Below, piece after piece: positions 1 to 64,000 of a stretch of DNA of 64,000 nucleotides. Location of the stretch: NCBI RefSeq assembly GCF_023101685.1, contig NZ_CP082164.1, positions 8,060,001-8,124,000 on the forward strand, given 5' to 3'. Origin of the DNA: Bradyrhizobium sp. 186. Its GTDB lineage: Bacteria > Pseudomonadota > Alphaproteobacteria > Rhizobiales > Xanthobacteraceae. The translations under genes and the position numbers were made by a program. The notes under the pieces were generated by a model, which saw nothing but the letters and a program-made list of their open reading frames with translations, was not told the DNA's origin and made no database searches. The first letter of the stretch is position 1. Each line of letters begins with the position of its first letter.

Positions 1-113
1 CCTGATTTTCCGGCACGCAACCAACGCATGCCGTCCAGGAGAGCAAAACCAGAATTGCCGGCGGCCGGGGAGCTCGTTTCTTGTGGGTGAAAAGGGGCAG
101 CGCAATCGGCAAA

Positions 114-872
114 CTAAGCGAACTGTTCGGCAGCAATTCGCTCGATTGTTTCGAGGGTTACGCCGGGCAAACCACGCTCATCAAGGTGTGCTTGCAACGG
201 ACCAATCACCTTTTCAAGGAAGGAGAAGAATGGCCCGCTGTCCACATAGAGCACGCCACCGCCTTGCACATCGATCGGGGTCTGCCGCCGCACGATGCGG
301 CCGCCGAAGGCCTTGAAGCTCACAGCCAGGCTTTCGGCAAGCGAGCGATTGGCGACATTGCGGGGACGACCACGCAGCCGCCGTTGATCTTCAAGTGCCC
401 TGCGGGCAGCCTTTGCAATGTTCGAGGCTGTCGCCCTTCTGGCTGTTGCCTCGAAATGCACCCGACGACGCCCAAACAGGTCCTGCAGATGCGTACCGGG
501 CTTTTCGGCGTCACGGCAGTAGTTGGACACGATGGCCCAGTGCACCCCTGGGGGAAGGCCCTTGGAGCGAAACAGCGCCGGCTGTTTTGCGATCCGCTCG
601 AGCCAGGCCCGGACGATGCCGGCCGAGGTATCGTGCGAGCAATGCGCTGCAACGGTCAACGCCGTTGCGATTCTCTCAATCGCGGCTTTCTCTTCTCCCG
701 CGAGTTGCCGCGGTCCGTCCACTCGCGGAATGTCGATGTCGTATATCTCGTAGAAGCCCGTCGGCTGCAAAATGGAGACGGCGTGGGGCGCCAGAGCCGA
801 ATAGATCGAGTCCCAGATCGACAGCCAGCTCGGCGCCGGCCGGTAGGATTCTGGACGGTAATGCTTCGGCAC
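114..872 (-). CDS. Hypothetical protein, 252 residues
   Basis: This open frame begins at an ATG and is complete. I do not recognise the family. The protein has no signal peptide and no membrane segment. It is rich in Arg and Ala, with a basic stretch around residues 135-175 that could bind nucleic acid, although no helix-turn-helix is clear. Its own upstream region is on the right, and the next gene on that side, at 1176, runs the other way. It lies at the left edge of a region full of mobile-element debris, so it may be accessory DNA. It was chosen over the overlapping plus-strand frame because its composition is protein-like throughout, while the opposite frame is Cys/Arg/His-rich, as antisense frames usually are. 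The function is unknown. Confidence 0.6.
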   Translation of the reverse strand: MPKHYRPESYRPAPSWLSIWDSIYSALAPHAVSILQPTGFYEIYDIDIPRVDGPRQLAGEEKAAIERIATALTVAAHCSHDTSAGIVRAWLERIAKQPALFRSKGLPPGVHWAIVSNYCRDAEKPGTHLQDLFGRRRVHFEATARRATASNIAKAARRALEDQRRLRGRPRNVANRSLAESLAVSFKAFGGRIVRRQTPIDVQGGGVLYVDSGPFFSFLEKVIGPLQAHLDERGLPGVTLETIERIAAEQFA

Positions 873-1175
873 GAGGGACGTCCTTTAGCACTCTACTCGC
901 TGAACACGGTTAACTTCACTCTTGCACGAAATTACACAAATTGTGCGAGCACGCGCGGATAGTCGGTCGCCACTGACCTCGCGACGACACGCATAGCGGC
1001 AACGCTCGGCAGACCCAGAGCGCAAGCCGATGCGTTGGCATGAGCGTTAGGCTCAAACTTCGTTGGCCGCCCGCATCGATCCCAAGCCGTGCCTCGTGAC
1101 GGGGCAGGACACTTTGAGGAATACGCTTTCGAGGACTTGCGCGGAAGACGAATCAAATGAACATCCACAGCGAGG
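873..1175. other. Intergenic stretch, no gene recognised
   Basis: This is the divergent spacer between the minus-strand gene ending at 114 and the plus-strand gene at 1176. It must hold any promoters for both. I see no convincing gene or strong palindrome in it. Confidence 0.5.
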
Positions 1176-1559
1176 TTGACCTTAGCTCAACGTAGAGACG
1201 AAGCCAGAGGCCAATTCGTTAAGAAAGTTCAAATGTATTACACAAAAAAGGCTGCGCTGCGCCTGGATCAGCAACGGAGCTCGCTGCAAAGGCAGCATAA
1301 GTCGCTTCTTGTCGATCTCACCAAAAACCCGGGCCGGCCACCCTCCGTGAAGCTCGCCGAGAGCATCGAAAGCCTTCGGCTTGCTCTCAAGCAGTCAATG
1401 ATCGAGAACATCGAGATTTCGAGAACGCTGATCAAGCGCATGGACGTGCTGAACATGGGCAGTATGGGCGACGCAACCCTCGCACAAAGACGTCTCAGCC
1501 ATGTCTATAGCGATATAACAAAAACGCTGGGCGAGCTCGACAAGAGCGCCGCACGATAA
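1176..1559 (+). CDS. Small hypothetical helical protein
   Basis: This frame encodes 127 residues from a TTG, or about 109 from the ATG at 1230. The protein is charged, rich in Lys, Arg, Gln, Ser and Leu, and looks wholly alpha-helical with coiled-coil character around residues 20-90. There is no signal peptide, no membrane segment and no Cys. I do not recognise a family. The start is uncertain because neither candidate has a strong ribosome-binding site. It stops about 210 bases before the IS110 transposase and may be an accessory gene next to the insertion. The even, soluble-protein composition favours a real gene, but this remains uncertain. Confidence 0.45.
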   Translation: MTLAQRRDEARGQFVKKVQMYYTKKAALRLDQQRSSLQRQHKSLLVDLTKNPGRPPSVKLAESIESLRLALKQSMIENIEISRTLIKRMDVLNMGSMGDATLAQRRLSHVYSDITKTLGELDKSAAR

Positions 1560-1706
1560 GGCTTTAAACGACAAGGTGAGAAGGAGTGTTGACGACGTCC
1601 CTCCTGACCCGCCCAGTCAAGCTGTAGCCAAGCATTTTGCGACGGGGCGGCGATTGAGAAAAGGCACCCAGACGCTGCGACCCAATGTCCGTTAATGAGA
1701 TGGTCC

Positions 1707-1743
1707 GGCCGTGCTCCGGCCCTGCCAGCACGACAAGCTGGCA
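1707..1743 (+). repeat. Tandem hairpins just upstream of the IS110 transposase
   Basis: Positions 1707-1711 pair with 1717-1721 (GGCCG with CGGCC, 5-base loop). Positions 1723-1729 pair perfectly with 1737-1743 (TGCCAGC with GCTGGCA, 7-base loop). Both stems lie in the leader within 65 bases of the transposase ATG. They could hold down translation of the transposase or belong to a structured element RNA. Both roles are inferred. Confidence 0.45.
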
Positions 1744-1769
1744 AGGGGCGCCCAAGACAGGAGCACGCC

Positions 1770-2834
1770 ATGTCTCAGAAACTCAGCTCAGCGATCGCCG
1801 TGATAGGCATCGATATCGGCAAGAACTCGTTCCACATCGTGGGCCACGATCAGCGCGGCGCAATCGTGCTGCGGCAGAAGTGGTCACGCGGCCAGGTAGA
1901 AGCACGGCTCGCCAACCTGCCAGCGTGCTTAATCGGTATGGAGGCCTGCGTCGGCGCGCATCATCTCAGTCGCAAGCTCCAAATGCTCGGCCACGACGCC
2001 CGACTGATGCCCGCGAAATACGTGCGCCCCTATTCGAAGGGACAGAAGAATGACTTCCGTGATGCGGAAGCCATCGCCGAGGCTGTCCAACGCCCGACCA
2101 TGAAGTTCGTCGCGACCAAGACCGCCGACCAGCTCGACCTGCAGGCGCTGCACCGCGTGCGCGAGCGATTGGTCGGTCAGCGTACCGGCGTCATCAATCA
2201 GATCCGTGCGTTCCTGCTGGAGCGGGGCATCGCCGTGCGGCAAGGCCTGCGTTCGCTGCGGTCCGAGTTGCCGGGTATTCTCGCGACGCGCACCGATGTC
2301 CTCGCGCCTCGCATGTTGCGCATCATCGAGGACCTGGCAGGAGACTGGCGCCGACTGGACGCGCGCATTGAGGACCTCTCCAGCGAGATCGAAGCATTGG
2401 CTCGTCAAGACAAAGGCTGCGAGCGACTGATGACGGTCCCGGGCATCGGCCCGATCATCTCGAGCGCGATGGTAGCCGCGATCGGCACTGGAGACGTGTT
2501 CTCGAAAGGCCGCGACTTCGGCGCCTGGCTTGGACTGGTGCCGAAGCAGATATCGACAGGCGACCGCACGATCCTCGGCAAGATATCAAGGCGCGGCAAT
2601 CGCTACCTGCGCGTTCTGTTCGTGCAAGCCGCGTGGGTTGTGCTGGTCAAGGTAAAGTGTTGGGAGCGCTATGGCCTCAAATCTTGGATCGAAGCCGCCA
2701 AGAAACGATTGCACCACAACGTGCTGGCGATTGCGCTCGCCAACAAGCTCGCCCGCATCGCCTGGGCGGTTCTCAACAAGGGGCGCGCCTTCGAGTGCGT
2801 CAAGACAGATGAGATGGCGTCCCGACCTGCTTGA
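1770..2834 (+). CDS. IS110-family transposase (DEDD recombinase)
   Basis: The 354-residue protein starts at the ATG at 1770, which follows a Shine-Dalgarno-like ACAGGAG; the frame also opens further upstream, but that part reads through the element leader. The N-terminal half is the RuvC-like DEDD domain, with GIDIGKNSFH near residue 14, GMEAC near 57 and DFRDAEAI near 93. The C-terminal half is the Transposase_20 domain, with the helix-hairpin-helix-like VPGIGPIISSAM near 229 and the downstream GxRTILGKISRRGN region carrying the conserved serine neighbourhood. The length is typical and no frameshift is seen, so the enzyme may be active. Family members recombine element and target using a structured guide RNA from the element's own non-coding end. 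Confidence 0.93.
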   Translation: MSQKLSSAIAVIGIDIGKNSFHIVGHDQRGAIVLRQKWSRGQVEARLANLPACLIGMEACVGAHHLSRKLQMLGHDARLMPAKYVRPYSKGQKNDFRDAEAIAEAVQRPTMKFVATKTADQLDLQALHRVRERLVGQRTGVINQIRAFLLERGIAVRQGLRSLRSELPGILATRTDVLAPRMLRIIEDLAGDWRRLDARIEDLSSEIEALARQDKGCERLMTVPGIGPIISSAMVAAIGTGDVFSKGRDFGAWLGLVPKQISTGDRTILGKISRRGNRYLRVLFVQAAWVVLVKVKCWERYGLKSWIEAAKKRLHHNVLAIALANKLARIAWAVLNKGRAFECVKTDEMASRPA

Positions 2835-2844
2835 TCCTCGCGCC

Positions 2845-2935
2845 GTGCTCGGGGCCGTCAAGGCGCAGCCTGGCAGCGGTCGAGCAAGCCGTCAGGACAG
2901 CACGACGGCCGGCCTTGACGGCCCTTGCGCGCGGC
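2845..2935 (+). ncRNA. Candidate bridge-RNA segment of the IS110/IS1111-type element
   Basis: Just after the transposase stop, GGGCCGTCAAGGC at 2852-2864 is perfectly complementary to GCCTTGACGGCCC at 2912-2924. This gives a 13-base-pair stem around a 47-base loop that itself contains short complementary segments. A folded RNA at this place matches the IS1111-group layout, where the bridge RNA is encoded downstream of the recombinase. No promoter or expression evidence is visible. The fold is seen in the sequence, and the RNA identity is inferred. Confidence 0.35.
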
Positions 2936-3000
2936 GCGTCTGCGCGCGCAGGCCGGGACGAAGGAACGACCGCCAGGCACGAACAAAGGAACAGTGCGAA

Positions 3001-3636
3001 GTGAGGAGCTATCGATGACGTAACCAACATCCCTTACCCGCCGAGGTCTGCGAGAGGATGAGACGACGATGGAGAATCGGTCTTCCCGGCGCATGCGAAC
3101 ACGGGTGACCCGAATGGCCCCTTCGAGGCCTGTCCGCTAATTAGCTCGAATGCGCGCCGATATCCATGATGGCCCGGAGCACAACACGCTCCAATCAGAG
3201 GCCGGATACATTGATGCAAGACCGCATCTGCCAGGTTGACGAAACCTCTTGCAACGCGCGGCCGGACCATACATTTGGGTCACAGGCTGACTTCGACAAC
3301 CTGCATGACCTGGTTCGCTTATCTCCTGAAAGCAAGAAATTGCAGCCCTCTGAGCAGAGGTCAGCCACGGGCCAACAGGCGACGTTCGTTAGCCGGCACG
3401 GCGACCGTCAGAGAAAGGCCACTCTGCTGCCGGTCCCCGAAGGCCATCTCGGGAGATGGCGAAGATTATTTCTACCTGCCCTGCGGTAGCCTTAAGGCCT
3501 TCGTTGGATATTGACTCGCCTCTTGCGGCACGGACGATCTGGCAGCAGCTTTCACAGGTCAAGTAGGTACCGGCGGACAATGATTTCTGTTGTTGTCGGG
3601 TCACGACAGCATGCCGGTTGACCTACGATCTCTACG
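3001..3636. other. Intergenic DNA without a supported gene
   Basis: Several short frames exist on both strands, such as the one at 3166-3489. None has a good ribosome-binding site or a protein-like composition. The stretch probably holds the right end of the IS110 element and the promoter of the GH17 gene. Nothing else is recognised. Confidence 0.45.
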
Positions 3637-5250
3637 TTGGAGGGTCGAACTATTTCGCTTCGCACGCCTCTGGCGCTTCTCATCATATCCCTAGGTGCGA
3701 TCGCCGCGGTGTGGTGGTGGCTGGCCATACCGATCAACTTGGCGCGCGCACCGATCGATCCGAATGCCAAACTGCAATGCATATCCTACGCGCCCTTCCG
3801 CAACAACCAAACGTCAGAGTCGCCGACACCAGTGCCGCGGGACCAGATCGCGGAAGATCTCGCCCAGCTTGCCAAAATAACCGACTGTATCCGTACCTAT
3901 GCGACTGATCTTGGTCTCGATCAGATCCCCGAACTTGCGTCCAAGGTGGGGCTGAAAGTCATTCAGGGAATTTGGCTCGATAGGGACCGACAGAAGAACG
4001 CGACGCAGATATCCACGGGCATACGCCTCGCCCAGCAATATCCGGAAACCATCACCGCACTCGTGGTCGGCAATGAGGTTCTGTTGCATCGGAAGATGAC
4101 GCCTTCCGACCTTGCTGCCTTAATCCGCTCGGTCAAGGCACAAGTGCCGGTCCCCGTCACCTATTCCGACGTCTGGGAGTACTGGCTGCGCTATCGGGAA
4201 CTCGATGACGCCGTCGATTTCGTCACCGTTCATATCCTGCCATATTGGGAAAATGTCCCGGTCCCGGCGAAATCTGCCGCTGCTCACGTCGACGCCGTCC
4301 GAAAGCAGGTGGCGTCGGCGTTTCCGGGCAAGGAAATCCTGATTGGAGAAACTGGTTGGCCGAGCGAAGGGCGGATGCGCGATTCGGCGCTACCGTCGCG
4401 CACCAATCAGGCGCGGGTGATCTCGGAGGTCCTCGATGTTGCCCGGCGCGAGAATTTCCGCGTCAACCTGTTCGAGGCGTATGATGAATTGTGGAAGCAT
4501 GAGTTCGAGGGCACCGTCGGCGGATCGTGGGGCTTATTCGATTCCGCGCAGCGCACGCTGAAATATCCGCCCGGCATCCCCGTCAGCAATTATCCGCTCT
4601 GGAAACTGCAAATGAGCAGCGGAATGGCGCTGGCGATCCTGGTGTTCGGCGCTGCATGGCTGACCTCGCGCCGGAAGCCCTCGCAGCCCCGGCTCGTCTC
4701 ATGGTTTGCGGTCGGAATATCGGCAACCACCGCCGGAGTCCTGTTTGGGGTGGCCGCTCAAAAGATGTTCTATGAAAGCTACGACGCGGGCAGCTGGCTT
4801 CTGTGGGGCGCACTTCTGGTGGCGGCAACTGCCTCGCCGCTGTTCGGCGCCAACGCCCTGATGTCCGGGCGCGCACCGCCCACATTTCTGGAATTGCTGG
4901 GTCCGAAGGACTACCGGACCCCATCGGGGCTGGCGATCATGCACGGATTGATCTTGATCGTAACCATCGTGATCGGCACGGAGACCGCGCTGGGCTTTAT
5001 GTTTGACCCGCGCGAAAAGGATTTTCCTTTTGCGGCCCTCACTATGGCGGCGGTCCCTTTTGCGGCTATGACGCAGCTCAATCGCCCCAAGAAAGGAATC
5101 CGCCCCATGGCGGAAGCGATATTTGCCGGCGTATTCTTGGTGGCAGCCATCTATGCGGCGCTTAGCGAAGGGCCGGACAATTGGCAGTCGCTGTGGACTT
5201 GTGCTGCCTATATACTGCTTGCGGTTACGCTGTGGCGGGCGCGCGCTTGA
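3637..5250 (+). CDS. Membrane-bound glycoside hydrolase family 17 / beta-(1,6)-glucan synthase-like protein (NdvC type)
   Basis: The protein has about 537 residues: one N-terminal membrane anchor (about residues 8-30), a periplasmic GH17 barrel (about 45-325) and seven C-terminal membrane spans. The GH17 acid/base and nucleophile glutamates are visible as Glu147 in VVGNEV and Glu238 in GETGWPSEG. In Bradyrhizobium the related NdvC is needed for beta-1,6 linkages in cyclic beta-(1,3)/(1,6)-glucans, so this enzyme may act as a transglycosylase rather than a hydrolase. NdvB is not in the window, so this is probably a paralogue rather than ndvC itself. The start is uncertain: the frame opens with TTG at 3637, but GGAGGG at 3639-3644 would suit a start a few codons later. 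Confidence 0.85.
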   Translation: MEGRTISLRTPLALLIISLGAIAAVWWWLAIPINLARAPIDPNAKLQCISYAPFRNNQTSESPTPVPRDQIAEDLAQLAKITDCIRTYATDLGLDQIPELASKVGLKVIQGIWLDRDRQKNATQISTGIRLAQQYPETITALVVGNEVLLHRKMTPSDLAALIRSVKAQVPVPVTYSDVWEYWLRYRELDDAVDFVTVHILPYWENVPVPAKSAAAHVDAVRKQVASAFPGKEILIGETGWPSEGRMRDSALPSRTNQARVISEVLDVARRENFRVNLFEAYDELWKHEFEGTVGGSWGLFDSAQRTLKYPPGIPVSNYPLWKLQMSSGMALAILVFGAAWLTSRRKPSQPRLVSWFAVGISATTAGVLFGVAAQKMFYESYDAGSWLLWGALLVAATASPLFGANALMSGRAPPTFLELLGPKDYRTPSGLAIMHGLILIVTIVIGTETALGFMFDPREKDFPFAALTMAAVPFAAMTQLNRPKKGIRPMAEAIFAGVFLVAAIYAALSEGPDNWQSLWTCAAYILLAVTLWRARA

Positions 5251-5356
5251 GAAAACCTGGCCAGCCGACTTCCGTTAATGGGTCAATCGCGTCATTTTGG
5301 CCGTGGGCTAACCACCTCCGGTTTGCCCCCAGCTCCGGACATCTCGCTGCACCGCG

Positions 5357-6292
5357 CTAAGTGACGTGATGGGCCAACGATCGGGATAGGGGGGAGCCTT
5401 GCGGCTCCACCCCTCCCACACCACCGTACGTACGGGTCCGTATACGGCGGTTCGAGAAGTTACGCTGACGCGCTTCGATCAAGGACAGGAACCCGAGCGA
5501 TTTGAAGTGGGCATTGGAGAGTCCAACAGAGAGGGCTTTGCTCCGGGCGAGGTGCCAGGGTCCACGGCCGCTACCGGCCATGTTGCGCAATTCCCCCGAG
5601 ACTCCCAGCGCGATGAGTGCTGCTCGACGACGTCCTGGTGTTTTCCATTGGCGCCAAAGAGCGGCCCGCAATCGCAAGCGGACCCAACGAGTGAGGGCGA
5701 TCAACACCTCGGGCGTTTCGCAGAAGCCGAAATAGCCACGCCAGCCCCGCATATACTTGGCCAGTTCCTCCATTGTCGTCTTGATGCTGACGCCCTTGGC
5801 CCTTCGCGTAGTATCTCGGATTCGCTGCTTGAACCGTTCCAGCGATTTCGGCGCGATCGTGCGCTTGATGCATGGACCAGCCGTGAAGCTGAACCCGAGG
5901 AACTTTCGTTCCTGCGGTCGTGCCACCGCACTCTTCGCCTCATTCACCTTGAGCTTGAGCTTTTGTGTGATGAAGCGCGAGATGCTCTCCATCACCCGCT
6001 GACCCGCGCGTTCGCTGCGAACGTAGATGTTGCAGTCGTCCGCATAACGGACAAAGCGGTGTCCCCGGTGCTCCAGTTCGCGGTCGAGTTCGTCGAGTAC
6101 GAGGTTACTTAGCAGTGGCGAAAGCGGTCCTCCTTGCGGAGTTCCTTCCACGCTGGGGCTGACCAGTCCGTTCTCCATCACCCCGGCATTCAGGAATGCC
6201 CGGATGAGCTTCAACAGCCGCTTGTCCCCGACGCGCTTGGCGATCTGGCCCATCAGTTTGTCGTGATTGACTCGATCAAAGGAAGCGGCCAC
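5357..6292 (-). pseudogene. ltrA: Group II intron reverse transcriptase/maturase, N-terminally truncated
   Basis: The remaining 311 codons begin within reverse transcriptase motif 3 (FDRVNHDKL) and include the GTPQGGPLSPLLSN motif, the YADD catalytic box near residue 83, the domain X maturase region and the group II C-terminal domain. Roughly the first 100 or more residues are absent. The GTG at 6292 is only the first available start after the breakpoint and is unlikely to be used. The frame runs through the domain V/VI RNA and stops 23 bases past the intron end. What remains has no frameshift, so the truncation appears fairly recent. Confidence 0.8.
5380..6285 (-). mobile_element. Group II intron, 5'-truncated fragment
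   Basis: On the minus strand the fragment carries the 3' two thirds of the maturase frame. After it come a domain V-like hairpin near 5425-5460 (arms ACCGCCGTA and TACGGTGGT, one G-U pair) and a domain VI-like hairpin with GGAGCC-GCAA-GGCTCC. It ends with the typical CCTATCCCGAT at 5380. The intron 5' half, including RNA domains I-III and the first part of the reverse transcriptase, is missing. The break lies around 6281-6290. Without domain I the intron cannot splice on its own. Confidence 0.75.
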
Positions 6293-6798
6293 AGACTACC
6301 CATCACCGTGATATTCCAGATTCGCTGACCATCACCCGCGAGCGCCACGCCTTCGAAGGCCAGTCGCTGGCCGTGATCAGCAGCATCCGGCGGCGCGGCG
6401 TCCTCCTCGTTCTCGTGGTCTTGCCAGACGGTAGCCGCTCGCTGATTCCGGCCAACTGGACCGATTGGAACGCCGAGCAGGCAAGGCGAACGCCGGCGAA
6501 CGATGCTGGTGGTGCCCACGATCTCGGCCGGCTTGGCGATTTGCTCCACCTGCGCAAGATCATTGACGCTCTCTACGACCGACCCGTCGAGTCGGTGCAG
6601 TGCAAGGAGAGCAACCATGCAACTGAACCTGGCCTTTCTCGACCGCCCCGATCTTCCACCGAACCCCTTTCCAGCAGCCCCGTCGGCGACGGCGTGGGAG
6701 CAGCTCGACGAAGCCTCGCGCGTCGCAGCGCTCGAGATCCTCGCACGTCTCATCGCCCGCATGATCTCGGCCAGGTCGACGAGGGAGGCAAGCGATGA
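6293..6798 (+). pseudogene. DUF5372-like protein, 5'-truncated
   Basis: The frame reads in from the breakpoint with the intron. It contains the segments ITRERHAFEGQSL, LVLPDGSRSLIP and NWTDWN, which resemble the DUF5372 proteins found upstream of serine-recombinase modules in rhizobia. No start codon lies ahead of the conserved part, so the 5' end is lost. The frame runs on to 6798 and overlaps the next small gene, as in intact versions of the module as I recall them. The function of the family is unknown. Confidence 0.5.
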
Positions 6799-6802
6799 AT
6801 GA
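6617..6802 (+). CDS. Small accessory protein of a recombinase module
   Basis: The product has 61 residues, starts at ATG 6617 behind AAGGAGAG, and is an acidic then helical peptide (LDEASRVAALEILARLI near residues 33-49). Small proteins of this kind sit between a DUF5372 gene and a large serine recombinase in many rhizobial elements. Here it overlaps the remaining recombinase start by 8 bases, which suggests coupled translation in the original element. The gene itself is complete, but both neighbours are broken, so it is probably a relic. Its function is unknown. Confidence 0.5.
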   Translation: MQLNLAFLDRPDLPPNPFPAAPSATAWEQLDEASRVAALEILARLIARMISARSTREASDE

Positions 6803-6851
6803 ACGCGCCAAGATCACGGCCAGCCATCTGTCCCGCCAGGCCATCGTCTAA
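6795..6851 (+). pseudogene. Remnant start of a site-specific (serine) recombinase
   Basis: Only 18 codons remain (MNERAKITASHLSRQAIV, then a stop). The peptide matches the start of the resolvase-type recombinases that follow the DUF5372/small-protein pair, where the next residues are usually YVRQS. After the codon for Val the DNA changes to IS1182 sequence, and the stop at 6849-6851 comes from that junction. Confidence 0.5.
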
Positions 6852-7999
6852 CCGGGCAGTTGGCGCCGGACTTCAAGACCATCGCGGATTTCCGCAAGGA
6901 GAATGGCAAGGCCATTCGTGAGGTCTGCCGCGAGTTCGTCGCGCTGTGCCGCAAGCTTGACCTGCTTGTTGCAGCGAGCGTCGCCATCGATGGGTCGAAG
7001 TTCAAGGCCGTCAATGCGCGGGACAAGAACTTCACTGAGGCGAAGATGAAGCGACGGCTGGAGCGGATCGACGAGAGCATCGCCCGGTATCTCTCGCAGC
7101 TCGAGACCGCCGATCGGCATGGCGATGCAGTGCCAGAGGCGAAAGTTGCGAGGTTGAAGGGCAAGATCGAGAAGCTCAAGGAGGAGATCGTCCGGCTCAA
7201 CGCGATCAATGCGGAGATGATGAAGAGCGAGGACAAGCAGATCTCGCTGACCGATCCTGACGCGCGCTCGATGGCGACGAGTGGCAAGGACACCGGGATC
7301 GTTGGCTATAACGTGCAGATCGCAGTTGATACGCAGCATCATCTCATCGTGGCTCACGAGGTGACCAACGTGGGCACCGATCGCCACCAACTCGCCAACA
7401 TGGCTAGGCAGGCTCGCGACGAGATGGCTGTCGAGACACTAGAAGTCGTGGCAGACCGCGGCTATTACGATGGAGAGGAGATCAGGGCCTGCGAGGAAGC
7501 CGACATCACGGTGACGTTGCCGAAGCCGATGACTTCGGGCGCCAAAGCTGCTGGCCGCTTCGGCAAACAGGACTTCGTCTATGTCGCCGCCGACGATGTT
7601 TATCGCTGTCCCGCCGGCGAGCGGCTAACCTATCACTATACGAACGTAGAGGATGGAAAGACACTGCGCCGCTATTGGACGAGCACCTGCAAAACCTGCG
7701 CGCTCAAAGCTCAGTGCACGACAGCCCCCGAGCGCCGCATCTCACGCTGGGAGCACGAGGCCGTTCTGGAGAAAGTTCAGGATCGGCTCCATCACAACCC
7801 CAATGCAATGGGTGTCCGCCGTCAGACAGCGGAGCATCCGTTCGGCACGATGAAGTGTTGGATGGGAGCAACGCACTTTCTCACGAAAAAGCTACCAAAG
7901 GTGGCCACCGAGATGGCGCTCAACGTGCTCGCCTACAACATGAAGCGCGTGATGATGATCGTGGGCGTAGGTGGATTGCTGGAGGCGATGCAGGCGTGA
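6848..7999 (+). pseudogene. IS1182-family transposase, N-terminally truncated
   Basis: The frame enters as LTGQLAPDFKTIADFR, which lies internally in full-length IS1182 transposases of about 450-480 residues. It therefore lacks roughly the first 90-100 residues. The rest is intact: the DDE-type catalytic region with IDGSKFKAVN (residue 43 on), the coiled insert, DPDARSM, VADRGYYDGEEI, a zinc-like CPAGE...CKTC..KAQC cluster, and HPFGTMKCWMG near the C-terminus. The TTG at 6860 is the first start in frame and probably is not functional. The gene is fused at its 5' side to the recombinase remnant, which marks a deletion or one-ended recombination. Confidence 0.85.
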
Positions 8000-8314
8000 G
8001 GCCGGCCGCTGCGCGACCAAATCAGCGCCTACACGGAGCTCCTGGTTGCCAGGGAGATGACCGGAGGTCGATTCCACCGAATTAGAAGCTCGACGGCCGC
8101 GAAATGCGCCGTGGCGCCCCAAGTTGCGCGATTTTCACACGGCCTGGGCCCTAAGGCGAAGTACGGCGGGATCTGAAATCGTCTGCTTATCGGGGTAGAC
8201 CGGTGACCGGACAACTGCCAAAGCGTCGCTTTTGACCCATTCTCGGAAGTAGGCCCTAGTCTAGTCCAGCAGCGGCCCGATATGCTTTGATGCGTGGGGC
8301 TGGAACTGAGACGC
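8000..8314. other. Non-coding stretch after the IS1182 fragment
   Basis: The first part, to about 8150, resembles the 3' non-coding end of an IS1182-type element. The rest has no supported gene. No clear terminal inverted repeat can be paired because the left end of the element is missing. Confidence 0.4.
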
Positions 8315-8326
8315 ATGGGTGGCCTC

Positions 8327-8629
8327 ATGTACATAGTCATTCGAAAGTACACCAAGGTTCGTTCGGTTGCGGATGCTGCCCGTCGCGCCAAAAGCGGCAT
8401 CGGTCAGATCCTAAGGGAATCGCACGGTTTCAGATCTTATTATGTACTGGACGGGGGCGAAGGCGTCGGTGTCGCTGTGATGATATTCGAGGACCGCGAA
8501 AGCGCCATTGCCGCGAACGATAAAGTACTGAAGTTTGTTCAAGCAAGCCTGCTTGACCTTAATCTTGGAGACCCCGAAATCATCGCCGGGGAAGTTTTGG
8601 TTGATATGAATATAGAATCTGATGCGTAA
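8327..8629 (+). CDS. Small ABM-like (dimeric alpha/beta barrel) hypothetical protein
   Basis: About 100 residues start at MYIVIRKY; an ATG four codons upstream at 8315 is also possible. The pattern of a beta strand (YIVIRKY), a helix (SVADAARRA), GFRSYYVLD, a strand (VGVAVMIFED) and a helix with A-x-AAN is that of the small ferredoxin-like fold seen in antibiotic-biosynthesis-monooxygenase-type proteins. Similar small proteins are common in Bradyrhizobium and usually have no assigned role. No catalytic residues can be named. It stands alone between mobile-element remains. Confidence 0.65.
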   Translation: MYIVIRKYTKVRSVADAARRAKSGIGQILRESHGFRSYYVLDGGEGVGVAVMIFEDRESAIAANDKVLKFVQASLLDLNLGDPEIIAGEVLVDMNIESDA

Positions 8630-8859
8630 TTGTTTGCAAAAAAGGGTACTCATCCGCTACGAGCACAAGCACGGCGTCGAGCGGCGGCCGTAGCGTTCGC
8701 CAACAAGAAAAGTCGTGTTCACTTTGACCTTTGCGCGTGAACGCAAGGTCTTCACTCAGAAAACTGTCCAGAGGGGTGCACGCGCGATCTCGCCTATTGG
8801 CGGCGGGCTCAATTGGTCAGCGCAACACTCTAATCTTTTAGCAAAGATGGAGTGTGGAC

Positions 8860-9250
8860 ATGAAACGGCGAAGTCGCATTTATTACTCGGCAGCCCAGCG
8901 ATCCGAAATCTGGGATCGCTGGCAGGCCGGCGAGCCGATGAGCTCGATCGGACGCCGATTTGACCGGCAGTCCTCGTCGGTCTTCTCCGTGATCTCGCCG
9001 ACCGGCGGAATTCGTCCTCCAGATAGGCACCGTGCCAAACAGGCGCTCAGCCTGACTGAACGAGAGGAGATCTCTCGATGGCTCAGCATGCGCTGCTCGT
9101 TGCGGTCGATCGCGCGCCACCTGGGACGATCTCCATCAACCGTCAGCCGTGAAGTCCAGCGCAATGGCGGGGGCCAGAGCGCTATCGGGCTGCGGGGTCC
9201 GATCAGGCCGCGTGGGATCGGGCGCGGGCGCCCCAAGCTTTGCAAGCTGG
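8860..9250 (+). pseudogene. IS30-family transposase, frameshifted and truncated
   Basis: The N-terminal helix-turn-helix part is intact from ATG 8860: MKRRSRIYYSAAQRSEIW, then LTEREEISRWL and the diagnostic SPSTVSREVQRNGG near residue 95. Just after this the frame shifts (a YRAAGSDQAAWDRA segment lies in another frame), and recognisable IS30 sequence stops near 9250. The DDE catalytic domain is gone. Confidence 0.75.
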
Positions 9251-9439
9251 CTTGCCGTCCGTTCTTGAGGCGGACAGTATCGACCTTGCTTCAGCGGCAA
9301 TGGACGATGAACACCGAGATGCCAAGGCCGAGTACTGCTTGTTGGTCTCCCTGAGTGCTTTTTCCAAGGCGTAGCGGCGATGGAGGTTCAGGACGACCTG
9401 CTTCCAGTTCTGTTAGCGATCAAATTTTCCAGAACAGCA

Positions 9440-9790
9440 ATCCAAAGTTGGCGAGGCGAGGTCGAGCTCGCATTCTGCTGGGTGCACATGGCGCAACATT
9501 TACGAACCCCGCTGAAGCACATCGCCCCGTTCTGCGCGATCGGGAAGAATATCTGCGGCCCGAGCCCTGAGGTACGCCGCTTCGTGTCGTGCGGCAGTAG
9601 AAAAGCCGGCTGCTGGCCCATGGCCTCGAGACTTGGCTAGGTTTTACCAAGCAGGCCTTCATCAGCCAGTGGATCAAACTCGACGATGCCATTCGCTATG
9701 CGCTCTCGCCCTGTCAGGGGCTCAAGCGCTTCATCGACGACGCCGCAGGCGAAAACTCTCCTCAGGGCGGCCTCCGTTGGCATCAATGAA
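9440..9790 (+). pseudogene. IS66-family transposase (TnpC) remnant, heavily decayed
   Basis: Pieces of the IS66 transposase C-terminal half appear in more than one frame: VELAFCWVHM near 9460, an RPEP...RR-like segment near 9565, and LETWLGFTKQAFISQWIKLDDAIRYALS...GLKRFIDD near 9625-9755. Intact proteins read ISQKSKLAEAIRYALSRW..LTRFIDDGRIEIDNN here. At least two frameshifts and a loss of the end make it dead. Confidence 0.6.
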
Positions 9791-9867
9791 CGCGATACCC
9801 TGCTCCTCGCTACGCACTGAGTGCTTCTCAAAGTGTCCTGATCACCCGCATAGCGTCCAAGTACGAT

Positions 9868-10119
9868 TTATGAACGCCCTTCTTGGTTTCGAATGCGAAC
9901 CCCAGCTCCTCCACCGTTTTCAGGAATCAGCACAATCCCAGCCAGTTCCAGCGCTTGCTGCATCTTGCTCACAGCCTCCTCCGAAACGGCACGACGGTCT
10001 CGCTCGAAATCGACCACAGTTGAGAGACCGACTTTCGCGGAAGCCGCCAACTGGGGTTGCGTCATGTCCAACAGGGCCCGGGCAGCGCGGCATTGAGAGG
10101 GAGACATGGGTTTCAACAT
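9868..10119 (-). CDS. XRE-family transcriptional regulator, probable repressor
   Basis: The protein has 83 residues from ATG 10119, or 79 from ATG 10107. It has the small alphaproteobacterial Cro/CI-type layout: QCRAARALLDMTQPQLAASAKVGLSTVVDFERDRR forms the helix-turn-helix, followed by a helix and the ending GIVLIPENGGGAGVRI. The upstream start has AAGGAC at a longish distance; the downstream start has no ribosome-binding site. It lies divergently from the YqaJ-ERF operon. Two identical 17-bp palindromes fill the space between them, one covering the regulator's own start codon, so repression of the recombination genes and of itself is likely. Related regulators bind such palindromes as dimers. 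The effector is unknown. Confidence 0.88.
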   Translation of the reverse strand: MLKPMSPSQCRAARALLDMTQPQLAASAKVGLSTVVDFERDRRAVSEEAVSKMQQALELAGIVLIPENGGGAGVRIRNQEGRS

Positions 10120-10129
10120 TTTATGTTGA
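10113..10129. promoter_or_regulatory. Operator 1: perfect palindrome TCAACAT-TTT-ATGTTGA
   Basis: The two 7-base arms are exact reverse complements around TTT. The site overlaps the -35 box of the YqaJ promoter and the ATG of the regulator. It is identical to operator 2, whose start lies 39 bases away. Confidence 0.8.
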
Positions 10130-10154
10130 CAGTCCTTTTCGGGTGGCTTAATCA
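10126..10154 (+). promoter_or_regulatory. Sigma-70-type promoter for the YqaJ-ERF operon
   Basis: TTGACA at 10126-10131 matches the -35 consensus fully. TAATCA at 10149-10154 is a fair -10 box at the ideal 17-base spacing. Operator 1 overlaps the -35 and operator 2 overlaps the -10 and start point, so a bound repressor would block polymerase. The leader to the GTG start would be about 30 bases. Confidence 0.65.
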
Positions 10155-10168
10155 ACATTTTATGTTGA
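10152..10168. promoter_or_regulatory. Operator 2: perfect palindrome TCAACAT-TTT-ATGTTGA
   Basis: This is an exact copy of operator 1. It covers the end of the -10 box and the expected transcription start of the YqaJ gene. Confidence 0.8.
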
Positions 10169-10192
10169 TGACATTCAAGAAAGGAAAGTGCC

Positions 10193-11026
10193 GTGATTCT
10201 TAACCAAAAGCCCCAGAATTTTGCTTCGGAGCGAAAGTCCTTTATCGGCGGATCCGACGCCCGGATCATCATGGGAGACGACCAGGACAGGCTCATCCGG
10301 CTATGGCGCGAGAAGCGCGGCGAGCTCGCACCTCAGGACCTAAGCCAAGAACTGATCGTCCAGCTCGGCAGCATCACCGAGGACCTCAACCGGACCTGGT
10401 ACGAGCGCAACAGCGGCCACAGGGTCGAAGACGTCCAGCGAAAGGTCCGGCACCCCATTCACAAATGGATGGGCGCAACACTTGACGGCCGCGTTGAGCA
10501 GACCGGAGCTGTATTCGAAGCCAAGTTCATGCTGCCCTGGAATTTTTCCGAGGAGGCAGCGGCCGGCAAACATATGGCCCAGCTTCAACACAACATGTGG
10601 GTGATCGCGGCGCGCTCGGCTGTGCTCTCCATCATCACAGGCGGCGGCAAGTGGGTTGAGATCACGGTCCATGCCGACCCGCTCTATCAGCATCTGCTTT
10701 TGACTGCCGAGAAGAAGTTCTGGCGGTGCGTCCAGACCGGCGAGCCACCTCACCTGTTTGGTATCGAGACGCCCCGTCCGCGGCTCGAAGCCAACAAGGT
10801 CGTCGATATGGGCTCATCCAACTCCTGGGCTGACCTTGCGGCGACGTACCTCCGCACCCGGGCTGCACACGGAGATCACGAACTCGCAAAGGCTGAACTG
10901 AAGAAGCTCGTGCCTGAGGACGCGAAGGAAGCAACCGGCCACGGCCTCAAGGCCAAGCGCTCAAAATCGGGCGCCATTAGCTTCGAAGCCCTTTCCATGG
11001 AGGTCGTTCATGCACCGGTCCAGTGA
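10193..11026 (+). CDS. YqaJ/lambda-exonuclease-type recombinase nuclease
   Basis: The 277-residue protein starts with GTG behind AAGGAAAG. It has the YqaJ family signature [12 protein letters not shown] (residues 17-28), Glu63 in [12 protein letters not shown], and the PD-(D/E)xK core with Asp98 in GATLDGRV and Glu109-x-Lys111 in FEAKF. In phages such enzymes resect one strand of double-stranded DNA ends and hand the single strand to an annealing protein. The next gene is an ERF-type annealer overlapping by 17 bases, so the two form a complete Red-like pair. Expression is probably held down by the divergent XRE regulator. The C-terminal third (after about residue 200) is less conserved and basic. 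Confidence 0.88.
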
Positions 11027-12281
11027 GCGCATTGGAGCAATTGCCGCAGCCCTGGCCAAGGCGCAGGCAGAGCTGACCAATCCTGAGAAAACCCTTACCG
11101 CCACGATCCGCTCGCCCTTTCCCAGGGAGGAGGACCGGACCTTCCGGTACGCTTCGCTTGCCAGTGGGCTGGATATCGTCCGCAAGACGCTAAGCCAGCA
11201 GGAGATTGCTACGGTGCAGACGACCCGCACTGAGGTCAACACGGGGCAGATCCACCTTACGACCCTCCTTGCTCATTCGTCGGGGGAATGGATCTCATCT
11301 GACCTACCGGTCTGCGCCAGTAAGGATGTCGAGGCGCCGCATCGAATGGGGGCGGCACTGACCTATGCTCGACGCTACGCCCTCTTTGCCCTTGTTGGGA
11401 TTACCGGAGAGGACGACCTGGACGCGCCGGATGTAGTGGCCGGATCTGCACCGAGCCGCGAACCCCAACCGGTCCCTGTCGCGAAAGGAAAGCCCAATAG
11501 GGTCATCCTGAACCGCGTCTCGATGCTGCAGCCCGAAGCATCTGCCGAACTTCGAGCACGGCTCCTTCAAGAATTGGAGAGCCTGATGGGCAGCGAGGGC
11601 CTGTTGGGCTGGGCGAGGGTCAGTCTACCTCTGAAGAATACCCTCGTGGAGGCGGACGCAAGAATCATCGAAGTCGCCTACCAGAAGAGACTCGACGCGG
11701 TCGCCTCCTCGCAAACCGATGCTGTCGCGGAAGCGGTGGCTGCTGATCTGGAGCAGAAGGTAGTCAGCACGCCTCACTTGGCGGCTCGCGCCGATGGCCA
11801 GGCGGAGCACGAACATCCCTTCAACACGGGCATAGAGACCGGCGGCGTTGCCTTTCCCAAAGAGCTTCCTCGGAAGAGAAGCAAGGAGCACCTGTTATTC
11901 GTCCGGAGCCAGCCCTGTCTTGTTTGCAAGCAAAGCCCCACCGACGCGCACCACCTGAAATTTGCCCAAGCGAGGGCTTTAGGCCGGAAGGTGAGCGACG
12001 AGTTCACTGTTCCTCTTTGCCGCCCGCATCATCAGGAGTTGCATCGCCATGGCAATGAAAGGGCTTGGTGGGCCAACGTGCAAATTGCACCTTTGCCCAT
12101 CGCCAACGAATTGTGGAGGGCAAGTCCTATCCGCGGCATCAATAGCGAGGATGGGTTAGGCGGCGCGACAGCTCACCCTCCACCCAGTTCACACACTCAC
12201 CCAGTCGTTGGCTCGAGCTCCAAAAATGCGTCGAGTTCCGCAGCGAGCGCGTCCTCCCAGGCAGATGGCACTATGCCGTAA
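11010..12281 (+). CDS. ERF-family single-strand annealing protein fused to a C-terminal HNH domain
   Basis: The product has 423 residues and starts inside the end of the exonuclease gene, suggesting coupled translation. Residues about 5-145 are the ERF domain: [33 protein letters not shown], and [18 protein letters not shown]...DD. ERF proteins anneal complementary single strands. Residues about 295-355 form a treble-clef zinc/HNH-like domain with Cys303, Cys306, His314-His315, Cys337, His340-His341 and His345, as in phage DUF968-type nucleases. The fusion is unusual: recombination proteins of this family normally end after the ERF core and a variable tail. The last 28 codons run antisense into the rfbD 3' end, so the original C-terminus may have been lost or altered at the island boundary near 12,190. 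Confidence 0.82.
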
Positions 12282-13105
12282 GCAACCTTAAGTCGAGTCA
12301 GGTCCAGGTGGGAGTTGGCTGGACGAGTAGCCTTGGTTGGGTAGTCCTTAGTGACGATCGGGACCACCTCGGCTGCCTTCAGGGCCGCGCCCCGGGACCG
12401 CAGACCCTCCACAATCGCGCTGGCAAAGCCGTGCCAACTGGTCGAACCGGAATTGGTCAGGTGGATGAGCCCCTTTGCCTGGGCGAAGACCGCGTCCAAG
12501 TCTGCCTCGCCTTTCCGCAAGATCTGAACAAGCGTAGACGCAATCGTGTGCGCGGTGGTCGGCGTTCCGAGCTGATCCGAGACCACCCGCAGCGACTCGC
12601 GCTCCTTGGCGAGACGGATAATGGTGCGCATGAAATTCGCGCCTTGCGCGGCGTAGACCCAGGCGGTTCGCACCACCAGATGCGCTCCACCTGCGCTGCG
12701 AACCGCGGTCTCGCCTGCAAGCTTGCTGCGGCCGTAGACCGAGAGCGGGCCCGTTGGATCGTCCTCGCGCCACAAGCGACCGTCGCTGCCGTCGAACACA
12801 TAATCCGTCGAGAAATGGACCATCGGCACACCGTGTGCTGCGGCCCAACGGGCGAGAGCGGCCGGCGCGTCACCGTTGATCACGAAGGCGAGTGCAGCCT
12901 CGTCTTCGGCCTTGTCGACGGCGGTATAGGCCGCGGGGTTGATGATGAGATCGGGCTTGAACGCATCGAGCTTGCTGGCCAGAGTGTCTGGCTTCGACAA
13001 GTCGAACTCCTCAAGCGGCGGCGCAAGGACGGTATGCTGGTCTCGCAGCAGGGGCAGCAGTGCACCACCCACCTGGCCTGCAGTTCCGGTCAAGAGGATC
13101 CGCAT
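12197..13105 (-). CDS. rfbD: dTDP-4-dehydrorhamnose reductase
   Basis: The 302-residue NADPH-dependent short-chain reductase makes the last step of dTDP-L-rhamnose synthesis. It shows [10 protein letters not shown] at the N-terminal nucleotide-binding loop, [21 protein letters not shown] and the catalytic YGRSK. The ATG at 13105 shares a base with the rfbC stop (TGATG), so the two are translationally coupled; a longer upstream frame would run into rfbC and is rejected. The 3' end overlaps the convergent ERF gene by 85 bases. Confidence 0.95.
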
Positions 13106-13656
13106 CAGACTTGCCCGTAAATCGGAAGGTTCTTGACGTCGGCGAGCAGCGGAGCAGCCGCGTCCTTTGCCGAAAGCGATGGGCTTTCGACGCCCCATTT
13201 GATCCCGATTGCGGGGTCATTCCAGCGGATGGAGACCTCGTCCTTCGGGCTGTAGATGTCATCGCATTTGTAGAAGAAATCGGCCGTTTCGGAGAGGACG
13301 ACAAAGCCATGGGCGAAGCCGCGGGGCACCCACAGCTGGCGGTTCTCTTCGCTCAATTCAACGGCAACATGCCGCCCAAAATTCGGGCTGCCGACCCGGA
13401 CGTCGACCGCGACGTCGAGCACGCTGCCGCGCAGCGCACTGACCAGCTTGCCCTGGGTGCCCGGATTTTGCAGATGCAGCCCACGCAGCACGCCGCGGGC
13501 CGAGCGGGACATGTTGTCCTGAACGAAAGGACGATGTATGCCCGCTTCTACGTAACGTTGAAACTGGTAGGTTTCCAAAAAGAAACCCCGCTGGTCCCCG
13601 AATAATTTTGGCTCGATAATCAGGACTTCCGGAAGCTCGGTCGCAATAACATTCAT
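13105..13656 (-). CDS. rfbC: dTDP-4-dehydrorhamnose 3,5-epimerase
   Basis: The 183-residue cupin epimerase acts between RfbB and RfbD. It has the expected length and motifs: FGDQRGFFLETY, RGLHLQ with the catalytic His, VPRGFAHGF, and YKCDDIYSP. It is the first gene of a two-gene minus-strand operon with rfbD and is divergent from rfbA across a 110-base spacer that must hold both promoters. Confidence 0.96.
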   Translation of the reverse strand: MNVIATELPEVLIIEPKLFGDQRGFFLETYQFQRYVEAGIHRPFVQDNMSRSARGVLRGLHLQNPGTQGKLVSALRGSVLDVAVDVRVGSPNFGRHVAVELSEENRQLWVPRGFAHGFVVLSETADFFYKCDDIYSPKDEVSIRWNDPAIGIKWGVESPSLSAKDAAAPLLADVKNLPIYGQV

Positions 13657-13766
13657 ATTCAGCGCCTAAATATTCCTGGCGTTCTACGGTTTACCCTAGA
13701 TTGATAACAAACTTGTGCAGTGCACGCTATCTGCTACTTTCCGAATAGTAAATTTTGTGAGGGGCT

Positions 13767-14642
13767 ATGAAGGGGATCATTCTCGCCGGCGGTACGGGCT
13801 CGCGCCTTTATCCGGTGACCACGGTGGTATCGAAGCAGCTGCTGCCGGTGTTCGACAAGCCGATGATCTACTACCCGCTGTCGACGCTGATGTTGGCGGG
13901 AATCCGGGACATCCTCATCATCTCGACTCCGCAGGACAAGCCGCTATTCCAGCGGTTGCTTGGCGACGGCTCGGGCATCGGCCTGCGATTTGAGTATGCG
14001 ACCCAGGAGACCCCGCGTGGGCTCGCGGACGCCTTCATCGTCGGGCGGGAGTTTGTCGGCACCGATTCGGTCGCGCTGATCCTGGGCGACAACATCTTCT
14101 ACGGCCACGGCCTGCCGAGCATGCTGTCGAGCGCCTCGTTCCGCAAGAAAGGCGCGACGGTGTTTGGCTATGTCGTCAACGAACCCGAGCAATATGGTGT
14201 TGTCGAGCTGGACGCGACCGGCCGCGCGCTGTCGATCGAGGAGAAGCCGAAGCAGCCGAAATCCAACGTTGCGGTGACCGGGCTCTATTTCTACGACAAC
14301 GACGTGCTGGACATCGCCGCCAACGTAAAGCCGTCGGCGCGCGGCGAGATCGAGATCACATCCGTCAACAACGCCTATCTCGAGCGCGGCGACCTTTTTG
14401 TCGAGGTGCTTGGCCGCGGTTTTGCATGGCTCGACACCGGCACCCACGCCTCATTGGTGGAGGCCAGCCACTTCGTGCAGATCCTGGAGCAGCGCCAGGG
14501 CCTGCGCATCGCCTGCCCCGAGGAGATTGCGCTTCGGCAAGGTTATATTTCGCTGCAGCAATTCGAGATTGTCGCCGAAAAGTCTGCCAAGAGCAGCTAT
14601 GGCGAATATCTGAAATCGGTGGCGCGCTCCTTCGCGCGCTGA
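13767..14642 (+). CDS. rfbA: Glucose-1-phosphate thymidylyltransferase
   Basis: The 291-residue nucleotidyltransferase makes dTDP-glucose from dTTP and glucose 1-phosphate, the entry step to dTDP-rhamnose. Visible motifs are [11 protein letters not shown] at the N-terminus, [17 protein letters not shown], and FAWLDTGTH. The ATG follows GAGGGG. The rfbB start lies 19 bases after its stop, so the two form an operon opposite to rfbCD. Confidence 0.96.
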
Positions 14643-14661
14643 TTCATTGGCGGGGGCACGC

Positions 14662-15729
14662 ATGCGCTTCAAGGGTTCCACGATCTTCGTCACCGGCGGC
14701 GCCGGCTTCATCGGCTCGGCCGTGGTGCGGCACCTGCTCCGCGATACCCACGCGCGGGTCGTCAACATCGACAAGCTGACCTACGCCGCCAATCTCGACT
14801 CGCTGCCGGGCGCGACAGGCAACCCGCACTACACCTTCGAGCAGCAGTGCATCTGCGAGGGGGCAGGCCTGCGAAAGCTGTTCGAGAAGTACCAGCCCGA
14901 CGCGGTGATGAATCTGGCCGCCGAGAGCCATGTCGACCGCTCGATCGACGGCCCCGGCGAGTTCATCCAGACCAACATCGTCGGCACCTTCACCATCCTC
15001 CAGGAGGCGCTGCGCCACTGGCGCTCGCTCGCCGGCGAGAAGCGCGAGCGCTTCCGCTTCCTGCACATCTCGACCGACGAGGTGTTCGGCTCGCTCAGCG
15101 ACGACGGCCTGTTCACGGAGACCAGCCCTTACGCGCCGAACTCGCCCTATTCGGCGAGCAAGGCTTCGTCCGACCACCTGGTGCGCGCCTGGCGGGAGAC
15201 CTATGAGCTGCCGACCCTGGTGACCAACTGCTCCAACAATTACGGGCCGTATCACTTCCCGGAGAAGCTGATCCCGCACATGATCATCAAGGGCCTCGCC
15301 GGCGAGAAGCTGCCCGTCTATGGCGACGGCAAGAACATCCGCGACTGGCTGTTCGTCGAGGACCACGCCCGCGCCTTGAGCCTGGTGCTGGAGCACGGGC
15401 AGCTAGGGGAGACCTACAATGTCGGCGGCCGCAACGAGCGCAGCAACCTGCATGTGGTGGAGACGATCTGCGACCTGCTGGATGACCTCGCCCCGACCGC
15501 GGACGGTCCGCACCGCGGCCTGATCTCCTTCGTCACCGATCGCCCCGGCCACGACCGCCGCTACGCCATCGACGCCTCAAAGCTCGAGCGCGAGCTTGGC
15601 TGGCGGGCGGAGGAGAACTTCGAGACCGGGATCGAGAAGACGGTGCGCTGGTATACCGAGCAGAAGCCGTGGTGGCAGGCCATCGTGGAGCGGGGGTATC
15701 AGGTCACGCGGGTGGGGTTGAGCAAATAA
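14662..15729 (+). CDS. rfbB: dTDP-glucose 4,6-dehydratase
   Basis: The protein has 355 residues from ATG 14662, which follows GCGGGGG; a TTG five codons upstream is less likely. It is an extended short-chain dehydrogenase with [12 protein letters not shown] for NAD binding, [10 protein letters not shown], the active-site STDEVFGSL and [10 protein letters not shown], and YNVGGRNE. It converts dTDP-glucose to the 4-keto-6-deoxy intermediate. A second, decayed copy of its 3' end lies at 17,419-17,586. Confidence 0.96.
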
Positions 15730-16021
15730 CCGGTCTAAAACGCGCCCGCTGGCCGGCGCGTCGCGACATGCCCATCAAAAATCGTGAAAACAACCCCATG
15801 CACAGTAGACGACGATCTTGCGAATGGTGCCCGGTGAACTCCGCGATGCGGTTGATGCATCGGGCAAAAATAGCCCCAAGGAGCAATCGCGGCGCGATCC
15901 GCGCAAATCGCAGTGATGGGCCGGGAATCCGGACACGTGGGTGGGATTGAAGCAATAGGCGCGGCGCTGATTCCCCGGCCGGGGGGCCGCTCGCGTGTAG
16001 GATTGGTGGATTGGACTTTCA
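15730..16021. other. Spacer between rfbB and the UDP-glucose dehydrogenase gene
   Basis: No gene is supported. The stretch around 15,740-15,880, with GGCCGGCGCGTCG near 15,752 and GATGCATCGGGCAAAAATAG near 15,852, resembles non-coding sequence I associate with many Bradyrhizobium intergenic regions. It may be a copy of a dispersed repeat, but this is from memory and unverified. Confidence 0.35.
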
Positions 16022-17323
16022 ATGCGAATTGTAATGATCGGCTCCGGCTACGTCGGTTTGGTGTCCGGCGCCTGCTTTGCGGATTTCGGCCATTTCGTCA
16101 CGTGCGTGGACAAGGACGCCGACAAGATCGCCGCGCTGAAGCGCTGTGAAATTCCGATCTTCGAGCCCGATCTCGACCAGCTCGTACGCACGGGCATGGA
16201 CGGCGGCCGGCTCAAGTTCTCGACCGGCCTCGACGACATCGCCGAAGCCGACGCCGTGTTCATCGCAGTGGGGACGCCCTCACGTCGCGGCGATGGCCAC
16301 GCCGACCTGAGCTATGTGCACGCCGCCTCGCGCGAGATCGCCGCCCATCTCCAGGGCTTTACCGTGATCGTGACCAAGTCAACCGTGCCGGTCGGCACCG
16401 GCGACGAGGTCGAGCGGATCATCCGGGAGACCAACCCGGCGGCCGACTTTGCCGTCGCGTCGAACCCCGAATTCCTGCGCGAGGGTGCGGCGATCCGCGA
16501 CTTCCAGCACCCGGATCGCATCGTCGTCGGCACCGAGGACGAGCGCGCGCAGAAGGTGATGGGCGACGTTTATCGCCCGCTTTACCTCAACCAGGCGCCG
16601 ATCATGTTCACGAGCCGGCGCACCTCCGAACTGATCAAATATGCCGCCAACGCTTTCCTGGCGACCAAGATCACCTTCATCAACGAGATGGCCGACCTCG
16701 CCGAACAGGTCGGCGCCAATGTGCAGGAGATCGCCCGCGGCATCGGGCTCGACAATCGCATCGGCACCAAATTCCTGCACGCCGGCGCGGGCTACGGCGG
16801 CTCCTGCTTTCCGAAGGACACGCGCGCGCTGGCCAAGACCGCGCTCGATCATGGCATCCAGCTTCGAATCGTGGAGGCCACGCTGACCGCGAACGACAAC
16901 CGCAAGCGCGCCATGGCGCGCAAGGTGGCCAACGCGCTCGGGGGCGACCTCCACGGCAAGACGATCGCCGTGCTCGGCCTGACCTTCAAGCCCGACACCG
17001 ACGACATGCGCGAAGCCGCCTCTATTCCCCTGATCACGGGCCTGCTCGACTTCGGCGCAAAGGTAAAGGCGCATGATCCCGTCGGCATGGAGCAGGCCAA
17101 GAAGGAATTAGCGGGTATCGAATATTGCGAGGACCCCTATACGTGCGCGCGTGGCGCGGATGCATTGGTCATCGTGACGGAGTGGCGCCAGTTCCGGGCG
17201 CTTGATCTCGAGCGGATTAAGAACAGCATGGCTACGCCTGTGATCGTTGATTTACGAAATATCTATCGGCCGGAAGATGTGCGGGGGCTTGGGTTTAAAT
17301 ATGAGAGCATCGGGCGACGATGA
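16022..17323 (+). CDS. ugd: UDP-glucose 6-dehydrogenase
   Basis: The 433-residue enzyme oxidises UDP-glucose to UDP-glucuronate with two NAD. It contains GSGYVGLVSGACFADFG at the N-terminus, GTPSRRGDGHADLSYV, KSTVPVGTG, NPEFLREG, the catalytic cysteine in YGGSCFPKDT, and GLTFKPDTDDMRE in the C-terminal domain. Length and motifs are standard. UDP-glucuronate is a precursor for acidic exopolysaccharide. Right after it lies a fragment of a UDP-glucuronate 4-epimerase gene, so the locus may once have made UDP-galacturonate here as well. Confidence 0.96.
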   Translation: MRIVMIGSGYVGLVSGACFADFGHFVTCVDKDADKIAALKRCEIPIFEPDLDQLVRTGMDGGRLKFSTGLDDIAEADAVFIAVGTPSRRGDGHADLSYVHAASREIAAHLQGFTVIVTKSTVPVGTGDEVERIIRETNPAADFAVASNPEFLREGAAIRDFQHPDRIVVGTEDERAQKVMGDVYRPLYLNQAPIMFTSRRTSELIKYAANAFLATKITFINEMADLAEQVGANVQEIARGIGLDNRIGTKFLHAGAGYGGSCFPKDTRALAKTALDHGIQLRIVEATLTANDNRKRAMARKVANALGGDLHGKTIAVLGLTFKPDTDDMREAASIPLITGLLDFGAKVKAHDPVGMEQAKKELAGIEYCEDPYTCARGADALVIVTEWRQFRALDLERIKNSMATPVIVDLRNIYRPEDVRGLGFKYESIGRR

Positions 17324-17354
17324 GCTAAAATCCGCGCTACGCCGGGATGAAGCA

Positions 17355-17586
17355 ATGCAACGAGACCCAATTCTGATCACCGGCGCGGCCGGCTTCATCG
17401 GCTTTCACGTCGCATAGCGACGCCCAAAAGCTGGAGCGCGAGCTCGGCTGGTGCGCCGAGGAGAATTTCGAGAGCGGCATCGAGAAGACGGCGCGCTGGT
17501 ATATCGACCAGAAGCCGTGGTGGCAGGCGATCCTGGCGCGGGGGTATCAGGCGAAGCGGGTGGGGCTGAGTAAGTGGCGCAAGTAG
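17355..17586 (+). pseudogene. Chimeric relic: UDP-glucuronate epimerase start joined to an rfbB 3' end
   Basis: From ATG 17355 the frame reads MQRDPILITGAAGFIGFHVA and then stops at 17415. That peptide is the NAD-binding start of an LpsL/UDP-glucuronate 4-epimerase. Directly after it, in another frame, 17,419-17,586 reads [22 protein letters not shown] and on to GLSKWRK, which matches the last 50 or so residues of rfbB at 15,571-15,729 with few changes. The middle parts of both genes are missing. This is what a deletion between two related dehydratase/epimerase genes would leave. Confidence 0.85.
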
Positions 17587-17678
17587 TGATAGCGCGCTCG
17601 GCTTCTGCTTAAAACACTTTAGCTAATCGACTGCCAAGGCGTTCGGCTGGGGCCAATCGCCATAGAATAGGAAATCGA

Positions 17679-18473
17679 ATGTTGGAAAAACTTCCAAATG
17701 CAGCCGAAACGCCTTCTCTTGAGGCATCCCTCGAAAAGGCCACGGACCAGGCCTTTAAGGCGCGCGCCACATTTGAGTATCAGCAGGTCCGAAAATGGGT
17801 GGGGAGCCGCGTTAACCTCGACGAAGCGCGCATTCTTGATTTCGGATGCGGTCAAGGCGTGCCGGCAGCTTCGTTCGCTCTCCGACACCCGAAAGCTCGC
17901 GTACTTGGAGTCGATATCGAGCCTGTACCGGAGCAACAACTGAGCAACCTTCTCAACAAGCAGATTGGCTGCGGCATTCCTTCCAATGTGAGCTATCGCA
18001 CCCTGTCCTTGACGGCTCTATCAGATGAGAAGTTCGATCTGATATATGCTTGGTCCGTGTTTGAGCACGTCAAAGAAGACAAGATGATCAAGATCTTTTC
18101 CACGCTGAAGAGCCATCTTGCGGAGAGAGGAATACTATTCGTTTGCTGCAATCCCCTCTACTTCTCTCCTCACGGATCCCATCTATACAAGTACTTCAAA
18201 TCGCCATGGCACCATCTTCTGTTGACGTTGGATGAACTCCGGGAAGGCGTCGTCTCGGGCGACCTTTTGGCATCGGAGACTAGGGAGTGGCAGCAATTTC
18301 TCCAACTGAACAGATTGACGGCTCAGGACATCATGGGCAGAGCATCGGGAGCCGGCTTGAAGCGATTGAGACATCATCTAACAAAAACAGATTTATCGCC
18401 GCCTCCAAGATTGGCACGTCTGTACGATAATGAGGTCCTGACGACGAAGGAGCTTGTTGCGATCTTTGAATAG
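17679..18473 (+). CDS. Class I SAM-dependent methyltransferase
   Basis: The protein has 264 residues. Motif I is ILDFGCGQGVPAASFA near residue 50, then an acidic post-I loop (VLGVDIEP), and FDLIYAWSVFEHV for motif II. The substrate cannot be read from the sequence, but its place among glycan genes suggests O-methylation of a sugar or another polysaccharide decoration. It stands at the left edge of an A+T-richer islet and probably forms a transcription unit with the hydrolase at 18543, 69 bases on. No signal peptide is present, so it is cytoplasmic. Confidence 0.85.
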   Translation: MLEKLPNAAETPSLEASLEKATDQAFKARATFEYQQVRKWVGSRVNLDEARILDFGCGQGVPAASFALRHPKARVLGVDIEPVPEQQLSNLLNKQIGCGIPSNVSYRTLSLTALSDEKFDLIYAWSVFEHVKEDKMIKIFSTLKSHLAERGILFVCCNPLYFSPHGSHLYKYFKSPWHHLLLTLDELREGVVSGDLLASETREWQQFLQLNRLTAQDIMGRASGAGLKRLRHHLTKTDLSPPPRLARLYDNEVLTTKELVAIFE

Positions 18474-18542
18474 CAGCTGCTATCCAGCAACAGGGGCGTC
18501 CTGTTCGCCTCTCCTCAGCTGGCCCTGGGATTTAGCCAATTG

Positions 18543-19262
18543 ATGCCGTTTCTCGAAACGCCCAACATTCGCGTTGACCGGGTCGATAGCTACGGCTCAG
18601 AAATTGTCTTGGTATCTTTCGCTGAGCGAAAGACGCACACGGCCGATCTCGCCGAAAAGGGCTGGGGCCAAGATTTCGCGTCTTTTCATAGAATAGACGG
18701 GTTCTATATCAAGTCCGCTGGAAATCACTGGTATCAATATCCCGAAATGAAAGGAGCTATGGCAGCAATTCGGGAAGCGGCCGGAAGCCAACACCTCGTC
18801 ACCTATGGATGTAGCATGGGAGCTTACGCCGCGATCAAGTTTGCTGGTGCGCTTGGCGCAAAACGAGCGGTCGCGGTGTCGCCGCTGTTTACGCCCGATC
18901 CTTCTAAGCCTCCATATGAGCAGCGATGGAAGGTTGACGCGAGTCGGACAGCGTTTATCGATGATGAAATGGATGGCACGCCAGAAGTGCACGTTTTCAT
19001 CCTTAGCGATCCGACGCACCCCGACGCCAGACACACCAAGCTTCTTCGACGCACCTTTCCCAGGACGACGGTAGTTCCTCTACCTTTTGCTTCCCATCCC
19101 GTCGGGCCGTTTTTGCGGGAGGCCGAATTACTTACCGAATTCACGCTGAGACTACTCTACGGCAACTTTGACAATCGCGTCTTTTGCGATGCTCGACGCG
19201 CTAGGCGCTCAAGGTCTCAGATTTACCTAGAGAGAAGGAAGGAACTCCTGGCTGGACGCTAA
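18543..19262 (+). CDS. Alpha/beta-hydrolase-like protein of a glycan locus
   Basis: The protein has 239 residues from ATG 18543. The nucleophile elbow is YGCSMGAYAA near residue 90, a later acidic strand is VFILSDPTHPD near 158, and a candidate catalytic His lies in FASHPVGPF near 184. This gives a full Ser-Asp-His triad. It is related to the protein at 21135 (YGSSMGAYGAVK with similar flanks). Such enzymes near polysaccharide genes may add or remove acyl groups, which is inference. A basic tail (CDARRARRSRSQ) is unusual. There is no signal peptide. Confidence 0.7.
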   Translation: MPFLETPNIRVDRVDSYGSEIVLVSFAERKTHTADLAEKGWGQDFASFHRIDGFYIKSAGNHWYQYPEMKGAMAAIREAAGSQHLVTYGCSMGAYAAIKFAGALGAKRAVAVSPLFTPDPSKPPYEQRWKVDASRTAFIDDEMDGTPEVHVFILSDPTHPDARHTKLLRRTFPRTTVVPLPFASHPVGPFLREAELLTEFTLRLLYGNFDNRVFCDARRARRSRSQIYLERRKELLAGR

Positions 19263-19398
19263 GAGTTAATGCCTTCAAATGAAAGATCGAGCCCACATCG
19301 AAATTGCCGAGGTAAACACGTTTCACCAACGACCGCAGCTCGTCTAACTTGATTCGCTAACCCAGAACAATTGCACGAGATAGAGTGACAGGAGTGCA

Positions 19399-20316
19399 TC
19401 AGCGCCCAACGCTATCCAATGTTCGGCCGTAAAGTATGTTATCGATGTAGATTGTTTGGGTAGTCGGTTGTCGACGTCGATAGACTCCTATGTCGAAACC
19501 TATGCTCGGTCTGACCTCACCGCGCTCCGTCACTGAAGCTGGATCAGGTACAAATCCCCAACATCCACTCCAGTTAACGGCTTGGGCCCCGTCCACCCAA
19601 GCGGCAATCTTGCCAGACGCTCCATCTCCACACGGGGAAGGCTTTAGATTCAACGTGAAGTGAACCCATTGCTCGCGAACGAGTTGGATGATGCCGATTC
19701 GCAAGTGCTTACCGAAGGCGCGAGCCTCGGTCTCGTTGTTCGCAATCGCAAATTCCATCGTCACGAACTGATCGTTGGTCTGCTCAGGAACAACTCGAAT
19801 GACAAAGGGCGGATGGCCTGCACAACACTGGAATGCCTGAAAGTGGATCACCCAATAGAGCGGCTTCTGATAGTTTCTATCGAGCATCATGTCGAAACTG
19901 ATGAACCGCTCATTGTCCAACCCGTCCACAGTCGTCCGCTGTTCGGATTGGTGAGGTACTGCGTCGAGGAAAATCTTATCCTTTACATTCTGATCGAGGT
20001 CTGAGGTTAGCGAGATTGCGAGAGACCTATCGCCGATAGACGCGCGTTTTCCCGGAGGTACCCGCTCATCTAACCATACGTTGAATCTCGATCCTATATC
20101 AACTGTGAACGGGTAAGATCCGAAGTTATGAGACCCACCTATCCTGAAATAGAACGGCTTAGACATATCTCGGGTTGAGAATTTCGAGGTATCAATTTGA
20201 TTGGCAAACGAGAAACGCAGGGACGAAATCAAGCCTGAACGCTGTGCATCTGCGTCTTGCCCATTTGCCGCGACGAACGATACGCCAAGCAGAAGAACTG
20301 AAAAGAAGCCCCGCAT
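19399..20316 (-). CDS. Secreted heparin-lyase-I/PL20-like polysaccharide lyase
   Basis: About 305 residues follow a signal peptide (MRGFFSVLLLGVSFVAANGQ); starts further upstream at 20358 or 20373 are possible. The mature part looks like a beta-jelly-roll lyase: a central WVIHFQAFQCC strand, EQWVHFTLNLK, GKIAAWVDGAQAV, and FDIGVYRRR...IYIDNILYG. The last pattern is typical of heparin lyase I and glucuronan-lyase-type folds. If active, it would cut uronic-acid-containing polysaccharide in the periplasm or outside. That would fit a locus that makes UDP-glucuronate, and such lyases often trim or clear the polymer. The family assignment is by pattern only. Confidence 0.6.
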   Translation of the reverse strand: MRGFFSVLLLGVSFVAANGQDADAQRSGLISSLRFSFANQIDTSKFSTRDMSKPFYFRIGGSHNFGSYPFTVDIGSRFNVWLDERVPPGKRASIGDRSLAISLTSDLDQNVKDKIFLDAVPHQSEQRTTVDGLDNERFISFDMMLDRNYQKPLYWVIHFQAFQCCAGHPPFVIRVVPEQTNDQFVTMEFAIANNETEARAFGKHLRIGIIQLVREQWVHFTLNLKPSPCGDGASGKIAAWVDGAQAVNWSGCWGFVPDPASVTERGEVRPSIGFDIGVYRRRQPTTQTIYIDNILYGRTLDSVGR

Positions 20317-20641
20317 GATGACTTGCAGCGGTGCGATTAGATGTGGAGTAGATATCATGACTGTTTCACGCAAAGCCCGAAATGCCGTGGCACAAACTAG
20401 TCAATTTACGTCCATGAAGAAAGTCCGTGAAGGAAGACAGGAGAAATAGGAGTCGCATGCCTAGTAGGGATCTCTTGGTATGGATCTCTTGCCGACAGAA
20501 TAGGCAGCGGTTCAACTGAGTCCGTTCTAACCGAGAGAAACCTTCGCTGCACCGAGTTCAATTAAGGTTACCTCGCCTGAGGAGTTGTTCATCAGCTCCG
20601 TTTCAAGCTAGTTACTTCCGTAAGTGATCTAGGAACAATGC
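20317..20641. other. Intergenic spacer, no gene recognised
   Basis: This A+T-richer spacer lies between the divergent lyase gene and the small gene at 20642. It presumably carries both promoters. I see no palindrome or gene that I can support. Confidence 0.4.
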
Positions 20642-20893
20642 ATGTCATTCTTCAAGAAAGGAAAGCGGCGACCAAGTTTTGCGCCGCCGATTGAGCCGCC
20701 AAGAAAGGAACAGACCATTATGGCAAGCCCATCCGACTTCGAAATGCCGAGCGCAGTACTGGCAGCCGCAGTGGTCGCTAAGAGCGAACTGAAGGGCGAA
20801 GAACTGCAGCGTTATGCAATCAGCGTCCAGCGCGCTTATGCAAAGCAAATGTTGGCGGCTCGCGAACGAGAGGATGCGGCTAGAAAGCAGTAG
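20642..20893 (+). CDS. Small hypothetical protein
   Basis: The frame gives 83 residues from ATG 20642, or 57 from ATG 20720. The second start has the better ribosome-binding site (AAAGGAACAG). The protein is basic and proline-rich at the start, then helical (VVAKSELKGEELQRYAISVQRAYAKQMLAAREREDAARKQ). There is no signal or membrane segment. The family is unknown. Confidence 0.5.
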   Translation: MSFFKKGKRRPSFAPPIEPPRKEQTIMASPSDFEMPSAVLAAAVVAKSELKGEELQRYAISVQRAYAKQMLAAREREDAARKQ

Positions 20894-21134
20894 ACCTGAG
20901 AGTTAGTGGCGCGGCCGGCTCCGAAGATGGAGCCGACGTCGTTGCAGCCACTCATATCGACGTCCGATCGTCGCTGGTAGGGTTGTCAAAGATAGCACAA
21001 AAGTGGGGGCAATGGCGAAACCTAGCCATCTCTGAGCTCACTTTGAGGGGGGTCTCTGCAACCTGCAATAAGCTTGAGCCCTATTTTCATCTGGGGTATG
21101 TGATAGGCGGGATGACCGAGCTGCTTCGGTTACG

Positions 21135-22088
21135 ATGTCCCACGAGGTTGGCATGGTGGAGCTGTTATTTAGCTCTGAGGAGCTAGATGTTTCCTTTCTT
21201 CCCGGAGCAAGCGACTTTCTATTAGTGACGTTTTCTGCGTTAGATTTCAGCACAAAGACGGACGCTTTCTGGGGAAGGTATTTTGCAGAAAAGAACGGAA
21301 TTTCTGCGCTAGGCTTTGTTGCAAAAAAAAACAATTGGTATCCACGACGCTTCGTCGAGGAAGGACTGAAGTCCGTGATGCCAAGAATCCGACATATGCC
21401 GAGGCGCATCACCTATGGATCTTCCATGGGAGCTTATGGCGCAGTGAAGTATAGCAAGGTACTCGGTGCGACGGCATGTGCTGCTTTCAGTCCGCAATTT
21501 TCAATCGACCCTGCGGACGGAATCACTCGAAGTAGCTACACTAGCTATTTTCGGCCAGAGCTCCATGACGGAATGGCGATCAGGGGCCAAGACGTTAGCG
21601 CAAACTGCTACATTTTTTACGATCAGACTGATGACTTCGATAGAGGCAACGCTGAATACATATCGAAAGTTGCGCCGGGTACTAGGTTAGTCCGGATACG
21701 AAACGTTGGTCACGAAGTGATCAAGGTTTTGGGCAATGCACCGAACACAATAAAGCTACTCAAATTTTGCCTCGAAGCAAGAGACGACGAGATCCATAGC
21801 TTGATGCGGACGTTAAGGGCTCGCTCACCAGCGCGCTATTCGGGGGTTGCGACCGCACTGGCTTTGCGCAACCGAAAGTTAGCTGGTAAGATATTCGACA
21901 AGTACCAAGATCGGTTTGATCAAAAACAGCGGGCAATCTATTTCGACGTTATGGCCGAAGCTTGTGCGCTTTCCCAAGAGTTTGAGTTGGCTCGCGCATA
22001 TATAGTCAAGGCGCTCGAGATCTTGCCAGGGAGAATCCCGTTCCTAATGCGAGTTCGCCAAATTGACGAACTCGCCCGAAAAGGATGA
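21135..22088 (+). CDS. Alpha/beta-hydrolase-like protein with helical C-terminal extension
   Basis: The product has 317 residues. The hydrolase core shows YGSSMGAYGAVKYS near residue 95, FYDQTDDFDR near 160 as the acid strand and VGHEVIKVLG near 193 for the His. It is a paralogue of the protein at 18543 but carries about 100 more residues, which look like TPR helices (LARAYIVKALEILPGRIPFL). The region has unusually low G+C. Together the two hydrolases bracket the secreted lyase gene, so they may act on the same glycan. The precise reaction is unknown. The gene converges on the methyltransferase at 22096. Confidence 0.7.
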   Translation: MSHEVGMVELLFSSEELDVSFLPGASDFLLVTFSALDFSTKTDAFWGRYFAEKNGISALGFVAKKNNWYPRRFVEEGLKSVMPRIRHMPRRITYGSSMGAYGAVKYSKVLGATACAAFSPQFSIDPADGITRSSYTSYFRPELHDGMAIRGQDVSANCYIFYDQTDDFDRGNAEYISKVAPGTRLVRIRNVGHEVIKVLGNAPNTIKLLKFCLEARDDEIHSLMRTLRARSPARYSGVATALALRNRKLAGKIFDKYQDRFDQKQRAIYFDVMAEACALSQEFELARAYIVKALEILPGRIPFLMRVRQIDELARKG

Positions 22089-22095
22089 ATTGTCA

Positions 22096-22731
22096 TTAGG
22101 CAGGAATTCGTTCAAGGCAAAAGCTGAAGTAGGTGTCGGGATCGATCGAGATATGCCTGTAGCGCCACCTCCTCTCCCTACAAAAAGCTGCTGTGGCTTG
22201 GATTACACCGTAGACGTGAGGCACAACTACATTGCCCGCACTGAAATCGTGTCCCGCGATTACTCCATGTTCACTCGACTTCAGGGCGGATATGTCCAGC
22301 TCCCGAACGGTGAGATCATAAGCGTGCGTTGTATCGAGATAGATGAAGTCAAAACAGCCATCGGGAAAAGAAGCTAGGACGTCTGACGAAAACCCGCGGC
22401 GAAGCTCTATAGCCCCCTCTCTAATCTGCTGCGCAAACTTCTGCTCGACTAACCGCAGACCGTCCGCAAAGCGCTGGTCTTGCCATGCGTCAATGAGGTA
22501 CAATTTACTTGGCTTAAGACGCTTCAATATCTCTTCGCTGAAATCGCCAGAAGCGACTCCGACTTCGACCGCAACGCCACCTTTCGGCAGAGTGTCGAGC
22601 ATGTCTTCCCTCGTGGGTACCACGCGGCATGCTTCGGTATGGATGAGCTCAAGCGGAGATCCCTTGATCCGGTCGAATTCCGCTTGGCGCCGAGCCTTGG
22701 CAGCCTCCATTTTTTCCTCGATCGAGCACAT
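22096..22731 (-). CDS. Class I SAM-dependent methyltransferase (Methyltransf_24 type)
   Basis: The protein has 211 residues with VAVEVGVASGDFSEEIL as motif I near residue 53, LYLIDAW as post-I, and FDFIYLDTTHAYD near 127, which is characteristic of the Methyltransf_24 group. A GHDF motif follows. Members decorate sugars and other small molecules; the substrate here is unknown. It lies 32 bases after the stop of the giant glycosyltransferase gene on the same strand and is probably cotranscribed with it. Confidence 0.85.
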   Translation of the reverse strand: MCSIEEKMEAAKARRQAEFDRIKGSPLELIHTEACRVVPTREDMLDTLPKGGVAVEVGVASGDFSEEILKRLKPSKLYLIDAWQDQRFADGLRLVEQKFAQQIREGAIELRRGFSSDVLASFPDGCFDFIYLDTTHAYDLTVRELDISALKSSEHGVIAGHDFSAGNVVVPHVYGVIQATAAFCRERRWRYRHISIDPDTYFSFCLERIPA

Positions 22732-22763
22732 CGCGAACGCAACCTCCTACGAGGAGTTCGAAG

Positions 22764-25700
22764 TTAGATTTTCTCGAATGCGATAACCGGGGCAAACGAG
22801 TACTCAACTGCCTTACTAGAAAATTGGATGTCAGGTAACGCCTTGAAGCCCGACTTCTCCATCTTTTCGAGTAAGAGGTACTTCCATTCCTTGAACAATT
22901 GGGAATCCGTTTCCGCAATTTGAACGAGAGCCGTTCCTCCTTTCACCATCAAACGATTCAGCTCCTTTACAATCAGTGACAGCTGGTCTCGGTCTGATTG
23001 CCCCAATCGGACAAGTGATAAGTGGAATGTTCCCGGCCGATTGGGAAGACGGCCTTTAGACCGGAGCTCGGAGATCAAACTTTCGATCGTCAGGCGCGGT
23101 CCCTGAAATTGCCGCGCCCACTCTTTCTCAAGTCCGCCAGTCAATCCAGCGGCGAGAGCCGGTAGGCGCCGATACATCAGGATGCCATCACTCAACCATC
23201 TGTAAACCGAGCGATCTTCGGGCAAGGCCTCGCAGGACGGACACTTCGCCCCTTCTGCGAAGGCAGGCCCATGCCAGTCACAGAGATTGCAATGCTTCAA
23301 CTTTCCGTTGGCTACTGCATCATACCGCTCGAGCTCGTCAGGAAGCACCGGATGAGCCACCACCAACGACTCGTCGAACCTCTGCGAAAGTGTGGGACGG
23401 CTCTTGTTAAAGAGCGCGAGCATGCCTGGCACATTTGCAAGTTTCCAGCCCTTGCTCTCGGCATAATAGCTGTATTCTACATCCGTATAGCTGTGCGGCA
23501 CGTCGGCGCTGAATCCTCCAATCTCGGCAACCATCTTGCGCCTCATGCCGAACAAACCGCCTTGGACGTGACCGAAAATCCGCGCGGGGTTCTTGGTCGC
23601 GAAGTCCTTGTTCCGGAACTTGTCAAACAGTTCGATGCCGGTCGGATATTGTGAACCGTACAGATAGGTCGGCGAATAACCAATCGTACCGACCAGGCCG
23701 ACATCCGGCTGCTCTTCCAAGGCATGCACGATTGGGATCTCCCACCCGCGCGTAAAGCTAACGCCTTCCCTGCCGCAGACATAAACGGCATAATCGCCGT
23801 CGCCTTGCGCCAGAGCAGCATTTGTGCCGGGGCCAACCATGGCATTGACGTTATTGTGGATGACAGTGACGCGGTCGTGCTCTCGCCAGAGGCTATCCAG
23901 ATACTCCGCAACAGGCTCGCGCCTGCTTTGGTTGTCACAGACGATCAAGTGATACGGGAGCGAAGTGTTTTCCACTATCCTCCGAACGACCATTTTCAAT
24001 TCGTCAAGGTTGTTCCAAGCCACGATCACTAGATCGACGGTCTGATTCCGCCAAACTCGCATCAGCACTCGTGTGAGCCGGGCAACATCGTGTCGCTCCC
24101 GCGCGCGGGCGGCGGCCGCCCTGATGATCGCGCGCACCTTCAAGGTGGGCATACCGTAGAATCGGCGAATAGCTTCGGCCAGCGCCTCCGGCGTCGGCTC
24201 GGCCACTATTCCTGTGACCTCATCAACAACTAGATCCGGTATCCCGGCGACGTTGGTCGTGAGCACCGGCACGCCTGCCGCCATGCTCTCGACTACCGAG
24301 GTCGGAATCCCGTCCATGTCACCGTTCTCGGTTCGCACCGACGGTGCCGCAAACAGATCCGCGGTCTTCATCGTCTCGATGACCTGGTCCTGCGTCAACT
24401 GGCCTTTGATCTCGACATTGGTGGCGCCCGTCTCTGCAATGAGGCGGCGGTACTCATCCTCCATATCTCCGTAGCCATAGAGCTCCACCTTCACCCCAAG
24501 ATCCGCAACCAATGGCGCCGCGCGGATGAGAAGATCGAGCCCCTTCTTTTTCACGAACCGATGGACTGCGACAATCTTCTTTGTTGTCCTGTTCTGCCTC
24601 TCTTCATCGTAGGCGGCTGAGAAGCGCCTCGTGTCGACGGCATTCGGGTTGATGATGACCTTTCCACGCGGGAATCCCCGCTCGACCACGTAGTTCAGAT
24701 GGAACCTGGACAGCGTGAACAGCGCACGACACCACCTGGATGCCCCAATCTCCGCGAGACGATTTTTCTTATCATTGTCGTGACGGAATATGTCCTGGGC
24801 ATGCGCAATGAACGTGAACGGGATTTCCGCCTCTTCACACGCCGGCCAAACCATGTCCGTCACAACGGGATAGACGAAGTGGGCATGAACAATTGTCCGC
24901 CCTGTTTCCTTCAGCCGCTTCGCGAGTTGTTTGGGTGAATCGACTCGTTCAAACGTAATGGGAAAGGATGGCTTGAAGTCCTTCCAGGGTATTTGACGGC
25001 AAAAGACAAGAACATCCGCTCCGGAGGCGACGAGCGCCTCCAATTCGTTCAAAACAAACGTTTCGGATGGCACAGGAAAATGCCAACAGAAGTACGCAAT
25101 CCGCGGTCGATCCTCCCGCACTTTGAGTGTTGGATTGCGTGCCGGTCGTACGACAGGACTGGCCGAACTGATCCGTACGTCCTTGGGCGGGAGGATATGG
25201 GAGTAGGCTTCAGCAACTCGCTTCCGGTAGCTTGGAAGGCCAAATCTGGAAACGGCTATTCTTCTGCCACGCTCTCCGAACTGCTTTATCGCTTCTGGCT
25301 GATCGCAGAGATGTTCAATAAACGGTAGCGCATCCTCCACCTTCTTGAAGGGCACGAGATAACCGCTCTTCTTGTGCTCCACCAGTTCCGGAAGCGCTCC
25401 CCATCGGTAAGCGATGACGGGCCGCCTTGCGGCCATTGCTTCCAACACAGTCCGGCCGAACGATTCAGCAAAATGCGAGAAGTTTAGAACAACGTTGACC
25501 TGCTCAACTGCCTGCCTTGGGCTCGCTGCATAACCGGCAAACACAACATTGTCAGGTACACCCCCAACCTTCTGCTCTTCCTTGAGCTGTTTGACCAAAT
25601 CCGTATCTGGGCCGATGATGACAAACTTTGCATTCTTGACGCGTCCGGACGCCAATCGAGCTAATTCGATAACGTCCGAAATTCCCTTCTTTGGCACGTT

Positions 25701-28205
25701 GCTGCTGATTAGACCAAACTTGATCTCGTCCTTTGGCGAGTTCGGAATGTCCATCGCATCGACGTCGATCGTGTTCGGGATCGTAAAGGTCCGCCGGTCC
25801 TTCGCAAATGCCTCCGCTGTCACCTCGGAGTTTCCGATCACCCAGTCTGCTCTGTTCTTGGTCTGATTGATGATCTCCTCGGATGATTCGCCAATCAACT
25901 CTTGAAGCGCTTGATCATGCTGGATGAGTTCCCTCACGTGCACGATCCCTGGAACACCACATTTCCTGGCGGCCTGTAAGGCCTCTCGGAGCATTATCGT
26001 ATTCACGTGGACGACATCGATTTTGTCGGTCTTGATGAGATGCTCGAACGCCTGGGTCGACCGATCCGATGCCGCCTGTCCTTTTCTCCACCACTGGTAA
26101 TCCACGATGTACGCACGGTGGCAGAGGGGCCGGATCGCGTTCGTGTAATCGGGAACATTCCTCGGGAGCACCACGAAGAGGTTGGCTGGAATCTGGCCGA
26201 TTGCATCCACCATGTCGAGGAAGCTGCGCTCACTTCCGAATAAGTGCTCGCCGGCAACGTGTGCCACCAAAAGAACGTTGGGGCACCCATCGCGATACGC
26301 CACTTTTCCCGGGTATTGACGTGAAATGAGCGGCTTTTCAGATGACGTTGCTATCGACTTGCCCTTGGACGCTGGGGGAGCATCCTTCGGGACTTTTAGC
26401 TCCTTGAAATAGGCGACGATTGCTTCCGAAGATAGCTGCCGAAAGCCGCCATTTAGGGCATCGATCACACCTGAACTCGGCTGCGGGCTTGAATTCCCTA
26501 CCTTCGTCAAATCCGAGTAGAGCACCGCGCTGAAGCAGGGATGAGGGTCATGCGACTTCTCGGATCCCTCGTGCAGATAATGGAGCAGCGCGGATGTATC
26601 ACCGTGCCCTTCCAGATATTTCTCGCGATAGAACCCGGGATCAAAGAAGAGCGAAGGCCGGGTCCCCGATTGCTCTCCCTTGAATAAATAATGAAGCAGT
26701 AGATCAACATCCGCGGGATCCAGATCTGGTGACTGGTCAAGATAATACTGGATGTCGAACAGGGGATGCGGGCTGATGCCATGCGCAGCACCAAAGATTG
26801 CAAAATGCAGATAGGGCTCGATTTCAACCGACTCGCCGAAATGCGACCTATAATGATCCACGTCGAAGAGCGGAGAAAACGCGAACTTTCCCTCCCGCCA
26901 TCCCTTCGTGACGTAATGTAGCAGCGCCAGCGCGGTGTGGCCATCTGGGACGCTTGCTGTGCGTGAGTATTTGATGGGATCGAATAAAGGATGCGGGCTA
27001 GGCGGCGATGGCCCAACTTGCAGAAATTGCCCCAACCAAGTCTGCCCGTCATCGGGCTCGGGGACCAGTTTCGAATAGTGCTCCGTCGAAAAAAGAGGAT
27101 GAGGATCCTTTCGCTCGCTTGATCCTACTTCAATGTAATGGCTCAACGGTTCAACACCGTCCATCGCGAGCCGCTGGTTGCGCATCAGGTAAAACGGAAC
27201 AGAGAACAGCGGCTGTGGGCTTTTACCCTGCCGCCAGCCTTCCGTCACGTAATGCGCGACAAGATTCGTGCGAGCAGGAAAAGGAGATTCAAATTGTAAA
27301 GCATAGAATACAGGATCAAAGAGGCCGCTTTCGGCGATCAATCCTATCTGTTTCGATATTTTCCTCTTGGATGGATCACCAGCTTTGATCAGATCCGGGT
27401 TCAGGAATCGCTCTTCCTCTCGATATAGCTCCAGCTCATCCCTCAGCGCGTACTGGAGTACTGGAAGACCCCTTTGCACCTTTGCCTCCAGCCACCGGCT
27501 CTTCTCTGAAAGAAAGCCGATGAACTTCGAAGCGGCATCAATCTGCTGACTGCGATGCTCACGTTCCTGCTCAAGCTCACGAGTTAGCTTGGCGAGCTTT
27601 TCATTGAAAGCAAGCTCCTTAGTCGCGAACTCTCGCTCCAAATTGGCTGCGCGGGCGGCGGATTGCCTCTGTTCGTTCTGCAACCGCTCGAATCTCAACA
27701 AGATGAGATCGTATTGAGCTAGCATCGACGCTTCGCGGTCCAGAATGCTCTCGATCGACAATTGCGAGTAACTGGATCGAGCACTTCCATCCGTGCCAAG
27801 CCCACCAGCATCTTTTTGAATGCTTACTTTCTTGATATCAACTGGCGCGGTCGCGTCTGTTGTACTTGCGGTCGATGATCCCTTCCCAATCGCCATGCAA
27901 GCAGCAAGCCCATCCACAACTCTCTCGTGATCGCGTTTTAGTTCCTGCAGCCTGCTGATCAACGCCGGACTGGGTTTCGGCTTGGCCGATGCGACAAGCT
28001 CAAATAGCGACTTCAGTGAAACAAGTACGTCGGAGCACTCGCGTCGAATGGACGCAAGCATCGCCTCGATCCTCGCAACGAGCTTGGGATCGGCGACGGG
28101 ATCTGTGCTCAACTGCGCGGCAACGTCCTGCAGCCGCGGCCTTAGCTCTGAAATTCGAATTTGGAGCTTGCTGATGCTCGACTCGAACTTGGTCATCTGA
28201 TTCAT
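22764..28205 (-). CDS. Giant multidomain glycosyltransferase, 1813 residues (coiled coil, repeats, GT4, GT4, GT2, degenerate methyltransferase)
   Basis: Domains in order are as follows. A coiled-coil N-terminus spans residues 1-250. Six or so repeats lie at about 290-570, each with a P-x-P-LFD/S...YY or FY motif and LLHYL or HYV...GxR. A first GT4 lies at about 640-1000 (VLLVAHVAGEHLFGSERS; EALAAR-like EAMAARRPVIAYR). A second GT4 lies at about 1035-1375 (RIAYFCWHFPVPSETFV; ESMAAGVPVLTTNVAG). A GT2 lies at about 1390-1640 (LVIVAWNNLDELKMVV; YTDVEYSYYAESKGW). A C-x2-C...C-x2-C zinc ribbon near 1640-1660 leads into a degenerate methyltransferase domain that ends the protein. The ATG at 28205 is preferred to the TTG at 28211. 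There is no membrane segment. One polypeptide could add several sugars in turn; the acceptor, glycolipid or protein, is unknown. Confidence 0.92.
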   Translation of the reverse strand: MNQMTKFESSISKLQIRISELRPRLQDVAAQLSTDPVADPKLVARIEAMLASIRRECSDVLVSLKSLFELVASAKPKPSPALISRLQELKRDHERVVDGLAACMAIGKGSSTASTTDATAPVDIKKVSIQKDAGGLGTDGSARSSYSQLSIESILDREASMLAQYDLILLRFERLQNEQRQSAARAANLEREFATKELAFNEKLAKLTRELEQEREHRSQQIDAASKFIGFLSEKSRWLEAKVQRGLPVLQYALRDELELYREEERFLNPDLIKAGDPSKRKISKQIGLIAESGLFDPVFYALQFESPFPARTNLVAHYVTEGWRQGKSPQPLFSVPFYLMRNQRLAMDGVEPLSHYIEVGSSERKDPHPLFSTEHYSKLVPEPDDGQTWLGQFLQVGPSPPSPHPLFDPIKYSRTASVPDGHTALALLHYVTKGWREGKFAFSPLFDVDHYRSHFGESVEIEPYLHFAIFGAAHGISPHPLFDIQYYLDQSPDLDPADVDLLLHYLFKGEQSGTRPSLFFDPGFYREKYLEGHGDTSALLHYLHEGSEKSHDPHPCFSAVLYSDLTKVGNSSPQPSSGVIDALNGGFRQLSSEAIVAYFKELKVPKDAPPASKGKSIATSSEKPLISRQYPGKVAYRDGCPNVLLVAHVAGEHLFGSERSFLDMVDAIGQIPANLFVVLPRNVPDYTNAIRPLCHRAYIVDYQWWRKGQAASDRSTQAFEHLIKTDKIDVVHVNTIMLREALQAARKCGVPGIVHVRELIQHDQALQELIGESSEEIINQTKNRADWVIGNSEVTAEAFAKDRRTFTIPNTIDVDAMDIPNSPKDEIKFGLISSNVPKKGISDVIELARLASGRVKNAKFVIIGPDTDLVKQLKEEQKVGGVPDNVVFAGYAASPRQAVEQVNVVLNFSHFAESFGRTVLEAMAARRPVIAYRWGALPELVEHKKSGYLVPFKKVEDALPFIEHLCDQPEAIKQFGERGRRIAVSRFGLPSYRKRVAEAYSHILPPKDVRISSASPVVRPARNPTLKVREDRPRIAYFCWHFPVPSETFVLNELEALVASGADVLVFCRQIPWKDFKPSFPITFERVDSPKQLAKRLKETGRTIVHAHFVYPVVTDMVWPACEEAEIPFTFIAHAQDIFRHDNDKKNRLAEIGASRWCRALFTLSRFHLNYVVERGFPRGKVIINPNAVDTRRFSAAYDEERQNRTTKKIVAVHRFVKKKGLDLLIRAAPLVADLGVKVELYGYGDMEDEYRRLIAETGATNVEIKGQLTQDQVIETMKTADLFAAPSVRTENGDMDGIPTSVVESMAAGVPVLTTNVAGIPDLVVDEVTGIVAEPTPEALAEAIRRFYGMPTLKVRAIIRAAAARARERHDVARLTRVLMRVWRNQTVDLVIVAWNNLDELKMVVRRIVENTSLPYHLIVCDNQSRREPVAEYLDSLWREHDRVTVIHNNVNAMVGPGTNAALAQGDGDYAVYVCGREGVSFTRGWEIPIVHALEEQPDVGLVGTIGYSPTYLYGSQYPTGIELFDKFRNKDFATKNPARIFGHVQGGLFGMRRKMVAEIGGFSADVPHSYTDVEYSYYAESKGWKLANVPGMLALFNKSRPTLSQRFDESLVVAHPVLPDELERYDAVANGKLKHCNLCDWHGPAFAEGAKCPSCEALPEDRSVYRWLSDGILMYRRLPALAAGLTGGLEKEWARQFQGPRLTIESLISELRSKGRLPNRPGTFHLSLVRLGQSDRDQLSLIVKELNRLMVKGGTALVQIAETDSQLFKEWKYLLLEKMEKSGFKALPDIQFSSKAVEYSFAPVIAFEKI

Positions 28206-28407
28206 TTTCAATCCACATACAGCGCGTCAGTTAGTGCTTCGTGGCGTAGCTCTCACATCTACACGTCCCGTTACATAATAGCGTGGTGCCACTACGAGGC
28301 CATGAAGACTCTGACCGAATCTGCCTACAGCGCAGCCCTCGACTGCCTGAAATAAAGTCTGCTTGCTTAACGGAGCCTCGGCTGCTCCAACGGCCAACAT
28401 GCGGATA

Positions 28408-30447
28408 CTAAGTGCGCCCTGAAATCGCGTGTAACCGCTGCCGCGCCACCTCATTCCCCTGCCCTGCCGCCTTCTCGTACCACGCCCGCGCCGCCTCAAT
28501 ATCCTGCGCCACGCCATTCCCCGCATAGAGCGCATCCCCCACCGACAGCTGCGCTGCCGCCATGCCCCGCTCGGCGGCCTGCGCGAACCATTCGAACGCC
28601 TTCTCCGGATTGCGCTCGCAGCCCTGGCCCTTGGAGAGCATCACGGCCAGGTTGAACTGCCCGAGCAGGTGGCCCTGCTTGGCGGCGGCCTCGTACCAGA
28701 ACACGCCCTTCTCGAGATCCATCTCGACGCCGGCGCCGGTGCAGTACATCACCCCGAGTTGGAATTGCGCGAGCGGTTGGCTCGCCTGCGCGGCCTTCGC
28801 GAACCAGCCGGCAGCGACTTTCGGATCGGCCATGCCGCGCGCCGGATCGAGATAAAGCTGGCCGAGCGCCAGCATCGCATCGGCCAGGCCGGCATCGGCC
28901 GCGCGGGCATAGGCCTTCGCGGCTTGCGCCCAGTCGGGCGTCCCGCCGAAGCGCCCGGCATGGAGATTGCCGAGCTGAAAGCTGGCCGCGGCGTGGCCGG
29001 CCTCGGCCGCCAGACCCAACAGATCCGCCGAGCGCGCGATCGCCTCAAGGCTCTTGTCCGATTGCAGCAGGAACATCGCATAGGCGAGCCTGGCGTCCGG
29101 ATCGCCGCCACCTGCGGCGGTCTTCAGCCATTGCTCGGCGATGCCGTGGTCGCGATCGACGCCCTGGCCGGTGGAATAGAGCTGGCCGAGCTGCACCTGC
29201 GCGGCCGAGATGCCGGCATTGGCGGCGAACTCGAACCATTTGATCGCCGCAGTGACATCCTGGGCGATGCCGGTGCCCTTCAGATAGAACACGGCGACGT
29301 TATAGGCCGCGGTCGGGTGGCCATTCTCGGCGGCGCGCAAGAACCATTTGGCAGCCTCGCGAACGCTCGGCGCGACGCCCTGGCCGGTGGCGTAGAAGCG
29401 GCCGGTGAAGAACTGCGACTGGACATCGCCGCGCTCGGCGGCCTGGAGGTACCAATAGGCGGCCTCGCGCAGGTCGGGCTCGGCGGCGGCGCCGAGCGAA
29501 TAGAACTCGCCAAGCGCCAGGATCGACGGCAGATGCCCGCGCCGGCCGGCTTTGCGCAGCGCGGTTTCGGCCTTATCGGCGGATTTGGGCAGGCCGTCGC
29601 CGCCAAGCCGCATCAGCGCGATATTGTAGAGCGCAGTCACATCCTCGTGCCGGGCGGCCTCACTGAACAGACGCGCTGCCTCAGTGCGGTCCTGCGCGAC
29701 GCCGGAGCCATTCAAATGCAGGAAAGCGAGCGCGACCTGGGCACGGACGTGTCCCCTCTCGGCGGCCTTGCGATACCAGCCGGCGGCGGTCTCGGGATCC
29801 TTGGGCACGCCGAGGCCTTGATAGTAGACATCGCCGAGGCCGAATTCGCCGGCCGCCAAATTCTGCCCGGCGGCCTTCTCGTACCATTCCCGCGCCGCCG
29901 TCTTGTCCATCTCGCAGCCGCGCCCGTGCCGATGAAGATCCGCAAGCAGCGCCTGCGCTTCGGCCCGTCCGGACGCGGCCGCCTTGGCAATCCAGGCGAA
30001 GCCGCGCTCGGGGTCCTTCTCGACCGACAGCCCGCGCGGAAACATCATGTTTGCGATCGACGCCTGGCCGCTGGTCCTGGTCTCGACTGCCTGGCGCCAG
30101 GCTTCCGGCGAGCCGCCGAGACCCGCCACCACGCCGTCGAGCAGGATCATGCCGAGCTGAAGCTGCGCATCGACGTGTCTCGCTTCGGCGGCTTTCTCGT
30201 ACCAGGCCACCGCATCTGGAAACGAGCGCACGACGCCCTGACTGCGCGCGTAGAGCTGGCCGATCCGGAACGCCGCCTCGGAGGCGCCGCCCTCCGCGGC
30301 ACGCCGCCATGTCTCGAAGGCCTCCATGAAGGCGCCGCGGTCATAGGCGGCTGCGCCGCGCTGGACCAGCGCATCGGGGCCAAGCGCGGCCCATGGCTTC
30401 AGCCGGCTCAGCAGTCCGGGCCTGCGCATGCTCGCGGCCATGCTCAT
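28408..30447 (-). CDS. Sel1-repeat (TPR-like) protein of the type I secretion operon
   Basis: The product has 679 residues from ATG 30447, which overlaps the HlyD stop (ATGA); the longer frame would run into the HlyD gene. Almost the whole protein from residue 30 on is Sel1 repeats of about 36 residues (A...LG..Y..G.GV..D...A..WY.KAA..G), some seventeen copies. There is no signal peptide or membrane segment, so it is probably a cytoplasmic scaffold. Sel1 proteins organise protein complexes. Coupling to the ABC/HlyD genes suggests it helps present or assemble the secreted substrate or its glycosylation. That role is inferred from position only. Confidence 0.9.
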   Translation of the reverse strand: MSMAASMRRPGLLSRLKPWAALGPDALVQRGAAAYDRGAFMEAFETWRRAAEGGASEAAFRIGQLYARSQGVVRSFPDAVAWYEKAAEARHVDAQLQLGMILLDGVVAGLGGSPEAWRQAVETRTSGQASIANMMFPRGLSVEKDPERGFAWIAKAAASGRAEAQALLADLHRHGRGCEMDKTAAREWYEKAAGQNLAAGEFGLGDVYYQGLGVPKDPETAAGWYRKAAERGHVRAQVALAFLHLNGSGVAQDRTEAARLFSEAARHEDVTALYNIALMRLGGDGLPKSADKAETALRKAGRRGHLPSILALGEFYSLGAAAEPDLREAAYWYLQAAERGDVQSQFFTGRFYATGQGVAPSVREAAKWFLRAAENGHPTAAYNVAVFYLKGTGIAQDVTAAIKWFEFAANAGISAAQVQLGQLYSTGQGVDRDHGIAEQWLKTAAGGGDPDARLAYAMFLLQSDKSLEAIARSADLLGLAAEAGHAAASFQLGNLHAGRFGGTPDWAQAAKAYARAADAGLADAMLALGQLYLDPARGMADPKVAAGWFAKAAQASQPLAQFQLGVMYCTGAGVEMDLEKGVFWYEAAAKQGHLLGQFNLAVMLSKGQGCERNPEKAFEWFAQAAERGMAAAQLSVGDALYAGNGVAQDIEAARAWYEKAAGQGNEVARQRLHAISGRT

Positions 30448-31793
30448 TGAGCTTCGCGCATGGCCTGGCCGAGCCCTTTGAGCATGTCGCCGATCACATA
30501 CATCGCGACCGACCGTGTGCCGACATGGACATCGCCGGTCAGCGTCATGCCGGGGATCAGGCGGAAATTCGCCGGCACGTCGCGGAAATCCGCCTTGTCC
30601 ACCGAACAACGCCCCTTGTAGTAGGCGTCCACCGGCTGGCCGTTGTCGTCCGTCGTGAAGGCCCCCTCGCTGATCCAGCGGATCTTGCCTTCAGCGGTGC
30701 CGTGCTCGGCAAAATTGAAGGCGTCGATCTTCAGCGTGCATCGATCGCCGGCCCTGACGAAACCCACGTCACGCGAGGCGAGCTTGATCTCGGCTTCGAG
30801 GCGCGTCTTCACCGGCATCAGCGTAATAAAGGGATCGCCCTGCTTCAGCACCGAGCCCACCGACAGCTTCGCCATGGTCAAGACCACGGACGGCTCGTCA
30901 GCCGTCAAGCGAACAAGGTCCTGATGCTTCAAAGCCTTGCCATAGGATGCCTTTGCCGCGTCCAATGTATTCTGCGTCGTCACTAGATCCTGGCTGAGCT
31001 GCGCATTCCACTGCTCGGTAAACGCCCTGCGATCGGCCTTCAGCGAGTCGAGCTGGTGCTGTGCTTCGACCAGGCTGTTGTGCGTCGAGTCCATCTGCCG
31101 CAACAGCTCCAGACGAGCATCCTGCGAGATATAGAGGTTGAGCTTCGACCCGCTGCCGCTTTCAGCCAGCGAGGAGCGCATCGATTCGATCTTCTGCAAG
31201 ACGTCGTCGCGCTGACCATAGCGCTCGTCATCCTTTTGCAGCTTCTGGATCGTCGCCTCGGTCTGGCTGATCTTGGAATCGAAGCTCGTGACCTGGGCAG
31301 CGTATTGCGCCCTCCTTTGGTCGTACAATGCCTTTTGCAGGGCGGCGTAGTTCTTGAATTCAGCATTCGGCCGGTCGGGAAAAACCAGCGGTGAATTGCT
31401 GAGCTCCGCCTTGTCGCGCACGACCTGCGCCTCGAGGCTTGCAACCTGTTGCCTGAACTGGGTGACGTCGGCCGAGGCGAAGGTCGAATCCAGTGTCGCG
31501 AGCAACTGGCCGGCCTGAACCTGTTCGCCTTCGCGCACGTCGATGGTCTTGATGATCGACGGATCGAGCGCCTGCAGCACGTTGATCTGGTCCAGCGGCA
31601 CGACCTTGCCGCCGACGCTGGAGACGACGCGGTCAAGTCGCGTCAGAAACATGATCGCGACGAGCGAGGCCAGAAAGGCGACCAGAACCCACAGGGTCGC
31701 ACGAGCGGCAAGCGGCTCCGCGGCCTCGCGGATTGCGTCGGTCTCGGACTGGAACTGCCGAACGGTGGTGAGCGCCGTGGAATTACGAGACAA
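30444..31793 (-). CDS. HlyD-family periplasmic adaptor of a type I secretion system
   Basis: About 449 residues start at TTG 31793, which overlaps the end of the ABC transporter gene by 11 bases; the longer frame upstream is antisense-like. One membrane span (ATLWVLVAFLASLVAIMFL) lies near residue 35. A lipoyl/biotinyl half-motif follows (GGKVVPLDQINVLQ...VREGEQVQAGQLLATLD), then a long coiled-coil hairpin at about 100-300, the second lipoyl half, and the HlyD C-terminal signature near SLVPGMTLTGDV-like RLIPGMTLTGDVHVG. It links the inner-membrane ABC protein to an outer-membrane TolC-type channel, which is not in the window. Confidence 0.93.
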   Translation of the reverse strand: MSRNSTALTTVRQFQSETDAIREAAEPLAARATLWVLVAFLASLVAIMFLTRLDRVVSSVGGKVVPLDQINVLQALDPSIIKTIDVREGEQVQAGQLLATLDSTFASADVTQFRQQVASLEAQVVRDKAELSNSPLVFPDRPNAEFKNYAALQKALYDQRRAQYAAQVTSFDSKISQTEATIQKLQKDDERYGQRDDVLQKIESMRSSLAESGSGSKLNLYISQDARLELLRQMDSTHNSLVEAQHQLDSLKADRRAFTEQWNAQLSQDLVTTQNTLDAAKASYGKALKHQDLVRLTADEPSVVLTMAKLSVGSVLKQGDPFITLMPVKTRLEAEIKLASRDVGFVRAGDRCTLKIDAFNFAEHGTAEGKIRWISEGAFTTDDNGQPVDAYYKGRCSVDKADFRDVPANFRLIPGMTLTGDVHVGTRSVAMYVIGDMLKGLGQAMREAQ

Positions 31794-34032
31794 GGGTCGG
31801 CCCTCCGACTTTCGCGCGCGGCCGACGCGCCGGCAGGGTGTGGCTGTTCTGCTGGTGCCAGAGGCTGCTGTAGATCTCATTGCGCGCTAGCAGTTCCTCG
31901 TGCTTGCCGATGTCGTCCACCGCGCCGCGATTGAGCACGAGGATCGCGTCGCAATCGACCAGCGATGACAGGCGGTGCGAGATGATGATCAGCGTCCGGC
32001 CATGCGCGATCCGCGAGATGTTGGCATTGACGATCGCCTCGCTCTCGGCATCGAGCGCGCTGGTCGCCTCGTCCAGGATCAGGATCGGCGGGTTGACGAT
32101 CAGGGCGCGCGCAATCGCAAGACGCTGCCGCTGGCCACCCGACAGATTGGGCGAACCTTCGTAGATATAGGTCTCGTAGCCGCGCGGCAGCTTGTCGATG
32201 AATTCTTCGGCGCCGGCCATACGGGCCGCCTGCACCACCTCGTCGAACGTCGCGTCCGGCTTGGCCGCCGCGATGTTCTCGCGGATCGAGCCGCTGAACA
32301 GGAAGTTTTCCTGCAGCACGACCCCGATGTTGCGGCGAAGGTGATCGACGTCGTATTCGCGCACGTCGATCCCGTCGATCTTGATCAGCCCGCCATAGTC
32401 AGAATGCAGCCGCTGCAAAAGACGCGTGATCGTGGTCTTGCCGGAGCCGCTCTTGCCCATGACGCCCAACGTGGTGCCGGTCGGAATCTCAAACGAAACA
32501 CCATTGAGCGCCGGCGACACCGCGCCCTTGTACTTGAACGTCACATTGGCGAACTCGACGTGGCCCTGCAGCAGGCTCTGCACGCCGTGTCCGGAGCGTC
32601 CCTCCTCCGGCTCCTGGTTGACGAGGTTGCCCACGATAGCGACGGCCATTCGTGCTTCATCGAGCTGGTTGACGAGTTGCGCCATCTGCATCAGCGGCGC
32701 AGCTACGCGTTGGGACAACAGCAAGAAGGCAAACAGTGCTCCCACATAAACAGGGTCGGCCGTGCTGATCGCCAGATAGACACCGATCGCAAAAGGTGCG
32801 CTCACCGTTAGCCGCTCCAGCGGTTTCACGACCGCCTGGATCGTCACGCCCGCGATACCCTCGGCCAGCCGCGCCTTGGCGACACGGGCGACATGAACAT
32901 CCCACGTGTGCTTCTGGCGCGCATCGAGCGCCAGCGACTTCACGGTCCGAATGCCATTCAGGTTCTGCACCATGAAGGCGCCCTGCGCACCCTCGGCCGC
33001 GATGACGGCGGCCGACTTCTTGCGATAGAAGGGCAGCATCAGGATCAGCCACCCCACGATCAGTCCCGAAAAGCCAAGTACAACGAATGTCAGCAGCGGG
33101 CTGAAGAAGAACATCACGGGCAGGAAGAAGATCAGTGTAGTCGAATCCAGAATCGTCCCGAAGACCTGTCCTACCAGGAACGTGCGCACCCTGAAGATTT
33201 CGCGCATGTCGCGCGCGATCAAGCCAATTTGGTTGCGTTCGAAGTAGTCGATCGGAAGATTGAGCACCTTCTCGAATACGTAGGTCGAAAGCTTGACATC
33301 CAGCCGCGCGGTCAGACTGTGAACCAGATATTGGCGCAGCACGAAGAACGCCGTCTCAAAGGCTATGATAACGGCCATTGCAAGACACAGCACATAGAAG
33401 GTATTGAACGCCCTATAGAACATCACTTTATCGGTCAGCAGCCGCCAGAACATGATCGGCGCCAGTGCCAGAAGTCCGAGCACGAGCGCGGCGACGGCGA
33501 CGTCGCGCACGATGCGGCGCTCACGGAAGATCAACGCCGTGATAAATCCAAAGCTGAACGGCTGGGTCTCGTCCGAGATTTCATAGTCGCGCTTGGCGAG
33601 CACGACCTCACCCGTCCAGATATCCTCAAGCCGGATGCGGTCGATGATCAACAGCGCGTCCTCGCCGACGTTGGGATCCCGCAGCACGACACGCGGGTTG
33701 TTCTCATCGCCCTCCAGGCGCAGCAGCACCATCTTGCTGCCATCCTTGAGACCAAGGATCGCCGGCAGCGCCTTCTTCAAGTGACTGAGCCCGTCCCAGT
33801 CGAGATGGACGACCTTGGCCCTCATGCCGGAATTATTGGCGCACTTGACGATCTCGGAGGTCGCAACCTCGCCGCCGCCCAGCACGTTTTCGTGGATGAG
33901 CTGCGAGACGGTTAGATGCAGTCCATGCTGCCGCGCCACGATGACGAGCGCCGCAAGGCCAGTAGGCTCAGTGTTCTCAACCGCAGCAAGAGAGACATCC
34001 GGAGCAGTGTCGGATGAAACATCGACGGCCAT
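31783..34032 (-). CDS. Type I secretion ABC transporter with C39-like domain
   Basis: The product has 749 residues. Residues about 25-150 form a C39 peptidase-like domain in which the usual catalytic Cys is absent (TGLAALVIVARQHG), so it should bind but not cleave substrate, as in HlyB. The six-span transmembrane domain covers about 170-460. The ATPase has Walker A GKSGSGKTT near 525, the signature LSGGQRQR near 630 and Walker B ILILDEATSALD near 650. Proteins with this layout export RTX proteins with uncleaved C-terminal signals. The RTX-type protein encoded at 42535-44064 is the obvious local candidate. This is the first gene of a three-gene overlapping operon. Confidence 0.95.
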   Translation of the reverse strand: MAVDVSSDTAPDVSLAAVENTEPTGLAALVIVARQHGLHLTVSQLIHENVLGGGEVATSEIVKCANNSGMRAKVVHLDWDGLSHLKKALPAILGLKDGSKMVLLRLEGDENNPRVVLRDPNVGEDALLIIDRIRLEDIWTGEVVLAKRDYEISDETQPFSFGFITALIFRERRIVRDVAVAALVLGLLALAPIMFWRLLTDKVMFYRAFNTFYVLCLAMAVIIAFETAFFVLRQYLVHSLTARLDVKLSTYVFEKVLNLPIDYFERNQIGLIARDMREIFRVRTFLVGQVFGTILDSTTLIFFLPVMFFFSPLLTFVVLGFSGLIVGWLILMLPFYRKKSAAVIAAEGAQGAFMVQNLNGIRTVKSLALDARQKHTWDVHVARVAKARLAEGIAGVTIQAVVKPLERLTVSAPFAIGVYLAISTADPVYVGALFAFLLLSQRVAAPLMQMAQLVNQLDEARMAVAIVGNLVNQEPEEGRSGHGVQSLLQGHVEFANVTFKYKGAVSPALNGVSFEIPTGTTLGVMGKSGSGKTTITRLLQRLHSDYGGLIKIDGIDVREYDVDHLRRNIGVVLQENFLFSGSIRENIAAAKPDATFDEVVQAARMAGAEEFIDKLPRGYETYIYEGSPNLSGGQRQRLAIARALIVNPPILILDEATSALDAESEAIVNANISRIAHGRTLIIISHRLSSLVDCDAILVLNRGAVDDIGKHEELLARNEIYSSLWHQQNSHTLPARRPRAKVGGPTLVS

Positions 34033-34306
34033 GCAAACCTCTATTCCTGAAGCGGTCCTACCGGACGACGCATCCGCTTCGCTTCATTGTGCACCTGCGA
34101 AGCATTCAATCAACTTTAGCGTTTTGAAAGCCGAAAACCAATCTTTCATTGCGCGGGCAAAGCTCGTTCATGGCGGAATTAAAACATCATAAATGCCTGA
34201 ATCATGAGCACATTTTGCGATTTTGAACTCCTGACAAACACTGTCTCGACCCGTCGCCGATACCCAAGGCCGGTCATCCCGCACTGCAAGAAATTTCCGT
34301 TTAATT

Positions 34307-35215
34307 TTAACCCTTTACCGCCCGACTGCGGAACACGCGAACGCGTCCGCTGCCACTACGAACGGGACCAGTGGGCGCCGACTCAGCTATGGCCGGCGCA
34401 ACGGGCATATCTTGCCTCGCCGTCGCGGGCGCCGATCGGGCAGGCGGCGCCGCAACCCTTGTCGAGGCAATCTGCAGTCGCAATCCGACCAAGGGCTCTC
34501 GACCGGTTGGACCCGAGACCACAACCCGCTGTCCTGTCACCTTCATCTGCGGCGAACCCAGGAAAATGGCGTCAGCCGTGATCTCGTAATGCTGGGCCGC
34601 AGCGCCGAACACTTCGAACGTAGCCCCGACCAGCGGCAGCGCCCGTCCCCGGGTGCCCGAATATCCTCCAGCCTCGACGAACTCAGTCGCCCTCGGCTCA
34701 CCCGGTCCACCCACCCGAACCGAATGACGCAGTCCGAATTTTTGCGGCCGCCCCGCCCAATCGAGACCGACCCCCTCGATGCGGGTTGGGGCCATCGGGC
34801 CGCCGAGCCATTCGCCCAGCCCCGCGAACGTGTCGCCGCGGCCGGCCAAGTGACCAAGCAGACGGAGACCGGAAAGATCAATCGGCGGCTCGTCCAACGC
34901 TGCCAAGCCAAGCGGGTCCGTCGAAAGCGACGCCGACTGGATACGCGCGCCAAGTGAACCGCCGGCCGACCGCGCACTCACCTCAACCTGAATGCGAGTT
35001 GGAGCAGACAACCGAACGACCACATTGGCCCCCGGCGACCACAGGACCGGCTCCTCAACGTCGGGTGGCAGCAGGAATTCCACCGAGCCAGCAGCTCGGG
35101 AATCGATAGAAAGGCTGACCTTCGGCGGCTGCGCCGCGTCCTCCGCCGAGTCGTAGCGGATCAAAAACAGGCCCTTCTGCAGATCGAGCGACTTCTGCAG
35201 CGTTGGTGACTTCAT
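34307..35215 (-). CDS. Conserved-looking hypothetical protein near the secretion operon
   Basis: The product has 302 residues from ATG 35215. I do not recognise the family. It has no signal peptide and no membrane span, is Gly/Ala/Pro-rich and looks mainly beta (VSLSIDSRAAGSVEFLLP; TRIQVEVSARSAGGSLGARI). A proline/alanine-rich segment (about 255-285) precedes a basic tail ending RVRVFRSRAVKG. It lies about 275 bases upstream of the ABC transporter on the same strand and diverges from the GT4 gene at 35380. A partnership with the exported protein or the glycosyltransferases is possible but unproven. Confidence 0.65.
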   Translation of the reverse strand: MKSPTLQKSLDLQKGLFLIRYDSAEDAAQPPKVSLSIDSRAAGSVEFLLPPDVEEPVLWSPGANVVVRLSAPTRIQVEVSARSAGGSLGARIQSASLSTDPLGLAALDEPPIDLSGLRLLGHLAGRGDTFAGLGEWLGGPMAPTRIEGVGLDWAGRPQKFGLRHSVRVGGPGEPRATEFVEAGGYSGTRGRALPLVGATFEVFGAAAQHYEITADAIFLGSPQMKVTGQRVVVSGPTGREPLVGLRLQIASTRVAAPPARSAPATARQDMPVAPAIAESAPTGPVRSGSGRVRVFRSRAVKG

Positions 35216-35379
35216 TTAGGAACCCCCAGATGCCCTATCTTAGCGAACCCGCTACTTCTTAAGCAATATGCAGGCCAGCGCCCGCTTAGCAAAAGCTTTT
35301 TTAGCGTTAAATTGTGTCGGCTCTGCAAGGTGCGCGATTCCAGTGCTAAGACTGGGACGCAGGCCGCTGCGAAGGACTC

Positions 35380-36645
35380 ATGCAGAAAATTCTTTTTGTT
35401 CATAATAATTTCCCCGCGCAGTTTCTACCACTGTGTAAGGCCCTTTCCGGCCGCGACGACGTCCAGATGGCGGCGATCGGAGCTCCGAACGCGCGCTCGA
35501 TTGCTGGCGTCTCCTTAAAGAAGTACATGATCCCCGATGGCGAGCTCGCCGCCGCCCACCCCTTTGCACGGCGTTTTGAGGCGGAATGCCGCCGTGCCGA
35601 GCAGGTGCTCTATTCAGCCTCCAACTTGAAGCAGCAGGGCTTCATACCCGATCTGGTCGTCGCCCATCCCGGCTGGGGCGAGATGCTGCCCTTGCGCCCG
35701 CTGTTTCCCAAGGCGCGGATCATCGCCTATTGCGAATTCTACTATCGCGCCAACGGGCAGGACGTCGGCTTTGATGCCGAATTCCCCGACATGGGCGTGG
35801 ATGGCCACGTCCGCATTCATTTGAAGAACGCGGCGACTCTGCTGGCGCTCGACGATGCGGACGCCGGCCTTTCGCCGACATTGTGGCAGCGCTCCACCTA
35901 TCCCGCCGAATTCCAGAGCAAAATCGAGGTGATCCACGAAGGCGTGGACACCGAGGCCATTCGTCCCCGAGACAACGCTGCATTGACGCTACCTTCGGGC
36001 AAGGTTCTGACCAAGGCCGACGAGGTCGTCACCTTTGCGACCCGCAGCCACGAACCATTGCGCGGCTTCCATTGCTTCCTGCGCGCATTGCCAGCGATCA
36101 TGGCGGCCCGACCGAAGGCCCAGATTCTGATCGTCGGCGGCTCCGGCATTCCATACGGACTGTCACCGCCGGAAGGCCATAGCTGGCGCTCTTTTTTCTT
36201 CCGCGAGATTGAAGGCAAGGTCGACACCAGCCGCATTCACTTCACTGAAGACTTGAGCCGCGAGGATTTCCTCAAGGCATTCCAGATCTCAAGCGCCCAC
36301 GTCTACTTCACCTATCCATTCGTCTTGTCCTGGTCGCTGTTGGAAGCCATGAGCGCGGGCTGCCTCGTGATCGGCTCCGATACCGCCCCCTTGCGCGAGA
36401 TCATTGACGGCTCCAATGGCCTCCTGGTGCCGTTTTTCGATATCGAACAGTTGTCCGGACGCGTGATCGAGGCGCTGGCCAATCCGCGCCGCTTTGCTGG
36501 CCTGCGCCGCGCCGCCCGCGAGACCGTGGTCAGCCGTTACGATCTCGAGACCGTCTGCCTGCCGCGCCTGATGGATTTCTACAGGATCGCTGCCACAGGC
36601 CGCGCCGCACGGCCGAAACGGGCCGCGGCCAGCCGCAAGCGCTAG
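35380..36645 (+). CDS. Glycosyltransferase family 4
   Basis: The protein has 421 residues and an ATG behind GAAGGACTC. It has the two-domain GT-B layout: MQKILFVHNNFPAQFLPL at the start, VIHEGVDTEAIRP near 187 as the linker, and a C-terminal domain with ILIVGGSG and the donor-binding SWSLLEAMSAGCLVIGSDTAPLREII near 317. This retaining family uses nucleotide sugars; the donor is unknown. It opens a plus-strand cluster with the two long glycosyltransferases that follow (5-base gap, then overlapping genes), which suggests that all three build the same oligosaccharide. Confidence 0.93.
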   Translation: MQKILFVHNNFPAQFLPLCKALSGRDDVQMAAIGAPNARSIAGVSLKKYMIPDGELAAAHPFARRFEAECRRAEQVLYSASNLKQQGFIPDLVVAHPGWGEMLPLRPLFPKARIIAYCEFYYRANGQDVGFDAEFPDMGVDGHVRIHLKNAATLLALDDADAGLSPTLWQRSTYPAEFQSKIEVIHEGVDTEAIRPRDNAALTLPSGKVLTKADEVVTFATRSHEPLRGFHCFLRALPAIMAARPKAQILIVGGSGIPYGLSPPEGHSWRSFFFREIEGKVDTSRIHFTEDLSREDFLKAFQISSAHVYFTYPFVLSWSLLEAMSAGCLVIGSDTAPLREIIDGSNGLLVPFFDIEQLSGRVIEALANPRRFAGLRRAARETVVSRYDLETVCLPRLMDFYRIAATGRAARPKRAAASRKR

Positions 36646-36650
36646 GGCCG

Positions 36651-39212
36651 ATGGGTGCGATGCTAGACAGAGTTGCAGCTCTGCTCGATCCGGAGCAACA
36701 CCCTGCTGCGCTGGAACGAGCAGCTATCGCAAATCTCGCCCGCGGCGAACTGGCCGAGGCGTTTCGCCTCGCCGACCGTCGCTGCCGCATCCTTCCCGTT
36801 GCCCAGGCACGCCACTACACACTCCGCGCCGAAATAGCCCGTCAATCCGGCTTTGCAGCCGCAGCACTTGCAGACATCACCAAAGCACTCGAACTCGCAC
36901 CAGACGACCTCGCCGCCAATCGGCGCCTGATGCAATGGGGCGACGACGAGCAACGTGCGTCTGCTGCCCGCCGGTTGATCGAGCTCGACCGCGACATGGC
37001 TGCGTTGGGCGAAGCCGTCGCACGGCTGAAGGCCAAGGGTGAAACGACGTTGGGTGCCATCCACCGCATCGGGGACAGCATCACGGGTTGGGCAGCCTGG
37101 CAGGGCCACGAGCAAATGAGCCTATGGATCGAGACTGACAAGACCCGCATCTCTCATGCGATCGAAAGCGACCCGCAGCACGCCCTGGCAAGTAAAATCG
37201 AGCATGCGGCAAGCTTCAGCGTGCTGTTTCCTGCCTCTAAGACCCGTCGCGTAGTGAGCCTGCGGCTTGGCCGACGCGTCATGATAGAAAGCGCCTTTCC
37301 GGCGCCGCTTGCCGCCTGCGCCGTAAAGCATGGCACGTCGGTCACGACGAAATCGGTTGGCCGCAGCAAGGATCGCACCATCGAAGTGACGGTGGTCGTC
37401 CCTGTTTATGACGATTTTGAAGCGACCGAACGCTGCCTCGAAAGCCTGATGAGCGCGATCACGGATGACAAAGGGATCAAGGTAGTCTTGGTCGACGATG
37501 CAACGCCCGACAAGCGCATCGCGATGCTGCTGGACTCGGTTGCAACGGCCTCGAACGTGCGATTGATCCGCAACGTCGATAATCTTGGTTTCATCGGTGC
37601 CGTCAATCGCGCGCTCGATGCCGTTCCATCCGGCGATGTGATCCTGCTCAACTCTGACACCGTGGTGCCAGACGGCTTCGTGAAGCGACTGAGCAACGTA
37701 GCCCACGCTGCTCCCGATATCGGCACAGTCACGCCGCTGTCGAACAATGGCGAAGCCACCAGCCTGCCGCTCGCCTTTAGCGCCAATCCCTTGCCTTCGA
37801 TCCAGCACGTCGCGCACCTGGACGCAATTGCCGCGCGCGTCAACGCCGGTCGCCTGGTCGATATGCCGGACGGCATCGGCTTTTGCCTTTACATCACCCG
37901 CGCCTGTCTCGACGCGGTCGGTGGACTATCCGACCATTATCATCGCGGCTATCTCGAGGATGTTGATCTCTGCCTTCGCGCGCGACAGAGCGGCTTTCGC
38001 AATGTTTGCGCCCCATCGGTGTATGTGGGCCACTCCGGCTCGGCCTCGTTCAAGACCGAAAAACGTGCCCTGGTGGTCCTCAATCTCGGACGGCTTCGTT
38101 TGCGCTTCCCGGACTATCGCAATGAAAGCGCAACCTTCAAGGCATTGGATCCGCTGAAGCCAAGCCGTGGCGCGATTGAGCGCGAGCTCATCGCCGAACG
38201 CAAGGGAACGACGATCGTCTTGTCCGGCGTAGGTGCGGTGATGGAGGTCGCAAAGCGGTTCGCTGCCCAATCCGGCAAGCCAGCGCTTCTCGCGTCTCTC
38301 AACCGGGGCAACACCACACTTGCCATGCGTGATGCCGGCTCCGACTTTCCGCAATCCCTCGACTTCCGGCTTCCTGCCGACGAGCCGACGCTGGTCGAGA
38401 CCCTGACCGCAATCGCGCCCCCGCGCGTGGTCGTCGCTGATCCGGCCAATATACCCACCGCTCTTGTGCGCCCCCTGGTTGACCGAGGCGCGGTGGTCGA
38501 TCTCCTGGTCGCCGACGGCGGACTGTGGTGTTCTCGCGGAGGTCTCGATCAAAAGGGCCGTCTCTGCCCTGCCCTCCTTGATGACAAGGAATGCAACTGC
38601 GGCCGCGATACGTCCGAGAGCTGGCTCAAGCTCTTAACCCGCGACAGCTGTATCCTCGCGCCCGATACGGTGGCGGAGACCTTCTTGAGACGACGGCTGC
38701 CACCGAACGCCGCGAAGCGGGTAAGGCTCGTCAATAGTTCCGAGGTCTTCCACAGCATCGAGCGGCCGGGCGCAGTGATACCGCGTGGCGAGGCACTCGG
38801 CGTGCTTCCCGTTGGCCTGGCAGCACTCGATTTTGCCTTCATGCGGGATCTCATTCGACGCATCCGACATGAGCGACCTGAAACCGGAATCGTCGTGCTG
38901 GGTGAAACCCTCGACGATCTGGCACTGATGGCGCTTGGCGACGTGATGGTCACCGGCGCCGTCTCCGCCAAGGACTTGCCCGGTACGGCAGCACTTCATG
39001 GCCTTGGCGGAGTTCTGATTGCCCGGCGTGCTCCATTGTTCGGCCACCCATTGATGACGGCGGCCTTCAGCGAGGTCGACGTGCCGCTCGCTTTCTTTGA
39101 CTGGTCGTTCGGCAGTGTCGTCACGCACGGTGCCGATTTGCCGATGACGCCCTCAAGCAATGTGGCCGCAACCGCGCAAGACCTACTCGGCTGGAGCGCC
39201 AGACAATGGTGA
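36651..39212 (+). CDS. Glycosyltransferase with TPR-like start, GT2 domain and GT-B-like C-terminal part
   Basis: The product has 853 residues. Residues 1-100 look like TPR helices (AIANLARGELAEAFRLADRRCRIL). A GT2 domain follows at about 242-480, with TVVVPVYDDFEATERCLESL, VLVDDATPD, LNSDTVVPDGF for the metal-binding acidic motif, and the acceptor-site YLEDVDLCLRARQSGFR. Residues about 500-850 resemble a Rossmann-type or incomplete GT-B module without clear catalytic motifs. A cysteine-rich patch (CSRGGLDQKGRLCPALLDDKECNC) near 630 is odd. The gene ends in an ATGGTGA overlap with the next glycosyltransferase, so translation is coupled. Confidence 0.9.
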   Translation: MGAMLDRVAALLDPEQHPAALERAAIANLARGELAEAFRLADRRCRILPVAQARHYTLRAEIARQSGFAAAALADITKALELAPDDLAANRRLMQWGDDEQRASAARRLIELDRDMAALGEAVARLKAKGETTLGAIHRIGDSITGWAAWQGHEQMSLWIETDKTRISHAIESDPQHALASKIEHAASFSVLFPASKTRRVVSLRLGRRVMIESAFPAPLAACAVKHGTSVTTKSVGRSKDRTIEVTVVVPVYDDFEATERCLESLMSAITDDKGIKVVLVDDATPDKRIAMLLDSVATASNVRLIRNVDNLGFIGAVNRALDAVPSGDVILLNSDTVVPDGFVKRLSNVAHAAPDIGTVTPLSNNGEATSLPLAFSANPLPSIQHVAHLDAIAARVNAGRLVDMPDGIGFCLYITRACLDAVGGLSDHYHRGYLEDVDLCLRARQSGFRNVCAPSVYVGHSGSASFKTEKRALVVLNLGRLRLRFPDYRNESATFKALDPLKPSRGAIERELIAERKGTTIVLSGVGAVMEVAKRFAAQSGKPALLASLNRGNTTLAMRDAGSDFPQSLDFRLPADEPTLVETLTAIAPPRVVVADPANIPTALVRPLVDRGAVVDLLVADGGLWCSRGGLDQKGRLCPALLDDKECNCGRDTSESWLKLLTRDSCILAPDTVAETFLRRRLPPNAAKRVRLVNSSEVFHSIERPGAVIPRGEALGVLPVGLAALDFAFMRDLIRRIRHERPETGIVVLGETLDDLALMALGDVMVTGAVSAKDLPGTAALHGLGGVLIARRAPLFGHPLMTAAFSEVDVPLAFFDWSFGSVVTHGADLPMTPSSNVAATAQDLLGWSARQW

Positions 39213-41611
39213 AGCTCCGCCGTCCATCGCGCGCCAGCGCGGCTCCAGTGCCGCATTCGGCCATAGACCAGCTTCGCCATGAATTCGGGCGGACTGATGA
39301 GGCCAATTTCTCCGGCTTCATCTACGACCCGAACGATCTTTCACGCCGGCTGGTGGTCGAGCTCCTGCTCGATGGTGTGCCTCTGCGGCTTGCACGTGCC
39401 GAGGCTTATGTGCCTGAGCTCGCCTCGGAAGGGATTGGCGATGCCTGCTACGGTTTCTCCTTTGCATTGACGCCTGACATGCTGGCCGACAGCCGGATTG
39501 TCGAGGTCCGCCTCGCCAATGGCGCGGACGCGATCGGTTCTTCAATTCAGCTGGATGAAGCCTTGGAGAAAGCCACCGATAGCCGCGGCTTGGGCGCTGT
39601 CGATTGGATGGGCGGCTTGCGGTTTCAGGGATGGGTGCGCTGCCCACCGGCGGAGTCGCCGATGGTTCGCGCCGTCGTCGACGGCGAGCCTGTCGCGGAA
39701 GCGCGCGCCAGCGGCTTCAGCCATGTTGGCGGCATCGACAATGCCAACCTGGTCAAGGCTTTCGATCTCCATCTGCCGACCGACTATGCGGACGGACGGG
39801 TGAGGCGGGTTCACTTCATCACGGAAGATGAGTTGCAGTTGACCGCGGCGCCTTTGACGTTTGTAGCCTTTCCGGATGCCGTGGAGCGGTTCTTTGCCGA
39901 CTTCGGCGAAACGGAATCCGAACGTCTGCGCGGTCGGATGCTCGATCGTCTATTGCCCGCCTCTGCGCCGTTCACGGCTTATGAAGACTGGCGCAAGCGC
40001 TGGGACTTGGAAACAGGGCAATCGCCTTCTCCCGGTGCGGGCTCTTCCACCGACCGCGCCACTGCCGTGGTGCTTGTTGCGGGAGACAACGAGGACACCT
40101 CACTGGAGAGCCTGGAGGAGCAACAGCACAACAATTGGGTCGCGGCCGCCCTCCCGCCACTGGACGGGCCGGGAACGTTTGATCCGGATGAGCTGCGCGA
40201 ATTCCTGGCTTACGACGGACGCGACGCTGAAATCGTGGTGTTCGCACAGGCCGGGACGGATTTCGACAGGTCTGCACTATCAAAACTCGTTGCAGGCTTT
40301 GCCACCGTACCGCACGCTCGCATGATCTATTGCGATCTGGAGATCGATGGCGAGGATCGGCGTCCCTGGCCACTGGCTCTGCCAGCCTTCGACTATGAAC
40401 GGATGCTGGAACAGGGCTATTGCGCGCAGCTATTTGCGATGGACCGCGCCTCCGTGGAGGCTGCGCTCGAAACCCGTCCAACCAACCTCTACCGCCTGTT
40501 CAACAGCCAGTTCGACGACGATGACGCCTTGCGCCAGCAGCAGGTCGCGCATGTACCGATCCCGCTCGGGCGCATGACGCTGCCGGATCTGGTCGCGCAG
40601 AGCCGTCTGTTGGCCAAAGCAAGCCTCGCCCATCTGTCCGTACGCGGGATTACGGCAGAGGCAACCGCTCAACGCGGTGCGCTGTTGCCCGTGGCCCGCG
40701 TGGTTCGAAAGCCGAAGTCCCGCACACTCACGGTGATCATTCCGGTTCGCAATCGCAAGGAGTTGCTGCAAACCTGTCTTTCGAGCATTGCGCCGGCGCT
40801 CAGCCATGCGCGAGCGCGGGTGCTGGTCGTCGACAACGACTCCAGCGATGCCGACATGCTCGACTATCTCGAAGCACTCAAACGCGGCGGCACGGGGGTG
40901 CTCGCCGTCCCCGGAGCTTTCAATTTCGCGCGGCTCAACAATCTCGCCGTCGAGGCTTGCGACAGTGACGACGTTCTACTGCTCAACAACGACATCAGGG
41001 CGATGGACGCCGCCTGGCTCGCCGAGATGCAGGGCCGGCTTGCCGAGCCAGACGTCGGCGCCGTCGGTGCACTGCTGTTGTGGCCGAGCGGCATGGTCCA
41101 GCATGCCGGCGTTGCTCTCGGTCCGAGTTTTGGAGCCCAACACATCGGTACTGATCGGCTCGCCAGTGATCCAGGATATGGCGACATGTTGAAGGTTGCG
41201 CGCGAATGCGGGTCGGTCACCGCGGCCTGTCTATTGACCCGTCGCAGCGACTATCTGGCCGTGGGCGGGCTTGACGAGGTACGCTTTCCCGTGAACTTCA
41301 ACGACGTCGACTATTGCCTGAAGCTTCGTAGCCAGGGGAAACGCATCGTCTGGACCCCGTCGGCCCGGCTTTATCACCACGAATCGGCTAGCCGCGGCCG
41401 TGACCAGGCTGGCGACAAAGCCGCGCGCTTTGAGCGCGAGCTCCGGAACCTCCGCAACAAATGGGGCGAGCATCTTCTCGAGGATCCCTACTACAATCCC
41501 AATCTTTCGCTCGATGCGGTGCCGTTTTCCGCCCTGGCGTGGCCTCCCCGGGGGCGGATAGCCCGCGTCAATCTGCCTCCCTCATCCGTCGAGCTCCCAC
41601 CCGGATTTTGA
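39206..41611 (+). CDS. Glycosyltransferase family 2, long N-terminal extension
   Basis: The product has 801 residues, and its ATG overlaps the previous stop. Residues about 30-230 contain two beta-rich modules with related phrases (DEANFSGFIYDPND; GGLRFQGWVRCPPAES) that look like carbohydrate-binding or accessory domains. The GT2 domain lies at the C-terminus, about 505-765: TVIIPVRNRKELLQTCLSSI, VLVVDNDSSDADM, LLNNDIRAMDAAW as the DxD-like site, and FNDVDYCLKLRSQGKRIVW. Such enzymes in this setting often make rhamnan-like backbones, and dTDP-rhamnose genes are present upstream. The actual donor cannot be read. Confidence 0.9.
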   Translation: MVKLRRPSRASAAPVPHSAIDQLRHEFGRTDEANFSGFIYDPNDLSRRLVVELLLDGVPLRLARAEAYVPELASEGIGDACYGFSFALTPDMLADSRIVEVRLANGADAIGSSIQLDEALEKATDSRGLGAVDWMGGLRFQGWVRCPPAESPMVRAVVDGEPVAEARASGFSHVGGIDNANLVKAFDLHLPTDYADGRVRRVHFITEDELQLTAAPLTFVAFPDAVERFFADFGETESERLRGRMLDRLLPASAPFTAYEDWRKRWDLETGQSPSPGAGSSTDRATAVVLVAGDNEDTSLESLEEQQHNNWVAAALPPLDGPGTFDPDELREFLAYDGRDAEIVVFAQAGTDFDRSALSKLVAGFATVPHARMIYCDLEIDGEDRRPWPLALPAFDYERMLEQGYCAQLFAMDRASVEAALETRPTNLYRLFNSQFDDDDALRQQQVAHVPIPLGRMTLPDLVAQSRLLAKASLAHLSVRGITAEATAQRGALLPVARVVRKPKSRTLTVIIPVRNRKELLQTCLSSIAPALSHARARVLVVDNDSSDADMLDYLEALKRGGTGVLAVPGAFNFARLNNLAVEACDSDDVLLLNNDIRAMDAAWLAEMQGRLAEPDVGAVGALLLWPSGMVQHAGVALGPSFGAQHIGTDRLASDPGYGDMLKVARECGSVTAACLLTRRSDYLAVGGLDEVRFPVNFNDVDYCLKLRSQGKRIVWTPSARLYHHESASRGRDQAGDKAARFERELRNLRNKWGEHLLEDPYYNPNLSLDAVPFSALAWPPRGRIARVNLPPSSVELPPGF

Positions 41612-41783
41612 TCAATGTCGTTGAAATTCAACACGACCTCCTCTAGCAGCGCCAAGCGCGCCGAAATGCGGCCGGCTAAGCCACGAGCTGGGAGGCGGCG
41701 GATGTTGGGAATAGTGAGTAGGTGCACGTGTTTGTAAATCAACCGCTGGCCGTGAAAGTCATGCATTTCTTGGGTTTTGTGCA

Positions 41784-42392
41784 ATGGTGAAGAAGGTCCT
41801 CAATGCTGGAAGCGGGCCCGTCAATCCCGAACGACTACAGCGCACCTTCCGCAACGGCGGCTGGCAAGAAGTGCGCATGGACGTCGATCCGCGCGTGTCC
41901 CCGGACATCGTGGGGTCACTCGAGGATCTCAGTCCGGTTGCCGACAGGAGCTTTGACGCGGTCTTCTGTTCGCACAGCCTGGAGCACCTGCATCCCCACG
42001 ACGTCCGCTCTGCGCTGCGGGGAATCGTCCGCGTGCTGAAGCCAGATGGCTTCGCGCTCATCACCTCACCGGATCTCGAACCAATCGCCGCACTCGTCGC
42101 CCAGGGCCGCGGCGAGGAGATCGCCTACGAATCCCCGCTCGGCCCCATTACCGCACTCGACATGATCTACGGGCACGCGGCGTCCATCGAGAGGGGCAAT
42201 TACTTCATGGCCCACAACACCGGCTTCACCGACGAGCGGATGGCGCGTTTGCTGTTGGAGGCCCGCTTCGATGAAGTGCTGTTGATCAAGGGCAATTGTT
42301 ACGACTTCTATGCGCTGGCGCTGATGCCACAGGCCGACAAGCCGCAGATCCTGACGGAATTGCGCAACGGCGGCCTCGACTTCACCGAATAG
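41784..42392 (+). CDS. Class I SAM-dependent methyltransferase
   Basis: The protein has 202 residues with KVLNAGSGPVNPERL as motif I, VRMDVDPRVSPDIVG as post-I, and FDAVFCSHSLEHLHPHDV near residue 53. It is a small enzyme of the Methyltransf_11 type. It lies 172 bases after the glycosyltransferase cluster on the same strand and probably decorates a sugar or a terminal residue; chain-terminating methylation is one possibility. It converges on the RTX gene, with a terminator between them. Confidence 0.82.
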   Translation: MVKKVLNAGSGPVNPERLQRTFRNGGWQEVRMDVDPRVSPDIVGSLEDLSPVADRSFDAVFCSHSLEHLHPHDVRSALRGIVRVLKPDGFALITSPDLEPIAALVAQGRGEEIAYESPLGPITALDMIYGHAASIERGNYFMAHNTGFTDERMARLLLEARFDEVLLIKGNCYDFYALALMPQADKPQILTELRNGGLDFTE

Positions 42393-42486
42393 GTCCAAGC
42401 GACACATGCGCCGGAGTTCGGCTGGCACCCGCCATTGTTTAATGGTTTGGCGGAGCCGCCGAGAGCGATCATTGGCAAAAACAAAA

Positions 42487-42506
42487 CGCCCCCGAAACCG
42501 GGGGCG
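42487..42506 (-). terminator. Rho-independent terminator of the RTX gene
   Basis: An 8-bp perfect stem (CGCCCCCG with CGGGGGCG) has a 4-base loop. Read on the minus strand it is followed by TTTTGTTTTTG, so it terminates the gene ending at 42535. The plus strand lacks the T-run. Confidence 0.85.
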
Positions 42507-42534
42507 CTCGTTGCAGCATCTCTCGCTATTGGGC

Positions 42535-44064
42535 TTAAGACGGCTTGTAGTCGGTGTCGTTGAAGATGATGTCCTGCACATTTGTGAAGGTCATCGTGTT
42601 GCCGCCAGAAGTGACGGTCGTGACACCCGCCGTCGTGTTGATCGTGACGTCCGTCGAGTTGAGGCCGTCCATGAAGGCCACGTTCGAGCCCGCGCCACCA
42701 TCGATCGTGCTGTTCGTGAGCGAGGTGATCTCGAACTGATCGTTGCCCGAGCCGCCGGCGATTGAGGCACTGCCCGAGCCGGTGATGTAGAGGTTGCTGC
42801 CCGTGGAGGCACTGCCATTGATGGTGTCGCTGCCCGAGCCGGCCCAGACCGTGTTGGCACCGCTGCCGGTGACGGTGGCGACCGCGACCGAGGCACCATC
42901 GAGATGCGCCTGGTTGCCCGATCCGCTGATGTTGATGACGTCGATGCCAGAACCGCCGAACAGCGTGTCGTTGCCATTGAGCGCGAAGGTGTCGGTTCCC
43001 GAGCTGCCGCCCGCGTACATCAAGGTTGCACCGGAACCGGCAATCAGCGTGTCGTTGCCGCTGCCATTGGCGTACATCGTATCGTTGCCGCTGCCACCGG
43101 TCATCGACACGTTGCTGGTGCCGTAAGCCTCGAACGTGTCGTTGCCGCCACCGCCGGTCATGGTGGTATTGCCACCCTGCTCCGACACAAAATGCTCGTT
43201 GCCGGTGCCGCCGGTGAGCGTGTCGTTGCCCGTACCCGCGATCAGCGTGCTGTTGCCCGAACCGCCCTGCAGCGAGTTGTTGCCGCCGGTAGCCTGGAGC
43301 TTGTCGTCACCACCGCCGGAAATCAGCGTGTTGTTGCCAGAGCCAAGCGAAACGATCTGATCATTGCCGGCGCCGCCGACCAGCGAGTCGCTGCCGGCGC
43401 CACCATACAGGGTGTCACCGCCATTGCCGGCGATGAGCGTCTGGTTGCCACTGCCAGCCTGGAGGTAATTGTGGCCGGTTCCCGACGCCTCAAGCGTGTC
43501 ATTGCCCGAGCCGCCATACATCGTGTCGTCGCCGCCGCCTCCGAAGAAGTGGTTGCTGCCACCGTTCACGTCAACGAACACATCGTTGCCGGTGCCGCCG
43601 TAGATTGAGCTATTGCCGGTGCCAGCGATCAAGACGTTGTTGCCATTGCCGGCGTAGATCGTGTCATTACCGCCGCCTGCGGTGATGGTATCGTCACCCG
43701 TAGCCCCCCACACGATGTCGTTGCCGCTATCGAGTAGCGTGACCTTAGCGGGACCACCATCGGCGATCACGATGCCGACGTCCTGCGTGCCGCGAACCGT
43801 AAGGTTGCCACCAGGCTCGACAACAATCAGCGCGTCGTTGGCGTCTGTCGTAATGGCAGCCGGCGAGTCGCCTTCAATCAGGACGTTCGCCGTCGGATCG
43901 ATCGGTTGATAGCCGTTCAGGCCCTCAACTCGGATCGTATCACCTGCCGTCGGGAAGAAACCCTTTGAAATCAGATAATTATCGATCTCGGTAAGCGTCG
44001 TTGGATCGACGTGGGGGCCAATGAGCGTGTTAAATTGAGCTTCGGTATAGTCATAAGTAGACAT
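42535..44064 (-). CDS. RTX-type beta-roll repeat protein, probable type I secreted surface protein
   Basis: The product has 509 residues from ATG 44064, which follows AGGGGCAG; a longer frame exists but lacks a start signal. Residues 1-105 are a non-repetitive head. From about 108 to 440 runs an almost unbroken ladder of nine-residue turns of the GGxGNDTLx type, with many Asp replaced by Asn. The tail (TVTSGGNTMTFTNVQDIIFNDTDYKPS) looks like an uncleaved type I signal. There is no Cys and no N-terminal signal peptide. Calcium binding, folding outside the cell and export by the ABC/HlyD pair at 30444-34032 are expected from the family. Many NxT/NxS and Ser/Thr sites would suit glycosylation by local enzymes, which is inference. 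Confidence 0.88.
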   Translation of the reverse strand: MSTYDYTEAQFNTLIGPHVDPTTLTEIDNYLISKGFFPTAGDTIRVEGLNGYQPIDPTANVLIEGDSPAAITTDANDALIVVEPGGNLTVRGTQDVGIVIADGGPAKVTLLDSGNDIVWGATGDDTITAGGGNDTIYAGNGNNVLIAGTGNSSIYGGTGNDVFVDVNGGSNHFFGGGGDDTMYGGSGNDTLEASGTGHNYLQAGSGNQTLIAGNGGDTLYGGAGSDSLVGGAGNDQIVSLGSGNNTLISGGGDDKLQATGGNNSLQGGSGNSTLIAGTGNDTLTGGTGNEHFVSEQGGNTTMTGGGGNDTFEAYGTSNVSMTGGSGNDTMYANGSGNDTLIAGSGATLMYAGGSSGTDTFALNGNDTLFGGSGIDVINISGSGNQAHLDGASVAVATVTGSGANTVWAGSGSDTINGSASTGSNLYITGSGSASIAGGSGNDQFEITSLTNSTIDGGAGSNVAFMDGLNSTDVTINTTAGVTTVTSGGNTMTFTNVQDIIFNDTDYKPS

Positions 44065-44445
44065 TGACTGCCCCTTTTGCCCGAAGGTTGCAACAACCCT
44101 CGGTTCATTCCACAAATTCGCCTTTTGCACCCACGGACGCCCACTTGCCCATAAAGACAGGTGGAACACGAGGTATGCTTAACTATTGGTTAGATAGCCG
44201 GCCAGAGGTATATGAGTCAATCATTAGAATTGTGCACCGCGATCTAGAAAATTTCCTTTTATGATCAAAAGCATGGACCGCACGGGAACTCGACCAGCCG
44301 CTCCTGCGCGCAATAACGCCCAATTTGCGAGCACGCTTTTGATGAGATGGTGAACACAGAGATTTACGGAACTTTCATTCCTCGGTATGCAATGGGCACA
44401 CATCTCTCGGTTGAAATCCTTGGAAATACCAATGATTCGCCGCAT
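44065..44445. other. Upstream region of the RTX gene, no gene recognised
   Basis: This A+T-richer spacer lies between the RTX gene and the priming transferase, both on the minus strand. It holds the RTX leader and a possible promoter. No terminator hairpin for the priming gene was found. Confidence 0.5.
44191..44220 (-). promoter_or_regulatory. Possible promoter of the RTX gene
   Basis: On the minus strand TTGACT (44220-44215) is followed after 18 bases by TATCTA (44196-44191). The -35 match is good and the -10 is poor. The leader would be about 120 bases. Confidence 0.25.
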
Positions 44446-45888
44446 TCAATAAGCGGGGGATCTGAGCAGGACGATGCAGGTCTTGAGCAGGATTTTGACG
44501 TCGAGCCACAAATTCCAATTGTCGATGTACCAGAGGTCGTGATCGACACGGGCTTTCATCTGCGAGAGCGTGGTCTCGCCGCGGAAACCGTTGACCTGCG
44601 CCCATCCAGTCAAGCCAGGCTTGACGTGATGCCGATAGGCATAGTTGGCAATGAGTTGTCCGTAGTAGTCTGTATGCGCCGCAGCATGGGGCCGCGGCCC
44701 CACCAACGACATCTCGCCGCGCAGAATATTGATCAGCTGCGGCAGCTCGTCGATGCTCGTCCGTCGCAACCAGCGGCCCACGCCCGTCAGGCGATTGTCA
44801 TTGCGCGATACCTGCTTCACCACAGGACCATCATCCATCGTGGTGAGCGTGCGAAACTTGAAAATTCTGAACGGCACTCCGCTGAAGCCGGTCCGAGCCT
44901 GCGTAAAGAACACAGGTCCTTTTGAGCTGAGCTTGATGAGGAGCGCAGATGTCAGCATCAAGAGTGACGTGAAAATAAGCAGCACGGCCGAGACCGCGAT
45001 GTCGAGCGTGCGCTTCGCCAGGCGCTCCTCGAGGCCGAGCGGCACGCGCTGGATCTCCGTCGCCCAAACGCCCCCGACAGACAATTCATGCGCTCCAAGA
45101 AAGCGCGAAACCTTGGGATCCGGAAAGAGCCGCACCGATAGCGGCACCGCACGCAGGATATCCGCAAGCCGATCGATACGATCGGGCCTGCCCCAGTCCA
45201 TCAGCAGAAAGATGCTGTCGATGCGATGCTCTGGGCCAGCGAGTTCGATCATTTCGCGACCGATTTCGTCAAGGTCGTCTGACGCCGGGAGAACCAGAAA
45301 CTGCGCAACATCGTAATCGTGAAAGGCGAGATCCTGCAGGTAGGTGCGCGCCTCTTCGATGCGCCGATCGCTGACGACCACCACCTGCCGCGGCGCGATG
45401 ACGCGCCTGGCGCGCGCCTGGTGCAGCTGCGCGCTGAGCAGCGCGCGCCAGCCGACCAGCGCACTCCAGCCGATCAGGAAGAACGCGACGGTCGCACCAC
45501 GGGAGAGATTGGGACCGACCTTCAGCAGGAAGGCCAGCGTGACGAGCATGAGGAAGACCGCGATCCATGCCATCGTGACCTCGCGGCACTGGAGAACGGG
45601 CTGCATCAGCCGTCTCACGGAATAGGTGCCGCGGTAGGTCAGAAAGATCGAGAGATAGAAGGATACGGCGCAGGCCAGACCAATGAAGGTCGTGAGATCT
45701 CCGACCTCCTGCAGCATGATGCGGTGATAGCCGACAGCAGAGGCCACACTCGCTAGGATCAACAGGCAAAGGTCGGCGAAAAATACTGCGGGACCAACCA
45801 AATAGCCGGGAATGCCAAGCCGGAGGCCCGAGACCCTGGCCACGCCCCCTACTTCTCGGGACAGCCGATAGTCGGTAATGTCAGCCAC
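44446..45888 (-). CDS. Undecaprenyl-phosphate sugar phosphotransferase (priming polyprenyl glycosylphosphotransferase)
   Basis: The product has 480 residues from a GTG. Four or five membrane spans at about 28-160 are followed by a CoA-binding-like cytosolic region, another span near 300, and the C-terminal bacterial sugar transferase domain: KRTLDIAVSAVLLIF, FFTQARTGFSGVPFRIFKFRTL, RRTSIDELPQLINILRGEMSLVGPRPH, and KPGLTGWAQVNGFRG. It transfers a hexose 1-phosphate, usually glucose or galactose, onto undecaprenyl phosphate at the inner membrane to start each repeat unit. It is the natural first enzyme for the Wzy-type system further right. Confidence 0.94.
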   Translation of the reverse strand: MADITDYRLSREVGGVARVSGLRLGIPGYLVGPAVFFADLCLLILASVASAVGYHRIMLQEVGDLTTFIGLACAVSFYLSIFLTYRGTYSVRRLMQPVLQCREVTMAWIAVFLMLVTLAFLLKVGPNLSRGATVAFFLIGWSALVGWRALLSAQLHQARARRVIAPRQVVVVSDRRIEEARTYLQDLAFHDYDVAQFLVLPASDDLDEIGREMIELAGPEHRIDSIFLLMDWGRPDRIDRLADILRAVPLSVRLFPDPKVSRFLGAHELSVGGVWATEIQRVPLGLEERLAKRTLDIAVSAVLLIFTSLLMLTSALLIKLSSKGPVFFTQARTGFSGVPFRIFKFRTLTTMDDGPVVKQVSRNDNRLTGVGRWLRRTSIDELPQLINILRGEMSLVGPRPHAAAHTDYYGQLIANYAYRHHVKPGLTGWAQVNGFRGETTLSQMKARVDHDLWYIDNWNLWLDVKILLKTCIVLLRSPAY

Positions 45889-46158
45889 AATATTGACTCA
45901 GCTGTAACCGAATTAAGGAAAAATTAAGCTCGTCTTATAGGGCCATCTTCAACGTTTGGCGAGTCATTTGCCGCGATGCGGTATCACTCCCCGTCTCCGA
46001 CTCGCCCCGGACGGACGAAGGCTCGACAGGCAAGAATGCAACACTCCTTGGCCAAAAAGCCGGCGCAACTCACCGAGACTTGAATGAGAAAATCATTCGT
46101 TGGATTGATGGGAGACGATCGGCGGAAAGGGCGCAATGCTCGAATAGAGAACAGGCAT

Positions 46159-46812
46159 ATGCGCTCGGTGATTTCAGTCGTGCAGCGGAAAGGCGGGGCG
46201 GGCAAGACGACCATTGCGATAAGCTTGGCGGGCGATTTGCACCACCGCGGCATCTTGGTGGATGTGATTGATGCCGATCCACAGCGATCCGCCGCGGAAT
46301 GGGCTGCGCCTGGACGGCTTCCCTTTCGCGTCTCGGAGGTGCCGCTGCATTATGGTGAGGCAGCCCGCTGGGCGAGGCTCGTCGGCTCATCGCCAGGGAG
46401 CGTCACCATTATCGACACCCCGCCGCACGAATACGCGGTTGGCGCTGCGGTTGCCGTGGCTGACATTGTCGTTCTGCCCTGTACAGCTTCGGGGCTCGAT
46501 CTGAGCGCCACAGAGGAAACGATTTCAGCCATCGCCTTCGCGCGCAGCAAACGGGACGCCGACGTCCCGACCTTTCTCGTCCCAAATCGGGTCGATTCCC
46601 GAACGCTGGAAGGCCAGCAAATCGTAGGGGCGCTCGGCGAAATGGGAGAGATGGTCTGCGGCCCGATTGCTTCGCGGCTCGCTTACGTCCGTGCCTTCTC
46701 GGCCGGTATACTGCCCCGGGGCTACGCAATCTCGACTGAACTTGCGGGACTGAGCGAGCCCGTGCTTGAGGCGATCCAGCTAATGACGCAGGCCCGTTTT
46801 CCGGCGATCTGA
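46159..46812 (+). CDS. ParA/MinD-type ATPase, orphan
   Basis: The product has 217 residues from ATG 46159; the frame is open 25 codons further but that part is not conserved-looking. It shows the deviant Walker A KGGAGKTT near residue 11, the DADPQRSA switch near 40, VTIIDTPP as Walker B near 78, and VPNRVD. There is no ParB or replication gene next to it, so plasmid partition is unlikely. Orphan ParA proteins position other cargoes, and a role in placing the polysaccharide or secretion machinery is possible but speculative. It is divergent from the priming transferase gene across about 270 bases. Confidence 0.88.
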   Translation: MRSVISVVQRKGGAGKTTIAISLAGDLHHRGILVDVIDADPQRSAAEWAAPGRLPFRVSEVPLHYGEAARWARLVGSSPGSVTIIDTPPHEYAVGAAVAVADIVVLPCTASGLDLSATEETISAIAFARSKRDADVPTFLVPNRVDSRTLEGQQIVGALGEMGEMVCGPIASRLAYVRAFSAGILPRGYAISTELAGLSEPVLEAIQLMTQARFPAI

Positions 46813-47051
46813 TTATCCTACCGATAAGGATAAACACCCCGTTGTGGTCGTAACAATAATGTCGCGCGTCAAAGCATAGAGAGAAAATATTGCCTCGGAT
46901 GCTCAGAGCCCGCCCCTTATCGCTCGTCGACAAATTACAATCGAGCGCGCCAACATCCAACTCGGGCTAACAGGCGCGAATGACCTCGAAAGCCTGGGCA
47001 GTCCGATCGAGCCTCGCTTATTCGAGGAACAGAATGCCGCTGGAGGCCGCC

Positions 47052-47381
47052 CTATTGGAGGTATTTCGACCTCGGCAGGGTCGTCGGGATCTCCACGCCT
47101 TCGGCCAGCGCCGCCTCGGCCTGATCGCGGGCTCGCGCGGCTTGGGCCTGATCTCGAAGATGCAGGACGTAAGGGCGCAGAAGCTTTCGCGCCTCTTCTA
47201 TGCCGGCACGAGCGTCGTTGACGTCGGTACCTCGCGGCAACGGCGTCTCGGTCAGTTTTCTGTCCATCGCCTCGATCAACTTGGCGCAGTCATCGCGATG
47301 CTCCCCGGCAACCAGCTCGGCAGCCAGCAGTCGGACGAGGTTCAACAACGCCAGGGCTGTAACATTGGCTATATCACTCAA
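47052..47381 (-). CDS. Small hypothetical helical protein
   Basis: The frame gives 109 residues from a TTG preceded by AAGGGG. It is a soluble, Ala/Leu/Arg-rich, wholly helical protein (ALLNLVRLLAAELVAGE; DARAGIEEARKLLRPYVLHLRDQ). I do not recognise the family. The neighbouring A+T-rich spacer at 47,500-47,580 could be its promoter region. Confidence 0.5.
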   Translation of the reverse strand: MSDIANVTALALLNLVRLLAAELVAGEHRDDCAKLIEAMDRKLTETPLPRGTDVNDARAGIEEARKLLRPYVLHLRDQAQAARARDQAEAALAEGVEIPTTLPRSKYLQ

Positions 47382-47844
47382 TGCAGGCCCCTTCGCTTGT
47401 TGCCTGCCCCCATGCCGGATCGCCAGCAGATGGCATCATTGAGGTGGCATCTTTGTGGTGTCGTTCGGTTCACGACGGAACCTACCTATTATTACTGTAG
47501 TAATTATATAATTTCGACTCTATTATATTTAAATCACATTATATAATTAAAGCAAGATCTGAGTTATTTAAATTATTGCGCCCAACGGTTTGAGAGGGGC
47601 CTGAGGGGCACTTGCAAGTCCGTTTTAGCGGATTGCAACCTCTGGATTCGAGGTCCGCCGTTTCCGGTTGAAAATAAGCGGGGGCGGTGGCGATGCTCCA
47701 CGGCGGTGGGCGCCGGAAGTCCGGCCTTACCCAACCCACTCAGGGCGTGCGGATGCCCTGCTTGCCTCAGGGAATCAGTTCAGCGCAGCGCGCGAAAGCG
47801 ATTGCTCGTTCGACCAGGCGCGCAGTCTCTTATGGCCTCGGCAG
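47382..47844. other. Intergenic region with a sharp A+T-rich patch
   Basis: No gene is supported here. The sequence is of ordinary composition except for the patch at about 47,490-47,575, described separately. Confidence 0.5.
47502..47548. repeat. Two near-identical A+T palindromes
   Basis: AATTATATAATT at 47502-47513 is a perfect palindrome. CATTATATAATT at 47537-47548 repeats it with one change, 35 bases on. The surrounding 80 bases are almost free of G and C, in strong contrast to the G+C-rich window. It may bind an A+T-specific protein such as MucR/Ros-type or H-NS-like regulators, which is inference. Confidence 0.6.
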
Positions 47845-48120
47845 TCAATAGGCGCGGCGGAGGACAGGGCCTCCAGGCGCCGCGCAGACGCGATCCAAGT
47901 ACCAACCATACGGCGTTTCGACGCGGACCACTGGGCAGCGATGCCGTGGCACGAAGCGGTAGGGATACGGCTGCGCCCAGAAGGTGACCGGCGTTGCCTG
48001 GCCTTGGCCTGTCAATATCACCGCGCTCGCGGGAAGCTGCATCGCAGCGCTTGCGCCATTCGCTGCACAAAAGGATGCGACCAACCCCAGAAGACCAACC
48101 CGCGTGAACGTCCTCAACAT
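47845..48120 (-). CDS. Small secreted protein of unknown function
   Basis: The product has 91 residues from ATG 48120, which follows AGGGAGCTTTACGT. A clear signal peptide (MLRTFTRVGLLGLVASFCAANGASA) precedes a short mature part with Tyr/Pro-rich YPYRFVPRHRCPVVRVETPYGWYLDRVC. Two Cys could form a disulphide. The longer frame upstream is not protein-like. The family is not recognised. Confidence 0.7.
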   Translation of the reverse strand: MLRTFTRVGLLGLVASFCAANGASAAMQLPASAVILTGQGQATPVTFWAQPYPYRFVPRHRCPVVRVETPYGWYLDRVCAAPGGPVLRRAY

Positions 48121-48331
48121 ACGTAAAGCTCCCTTTGCCCCAACCGACGCTGATGGCCTAGCTGATTCCCAACCGAAAATGGGCCCAACGGTGATCGAGC
48201 GCCTTGCCCACCCAGACATTGGGCTCAAATAGCCAAGACAGATTACCAACCCGCTAGGTAACAAGGCAACCGTAGCATCTGACGAAATCTTGTCCGGGGA
48301 CGAAATAGCCCGGAACTGTGACATGTCCGAC

Positions 48332-49435
48332 CTACTTCTCGCTGCCCCACGCTCCGGGTGCGGCAAGATCCGGTGAGCGACGGTAGACGTCGCGCAACAG
48401 CTGGTAGCTGACCGATTGGGCAAGAGGCACCTCTTCCTGCCCAAGCTTCGCAAAGACCAGAATGTCGCGGAGGGTTCTCCAGCGGCTTTCGTCATAATCC
48501 GCGATCCGCCCGCCCGTCAGCAGGATTAGCCCGCGCTGTTGCTGTAGCTCGAAACTCATGCGGTCACGGTTCAGCCTCTCCGGGTCAAAGCCGACGAGAA
48601 CCGGCACGCTGCGTGCGTAGTCGCTGTAGACGAATTGCCAGCCCTTAATGAGGCCCTTGAGTACCTCCGCAATAGCCGAGGGGCGATCATGAACCAGATC
48701 CGAACTCGCAAAATACACCATTCCCGGGACGTGAATCCCGTAATCTTGTGGCTTGATGGCATTCAGTCGGAGAGAGCCCGGCTCGGACGGTCCCGGCTCC
48801 TGGCCAATCGCAGCGATGATCGCGTCCACCTGACCGGTACGAAGGGCGTCAAACGTGTCGCGGTCTGCCACTTTGGTCAACTGACTGCGTGGAAGGCCGA
48901 GTTGCGCCATCATTGCGTCGAAAACCACATCCCCCTCGCTCGCCCTCCGGTAGCCAATCCGTTTTCCAACAAGATCCGCCGGGCGCCGCAGCCCGGAGCG
49001 CTCCAGGGTGAAGATGACGGTGGAGGTATCTTGCAAGCTTGCTGCGAAGGCGGTCACCGGGACGCCGCGCCAAGCCGCGAGGAGAAACTTCTGGCCGCTC
49101 GTCACGCCGATGGCATGCTGGCGTGCGACTGTCGCGACAAAATCGGGATCGCCGGGGTCGGCTCGCAGCGTCATGCTTGGAGCGAAATATCCTTGCTTGT
49201 GCGCGATCATTTCCCCCGCGAACCGCGCGCCGAATGGACCATCGAGCAGCAAGCTTGGTTGCGCGGTCGTATCAATCCGCGTCCTCGTCGGCAGAGGCTC
49301 TGGCACGAGCGCCAAGATCGCCACGCCGAAGGCCATGGCAAGCAGAGCGAGCAGCGCGAGCCGCCCGTATCCGCCTCTCACGCTTCGCCGTGACGATGTC
49401 GGAGCCACTTGGAGATTCCTGGGGTGCGCATCCAT
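48332..49435 (-). CDS. Substrate-binding protein of NMT1/SsuA type, membrane-anchored
   Basis: The product has 367 residues. An N-terminal membrane segment (LALLALLAMAFGVAILAL) follows a basic head, and no clear cleavage site is seen, so it is probably anchored. The rest has the periplasmic-binding-protein fold of the NMT1/THI5-SsuA group: SLLLDGPFGARFAGEMIAHKQGYF, GLRRPADLVGKRIGYRRASEG, and ALRTGQVDAIIAAIGQEPG. The usual permease and ATPase genes are absent, so it either serves a transporter encoded elsewhere or acts as a sensor. The ligand is unknown. Confidence 0.8.
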   Translation of the reverse strand: MDAHPRNLQVAPTSSRRSVRGGYGRLALLALLAMAFGVAILALVPEPLPTRTRIDTTAQPSLLLDGPFGARFAGEMIAHKQGYFAPSMTLRADPGDPDFVATVARQHAIGVTSGQKFLLAAWRGVPVTAFAASLQDTSTVIFTLERSGLRRPADLVGKRIGYRRASEGDVVFDAMMAQLGLPRSQLTKVADRDTFDALRTGQVDAIIAAIGQEPGPSEPGSLRLNAIKPQDYGIHVPGMVYFASSDLVHDRPSAIAEVLKGLIKGWQFVYSDYARSVPVLVGFDPERLNRDRMSFELQQQRGLILLTGGRIADYDESRWRTLRDILVFAKLGQEEVPLAQSVSYQLLRDVYRRSPDLAAPGAWGSEK

Positions 49436-49913
49436 TGCGTATTGGGCAACGTACGCGATGCAACGACAGCGAAATAGGCCGCTTCTCTGATCATAATTTT
49501 GCAGGCCATTGGACGTCGCGCCCCTCTACTTTTGCAGAACGACATATCTGAAGCTTTTTGTTCCGCTCATCGTTCCAAGAATCGCGTCTGTTCGCTTGTA
49601 GTGGGGCCACATCCAATGAATTGCATTTGTCAGAGTTCAAGTAGCAAACTTTGACGCTTATCCAACGCGGGCAGCTATTCTTTAGGCTGACAACATGATC
49701 GACTACGGCCGGATTGACGACGTGAACGCGAGCAGCGGCTTCAACGTCGAGACAGGGTCGGCCGAGTGCGTCGCGGACCACAGGCTTGTCAGACTGTTCT
49801 GCTGAACGCTGCATCGTCAGCCGGGGATAGGCTTTGCGCTTGGGCGGCCGAAACGGGCAAAAAAGCGAAACAAATGGCGGCTGCAGGAACTGATCGGGAA
49901 GAGAATTTGATGA
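49436..49913. other. Intergenic region without a supported gene
   Basis: Short frames on both strands, such as the one at 49491-49814, lack ribosome-binding sites and protein-like composition. The stretch must hold the promoter of the binding-protein gene at 49435 and the 3' end of the polysaccharide operon. No terminator hairpin was spotted. Confidence 0.45.
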
Positions 49914-50687
49914 TCACCGCCATAACCTCTCATCGCTCTCGACGCCGGGAACCCTGACCTTCATGCCATCAGCAACCAGTCTTTTCGCAAGCAACTTGCG
50001 CTGGATGATATCCACGGGCTCCACGCTCGCCAGGAGGCGGTCCCGATGAGGCCAACCAACAGTCGTTAGATTGATCGCCACATTTTCAATGAATCCGCCC
50101 TCAACCATCTCAGCAAATTCTGAAACTGCCTTTACCCGCATCGCCTCGCTTAACATCGGAAAGATCGCGAGCGCCAGCTTGTTGCGGCGGAGCGCAATCC
50201 AGCCCTCCCGCGGAGCTATCGCGTAGGATTGGTCGAGGTAGCTAATGTTGTTGCGATCGAAGCCGCTGCGGGCGGTCTCCACTGAATAGAGCGTCAGCCA
50301 AATAAAGGAATCAGCGGGGTTCAGCGAAAGAGAGGATTTCACCTTCTCCATGGTGGACACCGCTTCGCGATCAGCGTCCTCCGAACTCTTCCGTTCGATC
50401 GCCGCCTCGGCAATACGCAAGCGCACTAGGGCTTCGGCTCGAGCGAGCTCATGGGGCAAGAGGATCGGCGCAGGTTGAGCTTCGATCCGCACCAGCACTT
50501 CGCTCAGCACACCTGGCTTGAATCGATCATCCATCAGAATCCGCGTCGACAGCTCGCGGGCCGGATTCACGCGCCAGAACGATGGCAACGCGACCAACGA
50601 CCAGAGCACGCCAGCAAAGCCAAGCAGCAGGATCGACGCTCGCACCCACGCCTGCCGCACCATCCGGCGGCTATTCCACATACCCAT
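49914..50687 (-). CDS. Membrane-anchored exopolysaccharide-associated protein
   Basis: The product has 257 residues from ATG 50687, overlapping the end of the Wzc gene by 17 bases, so it is translationally coupled to it. There is one N-terminal membrane span (RASILLLGFAGVLWSLVALPSF) and a periplasmic, TPR-like helical domain (LNPADSFIWLTLYSVE; SYAIAPREGWIALRRNKLAL). It shares this layout and several motifs with the protein at 61601. The family has no known function that I can name. Coupling to Wzc suggests a role in the assembly complex. Confidence 0.75.
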   Translation of the reverse strand: MGMWNSRRMVRQAWVRASILLLGFAGVLWSLVALPSFWRVNPARELSTRILMDDRFKPGVLSEVLVRIEAQPAPILLPHELARAEALVRLRIAEAAIERKSSEDADREAVSTMEKVKSSLSLNPADSFIWLTLYSVETARSGFDRNNISYLDQSYAIAPREGWIALRRNKLALAIFPMLSEAMRVKAVSEFAEMVEGGFIENVAINLTTVGWPHRDRLLASVEPVDIIQRKLLAKRLVADGMKVRVPGVESDERLWR

Positions 50688-52926
50688 AACGGGCGTAATA
50701 CTTCTGGTAGTAGTAGCGACCGTGGTAGGATTCGTAGCGCGAGAGCAGCTTGGTATCTGCCTTGTTCAGCACAACGCCGAGCAACTTGTCCTGGATCTCA
50801 GGCGCGCTGCGCAGGTTATGCTTAACGACATCCATCTTGGTCTTGCCCCACTCGACCACAAAGATATAGGAATCGACCAAGGAAGAGGTAACTCGCACGT
50901 CCACCACCGGCGCCATCGGCGGCATGTCTAGCACTACATAGTCGAATTTGGACCGCAGTTGCGTAATGAGGGCATGCATTGCCTTCGATGCGAGGATCTC
51001 GTTGGTGTGCAGGAGCTTCGAGGTTTTGCCAGCAGGCAGGATTGCCAGTTTGGTTTCGGGGTCCACCGTGAGCGCATCTTCCAAATTGGCCTTCTGCGCG
51101 ATGACATCAACCAGGCCAATCTCAGCGTTTGGTAAGAGTGCGCGGGACAGCGAGGGATTGCGCAGATCGGCGTCGACGAGGATGACGCGGGCGCCGCTAT
51201 GCGCCATCAGTTGCGCGAGGTTGCTCGAGAGCGTGCTCTTGCCCTCGCTCGGCAGGGTCGAAGTGACCGCTAGCGTCCGGTTCTCCCGCACAATAGAATT
51301 GAGGTCCACCGCCACTTTCAGCGATCGCACGGCCTCCGCAAAGCGCGAGAGTGGAGTGTCGACCACGTAACGCAGGAGATTGCGCTGAGGGTCGTCGGTC
51401 TTCTTGCCCAGCTTACCGGGAAGGAAGGATGGCGCCGCCGCCCCGTCCAGCGCCGGCAGAATCGCGATGCAGTTCGTACCGAGCACCTCTTCCACCTGCC
51501 CCGTCGTCCGGAATACCTTATCGGTAAGCTCGCGCGCCATCGCCGCGCCAAAGCTCAGCATGAGCCCGCCTAGCAGTGCCGCACCAAGAATCACCATGCT
51601 CCTAGGAGAACTCTTCCCTAGCGGCGTGGTCGCCGCGCTGATCACGCGCGCCTCGGTGATCGGGAAGGACTGCTGCTGCACGCTCTCCATGTAGCGCTGC
51701 AGGAAATTGTCATACATCGCCTGGTAGGACTGCGCGTTGCTCTCGAGCTCGCGGAGCTGCACCTGCGCCTGGTTGGTGAGCTGGGATTCCGAGACGACGT
51801 TGGCGAGGCTCGACTTGATGCTCTCCTCGCGCGTCACCGCGATGTCGTGGTCGCTCTTGTAGGATTCCTGGATGCGTTTCAGCTCATCCGTGATGTTCTT
51901 CTTGATTTCCGCCATCTGGCGGCGGAGGTTGACCGCGGCCAAGTGATCCGAGCCGTATTTCATCGCCCAGATCGACTCCTTGGAGGCCATGTCGACATAT
52001 TGCGCCCGCAGCTTGACGATGGTGTCGTTCTTCAGCGCGTCGGCCACGTTGGCGTCTGGGACCTCCTGCTTGAGGATCTCGTTCATGCGGTCGAGCCGCG
52101 CCTTGGCCTCGGCGGTGGCGGCATGCGCCATGATGAGCTGGCTGTTCACCTCGGCGAGTTGCTGCTCGTTCATCAATCGGCCGCCGGTGTCGACGATGTT
52201 GTTGGCGGTCTTGAAATCGACCACCGCCCTCTGCGCGGCGGAGGCCTGGGTGCGCAGCTCCTTGATGCGGTCCTGTAGCCAGACGCTGGCGCGCCGCGTT
52301 GCCTGATATTTCGCCTCAAGTTGATCGACGATATAGGCGTCCGCGATCGCATTGGCGATGCGTGCAGCTTTGGCTGGATCGCGCGAGGTGAAGCCGATCT
52401 CCATGACATAGGTGAGGCCCAACCGCTTGACCGTCCGGCTGCGCTCAAAGCGCTGCAACGCTTTCCGTGTCAGCTCGAATTCTGAGATGGCATATCCACT
52501 CGAAAATAGCCCGGTGAACGAGCCGATCATCGCACCAAGCACGCCGCCTCCGCTCCCCGTAAATTCGGGGTCATCGATCAGATGCAAATCCCGAACGACG
52601 GCGAGGCTGATATTTTCGGATTTCAGGATTTCCACTTGAGTTTCGACGGTCGCAGAATCGATCGCAATGTCGCCGAGCACCGATTGCTGCTGGAATAGCT
52701 GCACCTTGCGGGTATCGATTACCATCGTCGCGGTCGAGGTGAATTGCGGCGCGGCGGTGAAGAGATAGAGCAACGCGAGGATGAGGCAGGCCGAGATGAT
52801 GGCAATCATCGTCGGAAACTGGCGACGCACGATGTCAAGATAAGAAGTGAGCGTCTGCGAGGCGGGACCTTCGAATTCGATCAGCTCCCGGTTGATTTCC
52901 GACTTCGGCTTGTTCACCTGCAGCAT
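50671..52926 (-). CDS. wzc: Polysaccharide co-polymerase and tyrosine autokinase (Wzc-type)
   Basis: The product has 751 residues. The Wzz domain with its first membrane span lies at about 20-110 (IAIISACLILALLYLF). Long periplasmic coiled coils run about 190-420, and a second span near 450 follows the proline-containing TTPLGKSSPRS. The cytosolic BY-kinase has Walker A STLPSEGKST near 560, Walker A' VDADLRNP near 581 and Walker B VVLDMPP near 664. The last 20 residues hold the autophosphorylated tyrosine cluster (YESYHGRYYYQKYYARYGY). Such proteins control chain length and export together with Wza. The ATG follows AGGAATTGCGAT. It is the first gene of a two-gene operon. Confidence 0.96.
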   Translation of the reverse strand: MLQVNKPKSEINRELIEFEGPASQTLTSYLDIVRRQFPTMIAIISACLILALLYLFTAAPQFTSTATMVIDTRKVQLFQQQSVLGDIAIDSATVETQVEILKSENISLAVVRDLHLIDDPEFTGSGGGVLGAMIGSFTGLFSSGYAISEFELTRKALQRFERSRTVKRLGLTYVMEIGFTSRDPAKAARIANAIADAYIVDQLEAKYQATRRASVWLQDRIKELRTQASAAQRAVVDFKTANNIVDTGGRLMNEQQLAEVNSQLIMAHAATAEAKARLDRMNEILKQEVPDANVADALKNDTIVKLRAQYVDMASKESIWAMKYGSDHLAAVNLRRQMAEIKKNITDELKRIQESYKSDHDIAVTREESIKSSLANVVSESQLTNQAQVQLRELESNAQSYQAMYDNFLQRYMESVQQQSFPITEARVISAATTPLGKSSPRSMVILGAALLGGLMLSFGAAMARELTDKVFRTTGQVEEVLGTNCIAILPALDGAAAPSFLPGKLGKKTDDPQRNLLRYVVDTPLSRFAEAVRSLKVAVDLNSIVRENRTLAVTSTLPSEGKSTLSSNLAQLMAHSGARVILVDADLRNPSLSRALLPNAEIGLVDVIAQKANLEDALTVDPETKLAILPAGKTSKLLHTNEILASKAMHALITQLRSKFDYVVLDMPPMAPVVDVRVTSSLVDSYIFVVEWGKTKMDVVKHNLRSAPEIQDKLLGVVLNKADTKLLSRYESYHGRYYYQKYYARYGYVE

Positions 52927-53228
52927 ATCGCAATTCCTGAAACCGTCCGGTCATCAACCCATTTACTGGTCTTGAGATCGCCCCGGACGGACGATCGAGC
53001 CGGAGGGTATGCGCCTCAAAAAAGAACTTACGCGAACAGAGGGAATAACATGGCCGACGTCGAACATGAAACTGAATTGCCGCTGTGCAAACGCGGCCGA
53101 CACCATAGAAATCGAATGAAGCTTAACAATCAAAGGCGCCGAACGGCGCCATGAAGGCGCCGCCTCACAAGATCCTTTGTCGCTCGGCAAGCCTGCGACA
53201 ACGCCTTATTAATAACCGTCCGGGTGTT
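52927..53228. other. Spacer upstream of wzc
   Basis: No gene is supported. It carries a hairpin at 53135-53150 that may end the transcript of the gene at 53229, and presumably the wzc promoter. Confidence 0.5.
53135..53150 (-). terminator. Possible terminator after the secreted-protein gene
   Basis: GGCGCC repeats around GAAC form a 6-bp stem, followed on the minus strand by TTTGATTGTT. A third GGCGCC lies at 53156-53161. The T-run is weak. Confidence 0.4.
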
Positions 53229-53828
53229 TCAGCGCGGGCTGACGCTGCTCGTCGCGGCAGCGACCGAACCGCTGAAATTCGGAGCCGTGTTGGGGGTCCC
53301 GTTGTTGCCTAACGTCGTTGAACTGGTGTTGGCGCCACCAGTCGAGCCACCGCCACCCGTCGCACCGCCACCGCCTGTGCCGCCGCCGCCAGTGGCAGCA
53401 ATCGCAACATCGCCGATCGCGGCTTGATAAGCAGCGATGACGTCTGCGTTGCCGATGCTGGCAATCGCGGTCTGGATTTCGTTGGCGAACGCGGCGTCGC
53501 TCTGTGCGGCCATGCGAGCGACCTGCGCAAGCCCGGCCACAATCGCGCGCATTTGGTCTGTCGTCGTCGCAGGATCCTTTAAGAGCGCGATAAGGCCCGG
53601 CAGCGTCGCGGGATCGGAAGCACCGAGGTCGCGCACACGCGAGACCATCTGCGCACCACCGGTCGGATATTGCTGCAAGAGGCTGTTCGGTGAACTCTTG
53701 AAATCCGAAGTCACCTGGACGGGTAGCTGCCGCTGCGGAGGATAGACGGCCGCGCTGGCAGCCGTTGAAATCGCTGCGGCCACCGCCGCAGCCGCAGCCA
53801 ACCGCAGCGCAACACTAATTACGCTCAT
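53229..53828 (-). CDS. Secreted protein with glycine-rich tail
   Basis: The product has 199 residues from ATG 53828, which follows GGAGAG. The signal peptide (SVISVALRLAAAAAVAAAIS...ASA) precedes a helical domain with regular phrases (LPGLIALLKDPATTTDQMRAIVAGLAQVARMA). The low-complexity tail at about 150-199 is made of GGGG, T and S blocks. The order resembles small secreted proteins found beside exopolysaccharide export genes in rhizobia. The tail may be a flexible wall- or matrix-facing linker. The function is unknown. Confidence 0.75.
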   Translation of the reverse strand: MSVISVALRLAAAAAVAAAISTAASAAVYPPQRQLPVQVTSDFKSSPNSLLQQYPTGGAQMVSRVRDLGASDPATLPGLIALLKDPATTTDQMRAIVAGLAQVARMAAQSDAAFANEIQTAIASIGNADVIAAYQAAIGDVAIAATGGGGTGGGGATGGGGSTGGANTSSTTLGNNGTPNTAPNFSGSVAAATSSVSPR

Positions 53829-53955
53829 ATATCTCTCCAAAATATCTGCTGCCCCCTGCCGCGGGCAAATGGCTTTACGGCGCGGAAGCTATCGCAAGTA
53901 GAAGCGACTGTCCACATATCCTAAAAACTTCGTAAACAGCGCAACTGCTTCAAAA

Positions 53956-55434
53956 CTAGACAGTTTTGTGAAGCTCGGCGACGCGCGAGGACGTCCTTTC
54001 GGCCCTGTCTCCGCGTCCATCCTCCTGCCGCCTCGCGTCGAGCGTTGGCGAAGCTTTGTCAGAGCGGAACGATTGCGACAGTCCAGTACCGAAAAGCGCA
54101 AAGAACGGAATGCTGTAGCCAGGAATTTGCAGCGTGAAGTCCAGGCAGGAGTGCATCAGCGACAAGGTCGCGGTCGCGGCCGCCCCGAGCGGAATGATCA
54201 CATCGCGCCGCCGGCCGAACACGCCGCGCGCAAGGATCACCAGCATGATCGCCCAGGCGAGCGCCACCAAAAGCGCCAGGGGAATGCCGACGTCGGAGGC
54301 AAGCTCCAGGGGCGTCGAATGTGCGATGTCCCAGATGCCGCGAATCGAGATGTTGGGGCTGCGGTACGGCGGGAATGCCCACTGGAAGGTGCCCATGCCG
54401 GTGCCGAACCAAGGGTTGTCGGCGATGATCTTGAGAGTGGATTTCCAGGCTTCCACCCGCCCCTCATCGACCAGCCCCTGGCTATCGAAGCGGCTGGAGA
54501 CGCGCCCGCCCAGCAGTTGCATGAGGCCGAGCGCGACCACCAGGCCCGAGCCGAGCGATATCCAGATGCCTGTTTTGGGTGGCAGATCCTTGCGCAGGAG
54601 CACGATGAACGAGACGATCATAGCGAGCAGCGACAGGCTGACGCCCGCGCGCGAGCCGGTCATGAACATCGCCATCAGGCAGATCAGTAGCGAAAGAAGC
54701 TGTGGCAGGATTTTCCGTGGCGGAATCGCCCGCAAATCAAGCGACAGTCGCTTCCATTCGAGGTGCCGTTCGGGAATACGCCGTCGGACGTCTTCCAGAA
54801 TCAGCAGCATCCAGATCACCGCGCAGGAGCCAAAATAAGCCGCCGCCGTGTTGCGGTTGATGAACGTGCCGGTGACGCTGCCGACATAGGCGGTCTTGTC
54901 CCGCCACAGGATCAGAGTGGGCTCGATCAGGAAGGACAAGACGCCATACAGCGCGTAGAGCGCTCCGGAGACGGCAATGACCCACAACATGCGTCGGGCG
55001 CGCTCGCGGTCCGCGCCAACAGTGATCCCGAGGAGGATCGCCAGAATGTTGGCGAGCGGCGCGCCTAGCGCGAAGAATGCCTCGTTCTTGACGATGGACG
55101 CCGAGGGGGCGATCGGCACGCCCAACAGAACCGACGCCTGCTTCCAGATCGGCTGGAACGGCGCGACCCAGGGGTGGTCGGACAACTGCTCGTGCAAGAC
55201 GAACGCGTAGCCGGCAACAATGACGCCAATGCCAGCGATGATCCACAAGTGCGGTCTTCGCAAGTCTCGCGTCGGCGCGAAGATCAATGCCGCGCCGAGG
55301 CACAGGCACCAGAACGCGATCGAGAGGTCGTTGGTCGAGCCGAACGGAAACGGCGCGCCGGCCACCACGAAGAACAGGATGAACGTGGCGGGCAGGCTCC
55401 ACGACCAGCTTATGTTGGGAAGCCGAAGGCGCAT
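53956..55434 (-). CDS. O-antigen ligase/Wzy-like polysaccharide polymerase
   Basis: The 492-residue integral membrane protein has about eleven spans. The Wzy_C-type segment is clear: a large periplasmic loop with VEAWKSTLKIIADNPWFGTGMGTF and FPPYR, then DIAHSTPLELASDVGIPLAL. These are the marks of Wzy polymerases and WaaL ligases, which use undecaprenyl-linked sugar chains. In this setting polymerase is more likely. The charged C-terminal tail of about 40 residues is disordered-looking. The start at ATG 55434 leads directly into the first span. Confidence 0.88.
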   Translation of the reverse strand: MRLRLPNISWSWSLPATFILFFVVAGAPFPFGSTNDLSIAFWCLCLGAALIFAPTRDLRRPHLWIIAGIGVIVAGYAFVLHEQLSDHPWVAPFQPIWKQASVLLGVPIAPSASIVKNEAFFALGAPLANILAILLGITVGADRERARRMLWVIAVSGALYALYGVLSFLIEPTLILWRDKTAYVGSVTGTFINRNTAAAYFGSCAVIWMLLILEDVRRRIPERHLEWKRLSLDLRAIPPRKILPQLLSLLICLMAMFMTGSRAGVSLSLLAMIVSFIVLLRKDLPPKTGIWISLGSGLVVALGLMQLLGGRVSSRFDSQGLVDEGRVEAWKSTLKIIADNPWFGTGMGTFQWAFPPYRSPNISIRGIWDIAHSTPLELASDVGIPLALLVALAWAIMLVILARGVFGRRRDVIIPLGAAATATLSLMHSCLDFTLQIPGYSIPFFALFGTGLSQSFRSDKASPTLDARRQEDGRGDRAERTSSRVAELHKTV

Positions 55435-55464
55435 CGTCGTTCAAGCCGGCCTTTGCTCTAGCTT

Positions 55465-56046
55465 CTAGAGGAAGCAGTCGATCGGATAGATCTTTAGATC
55501 CACGTTAAGGCGGCTGTTCCGGGTCTGCGCCCGAAATGCATAGAATGTCCCCAAGCTATCACTGCCCGGATCGAGTTTTATTCCAGGCGTTAATTCATCG
55601 GGCGGGACCAAAAGGCCGATATGGCGGTTGATGCCGCTTATCTCGACCCGCCCCTCCCCCTCGCCAAAGTGGCCGCCAACCCGGGTGACTGTCACCTTGG
55701 GCAAGCCGCGCCGCTGATGGCAGGCCTCCTCCTCCCATAGCTTGGTCTGCTGGACCAGCGACTTGTCTGGTCTGTCAGGGACAACGATATCCGGGAAGGA
55801 CGGATGCAGCATCCCGAAGAAGCGGCTCTCGTTGGCGTTCGCCGACAATCGGACGGTGAATGAAACTTCGCCCTTGGCGCCCCGGAGGCGCTGGAAGATC
55901 GGCGCCTCGGGCTCGGCTGAGACCACCACATCGATCCGGTGGCGTACTCCGAACTCCCCCGCCGCGGCGACAGCGTCTTCGAGCAGAACAGGGCCCACGA
56001 GGACGAGGGTTAGAAAACACCAGAATGCTCGTCGTCGAAAGCGCAT
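55465..56046 (-). CDS. Secreted hypothetical protein
   Basis: The product has 193 residues from ATG 56046. A signal peptide (RRRAFWCFLTLVLVGPVLLEDAVAAAG) leads a mature beta-rich domain (VSFTVRLSANANESRFFGMLHP; GEGRVEISGINRHIGLLVP) with a Cys near the end. The longer frame passes through the terminator at 56148 and is rejected. It lies 30 bases upstream of the polymerase gene and is probably cotranscribed with it. The family is not recognised. Confidence 0.7.
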   Translation of the reverse strand: MRFRRRAFWCFLTLVLVGPVLLEDAVAAAGEFGVRHRIDVVVSAEPEAPIFQRLRGAKGEVSFTVRLSANANESRFFGMLHPSFPDIVVPDRPDKSLVQQTKLWEEEACHQRRGLPKVTVTRVGGHFGEGEGRVEISGINRHIGLLVPPDELTPGIKLDPGSDSLGTFYAFRAQTRNSRLNVDLKIYPIDCFL

Positions 56047-56147
56047 GAGGCCTCGCGACACTGCGGGGGTGACCGATGACCGGCGCGCCTTGTTCGGTGG
56101 TGCCTTGATCCATAGCCCGACAGTACCGATTGGATCCTTAAACGAAA

Positions 56148-56176
56148 ATGGCACCGGGACAAAGCCCCGGTGCCAT
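56148..56176 (-). terminator. Rho-independent terminator of wza
   Basis: An 11-bp perfect stem (56148-56158 with 56166-56176) has a 7-base loop. On the minus strand it is followed by TTTCGTTT. It lies 30 bases after the wza stop and separates wza from the gene at 56046. Confidence 0.85.
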
Positions 56177-56205
56177 CGGTTTTGCTAGATCAGGTTGGCT
56201 CCGCC

Positions 56206-57408
56206 TTACGGCGCCAACTTGATGTTGTTGCGGAAGATCAGCGCGTCGTTCGACAGGTTCACCGCGTCGCTGCCGGTCGCCATGATCACCCGGAGGAAGG
56301 TCAGGAACTTCGTGACCTCGACGTTGCGCGAGTTCGAGACGTAGATGATGTCCTGGTTCTTCATCATGACCTTGGTGGCGAGGAAGAAGCCACCCGGATC
56401 GCGGAAGTTCACGTTGAAGATGACCGGGATCGTCTCGGTTGTGTACTTGCTGACGTCGATGCCGAGCTGAGCTGCGACCTCACGCGGCTCGCGGCGATAC
56501 AGGTACACCGATGCCGGATCCGCTTGGCCGTCCAGAAGGCCGCCGGCCTTGCCCACGGCTTCGCCGAGGTTGATGCGCCAGGCATCGAAGTTGAACTCGC
56601 CGCTCTGACCGCTGGCGCCAAACGCCAGGAACTTCTGCTGTTCGCGATAGACATAGACGCTGTCGTCCGGACGAACAAAGATGTTGTTCTCCGGCGCCAT
56701 CACGAGATTCTCGAACGGCACGGTCGCGCGCTTGCCGGCACGTTCCAGCATGACCCAGGTCTCGAAGCCCTGGCCCTTGATGCCGCCGGCGCGGGTGATC
56801 GCGTCGAGCACCTTGTCCTTTGCGCCTGCGGCGCTCGCCGGATAACGGGCCGGCGTATTGACCTCGCCGAGCACGCTGATGAGCTGGGTGCGCTGCGAGG
56901 ACATCGCAACGACGACCTGCGGCTCGATGGCGCGGTTGGCGATTTTTTCAACGATGGAGCGCTGGATTTGGACCGCCGTGAGGCCGTTGGCCTTGACCTG
57001 CCCGGCGTAGGGCACGGTGATGAAGCCGTCATTGTCGACCGACTGATCGGGGATCGTCACGAAGTTGCCCGGACGGACGCCGGCTTCGGCCGGGATGAAC
57101 AGACCACCCGCCGCGGCTTCGAAGATGGTGACGCTGACGACGTCGCCGATGCCGAACACGATGCTGGCCGGCGGCCGTTTGTCCGTGAACGCACCCGCAA
57201 GCCCCTTGGGTTCATGGGTGTGCAGGATGTTGACCGTCGCCGGATTGATCGGCACGAGCTCGTAGGCCGGCGCGCTTTCCGTCTGAATGTGGTTGTTGAC
57301 GTCGTCGGTTAACGGTCCCGAGCCGGGATTGGTCGAACAGCCCCCAAGCGCCAAGCCGACGCTCAAAAGCGCCAGCGTCAAAACACGAGTCGTCACAAAT
57401 GCATGCAT
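56206..57408 (-). CDS. wza: Outer-membrane polysaccharide export lipoprotein (Wza-type)
   Basis: The product has 400 residues. A lipoprotein signal with the lipobox LGGC (Cys24) is followed by the Poly_export domain at about 85-170 (FGIGDVVSVTIFEAA; DGFITVPYAGQVKANGLT) and SLBB domains (ISVLGEVNTPARYPA; SAGDAITRAGGI-like LDAITRAGGIKG). The C-terminal part forms the outer-membrane helix barrel in Wza. It makes the export channel that docks on Wzc. The gene has its own promoter region (57,409-57,660) and a strong terminator, so it is probably monocistronic. Confidence 0.95.
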   Translation of the reverse strand: MHAFVTTRVLTLALLSVGLALGGCSTNPGSGPLTDDVNNHIQTESAPAYELVPINPATVNILHTHEPKGLAGAFTDKRPPASIVFGIGDVVSVTIFEAAAGGLFIPAEAGVRPGNFVTIPDQSVDNDGFITVPYAGQVKANGLTAVQIQRSIVEKIANRAIEPQVVVAMSSQRTQLISVLGEVNTPARYPASAAGAKDKVLDAITRAGGIKGQGFETWVMLERAGKRATVPFENLVMAPENNIFVRPDDSVYVYREQQKFLAFGASGQSGEFNFDAWRINLGEAVGKAGGLLDGQADPASVYLYRREPREVAAQLGIDVSKYTTETIPVIFNVNFRDPGGFFLATKVMMKNQDIIYVSNSRNVEVTKFLTFLRVIMATGSDAVNLSNDALIFRNNIKLAP

Positions 57409-57663
57409 GAAGGCGCCCGGTGGTTCCCCTATTGAGTCAATTGGTACGGTGCGCCGCGAACTGCGACAAGGCTTCGCAGCCCAAATGCGTGGTTAACGGT
57501 GCGATCTGGTTGGGAGTGTTGCGCTTCCGCAACTTTCGGGAACCCGCATTAAGCCTTTGTGACCCTTTGTTATAATCTGTGTGCTGCTTAATCAGGCAAT
57601 CCGGCTACTCCCGCTCGCCTGCGTCTCTGGGAGAAATTCGGGCCGATTGAATGGATTTCTGAC

Positions 57664-58194
57664 GTGGCGCTTTTCGCAGTCGCAGCATTGTTTATTGCCT
57701 GGAGCCCCCAGGCGGCCGATCCTGTGGCGCCGACCTGGCTTGCCTCGGCCAGCCTCTAATTCCCGTAGCGGCGCCCGCCTCGAGCTGGAAGTTCACCCGC
57801 ACCCAAGGGACAAAGGAAGGTGAGACCTTCGCCTCCATCATGAAGACCGCCGAAATCCGACCTGGACTTCGCCGGCCTGATCGTCCGCTGCGCGCCTCAT
57901 GGCAAGATCGACGTGTTGGTGGCCTTGATCCGGCCGTTCCCGCCCAGAAGCCACCCCAAGGTCACGCTTTCCTCCGCGGCAGGAGGCACCTTGACGTTCG
58001 AGGCCAGCATGGCCGCGGCTGGTGCCGCCGTCCTTTTGCCTGACGAGGTCTCCGCCTTTGCCGGTGGGAAGTGGCAGACAACGCCTTCCCTAACGGTCCT
58101 GGTCAAAGAAACCGATAGCGAAATCAAAGGCGTGGTGGCGTTGAACGGGCTCCGCGAGGCTTATAACTCGTTGCTGGCAAATTGCGGCCAGTAG
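57664..58194 (+). pseudogene. Frameshifted secreted-protein gene
   Basis: From GTG 57664 the frame reads a signal peptide (ALFAVAALFIAWSPQAADPVAPTWL) and stops at 57757. The next conserved-looking piece, SSWKFTRTQGTKEGETFASIMKTAEI, lies in a second frame from 57771 to about 57858. From 57859 the first frame resumes as DLDFAGLIVRCAPHGKIDVLVALI and continues to the stop at 58194. Two compensating indels would restore one protein of about 175 residues. It is either a fresh pseudogene or a sequencing error. The family is unknown. Confidence 0.6.
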
Positions 58195-58268
58195 ACAAAA
58201 TTTAGCCATACGACTTAAGGGTCTTTTCAGGGGGCGGAACCTAAGGTCCGGAGCACGGAGTGTTTCGG

Positions 58269-58544
58269 ATGACCGAGCTTTTGATTTTTTGCTTTCTTGT
58301 AGGTGCGGTGCTGGGCCAACGCTTTCGGGTCTTGGTGCTCCTGCCGCTAACCTTTGTCATGGTGCTCGTCGCCATCCCGGTTGGATGGATGGCCAATGTC
58401 ACCTTCCTTGAAAGCCTGAAGAACCTGGTGCTCGCGGCCGTTGCTCTCCAGGCCGGTTATCTGTTCGGCTCGGCAGCGCGCTTTGCCCTTGCCAGCGCTC
58501 GTGCCGCCCGGGTGTTTGCTCGGCCGGTCAACACCGTTCGCTGA
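58269..58544 (+). CDS. Small membrane protein
   Basis: The product has 91 residues from ATG 58269; a GTG three codons earlier with a GGAG site is also possible. Two or three membrane spans fill the first 75 residues (LLIFCFLVGAVLG; VLVLLPLTFVMVLVAIPVGW; LVLAAVALQAGYLFGSAARF). It lies ahead of the second Wzy-like gene on the same strand. Small membrane proteins of this type are frequent in exopolysaccharide loci. The function is unknown. Confidence 0.65.
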   Translation: MTELLIFCFLVGAVLGQRFRVLVLLPLTFVMVLVAIPVGWMANVTFLESLKNLVLAAVALQAGYLFGSAARFALASARAARVFARPVNTVR

Positions 58545-58705
58545 CCTCTTCAGCGGGACGATCGAGAGCCCGCCTGAGAGTCCGCCGGGCAAAGCTTCGT
58601 TGGGTCTGCGATTCTGCGTTCATTGCGAGCCCAGCTCTGTTTGAAAATCGATCGACGGCTAGTATGGTGACCTGACCGGTTCAGGATTCCTCATCAGGCG
58701 CCCGT

Positions 58706-59974
58706 TTGTCCCTCGCTTATTTTGCCCTCATCGTCGCTATTGTTTCCGCTTCAGCTCTCGAAATTGCCGGCGCCAAATTCGGCGCACAGCCCGGGATGAT
58801 GGCTGCGGCCTTAAGCGTATTGGCAGCCGCCTTCAGCGCACGAAAGGCTGACTACGAGCACTATCTCCGTGCCACCGCTTGGGGCCGCTGGGTTCTGATC
58901 GCCATTCCTCTTTGTATCGCAGCCCAACTCGCGCCGCTCTGGCTGAGCTGGGCCCATCCGATCTGGGCGAGTGTACACGATGCCTTGGGCGGGCTGGCCT
59001 TTGGGCCAATCACGGCCGACCTCGGCTTGACGTTGAACGCGCTGTTCTTGGCGCTTGTCGCTCTCGCTCTTCTCGGCGTTACCATCGTGGTGGTCCGCGA
59101 CCGCGGCCGCGCCGAATTGGTTCTTTTTGTCCTGAGCGGCATAGCAACGGCCGGCGCCCTGGCCTTGGATCTGCATTGGCTCTCGCCGGGACTTATGGGC
59201 GCCGCCCCCTCCGACCTGGCGACAAGCTTTGCCGGCCTCGGGACCATGCTGAATTTAGCCGTCATGCAGCTGGCCGCTGAGCGGGCCGAAACGCGTCACT
59301 CGCTCGTTCGCTCGATTGCGATCGGCCTTTGCGGCCTTCTGGGCGCTCTGGCAAGCGCCCTTGCGATCTTTGGCTTGTCCGGCACGAACAGCGCGATCGC
59401 CGTAGCCTTCGGCTTCGTGCTAATTCTGCTGATCCTCGTCATTCGAAGGATCGACTTATCGCCGTTGGCCGCAGGCGCGCTGTCGCTGGCCGCGCTGATC
59501 GGAACGGTTATCGTCCTGAGCTTCCTCTTCGAAAAGAATGCCGGGCCGATTCTTTTGCGGCTTGTCCCCGATGTGGGGGCCGAAACCAGAGCCGCGCTTG
59601 AACGCATGTTGGCCGACACGCGATGGTTCGGTGCGGGCGCAGGGACATTTTCGGCCGTGGCCAGGATCTATCTAAGCGATTCCGGCGCGGCTTTGATGGC
59701 ACCCTCAACGGCTTTTGCCATCTTCGCGGATTTGGGATGGATCGGTCTTTCTGCCGCGCTGCTGGCGGGCATGATGGCTCTGGGACGCTTGTTCTTCGGC
59801 GCTTTGCAGCGCGGCCGCGACTCGTTCTTCCCTGCGGCGGCGGCGGCCTGCGTTGTCTTCGTGCTCGTTCAGGGCTTCGCCGGTCCGGGACTGCTGCACC
59901 CGGCAGCAATCCTTTGCCTCGCGGTGATCGTGGGACTGGGATTGTCGCAGAGCGTCAGCCAGTCCTCACGATAG
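58706..59974 (+). CDS. Second O-antigen ligase/Wzy-like membrane protein
   Basis: The product has about 422 residues from a TTG with a weak ribosome-binding site. Ten or so membrane spans are present. The C-terminal segment RMLADTRWFGAGAGTFSAVARIY followed by PSTAFAIFADLGWIGL has the Wzy_C pattern (GxGxGTF, then a Gly-rich span). The N-terminal half is less typical. It may be a polymerase for another repeat unit, a ligase, or an accessory to the first Wzy-like protein. Having two such genes in one locus is noteworthy. Confidence 0.7.
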   Translation: MSLAYFALIVAIVSASALEIAGAKFGAQPGMMAAALSVLAAAFSARKADYEHYLRATAWGRWVLIAIPLCIAAQLAPLWLSWAHPIWASVHDALGGLAFGPITADLGLTLNALFLALVALALLGVTIVVVRDRGRAELVLFVLSGIATAGALALDLHWLSPGLMGAAPSDLATSFAGLGTMLNLAVMQLAAERAETRHSLVRSIAIGLCGLLGALASALAIFGLSGTNSAIAVAFGFVLILLILVIRRIDLSPLAAGALSLAALIGTVIVLSFLFEKNAGPILLRLVPDVGAETRAALERMLADTRWFGAGAGTFSAVARIYLSDSGAALMAPSTAFAIFADLGWIGLSAALLAGMMALGRLFFGALQRGRDSFFPAAAAACVVFVLVQGFAGPGLLHPAAILCLAVIVGLGLSQSVSQSSR

Positions 59975-59986
59975 ACGCGCCGGTCA

Positions 59987-60610
59987 TCAGGCGTTGCGAT
60001 CGCCGCCAAGTGAGGCCCAGTAGTTCGGATTCTTGGGCATCTGGATGCGGACCCAGCGATAGGACTTCTTCGACCAGGGCAGGATATGCCCGGTGAGGTT
60101 GTCCAGCACGAGATCGCCGGAGAACGTGCGCACCACGACCACGAGATGATGCTCACCCCAGGTCGTCACGACCTCGCTGAGCAACACCGAACGCGCCGGG
60201 AAGCCCTTGGCGATCAGATCGTGGCGTTTTGTCACAGCGTAATCGTTGCAGTCGCCGCTCGCAGGATGCAGCAGCCACTTCTCGCCACGCAGCCCGTCCA
60301 AATTGGGCTCGGGTCGGATCGCGCTGTTGACCCGGTGATTGACCTCCTGAAGCAGAGCCATGCGTTCGGCCGTGAGCTTTAGACGACCGCCCCTGAACAC
60401 GATTTGCTGCGGTCGCGGCTTACACTCGCCCTCGTACTTCAGGCAAAAGATCGTGAACGCCATCGGCGCCAAGGTCGGCTGGTCGAACTTGATGTACTGG
60501 ATGGCGCCGCGCAACGCCAACGGCGCACCAACAAAGGCGGCCTCGGCCTTGTGCTGGCCCCCAGCCAATAGAGCGGCGGCCACCGCCAGGAACTTTACAA
60601 CTTTGCGCAT
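59987..60610 (-). CDS. BTLCP-family (LapG-like) periplasmic cysteine protease
   Basis: The product has 207 residues with a signal peptide (MRKVVKFLAVAAALLAGGQHKAEA). The bacterial transglutaminase-like cysteine peptidase core is complete: VNHRVN near residue 90, catalytic Cys in SGDCNDYAVTKRHDL near 120, His in GEHHLVVVV near 153, and Asp in VLDNL near 170. LapG, of the same family, cuts RTX adhesins at the outer membrane under c-di-GMP control. The window contains an RTX protein and its likely exporter, so a comparable role is plausible. No LapD gene is present. Confidence 0.85.
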   Translation of the reverse strand: MRKVVKFLAVAAALLAGGQHKAEAAFVGAPLALRGAIQYIKFDQPTLAPMAFTIFCLKYEGECKPRPQQIVFRGGRLKLTAERMALLQEVNHRVNSAIRPEPNLDGLRGEKWLLHPASGDCNDYAVTKRHDLIAKGFPARSVLLSEVVTTWGEHHLVVVVRTFSGDLVLDNLTGHILPWSKKSYRWVRIQMPKNPNYWASLGGDRNA

Positions 60611-60801
60611 GTCGCGCTCCCCGTTTTTGTTGGGGCAACGCTACGCGAGACGTCTTGAAATCCGGCTCAAAGGCCGAGCCATCCTTTAATCAAAACGGCC
60701 GCGACTCCGTCAGAAACAATTAAGAATACCGATGCGTAATTTGTTCTGCTATGAGCGATCATGACGTCCATTCATGACGCCAGACGCGATTCGACCAGCT
60801 G

Positions 60802-61539
60802 ATGGGCCTTTCCAAGCGCTTTCGTAAGAACGTCAAGCCTCGGCTTCCCGACGGCGTGAGGATCTATGCCATGGGCGATGTGCATGGACGCGCCGACTTG
60901 CTTCAGTCGCTCTTAACCGTCATCGACGCCGACCTTGCTCGCTCAGCTCCCGAACGAGCGATCCAGGTGTTTCTTGGCGACTATGTCGACCGGGGTCCGG
61001 ACTCACGCGCCGTGCTTGATATCCTGATCGCACGCTCGAAGTCGCATGAGACGGTCTGTCTCAAGGGCAACCACGAGGTTTTCCTGCTCGAGGTCCTCAA
61101 GGATCCGGCACGGTTGCAGGAATGGCGCCACTACGGAGGCCTGCTGACACTTGTCTCCTACGGCATTAACCCGACGATGAATCCGACGCCGGAGGAGCAG
61201 ATTGAGCTGATCGAGGGCTTGAGGCGCGCGCTTCCGCCGGAGCATCTTTCCTTTCTTCAGCAGCTCCGCTCGTCCTTCGCGTGTGGCGACTTCTTTTTTG
61301 TTCACGCCGGGGTCAAGCCCGGCGTAGCCCTCGAACGTCAAAAGGAGGAGGATCTGCTCTGGATCCGCGAGGAATTCCTCGAGTCCGAAAGACGCTTCGG
61401 CAAATATGTCGTCCACGGCCATACCCCGGTCAGCGCTCCGGATATCCGGCCAAACCGGATCAATATCGACACCGGCGCTTACGCGACCGGCAACTTGACC
61501 TTGCTCACGATCCAGGGCGATAGTCTGCTCGCAATTTAG
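60802..61539 (+). CDS. PPP-family serine/threonine protein phosphatase
   Basis: The product has 245 residues. All metal-binding motifs of the PPP superfamily are present: GDVHGR near residue 25, GDYVDRG near 57, GNHE near 88, VHAG near 170 and the late HGHTP near 210. There is no signal peptide. Bacterial members remove phosphate from Ser/Thr and in some cases Tyr. Its place beside wzc, wza and the polymerases, without a low-molecular-weight Wzb-type phosphatase, suggests it may counter the Wzc kinase. That pairing is inferred. Confidence 0.9.
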   Translation: MGLSKRFRKNVKPRLPDGVRIYAMGDVHGRADLLQSLLTVIDADLARSAPERAIQVFLGDYVDRGPDSRAVLDILIARSKSHETVCLKGNHEVFLLEVLKDPARLQEWRHYGGLLTLVSYGINPTMNPTPEEQIELIEGLRRALPPEHLSFLQQLRSSFACGDFFFVHAGVKPGVALERQKEEDLLWIREEFLESERRFGKYVVHGHTPVSAPDIRPNRINIDTGAYATGNLTLLTIQGDSLLAI

Positions 61540-61600
61540 GGCTTTTGCAGAGTTGCTGGCCAACTCCCGCGCTCCGCCTCCCGAGCCTCTCGAATTCATT

Positions 61601-62263
61601 ATGAGCCGCATGATCTTGCTTCGCATCGTTGGCGTCTGCATCGCAGTGATATTGCTGCTTTATGCCGGATTGGAATTTTATGGCGATCTCACGCGATCGA
61701 ACTTTCGGGCGAGCGATTTGTTCTTGGGCGAGTTTCCGCCCGAGAAGGTCAATGTAGCCTCATCGGGCGTTCTGGCGCCCTTTTCATTCGATGGCGACTT
61801 GCTTGCGAACTACGCGGCAGCGAAAGCCGCGGACTTTCTTCACCATCCCGCAGCCGATGCGAACAGCAGGGCTACCGAGAACAAGGCGGCCCAAGATGCC
61901 GTGGTTGCGGCCCTGAAAGTATCGCCGATCCGGCCCGCGCTATGGCTCACGCTCGGCACGCTGAAGGCGCAGGCGGGCGAGCCGGTGACGCCTGCGGTGA
62001 AAATGTCTTACTTGGCCGGCGCCGTGCCGATCGCCGTTGCCTTCGCGCGGATCCAGACTGTGACCTCGAGCGCGGCGGCAGCCGACGAAGAGATCAAGCT
62101 CCTGGCGCAATCGGACATTCGCTCGGCGCTTGCCAACCGCGCTCGCTACGAGCAGCTTCTGATCGCGGCCTACGTGCAGGCGACGCCGCAAGGCAAGTCG
62201 CTGCTTCTGGAGGCCACCCAGGGGACCGATCCCAAGTTCAACCAGATTTTGCGGCGGTACTGA
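61601..62263 (+). CDS. Membrane-anchored exopolysaccharide-associated protein, paralogue of the one at 49914
   Basis: The product has 220 residues from ATG 61601. One N-terminal membrane span (IVGVCIAVILLLYAGLEFY) precedes a helical periplasmic domain (VVAALKVSPIRPALWLTLGTLKAQAG; YLAGAVPIAVAFARIQ). The order of segments and the SPxxPxLWLTL phrase match the Wzc-coupled protein at 49914-50687. It follows the phosphatase gene by 61 bases on the same strand. The function is unknown. Confidence 0.75.
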   Translation: MSRMILLRIVGVCIAVILLLYAGLEFYGDLTRSNFRASDLFLGEFPPEKVNVASSGVLAPFSFDGDLLANYAAAKAADFLHHPAADANSRATENKAAQDAVVAALKVSPIRPALWLTLGTLKAQAGEPVTPAVKMSYLAGAVPIAVAFARIQTVTSSAAAADEEIKLLAQSDIRSALANRARYEQLLIAAYVQATPQGKSLLLEATQGTDPKFNQILRRY

Positions 62264-62302
62264 CGTTCAATCGCGATTTAGCTTGCGGCTTGCGGTGAAT
62301 TT

Positions 62303-62749
62303 TCAACGCGCCGATTTCGGGGCGATCGGCACAAAGTCCTGCTCGCGACGGGGTTGATCCGATCGCCCTTGGTAGATGAACATCCCCTTCTTGGTCGAGA
62401 TGATGTCGCCTCGCTGCAGGCTTTCGTCGTTGAGCACGCGCTCGGTTGCGACGATCTCTGGATCTTCCGGGACCGGCACATAGAGTTCGGGGTGTTCGCG
62501 CCGCTCGCGCGCGACCTCCTTGCCCCGTCGCCTTGCATCTTCGATTCGCTGCCGCCATTCGTCACGCGTCAGTTCGGGCTCGCTTGGCGGAAGGTAGTCA
62601 TTGAGCGAGGGCTCCGGCTCTGTTTGAGCAAGACAGGGGTGCGAACAGGCCAGACCAAGGGCGAGTCCACCAGCGATGGTGACCGCTCGAGACAGCGCCG
62701 CAAACCGCCTTGCATCGGCTAGCGAGTGGTCACGCCGAACGGGTCGCAC
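62303..62749 (-). CDS. Secreted hypothetical protein
   Basis: The product has 148 residues from GTG 62749. An unusually long signal-like start (SRAVTIAGGLALGLACSHPCLAQ) leads a charged mature part (LTRDEWRQRIEDARRRGKEVARERREH) and a short C-terminal domain (LQRGDIISTKKGMFIYQG) that could be a small beta fold. The family is not recognised. It converges on the gene at 61601. Confidence 0.65.
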   Translation of the reverse strand: MRPVRRDHSLADARRFAALSRAVTIAGGLALGLACSHPCLAQTEPEPSLNDYLPPSEPELTRDEWRQRIEDARRRGKEVARERREHPELYVPVPEDPEIVATERVLNDESLQRGDIISTKKGMFIYQGRSDQPRREQDFVPIAPKSAR

Positions 62750-62892
62750 TCCGATAACTCCAAAGACGGGTCATAAGGACGATCATTGGCTAGCCCTCCT
62801 TATCTCTTCCTCTTCAGCCTATACCTTTGCCGATTGCAAGAAAGCCAATTCGCGGGCAAGCTTCGTGCTTTAGCTCGCGAGGATTTTAGCCC

Positions 62893-63285
62893 GTGGTTCG
62901 CAGCATTGCTTTCTTGGCTCTGGTGATCTGGTTTGGGACTCAATCTGCAACGGCAGGCCAGATCGAATACCCGCAAGTCATCCATACGCAATACGAAGCC
63001 GTTGATCAGAAGGCCGGCGGTCACTTCGTGCTGTGGTCAGAGCGGGAAAAGATCTTCTATGGCCTCGACCAAAAGCTTTTCCCGGGAGCCCGGTTTGTCG
63101 ACATCACCCAGATTACCCCGAGCGTGGGGTCGATCACACTGACCTATGTCGAGGTGCGGACGGTCAGCAGTACGGCCTCGGACTATTTGTACCTGGCGGG
63201 CAATGTCCGCTTCCGCGTCAGCGGAATGACCCTCAAGTCCAGCAACTTCCCCACCGGCGGCGGGATGACGCCGAACGGACAGTAG
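62893..63285 (+). CDS. Small secreted protein
   Basis: The product has 130 residues from GTG 62893. A signal peptide (RSIAFLALVIWFGTQSATAG) is followed by a beta-rich domain (SVGSITLTYVEVRTVSSTASDYLYLAGNVRFRV). There is no Cys. The family is not recognised; it is one of several small exported proteins at this end of the polysaccharide locus. Confidence 0.65.
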   Translation: MVRSIAFLALVIWFGTQSATAGQIEYPQVIHTQYEAVDQKAGGHFVLWSEREKIFYGLDQKLFPGARFVDITQITPSVGSITLTYVEVRTVSSTASDYLYLAGNVRFRVSGMTLKSSNFPTGGGMTPNGQ

Positions 63286-63423
63286 CCAGCCCGCCGCGTC
63301 GAGCCTGCCATCCCCTACAGCTGATCGCCGCGGTCGGCCGGCGCGAGGTTGACGGCCGATCTGGCAAGATCGTGCGTCTAAGACCTCGTTAGGTCCTCGC
63401 TGTTAGTCTCGGACACTCCACTC

Positions 63424-63864
63424 ATGGGGTTGCCGAGAATGTGTCAAAGGCCAATATTGCTGCTAGCTGTCTGCATCGCAGCCTCCGTGATGTTCAGCAT
63501 GGCGGCTCAAGCGAGCCCCCTCTGCGTCAAGGAGCGGACGCCGTTTGCTCTGTCAGAGGACACGGTGAAGTGGATGATGCCGATCCAGCCCGGGGCCGAC
63601 TGCATCCAAGGACTGCGTTGGTCGTATATGCAAATCTTCAACGTATCGGTCGTGAGCGGACCATCAAGAGGACAGCTGGCGCTGGTTGGATCCGGCTTCC
63701 GTTATTCGGCAGAAGCCGAAAAGCCAGGCACCGATAGGTTCACCCTTCTGATCTCGGGCAGAAACCGTCATGATGCCGGCATATCGACCTTAGCATTACA
63801 GTTGCCGTTTTGCTTTGAGATGCGCGCGCTGAGCGGCAGCCTGGTGAGCTCTGCGCCAGAATGA
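63424..63864 (+). CDS. Small secreted protein
   Basis: The product has 146 residues from ATG 63424 (or ATG 63439). The signal peptide (PILLLAVCIAASVMFSMAAQA) precedes a beta-sandwich-like domain with three Cys (LCVKERTPF; ADCIQGL; LPFCFEM) and the phrase GPSRGQLALVGSGFRYSAEAEKPGTDRFTLLISG. I have the impression that this phrase recurs in rhizobial exported proteins of unknown role, but I cannot check it. Confidence 0.65.
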   Translation: MGLPRMCQRPILLLAVCIAASVMFSMAAQASPLCVKERTPFALSEDTVKWMMPIQPGADCIQGLRWSYMQIFNVSVVSGPSRGQLALVGSGFRYSAEAEKPGTDRFTLLISGRNRHDAGISTLALQLPFCFEMRALSGSLVSSAPE

Positions 63865-64000
63865 CCATGCGATGACATGCGCGGGTTGGATCCGCTTTCG
63901 AGCAAGCCTGATGGCGATGCGGCGGATTTCCTGGATTGACCAACGGATCAGTGGCGGCGTGGGTGTGCTTTGGCTTTTGCCGGGGGGCGGCGTTTGGTTT
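63865..64000. other. Window end, no gene recognised
   Basis: These last 136 bases contain no supported reading frame or signal. Confidence 0.5.

Follow-up and report, generated by a model that had tools for sequence, protein, structure and literature searches.

The 64-kb window (64,000 nucleotides, the whole stretch of DNA that was analysed) contains an XRE repressor gene that faces an operon for a YqaJ/RecE-like exonuclease (exo) and an ERF annealer with a C-terminal HNH/DUF968 domain (Table 1). We interpret these genes, with a probability of about 0.7, as an autonomous phage-derived recombination cassette under exchangeable repressor/operator control that would be expressed in a burst when the DNA enters a new cell. 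The cassette carries two identical operators at the putative exo promoter. Across related loci, XRE specificity and operators vary together, largely independently of exo, and in one large clade a conserved leader stands in place of the repressor.

Table 1. Features of the cassette and its right-hand neighbour (positions in the window).
Feature	Position	Strand	Evidence and remarks
XRE repressor gene	9868..10107	-	HTH_3 E 3.5e-6; 79 aa; type T1; recognition helix GLSTVVDFE
Operator 1, inverted repeat TCAACATTTTATGTTGA	10113..10129	.	Overlaps exo -35; at XRE gene start
Putative -35 TTGACA of exo promoter	10126..10131	+	Sequence; TTGA and 17-bp spacing in relatives
Putative -10 TAATCA	10149..10154	+	Sequence; weak, 2/6 against TATAAT
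Operator 2, identical copy TCAACATTTTATGTTGA	10152..10168	.	Overlaps -10 and start region
YqaJ/RecE-like exonuclease (exo)	10193..11026	+	PF09588 1.4e-13; phrog_434 4.1e-37; 277 aa; GTG start
ERF annealer with C-terminal HNH/DUF968	11010..12281	+	PF04404 3.9e-17; PF06147 2.6e-13; extent of relatives
HNH/DUF968 domain of annealer	11856..12050	+	aa 283-347; domain and PHROG matches; motif conservation
rmlD, convergent neighbour	12197..13198	-	PF04321; right edge of module

Genes, repressor and twin operators

The divergent arrangement of an XRE gene and a YqaJ/ERF operon, proposed in the first-pass annotation, was confirmed by the open reading frames and their domain matches, and direct reading of positions 9300-12700 verified both the 17-base overlap of exo and the annealer gene (11010-11026) and the two exact 17-bp palindromes at the -35 and at the -10/start. 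By gene families, the RecE-like exonuclease and the adjacent annealer gene constitute a Red/RecET-like pair. The D...E-x-K motif of the exonuclease, which we take to be catalytic, is kept in 109 of 118 family members, and the C..C-D.HH-C..HH motif of the annealer in 134 of the 137 aligned stretches that span the HNH/DUF968 domain. This domain was absent from the earlier annotation. In the window, XRE, exo and the annealer gene all have open frames that retain their motifs, and the two operators are both perfect repeats. The last part of the annealer ORF (12197-12281) runs antisense to the 3' end of rmlD, and most relatives of the annealer align only up to about aa 370-390, a few of them up to aa 398-408; the 3' end of this ORF is junction sequence. 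The rml block of the window from 12286 (12286-15721) is 86.5% identical to that of genome G007, where it adjoins that genome's own exo-ERF copy; the identity of exo-ERF between the two is 77.5%.

The XRE protein showed an HTH_3 domain and a sub-threshold match to HTH_31. Its closest solved structure by sequence was the controller protein C.Kpn2I (4yba; E 4.8e-8, XRE residues 1-76), the only other match among solved structures being a designed protein (E 0.001). The fold was predicted with a pLDDT of 57 without an alignment and of 90.6 with 41 aligned sequences, and consists of the HTH and a short beta hairpin. In the fold search, the two chains of 4yba were the sole matches at E <= 0.001 among 538 (TM 0.77-0.78 by query length), followed by weaker matches to C.BclI, C.AhdI and C.Esp1396I (E 0.009-0.05), with P22 c2 and other phage repressors lower (E above 0.01). 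By sequence and predicted fold it is therefore a small XRE with the C-protein fold. Neither the domain search nor the predicted fold revealed a peptidase or self-cleavage domain. No restriction-modification gene pair is adjacent to the gene, the adjacent operon being that of exo and ERF-HNH.

The operator TCAACATTTTATGTTGA is 17 bp long, with 7-bp arms and a TTT centre, and its two exact copies are 39 bp apart. They are the only sites in the window at <=3 mismatches, each found on both strands, and none of 100 shuffles of the window equalled the observed site count. They are also the only sites at <=2 mismatches in the 10.77-Mb genome from which the window comes, and a genome-wide regulon of this XRE was discarded on that basis. 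The reversed control pattern likewise gave two sites in this genome at <=2 mismatches, but scattered, so the signal lies in the pairing of the sites at one place and not in their number. The first-pass annotation had described a consensus promoter covered by the operators. The sequence TTGACA-N17-TAATCA is indeed exact, and each hexamer overlaps an operator arm; the word consensus was an overstatement, because the -10 agrees with TATAAT at two of six positions and a sigma-70 scan called no promoter there. Support for the putative promoter comes from the hexamer spacing kept in relatives: TTGA-N17-TAATCA/TATCAA, with both hexamers touching operator arms, was read by eye in five of the six loci whose XRE belongs to the same type (T1), and the sixth, G266, has a 12-base spacing, a truncated exo and a degenerate second operator. 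An in-frame ATG inside operator 1 (10119) offers an alternative XRE start, with M-L-[KE] in five of the six T1 loci.

Conservation was analysed in 265 genomes of the genus, the window's own included. Exact TCAACATTTTATGTTGA was found in eight copies, all eight adjoining XRE/exo, and this was so in all five other genomes holding an exact copy, which bore out the expected conservation of the palindromes beside homologous operons. At <=1 mismatch there were 12 sites in eight genomes: ten, in six genomes, lay between XRE and exo, and the remaining two, one each in G201 and G286, carried one mismatch, and neither of these genomes had an exo match. At the same tolerance, six genomes each held a single site for the reversed control pattern. 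An exo match (E <= 1e-20) was present in 102 of the 265 genomes. The genome of the window carries, besides the cassette, a copy with a leader (see below) at 3.43 Mb and a third, broken exo-ERF copy at 8.045 Mb.

Control types and exchange of the control unit

The exo loci compared were those returned by the searches together with regions chosen from the hit list, and represent neither every match nor a random sample. After dropping exo matches that began after residue 30, had fewer than 80 residues or had less than 150 bases upstream, 137 upstream instances were kept, reduced to 123 by removal of duplicates. With XRE called by HMM and the leader by a sequence pattern, 60 of these regions had a divergent XRE and 60 a leader; none had both, and three had neither (L140, L222 and L181, the latter with a degenerate leader). 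The XRE gene was on the strand opposite to exo in 60 of 60 cases. The 60 XREs were sorted by recognition helix into 12 types, a grouping of our own in which T6 and T7 are broad.

The partial Mantel r of intergenic similarity was 0.60 with XRE identity (0 of 2000 permutations) and 0.04 with exo identity (145 of 2000 permutations), so that the intergenic regions followed XRE and did not follow exo. XREs with the same recognition helix shared operators. In a first test, twin palindromes were found in 16 of the 60 XRE loci against 0.3 expected. Since that test had cut off operator 1 of T7, the stretch was widened and the criteria were changed, after which they were found in 17 of 60 against 0.15 expected. 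They were present in T1 (4/6), T7 (7/10), T3 (2/3), T5 (2/8), T11 (1/1) and T6 (1/12), and absent from T2 (0/10), T4 (0/4), T8 (0/2), T9 (0/2), T10 (0/1) and T12 (0/1). In T7 the twin layout resembles that of T1, with a spacing of 33-37 bp, but the repeats are ATACTTTTAGTAT-like or ATAGAATTTCTAT.

In the 56 of 60 XRE loci with ERF in place, exo and ERF identities correlated with r 0.74; the corresponding values were r 0.21 for XRE and exo (0 of 2000 permutations) and r 0.17 for XRE and ERF (3 of 2000). When 11 types were placed on an exo tree of 59 XRE-type rows, they required 38 changes, with a shuffled mean of 40.4 and 28 of 200 shuffles as low; this tree is weakly resolved, with 14 of 56 branches well supported and the bootstrap not settled. 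T1 was mildly clustered on it (4 changes, 2 of 500 shuffles as low), and leader versus XRE needed only 3 changes among 116 labelled rows. Judged by these sequence comparisons, XRE specificity and operator change together and largely independently of exo and ERF, which stay together; the independence of the control unit from exo is near but incomplete, as the XRE-exo r of 0.21 indicates.

The control unit thus appears to be exchanged in the manner of a phage immunity region, and this includes syntenic loci. At the rml locus shared with G007, the window has T1 and G007 a leader, and at an aldose-epimerase-like locus T4 was found in G245, T6 in G239 and G021 and a leader in G017, the flanking order differing in the G017 region. 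Distinct XRE types within a genome were considered as proof of immunity and set aside: in the six genomes with several fetched copies, same-type pairs were 1 of 18 against 2.15 expected (P 0.35), which is not significant, and immunity grouping is therefore unsupported by this measure.

In the leader loci, about 120 nt upstream of exo are strongly conserved (alignments of 12 and 49 rows) and can be folded into a 10-bp helix in which CCGGTATCTC pairs with GAGATACCGG, the latter containing the Shine-Dalgarno site. In the sequence alignment of 49 rows, 88.9% of helix cells pair and both sides are changed in 16 cells (shuffled mean 4.2, 0 of 500); the number of pair types was matched by 90 of 500 shuffles. 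In a model-fitted alignment of 66 distinct rows, 92.6% pair, one outer pair failing in 20 of 66, and 25 cells are double-changed, against a shuffled mean of 6.0 and 1-4 in slid controls. A single position accounts for 14 of the 25, mostly from A-U to C-G. This alignment leans towards the structure, and related rows inflate the counts. RNAalifold predicted 13 pairs on the same 66 rows, two with compensatory change. Of 146 genus genomes, 35 had matches to the leader model, at 49 places in all; of 198 genomes drawn from the family, four had matches, three of them of the same genus. The model found no match in the window or in 17 other loci. In L046, L048 and L034, Rfam matched nothing at the leader; elsewhere in these three loci it gave three weak matches, all below gathering scores. 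Ten leader matches were unusual: eight are directly 5' of exo or exo fragments, the L182 leader has exo pieces nearby and not directly after it, and the L180 leader has no exo. An autonomous riboswitch placed before other genes was discarded, as eight of the ten directly precede exo or its fragments. From its pairing, the leader probably hides the Shine-Dalgarno site of exo and may thereby control its translation.

Genomic setting

PHROG families matched by 49 ORFs of the window numbered 28. Among the 25 listed of these 28, there was no capsid, tail, portal, terminase or integrase family; they include sugar-nucleotide enzymes, ABC transporters and transposases, as well as a reverse transcriptase and two ParA-like proteins. 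Queries for a terminase, a ParB-type methylase and DUF5681 found no match in the window either. The window copy lies outside any recognisable prophage and adjoins rml genes, in agreement with what had been noted from the DNA alone. This also held for repressor-type copies with wide flanks: in loci of about 16-20 kb, none of 20 XRE-type loci contained the terminase, the methylase or DUF5681, which were present in 4, 5 and 4 of six leader-type loci, respectively, and in none of 20 random loci. One shorter XRE-type locus, L035, is an exception and does contain a terminase. In the 58 XRE and 58 leader regions with at least 1.4 kb upstream, a terminase occurred within 3.5 kb in at least 1 versus at least 15, and a third gene up to 3 kb downstream in at least 12 versus at least 47; both counts are lower bounds because many stretches end sooner. 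The window copy lacks the third gene common downstream in leader loci.

Two other origins were discarded. Derivation from an isolated phage was set aside since the 352 matching phage records were all below 60% identity and none matched over 80% of the query, and a plasmid-borne family since none of the 23 matching plasmid records covers 80% of the annealer.

Polysaccharide genes are commoner near the sampled copies than at random loci. In a Pfam tally near 16 XRE loci, nucleotide-sugar families led (Epimerase in 8 of 141 neighbouring ORFs); in the random comparison they were outside the 25 commonest families in 137 ORFs (of 300 picked) from 20 loci. Nine queries for rml, UDP-glucose dehydrogenase, epimerase and glycosyltransferase genes matched in 7 of 20 XRE, 3 of 6 leader and 0 of 20 random loci (Fisher 0.004 for XRE; 0.0013 for XRE and leader together), and six queries derived from the window matched in 5 of 20 XRE and 2 of 6 leader versus 0 of 20 random loci (0.024; 0.012 together). 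The window itself was excluded from these tests, in which the loci were of about 16-20 kb and not randomly drawn. A first run had taken 16 of the 20 repressor and 5 of the 6 leader loci; the full run, which was weaker, is the one reported.

Proposed function, alternatives and known systems

The cassette is likely to function as an exonuclease-annealer-HNH system that is kept repressed and would be expressed for a short time when it reaches a cell without the repressor. A C.Kpn2I-like XRE dimer would bind the two identical operators, block RNA polymerase at the exo promoter's -35 and -10 and throttle its own gene at operator 1. Where repressor is absent, as when the DNA has just entered a new cell, the exonuclease, the annealer and the HNH nuclease would be made in a burst: the exonuclease would resect a double-strand end, ERF would anneal the single strand to homologous DNA and the HNH domain might cut an intermediate, until the repressor builds up and closes the operon. 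Repressor and operators would form one exchangeable unit, swapped between exo-ERF copies, and in one large clade the unit would have been replaced by the leader probably hiding the exo Shine-Dalgarno site. Controller proteins of the fold of this XRE time gene expression, a point also made at the outset of a paper abstract on C.Csp231I. We favour such a zygotic burst as the biological reading because of this property and because no damage sensor is evident.

The same genes could be a decayed prophage remnant, a switch and recombination genes left from a lysogen with no present use. The gene families are phage-type, the genome holds the broken third copy, and the window copy lacks the downstream gene that 47 or more of 58 leader loci have. 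Similar architectures occur in IMG/VR contigs (27 and 49 rows), a set selected for viral hallmarks; many have an XRE, and a terminase accompanies 34 of the 54 rows fetched, in which four contigs are counted twice. A remnant accords poorly, however, with three open genes of kept motifs and two perfect operators, with exo matches in 102 of 265 genomes, with operators that remain matched to their XRE across diverged copies, and with the gene families around 16 repressor-type copies, of which the 25 commonest of 77 include no phage structural family; we regard it as somewhat unlikely.

The remaining alternatives concern the switch. In phages, RecA-sensitive repressors often control exo/annealer operons, and the first-pass annotation had suggested a cassette induced by DNA damage. 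That suggestion did not hold up: an XRE of 79 aa, whose only domain is HTH_3 next to a short beta hairpin, has no peptidase domain for self-cleavage and so leaves SOS-type induction unsupported, and its best structural match is a restriction-modification controller and not CI or LexA, so that a repressor of the SOS type is very improbable. It is also decidedly unlikely, if less so, that XRE activates exo from one operator and represses it from the other, as a timing switch like that of classical C proteins. The weaker fold matches to C.BclI, C.AhdI and C.Esp1396I and the fixed spacing of two operators would fit this scheme, but the two operators lie over the -35 and -10 themselves, a position suited to repression, and the closest kin, C.Kpn2I, is described in PMC6237814 as an inhibitor of its divergent target promoter, likely through masking of the -35, and as a roadblock at its own gene.

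A broader reading of the family is tentative, and we hold it as possible rather than probable: stand-alone exo and ERF-HNH cassettes would exist genus-wide in immunity groups, as elements that are either selfish or domesticated. Their control units, each a new structured leader RNA or an XRE/operator unit of one among roughly a dozen specificities, would be exchanged in place. The cassettes would settle preferentially in surface-polysaccharide loci and, through transient expression after DNA entry, drive allelic exchange there. Temperate phages are known for immunity-type switching; in this family the pattern is found on chromosomal genes for recombination that mostly lie outside recognisable prophages, with many operator specificities and an RNA in place of a protein. 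The family supplies matched repressor/operator pairs and a candidate new regulatory RNA, and suggests a testable link between phage-derived recombinases and surface-polysaccharide gene exchange in legume symbionts. No report of an XRE/exo/ERF-HNH cassette was found among the matches listed in the open-licence literature.

In lambdoid temperate phages, the repressor and its cognate operators are exchanged as a block and the recombination genes stay. By sequence, the control unit of the cassette shares this block exchange with lambdoid immunity regions; the cassette differs in lying outside a recognisable phage and in having a single small HTH protein as repressor. The annealing system of P22 Erf belongs to the ERF family, and the window shares that domain with it, but has a fused nuclease domain and different partner genes and control. 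With lambda Red, RecET and SXT Exo-Bet, the window has in common adjacent, overlapping exonuclease and annealer genes and a nuclease of the YqaJ/RecE type, and departs from them by an ERF annealer with fused HNH/DUF968 and by its own small repressor. The SXT pair, carried on an integrative element, is functional according to PMC3118119, whereas the window showed no integrase among 25 of its 28 matched PHROG families. The XRE of the window is like C.Kpn2I in size, sequence, predicted fold and divergent arrangement, and the C.Kpn2I site, like operator 1, lies at the controlled promoter's -35 and at the controller's own gene; C.Kpn2I regulates a type II restriction-modification system, whereas the XRE of the window adjoins a recombination operon.

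Leader and companion genes of the paralogous operon

The leader preceding the paralogous exo-ERF operon of the same genome contains an anti-Shine-Dalgarno helix with covariation; it matched nothing in Rfam, and its occurrence was nearly confined to Bradyrhizobium among the genomes searched. Two gene families, represented at this locus by L046:7389-8039 and L046:11061-11474, repeatedly adjoin these exo-ERF operons, and neither had a match in Pfam. One of them lies 3' of the ERF gene, and the other is upstream and divergent, with an STGPK motif.

Third copy and other features around the module

A third exo-ERF copy in this genome is broken: its exo match starts only at residue 120 and contains a stop. 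The flank left of the module (window 1695-9354) is rich in insertion sequences. Judged by eye, a very long ORF in the window looks like several glycosyltransferase domains joined.

Coordinates of the features
Feature	Location	Strand	Remark
Conserved leader, paralogous exo-ERF operon	L046:10068-10190 = G000:C1:3430068-3430190	-	
Third exo-ERF copy, broken	G000:C1:8044832-8046645 (L045)		~24 kb before module
IS110-type transposase	window 1695-2834		
Group II intron reverse transcriptase fragment	window 5357-6292		
DDE transposase	window 6860-7999		
Helix-turn-helix transposase-like fragment	window 8854-9354		
Very long ORF	window 22764-28211	-	1815 aa

Block preceding exo-ERF

Genes for a ParB/N6_N4 methylase, DUF5681 and the terminase large subunit form a recurrent block preceding exo-ERF (L048:5222-8444 in the relative G017, L051, L052 and many of the IMG/VR contigs L266-L319, a set selected for viral hallmarks). 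In G017 (L048:3717-12624), the block is flanked by a piece of an aldose-epimerase-like gene, matching the gene start, and by a second copy, 73% identical, an arrangement that reads as if the block had inserted into this gene and brought a replacement copy along. The methylase-DUF5681-terminase block ahead of exo-ERF is possibly a satellite-like element.
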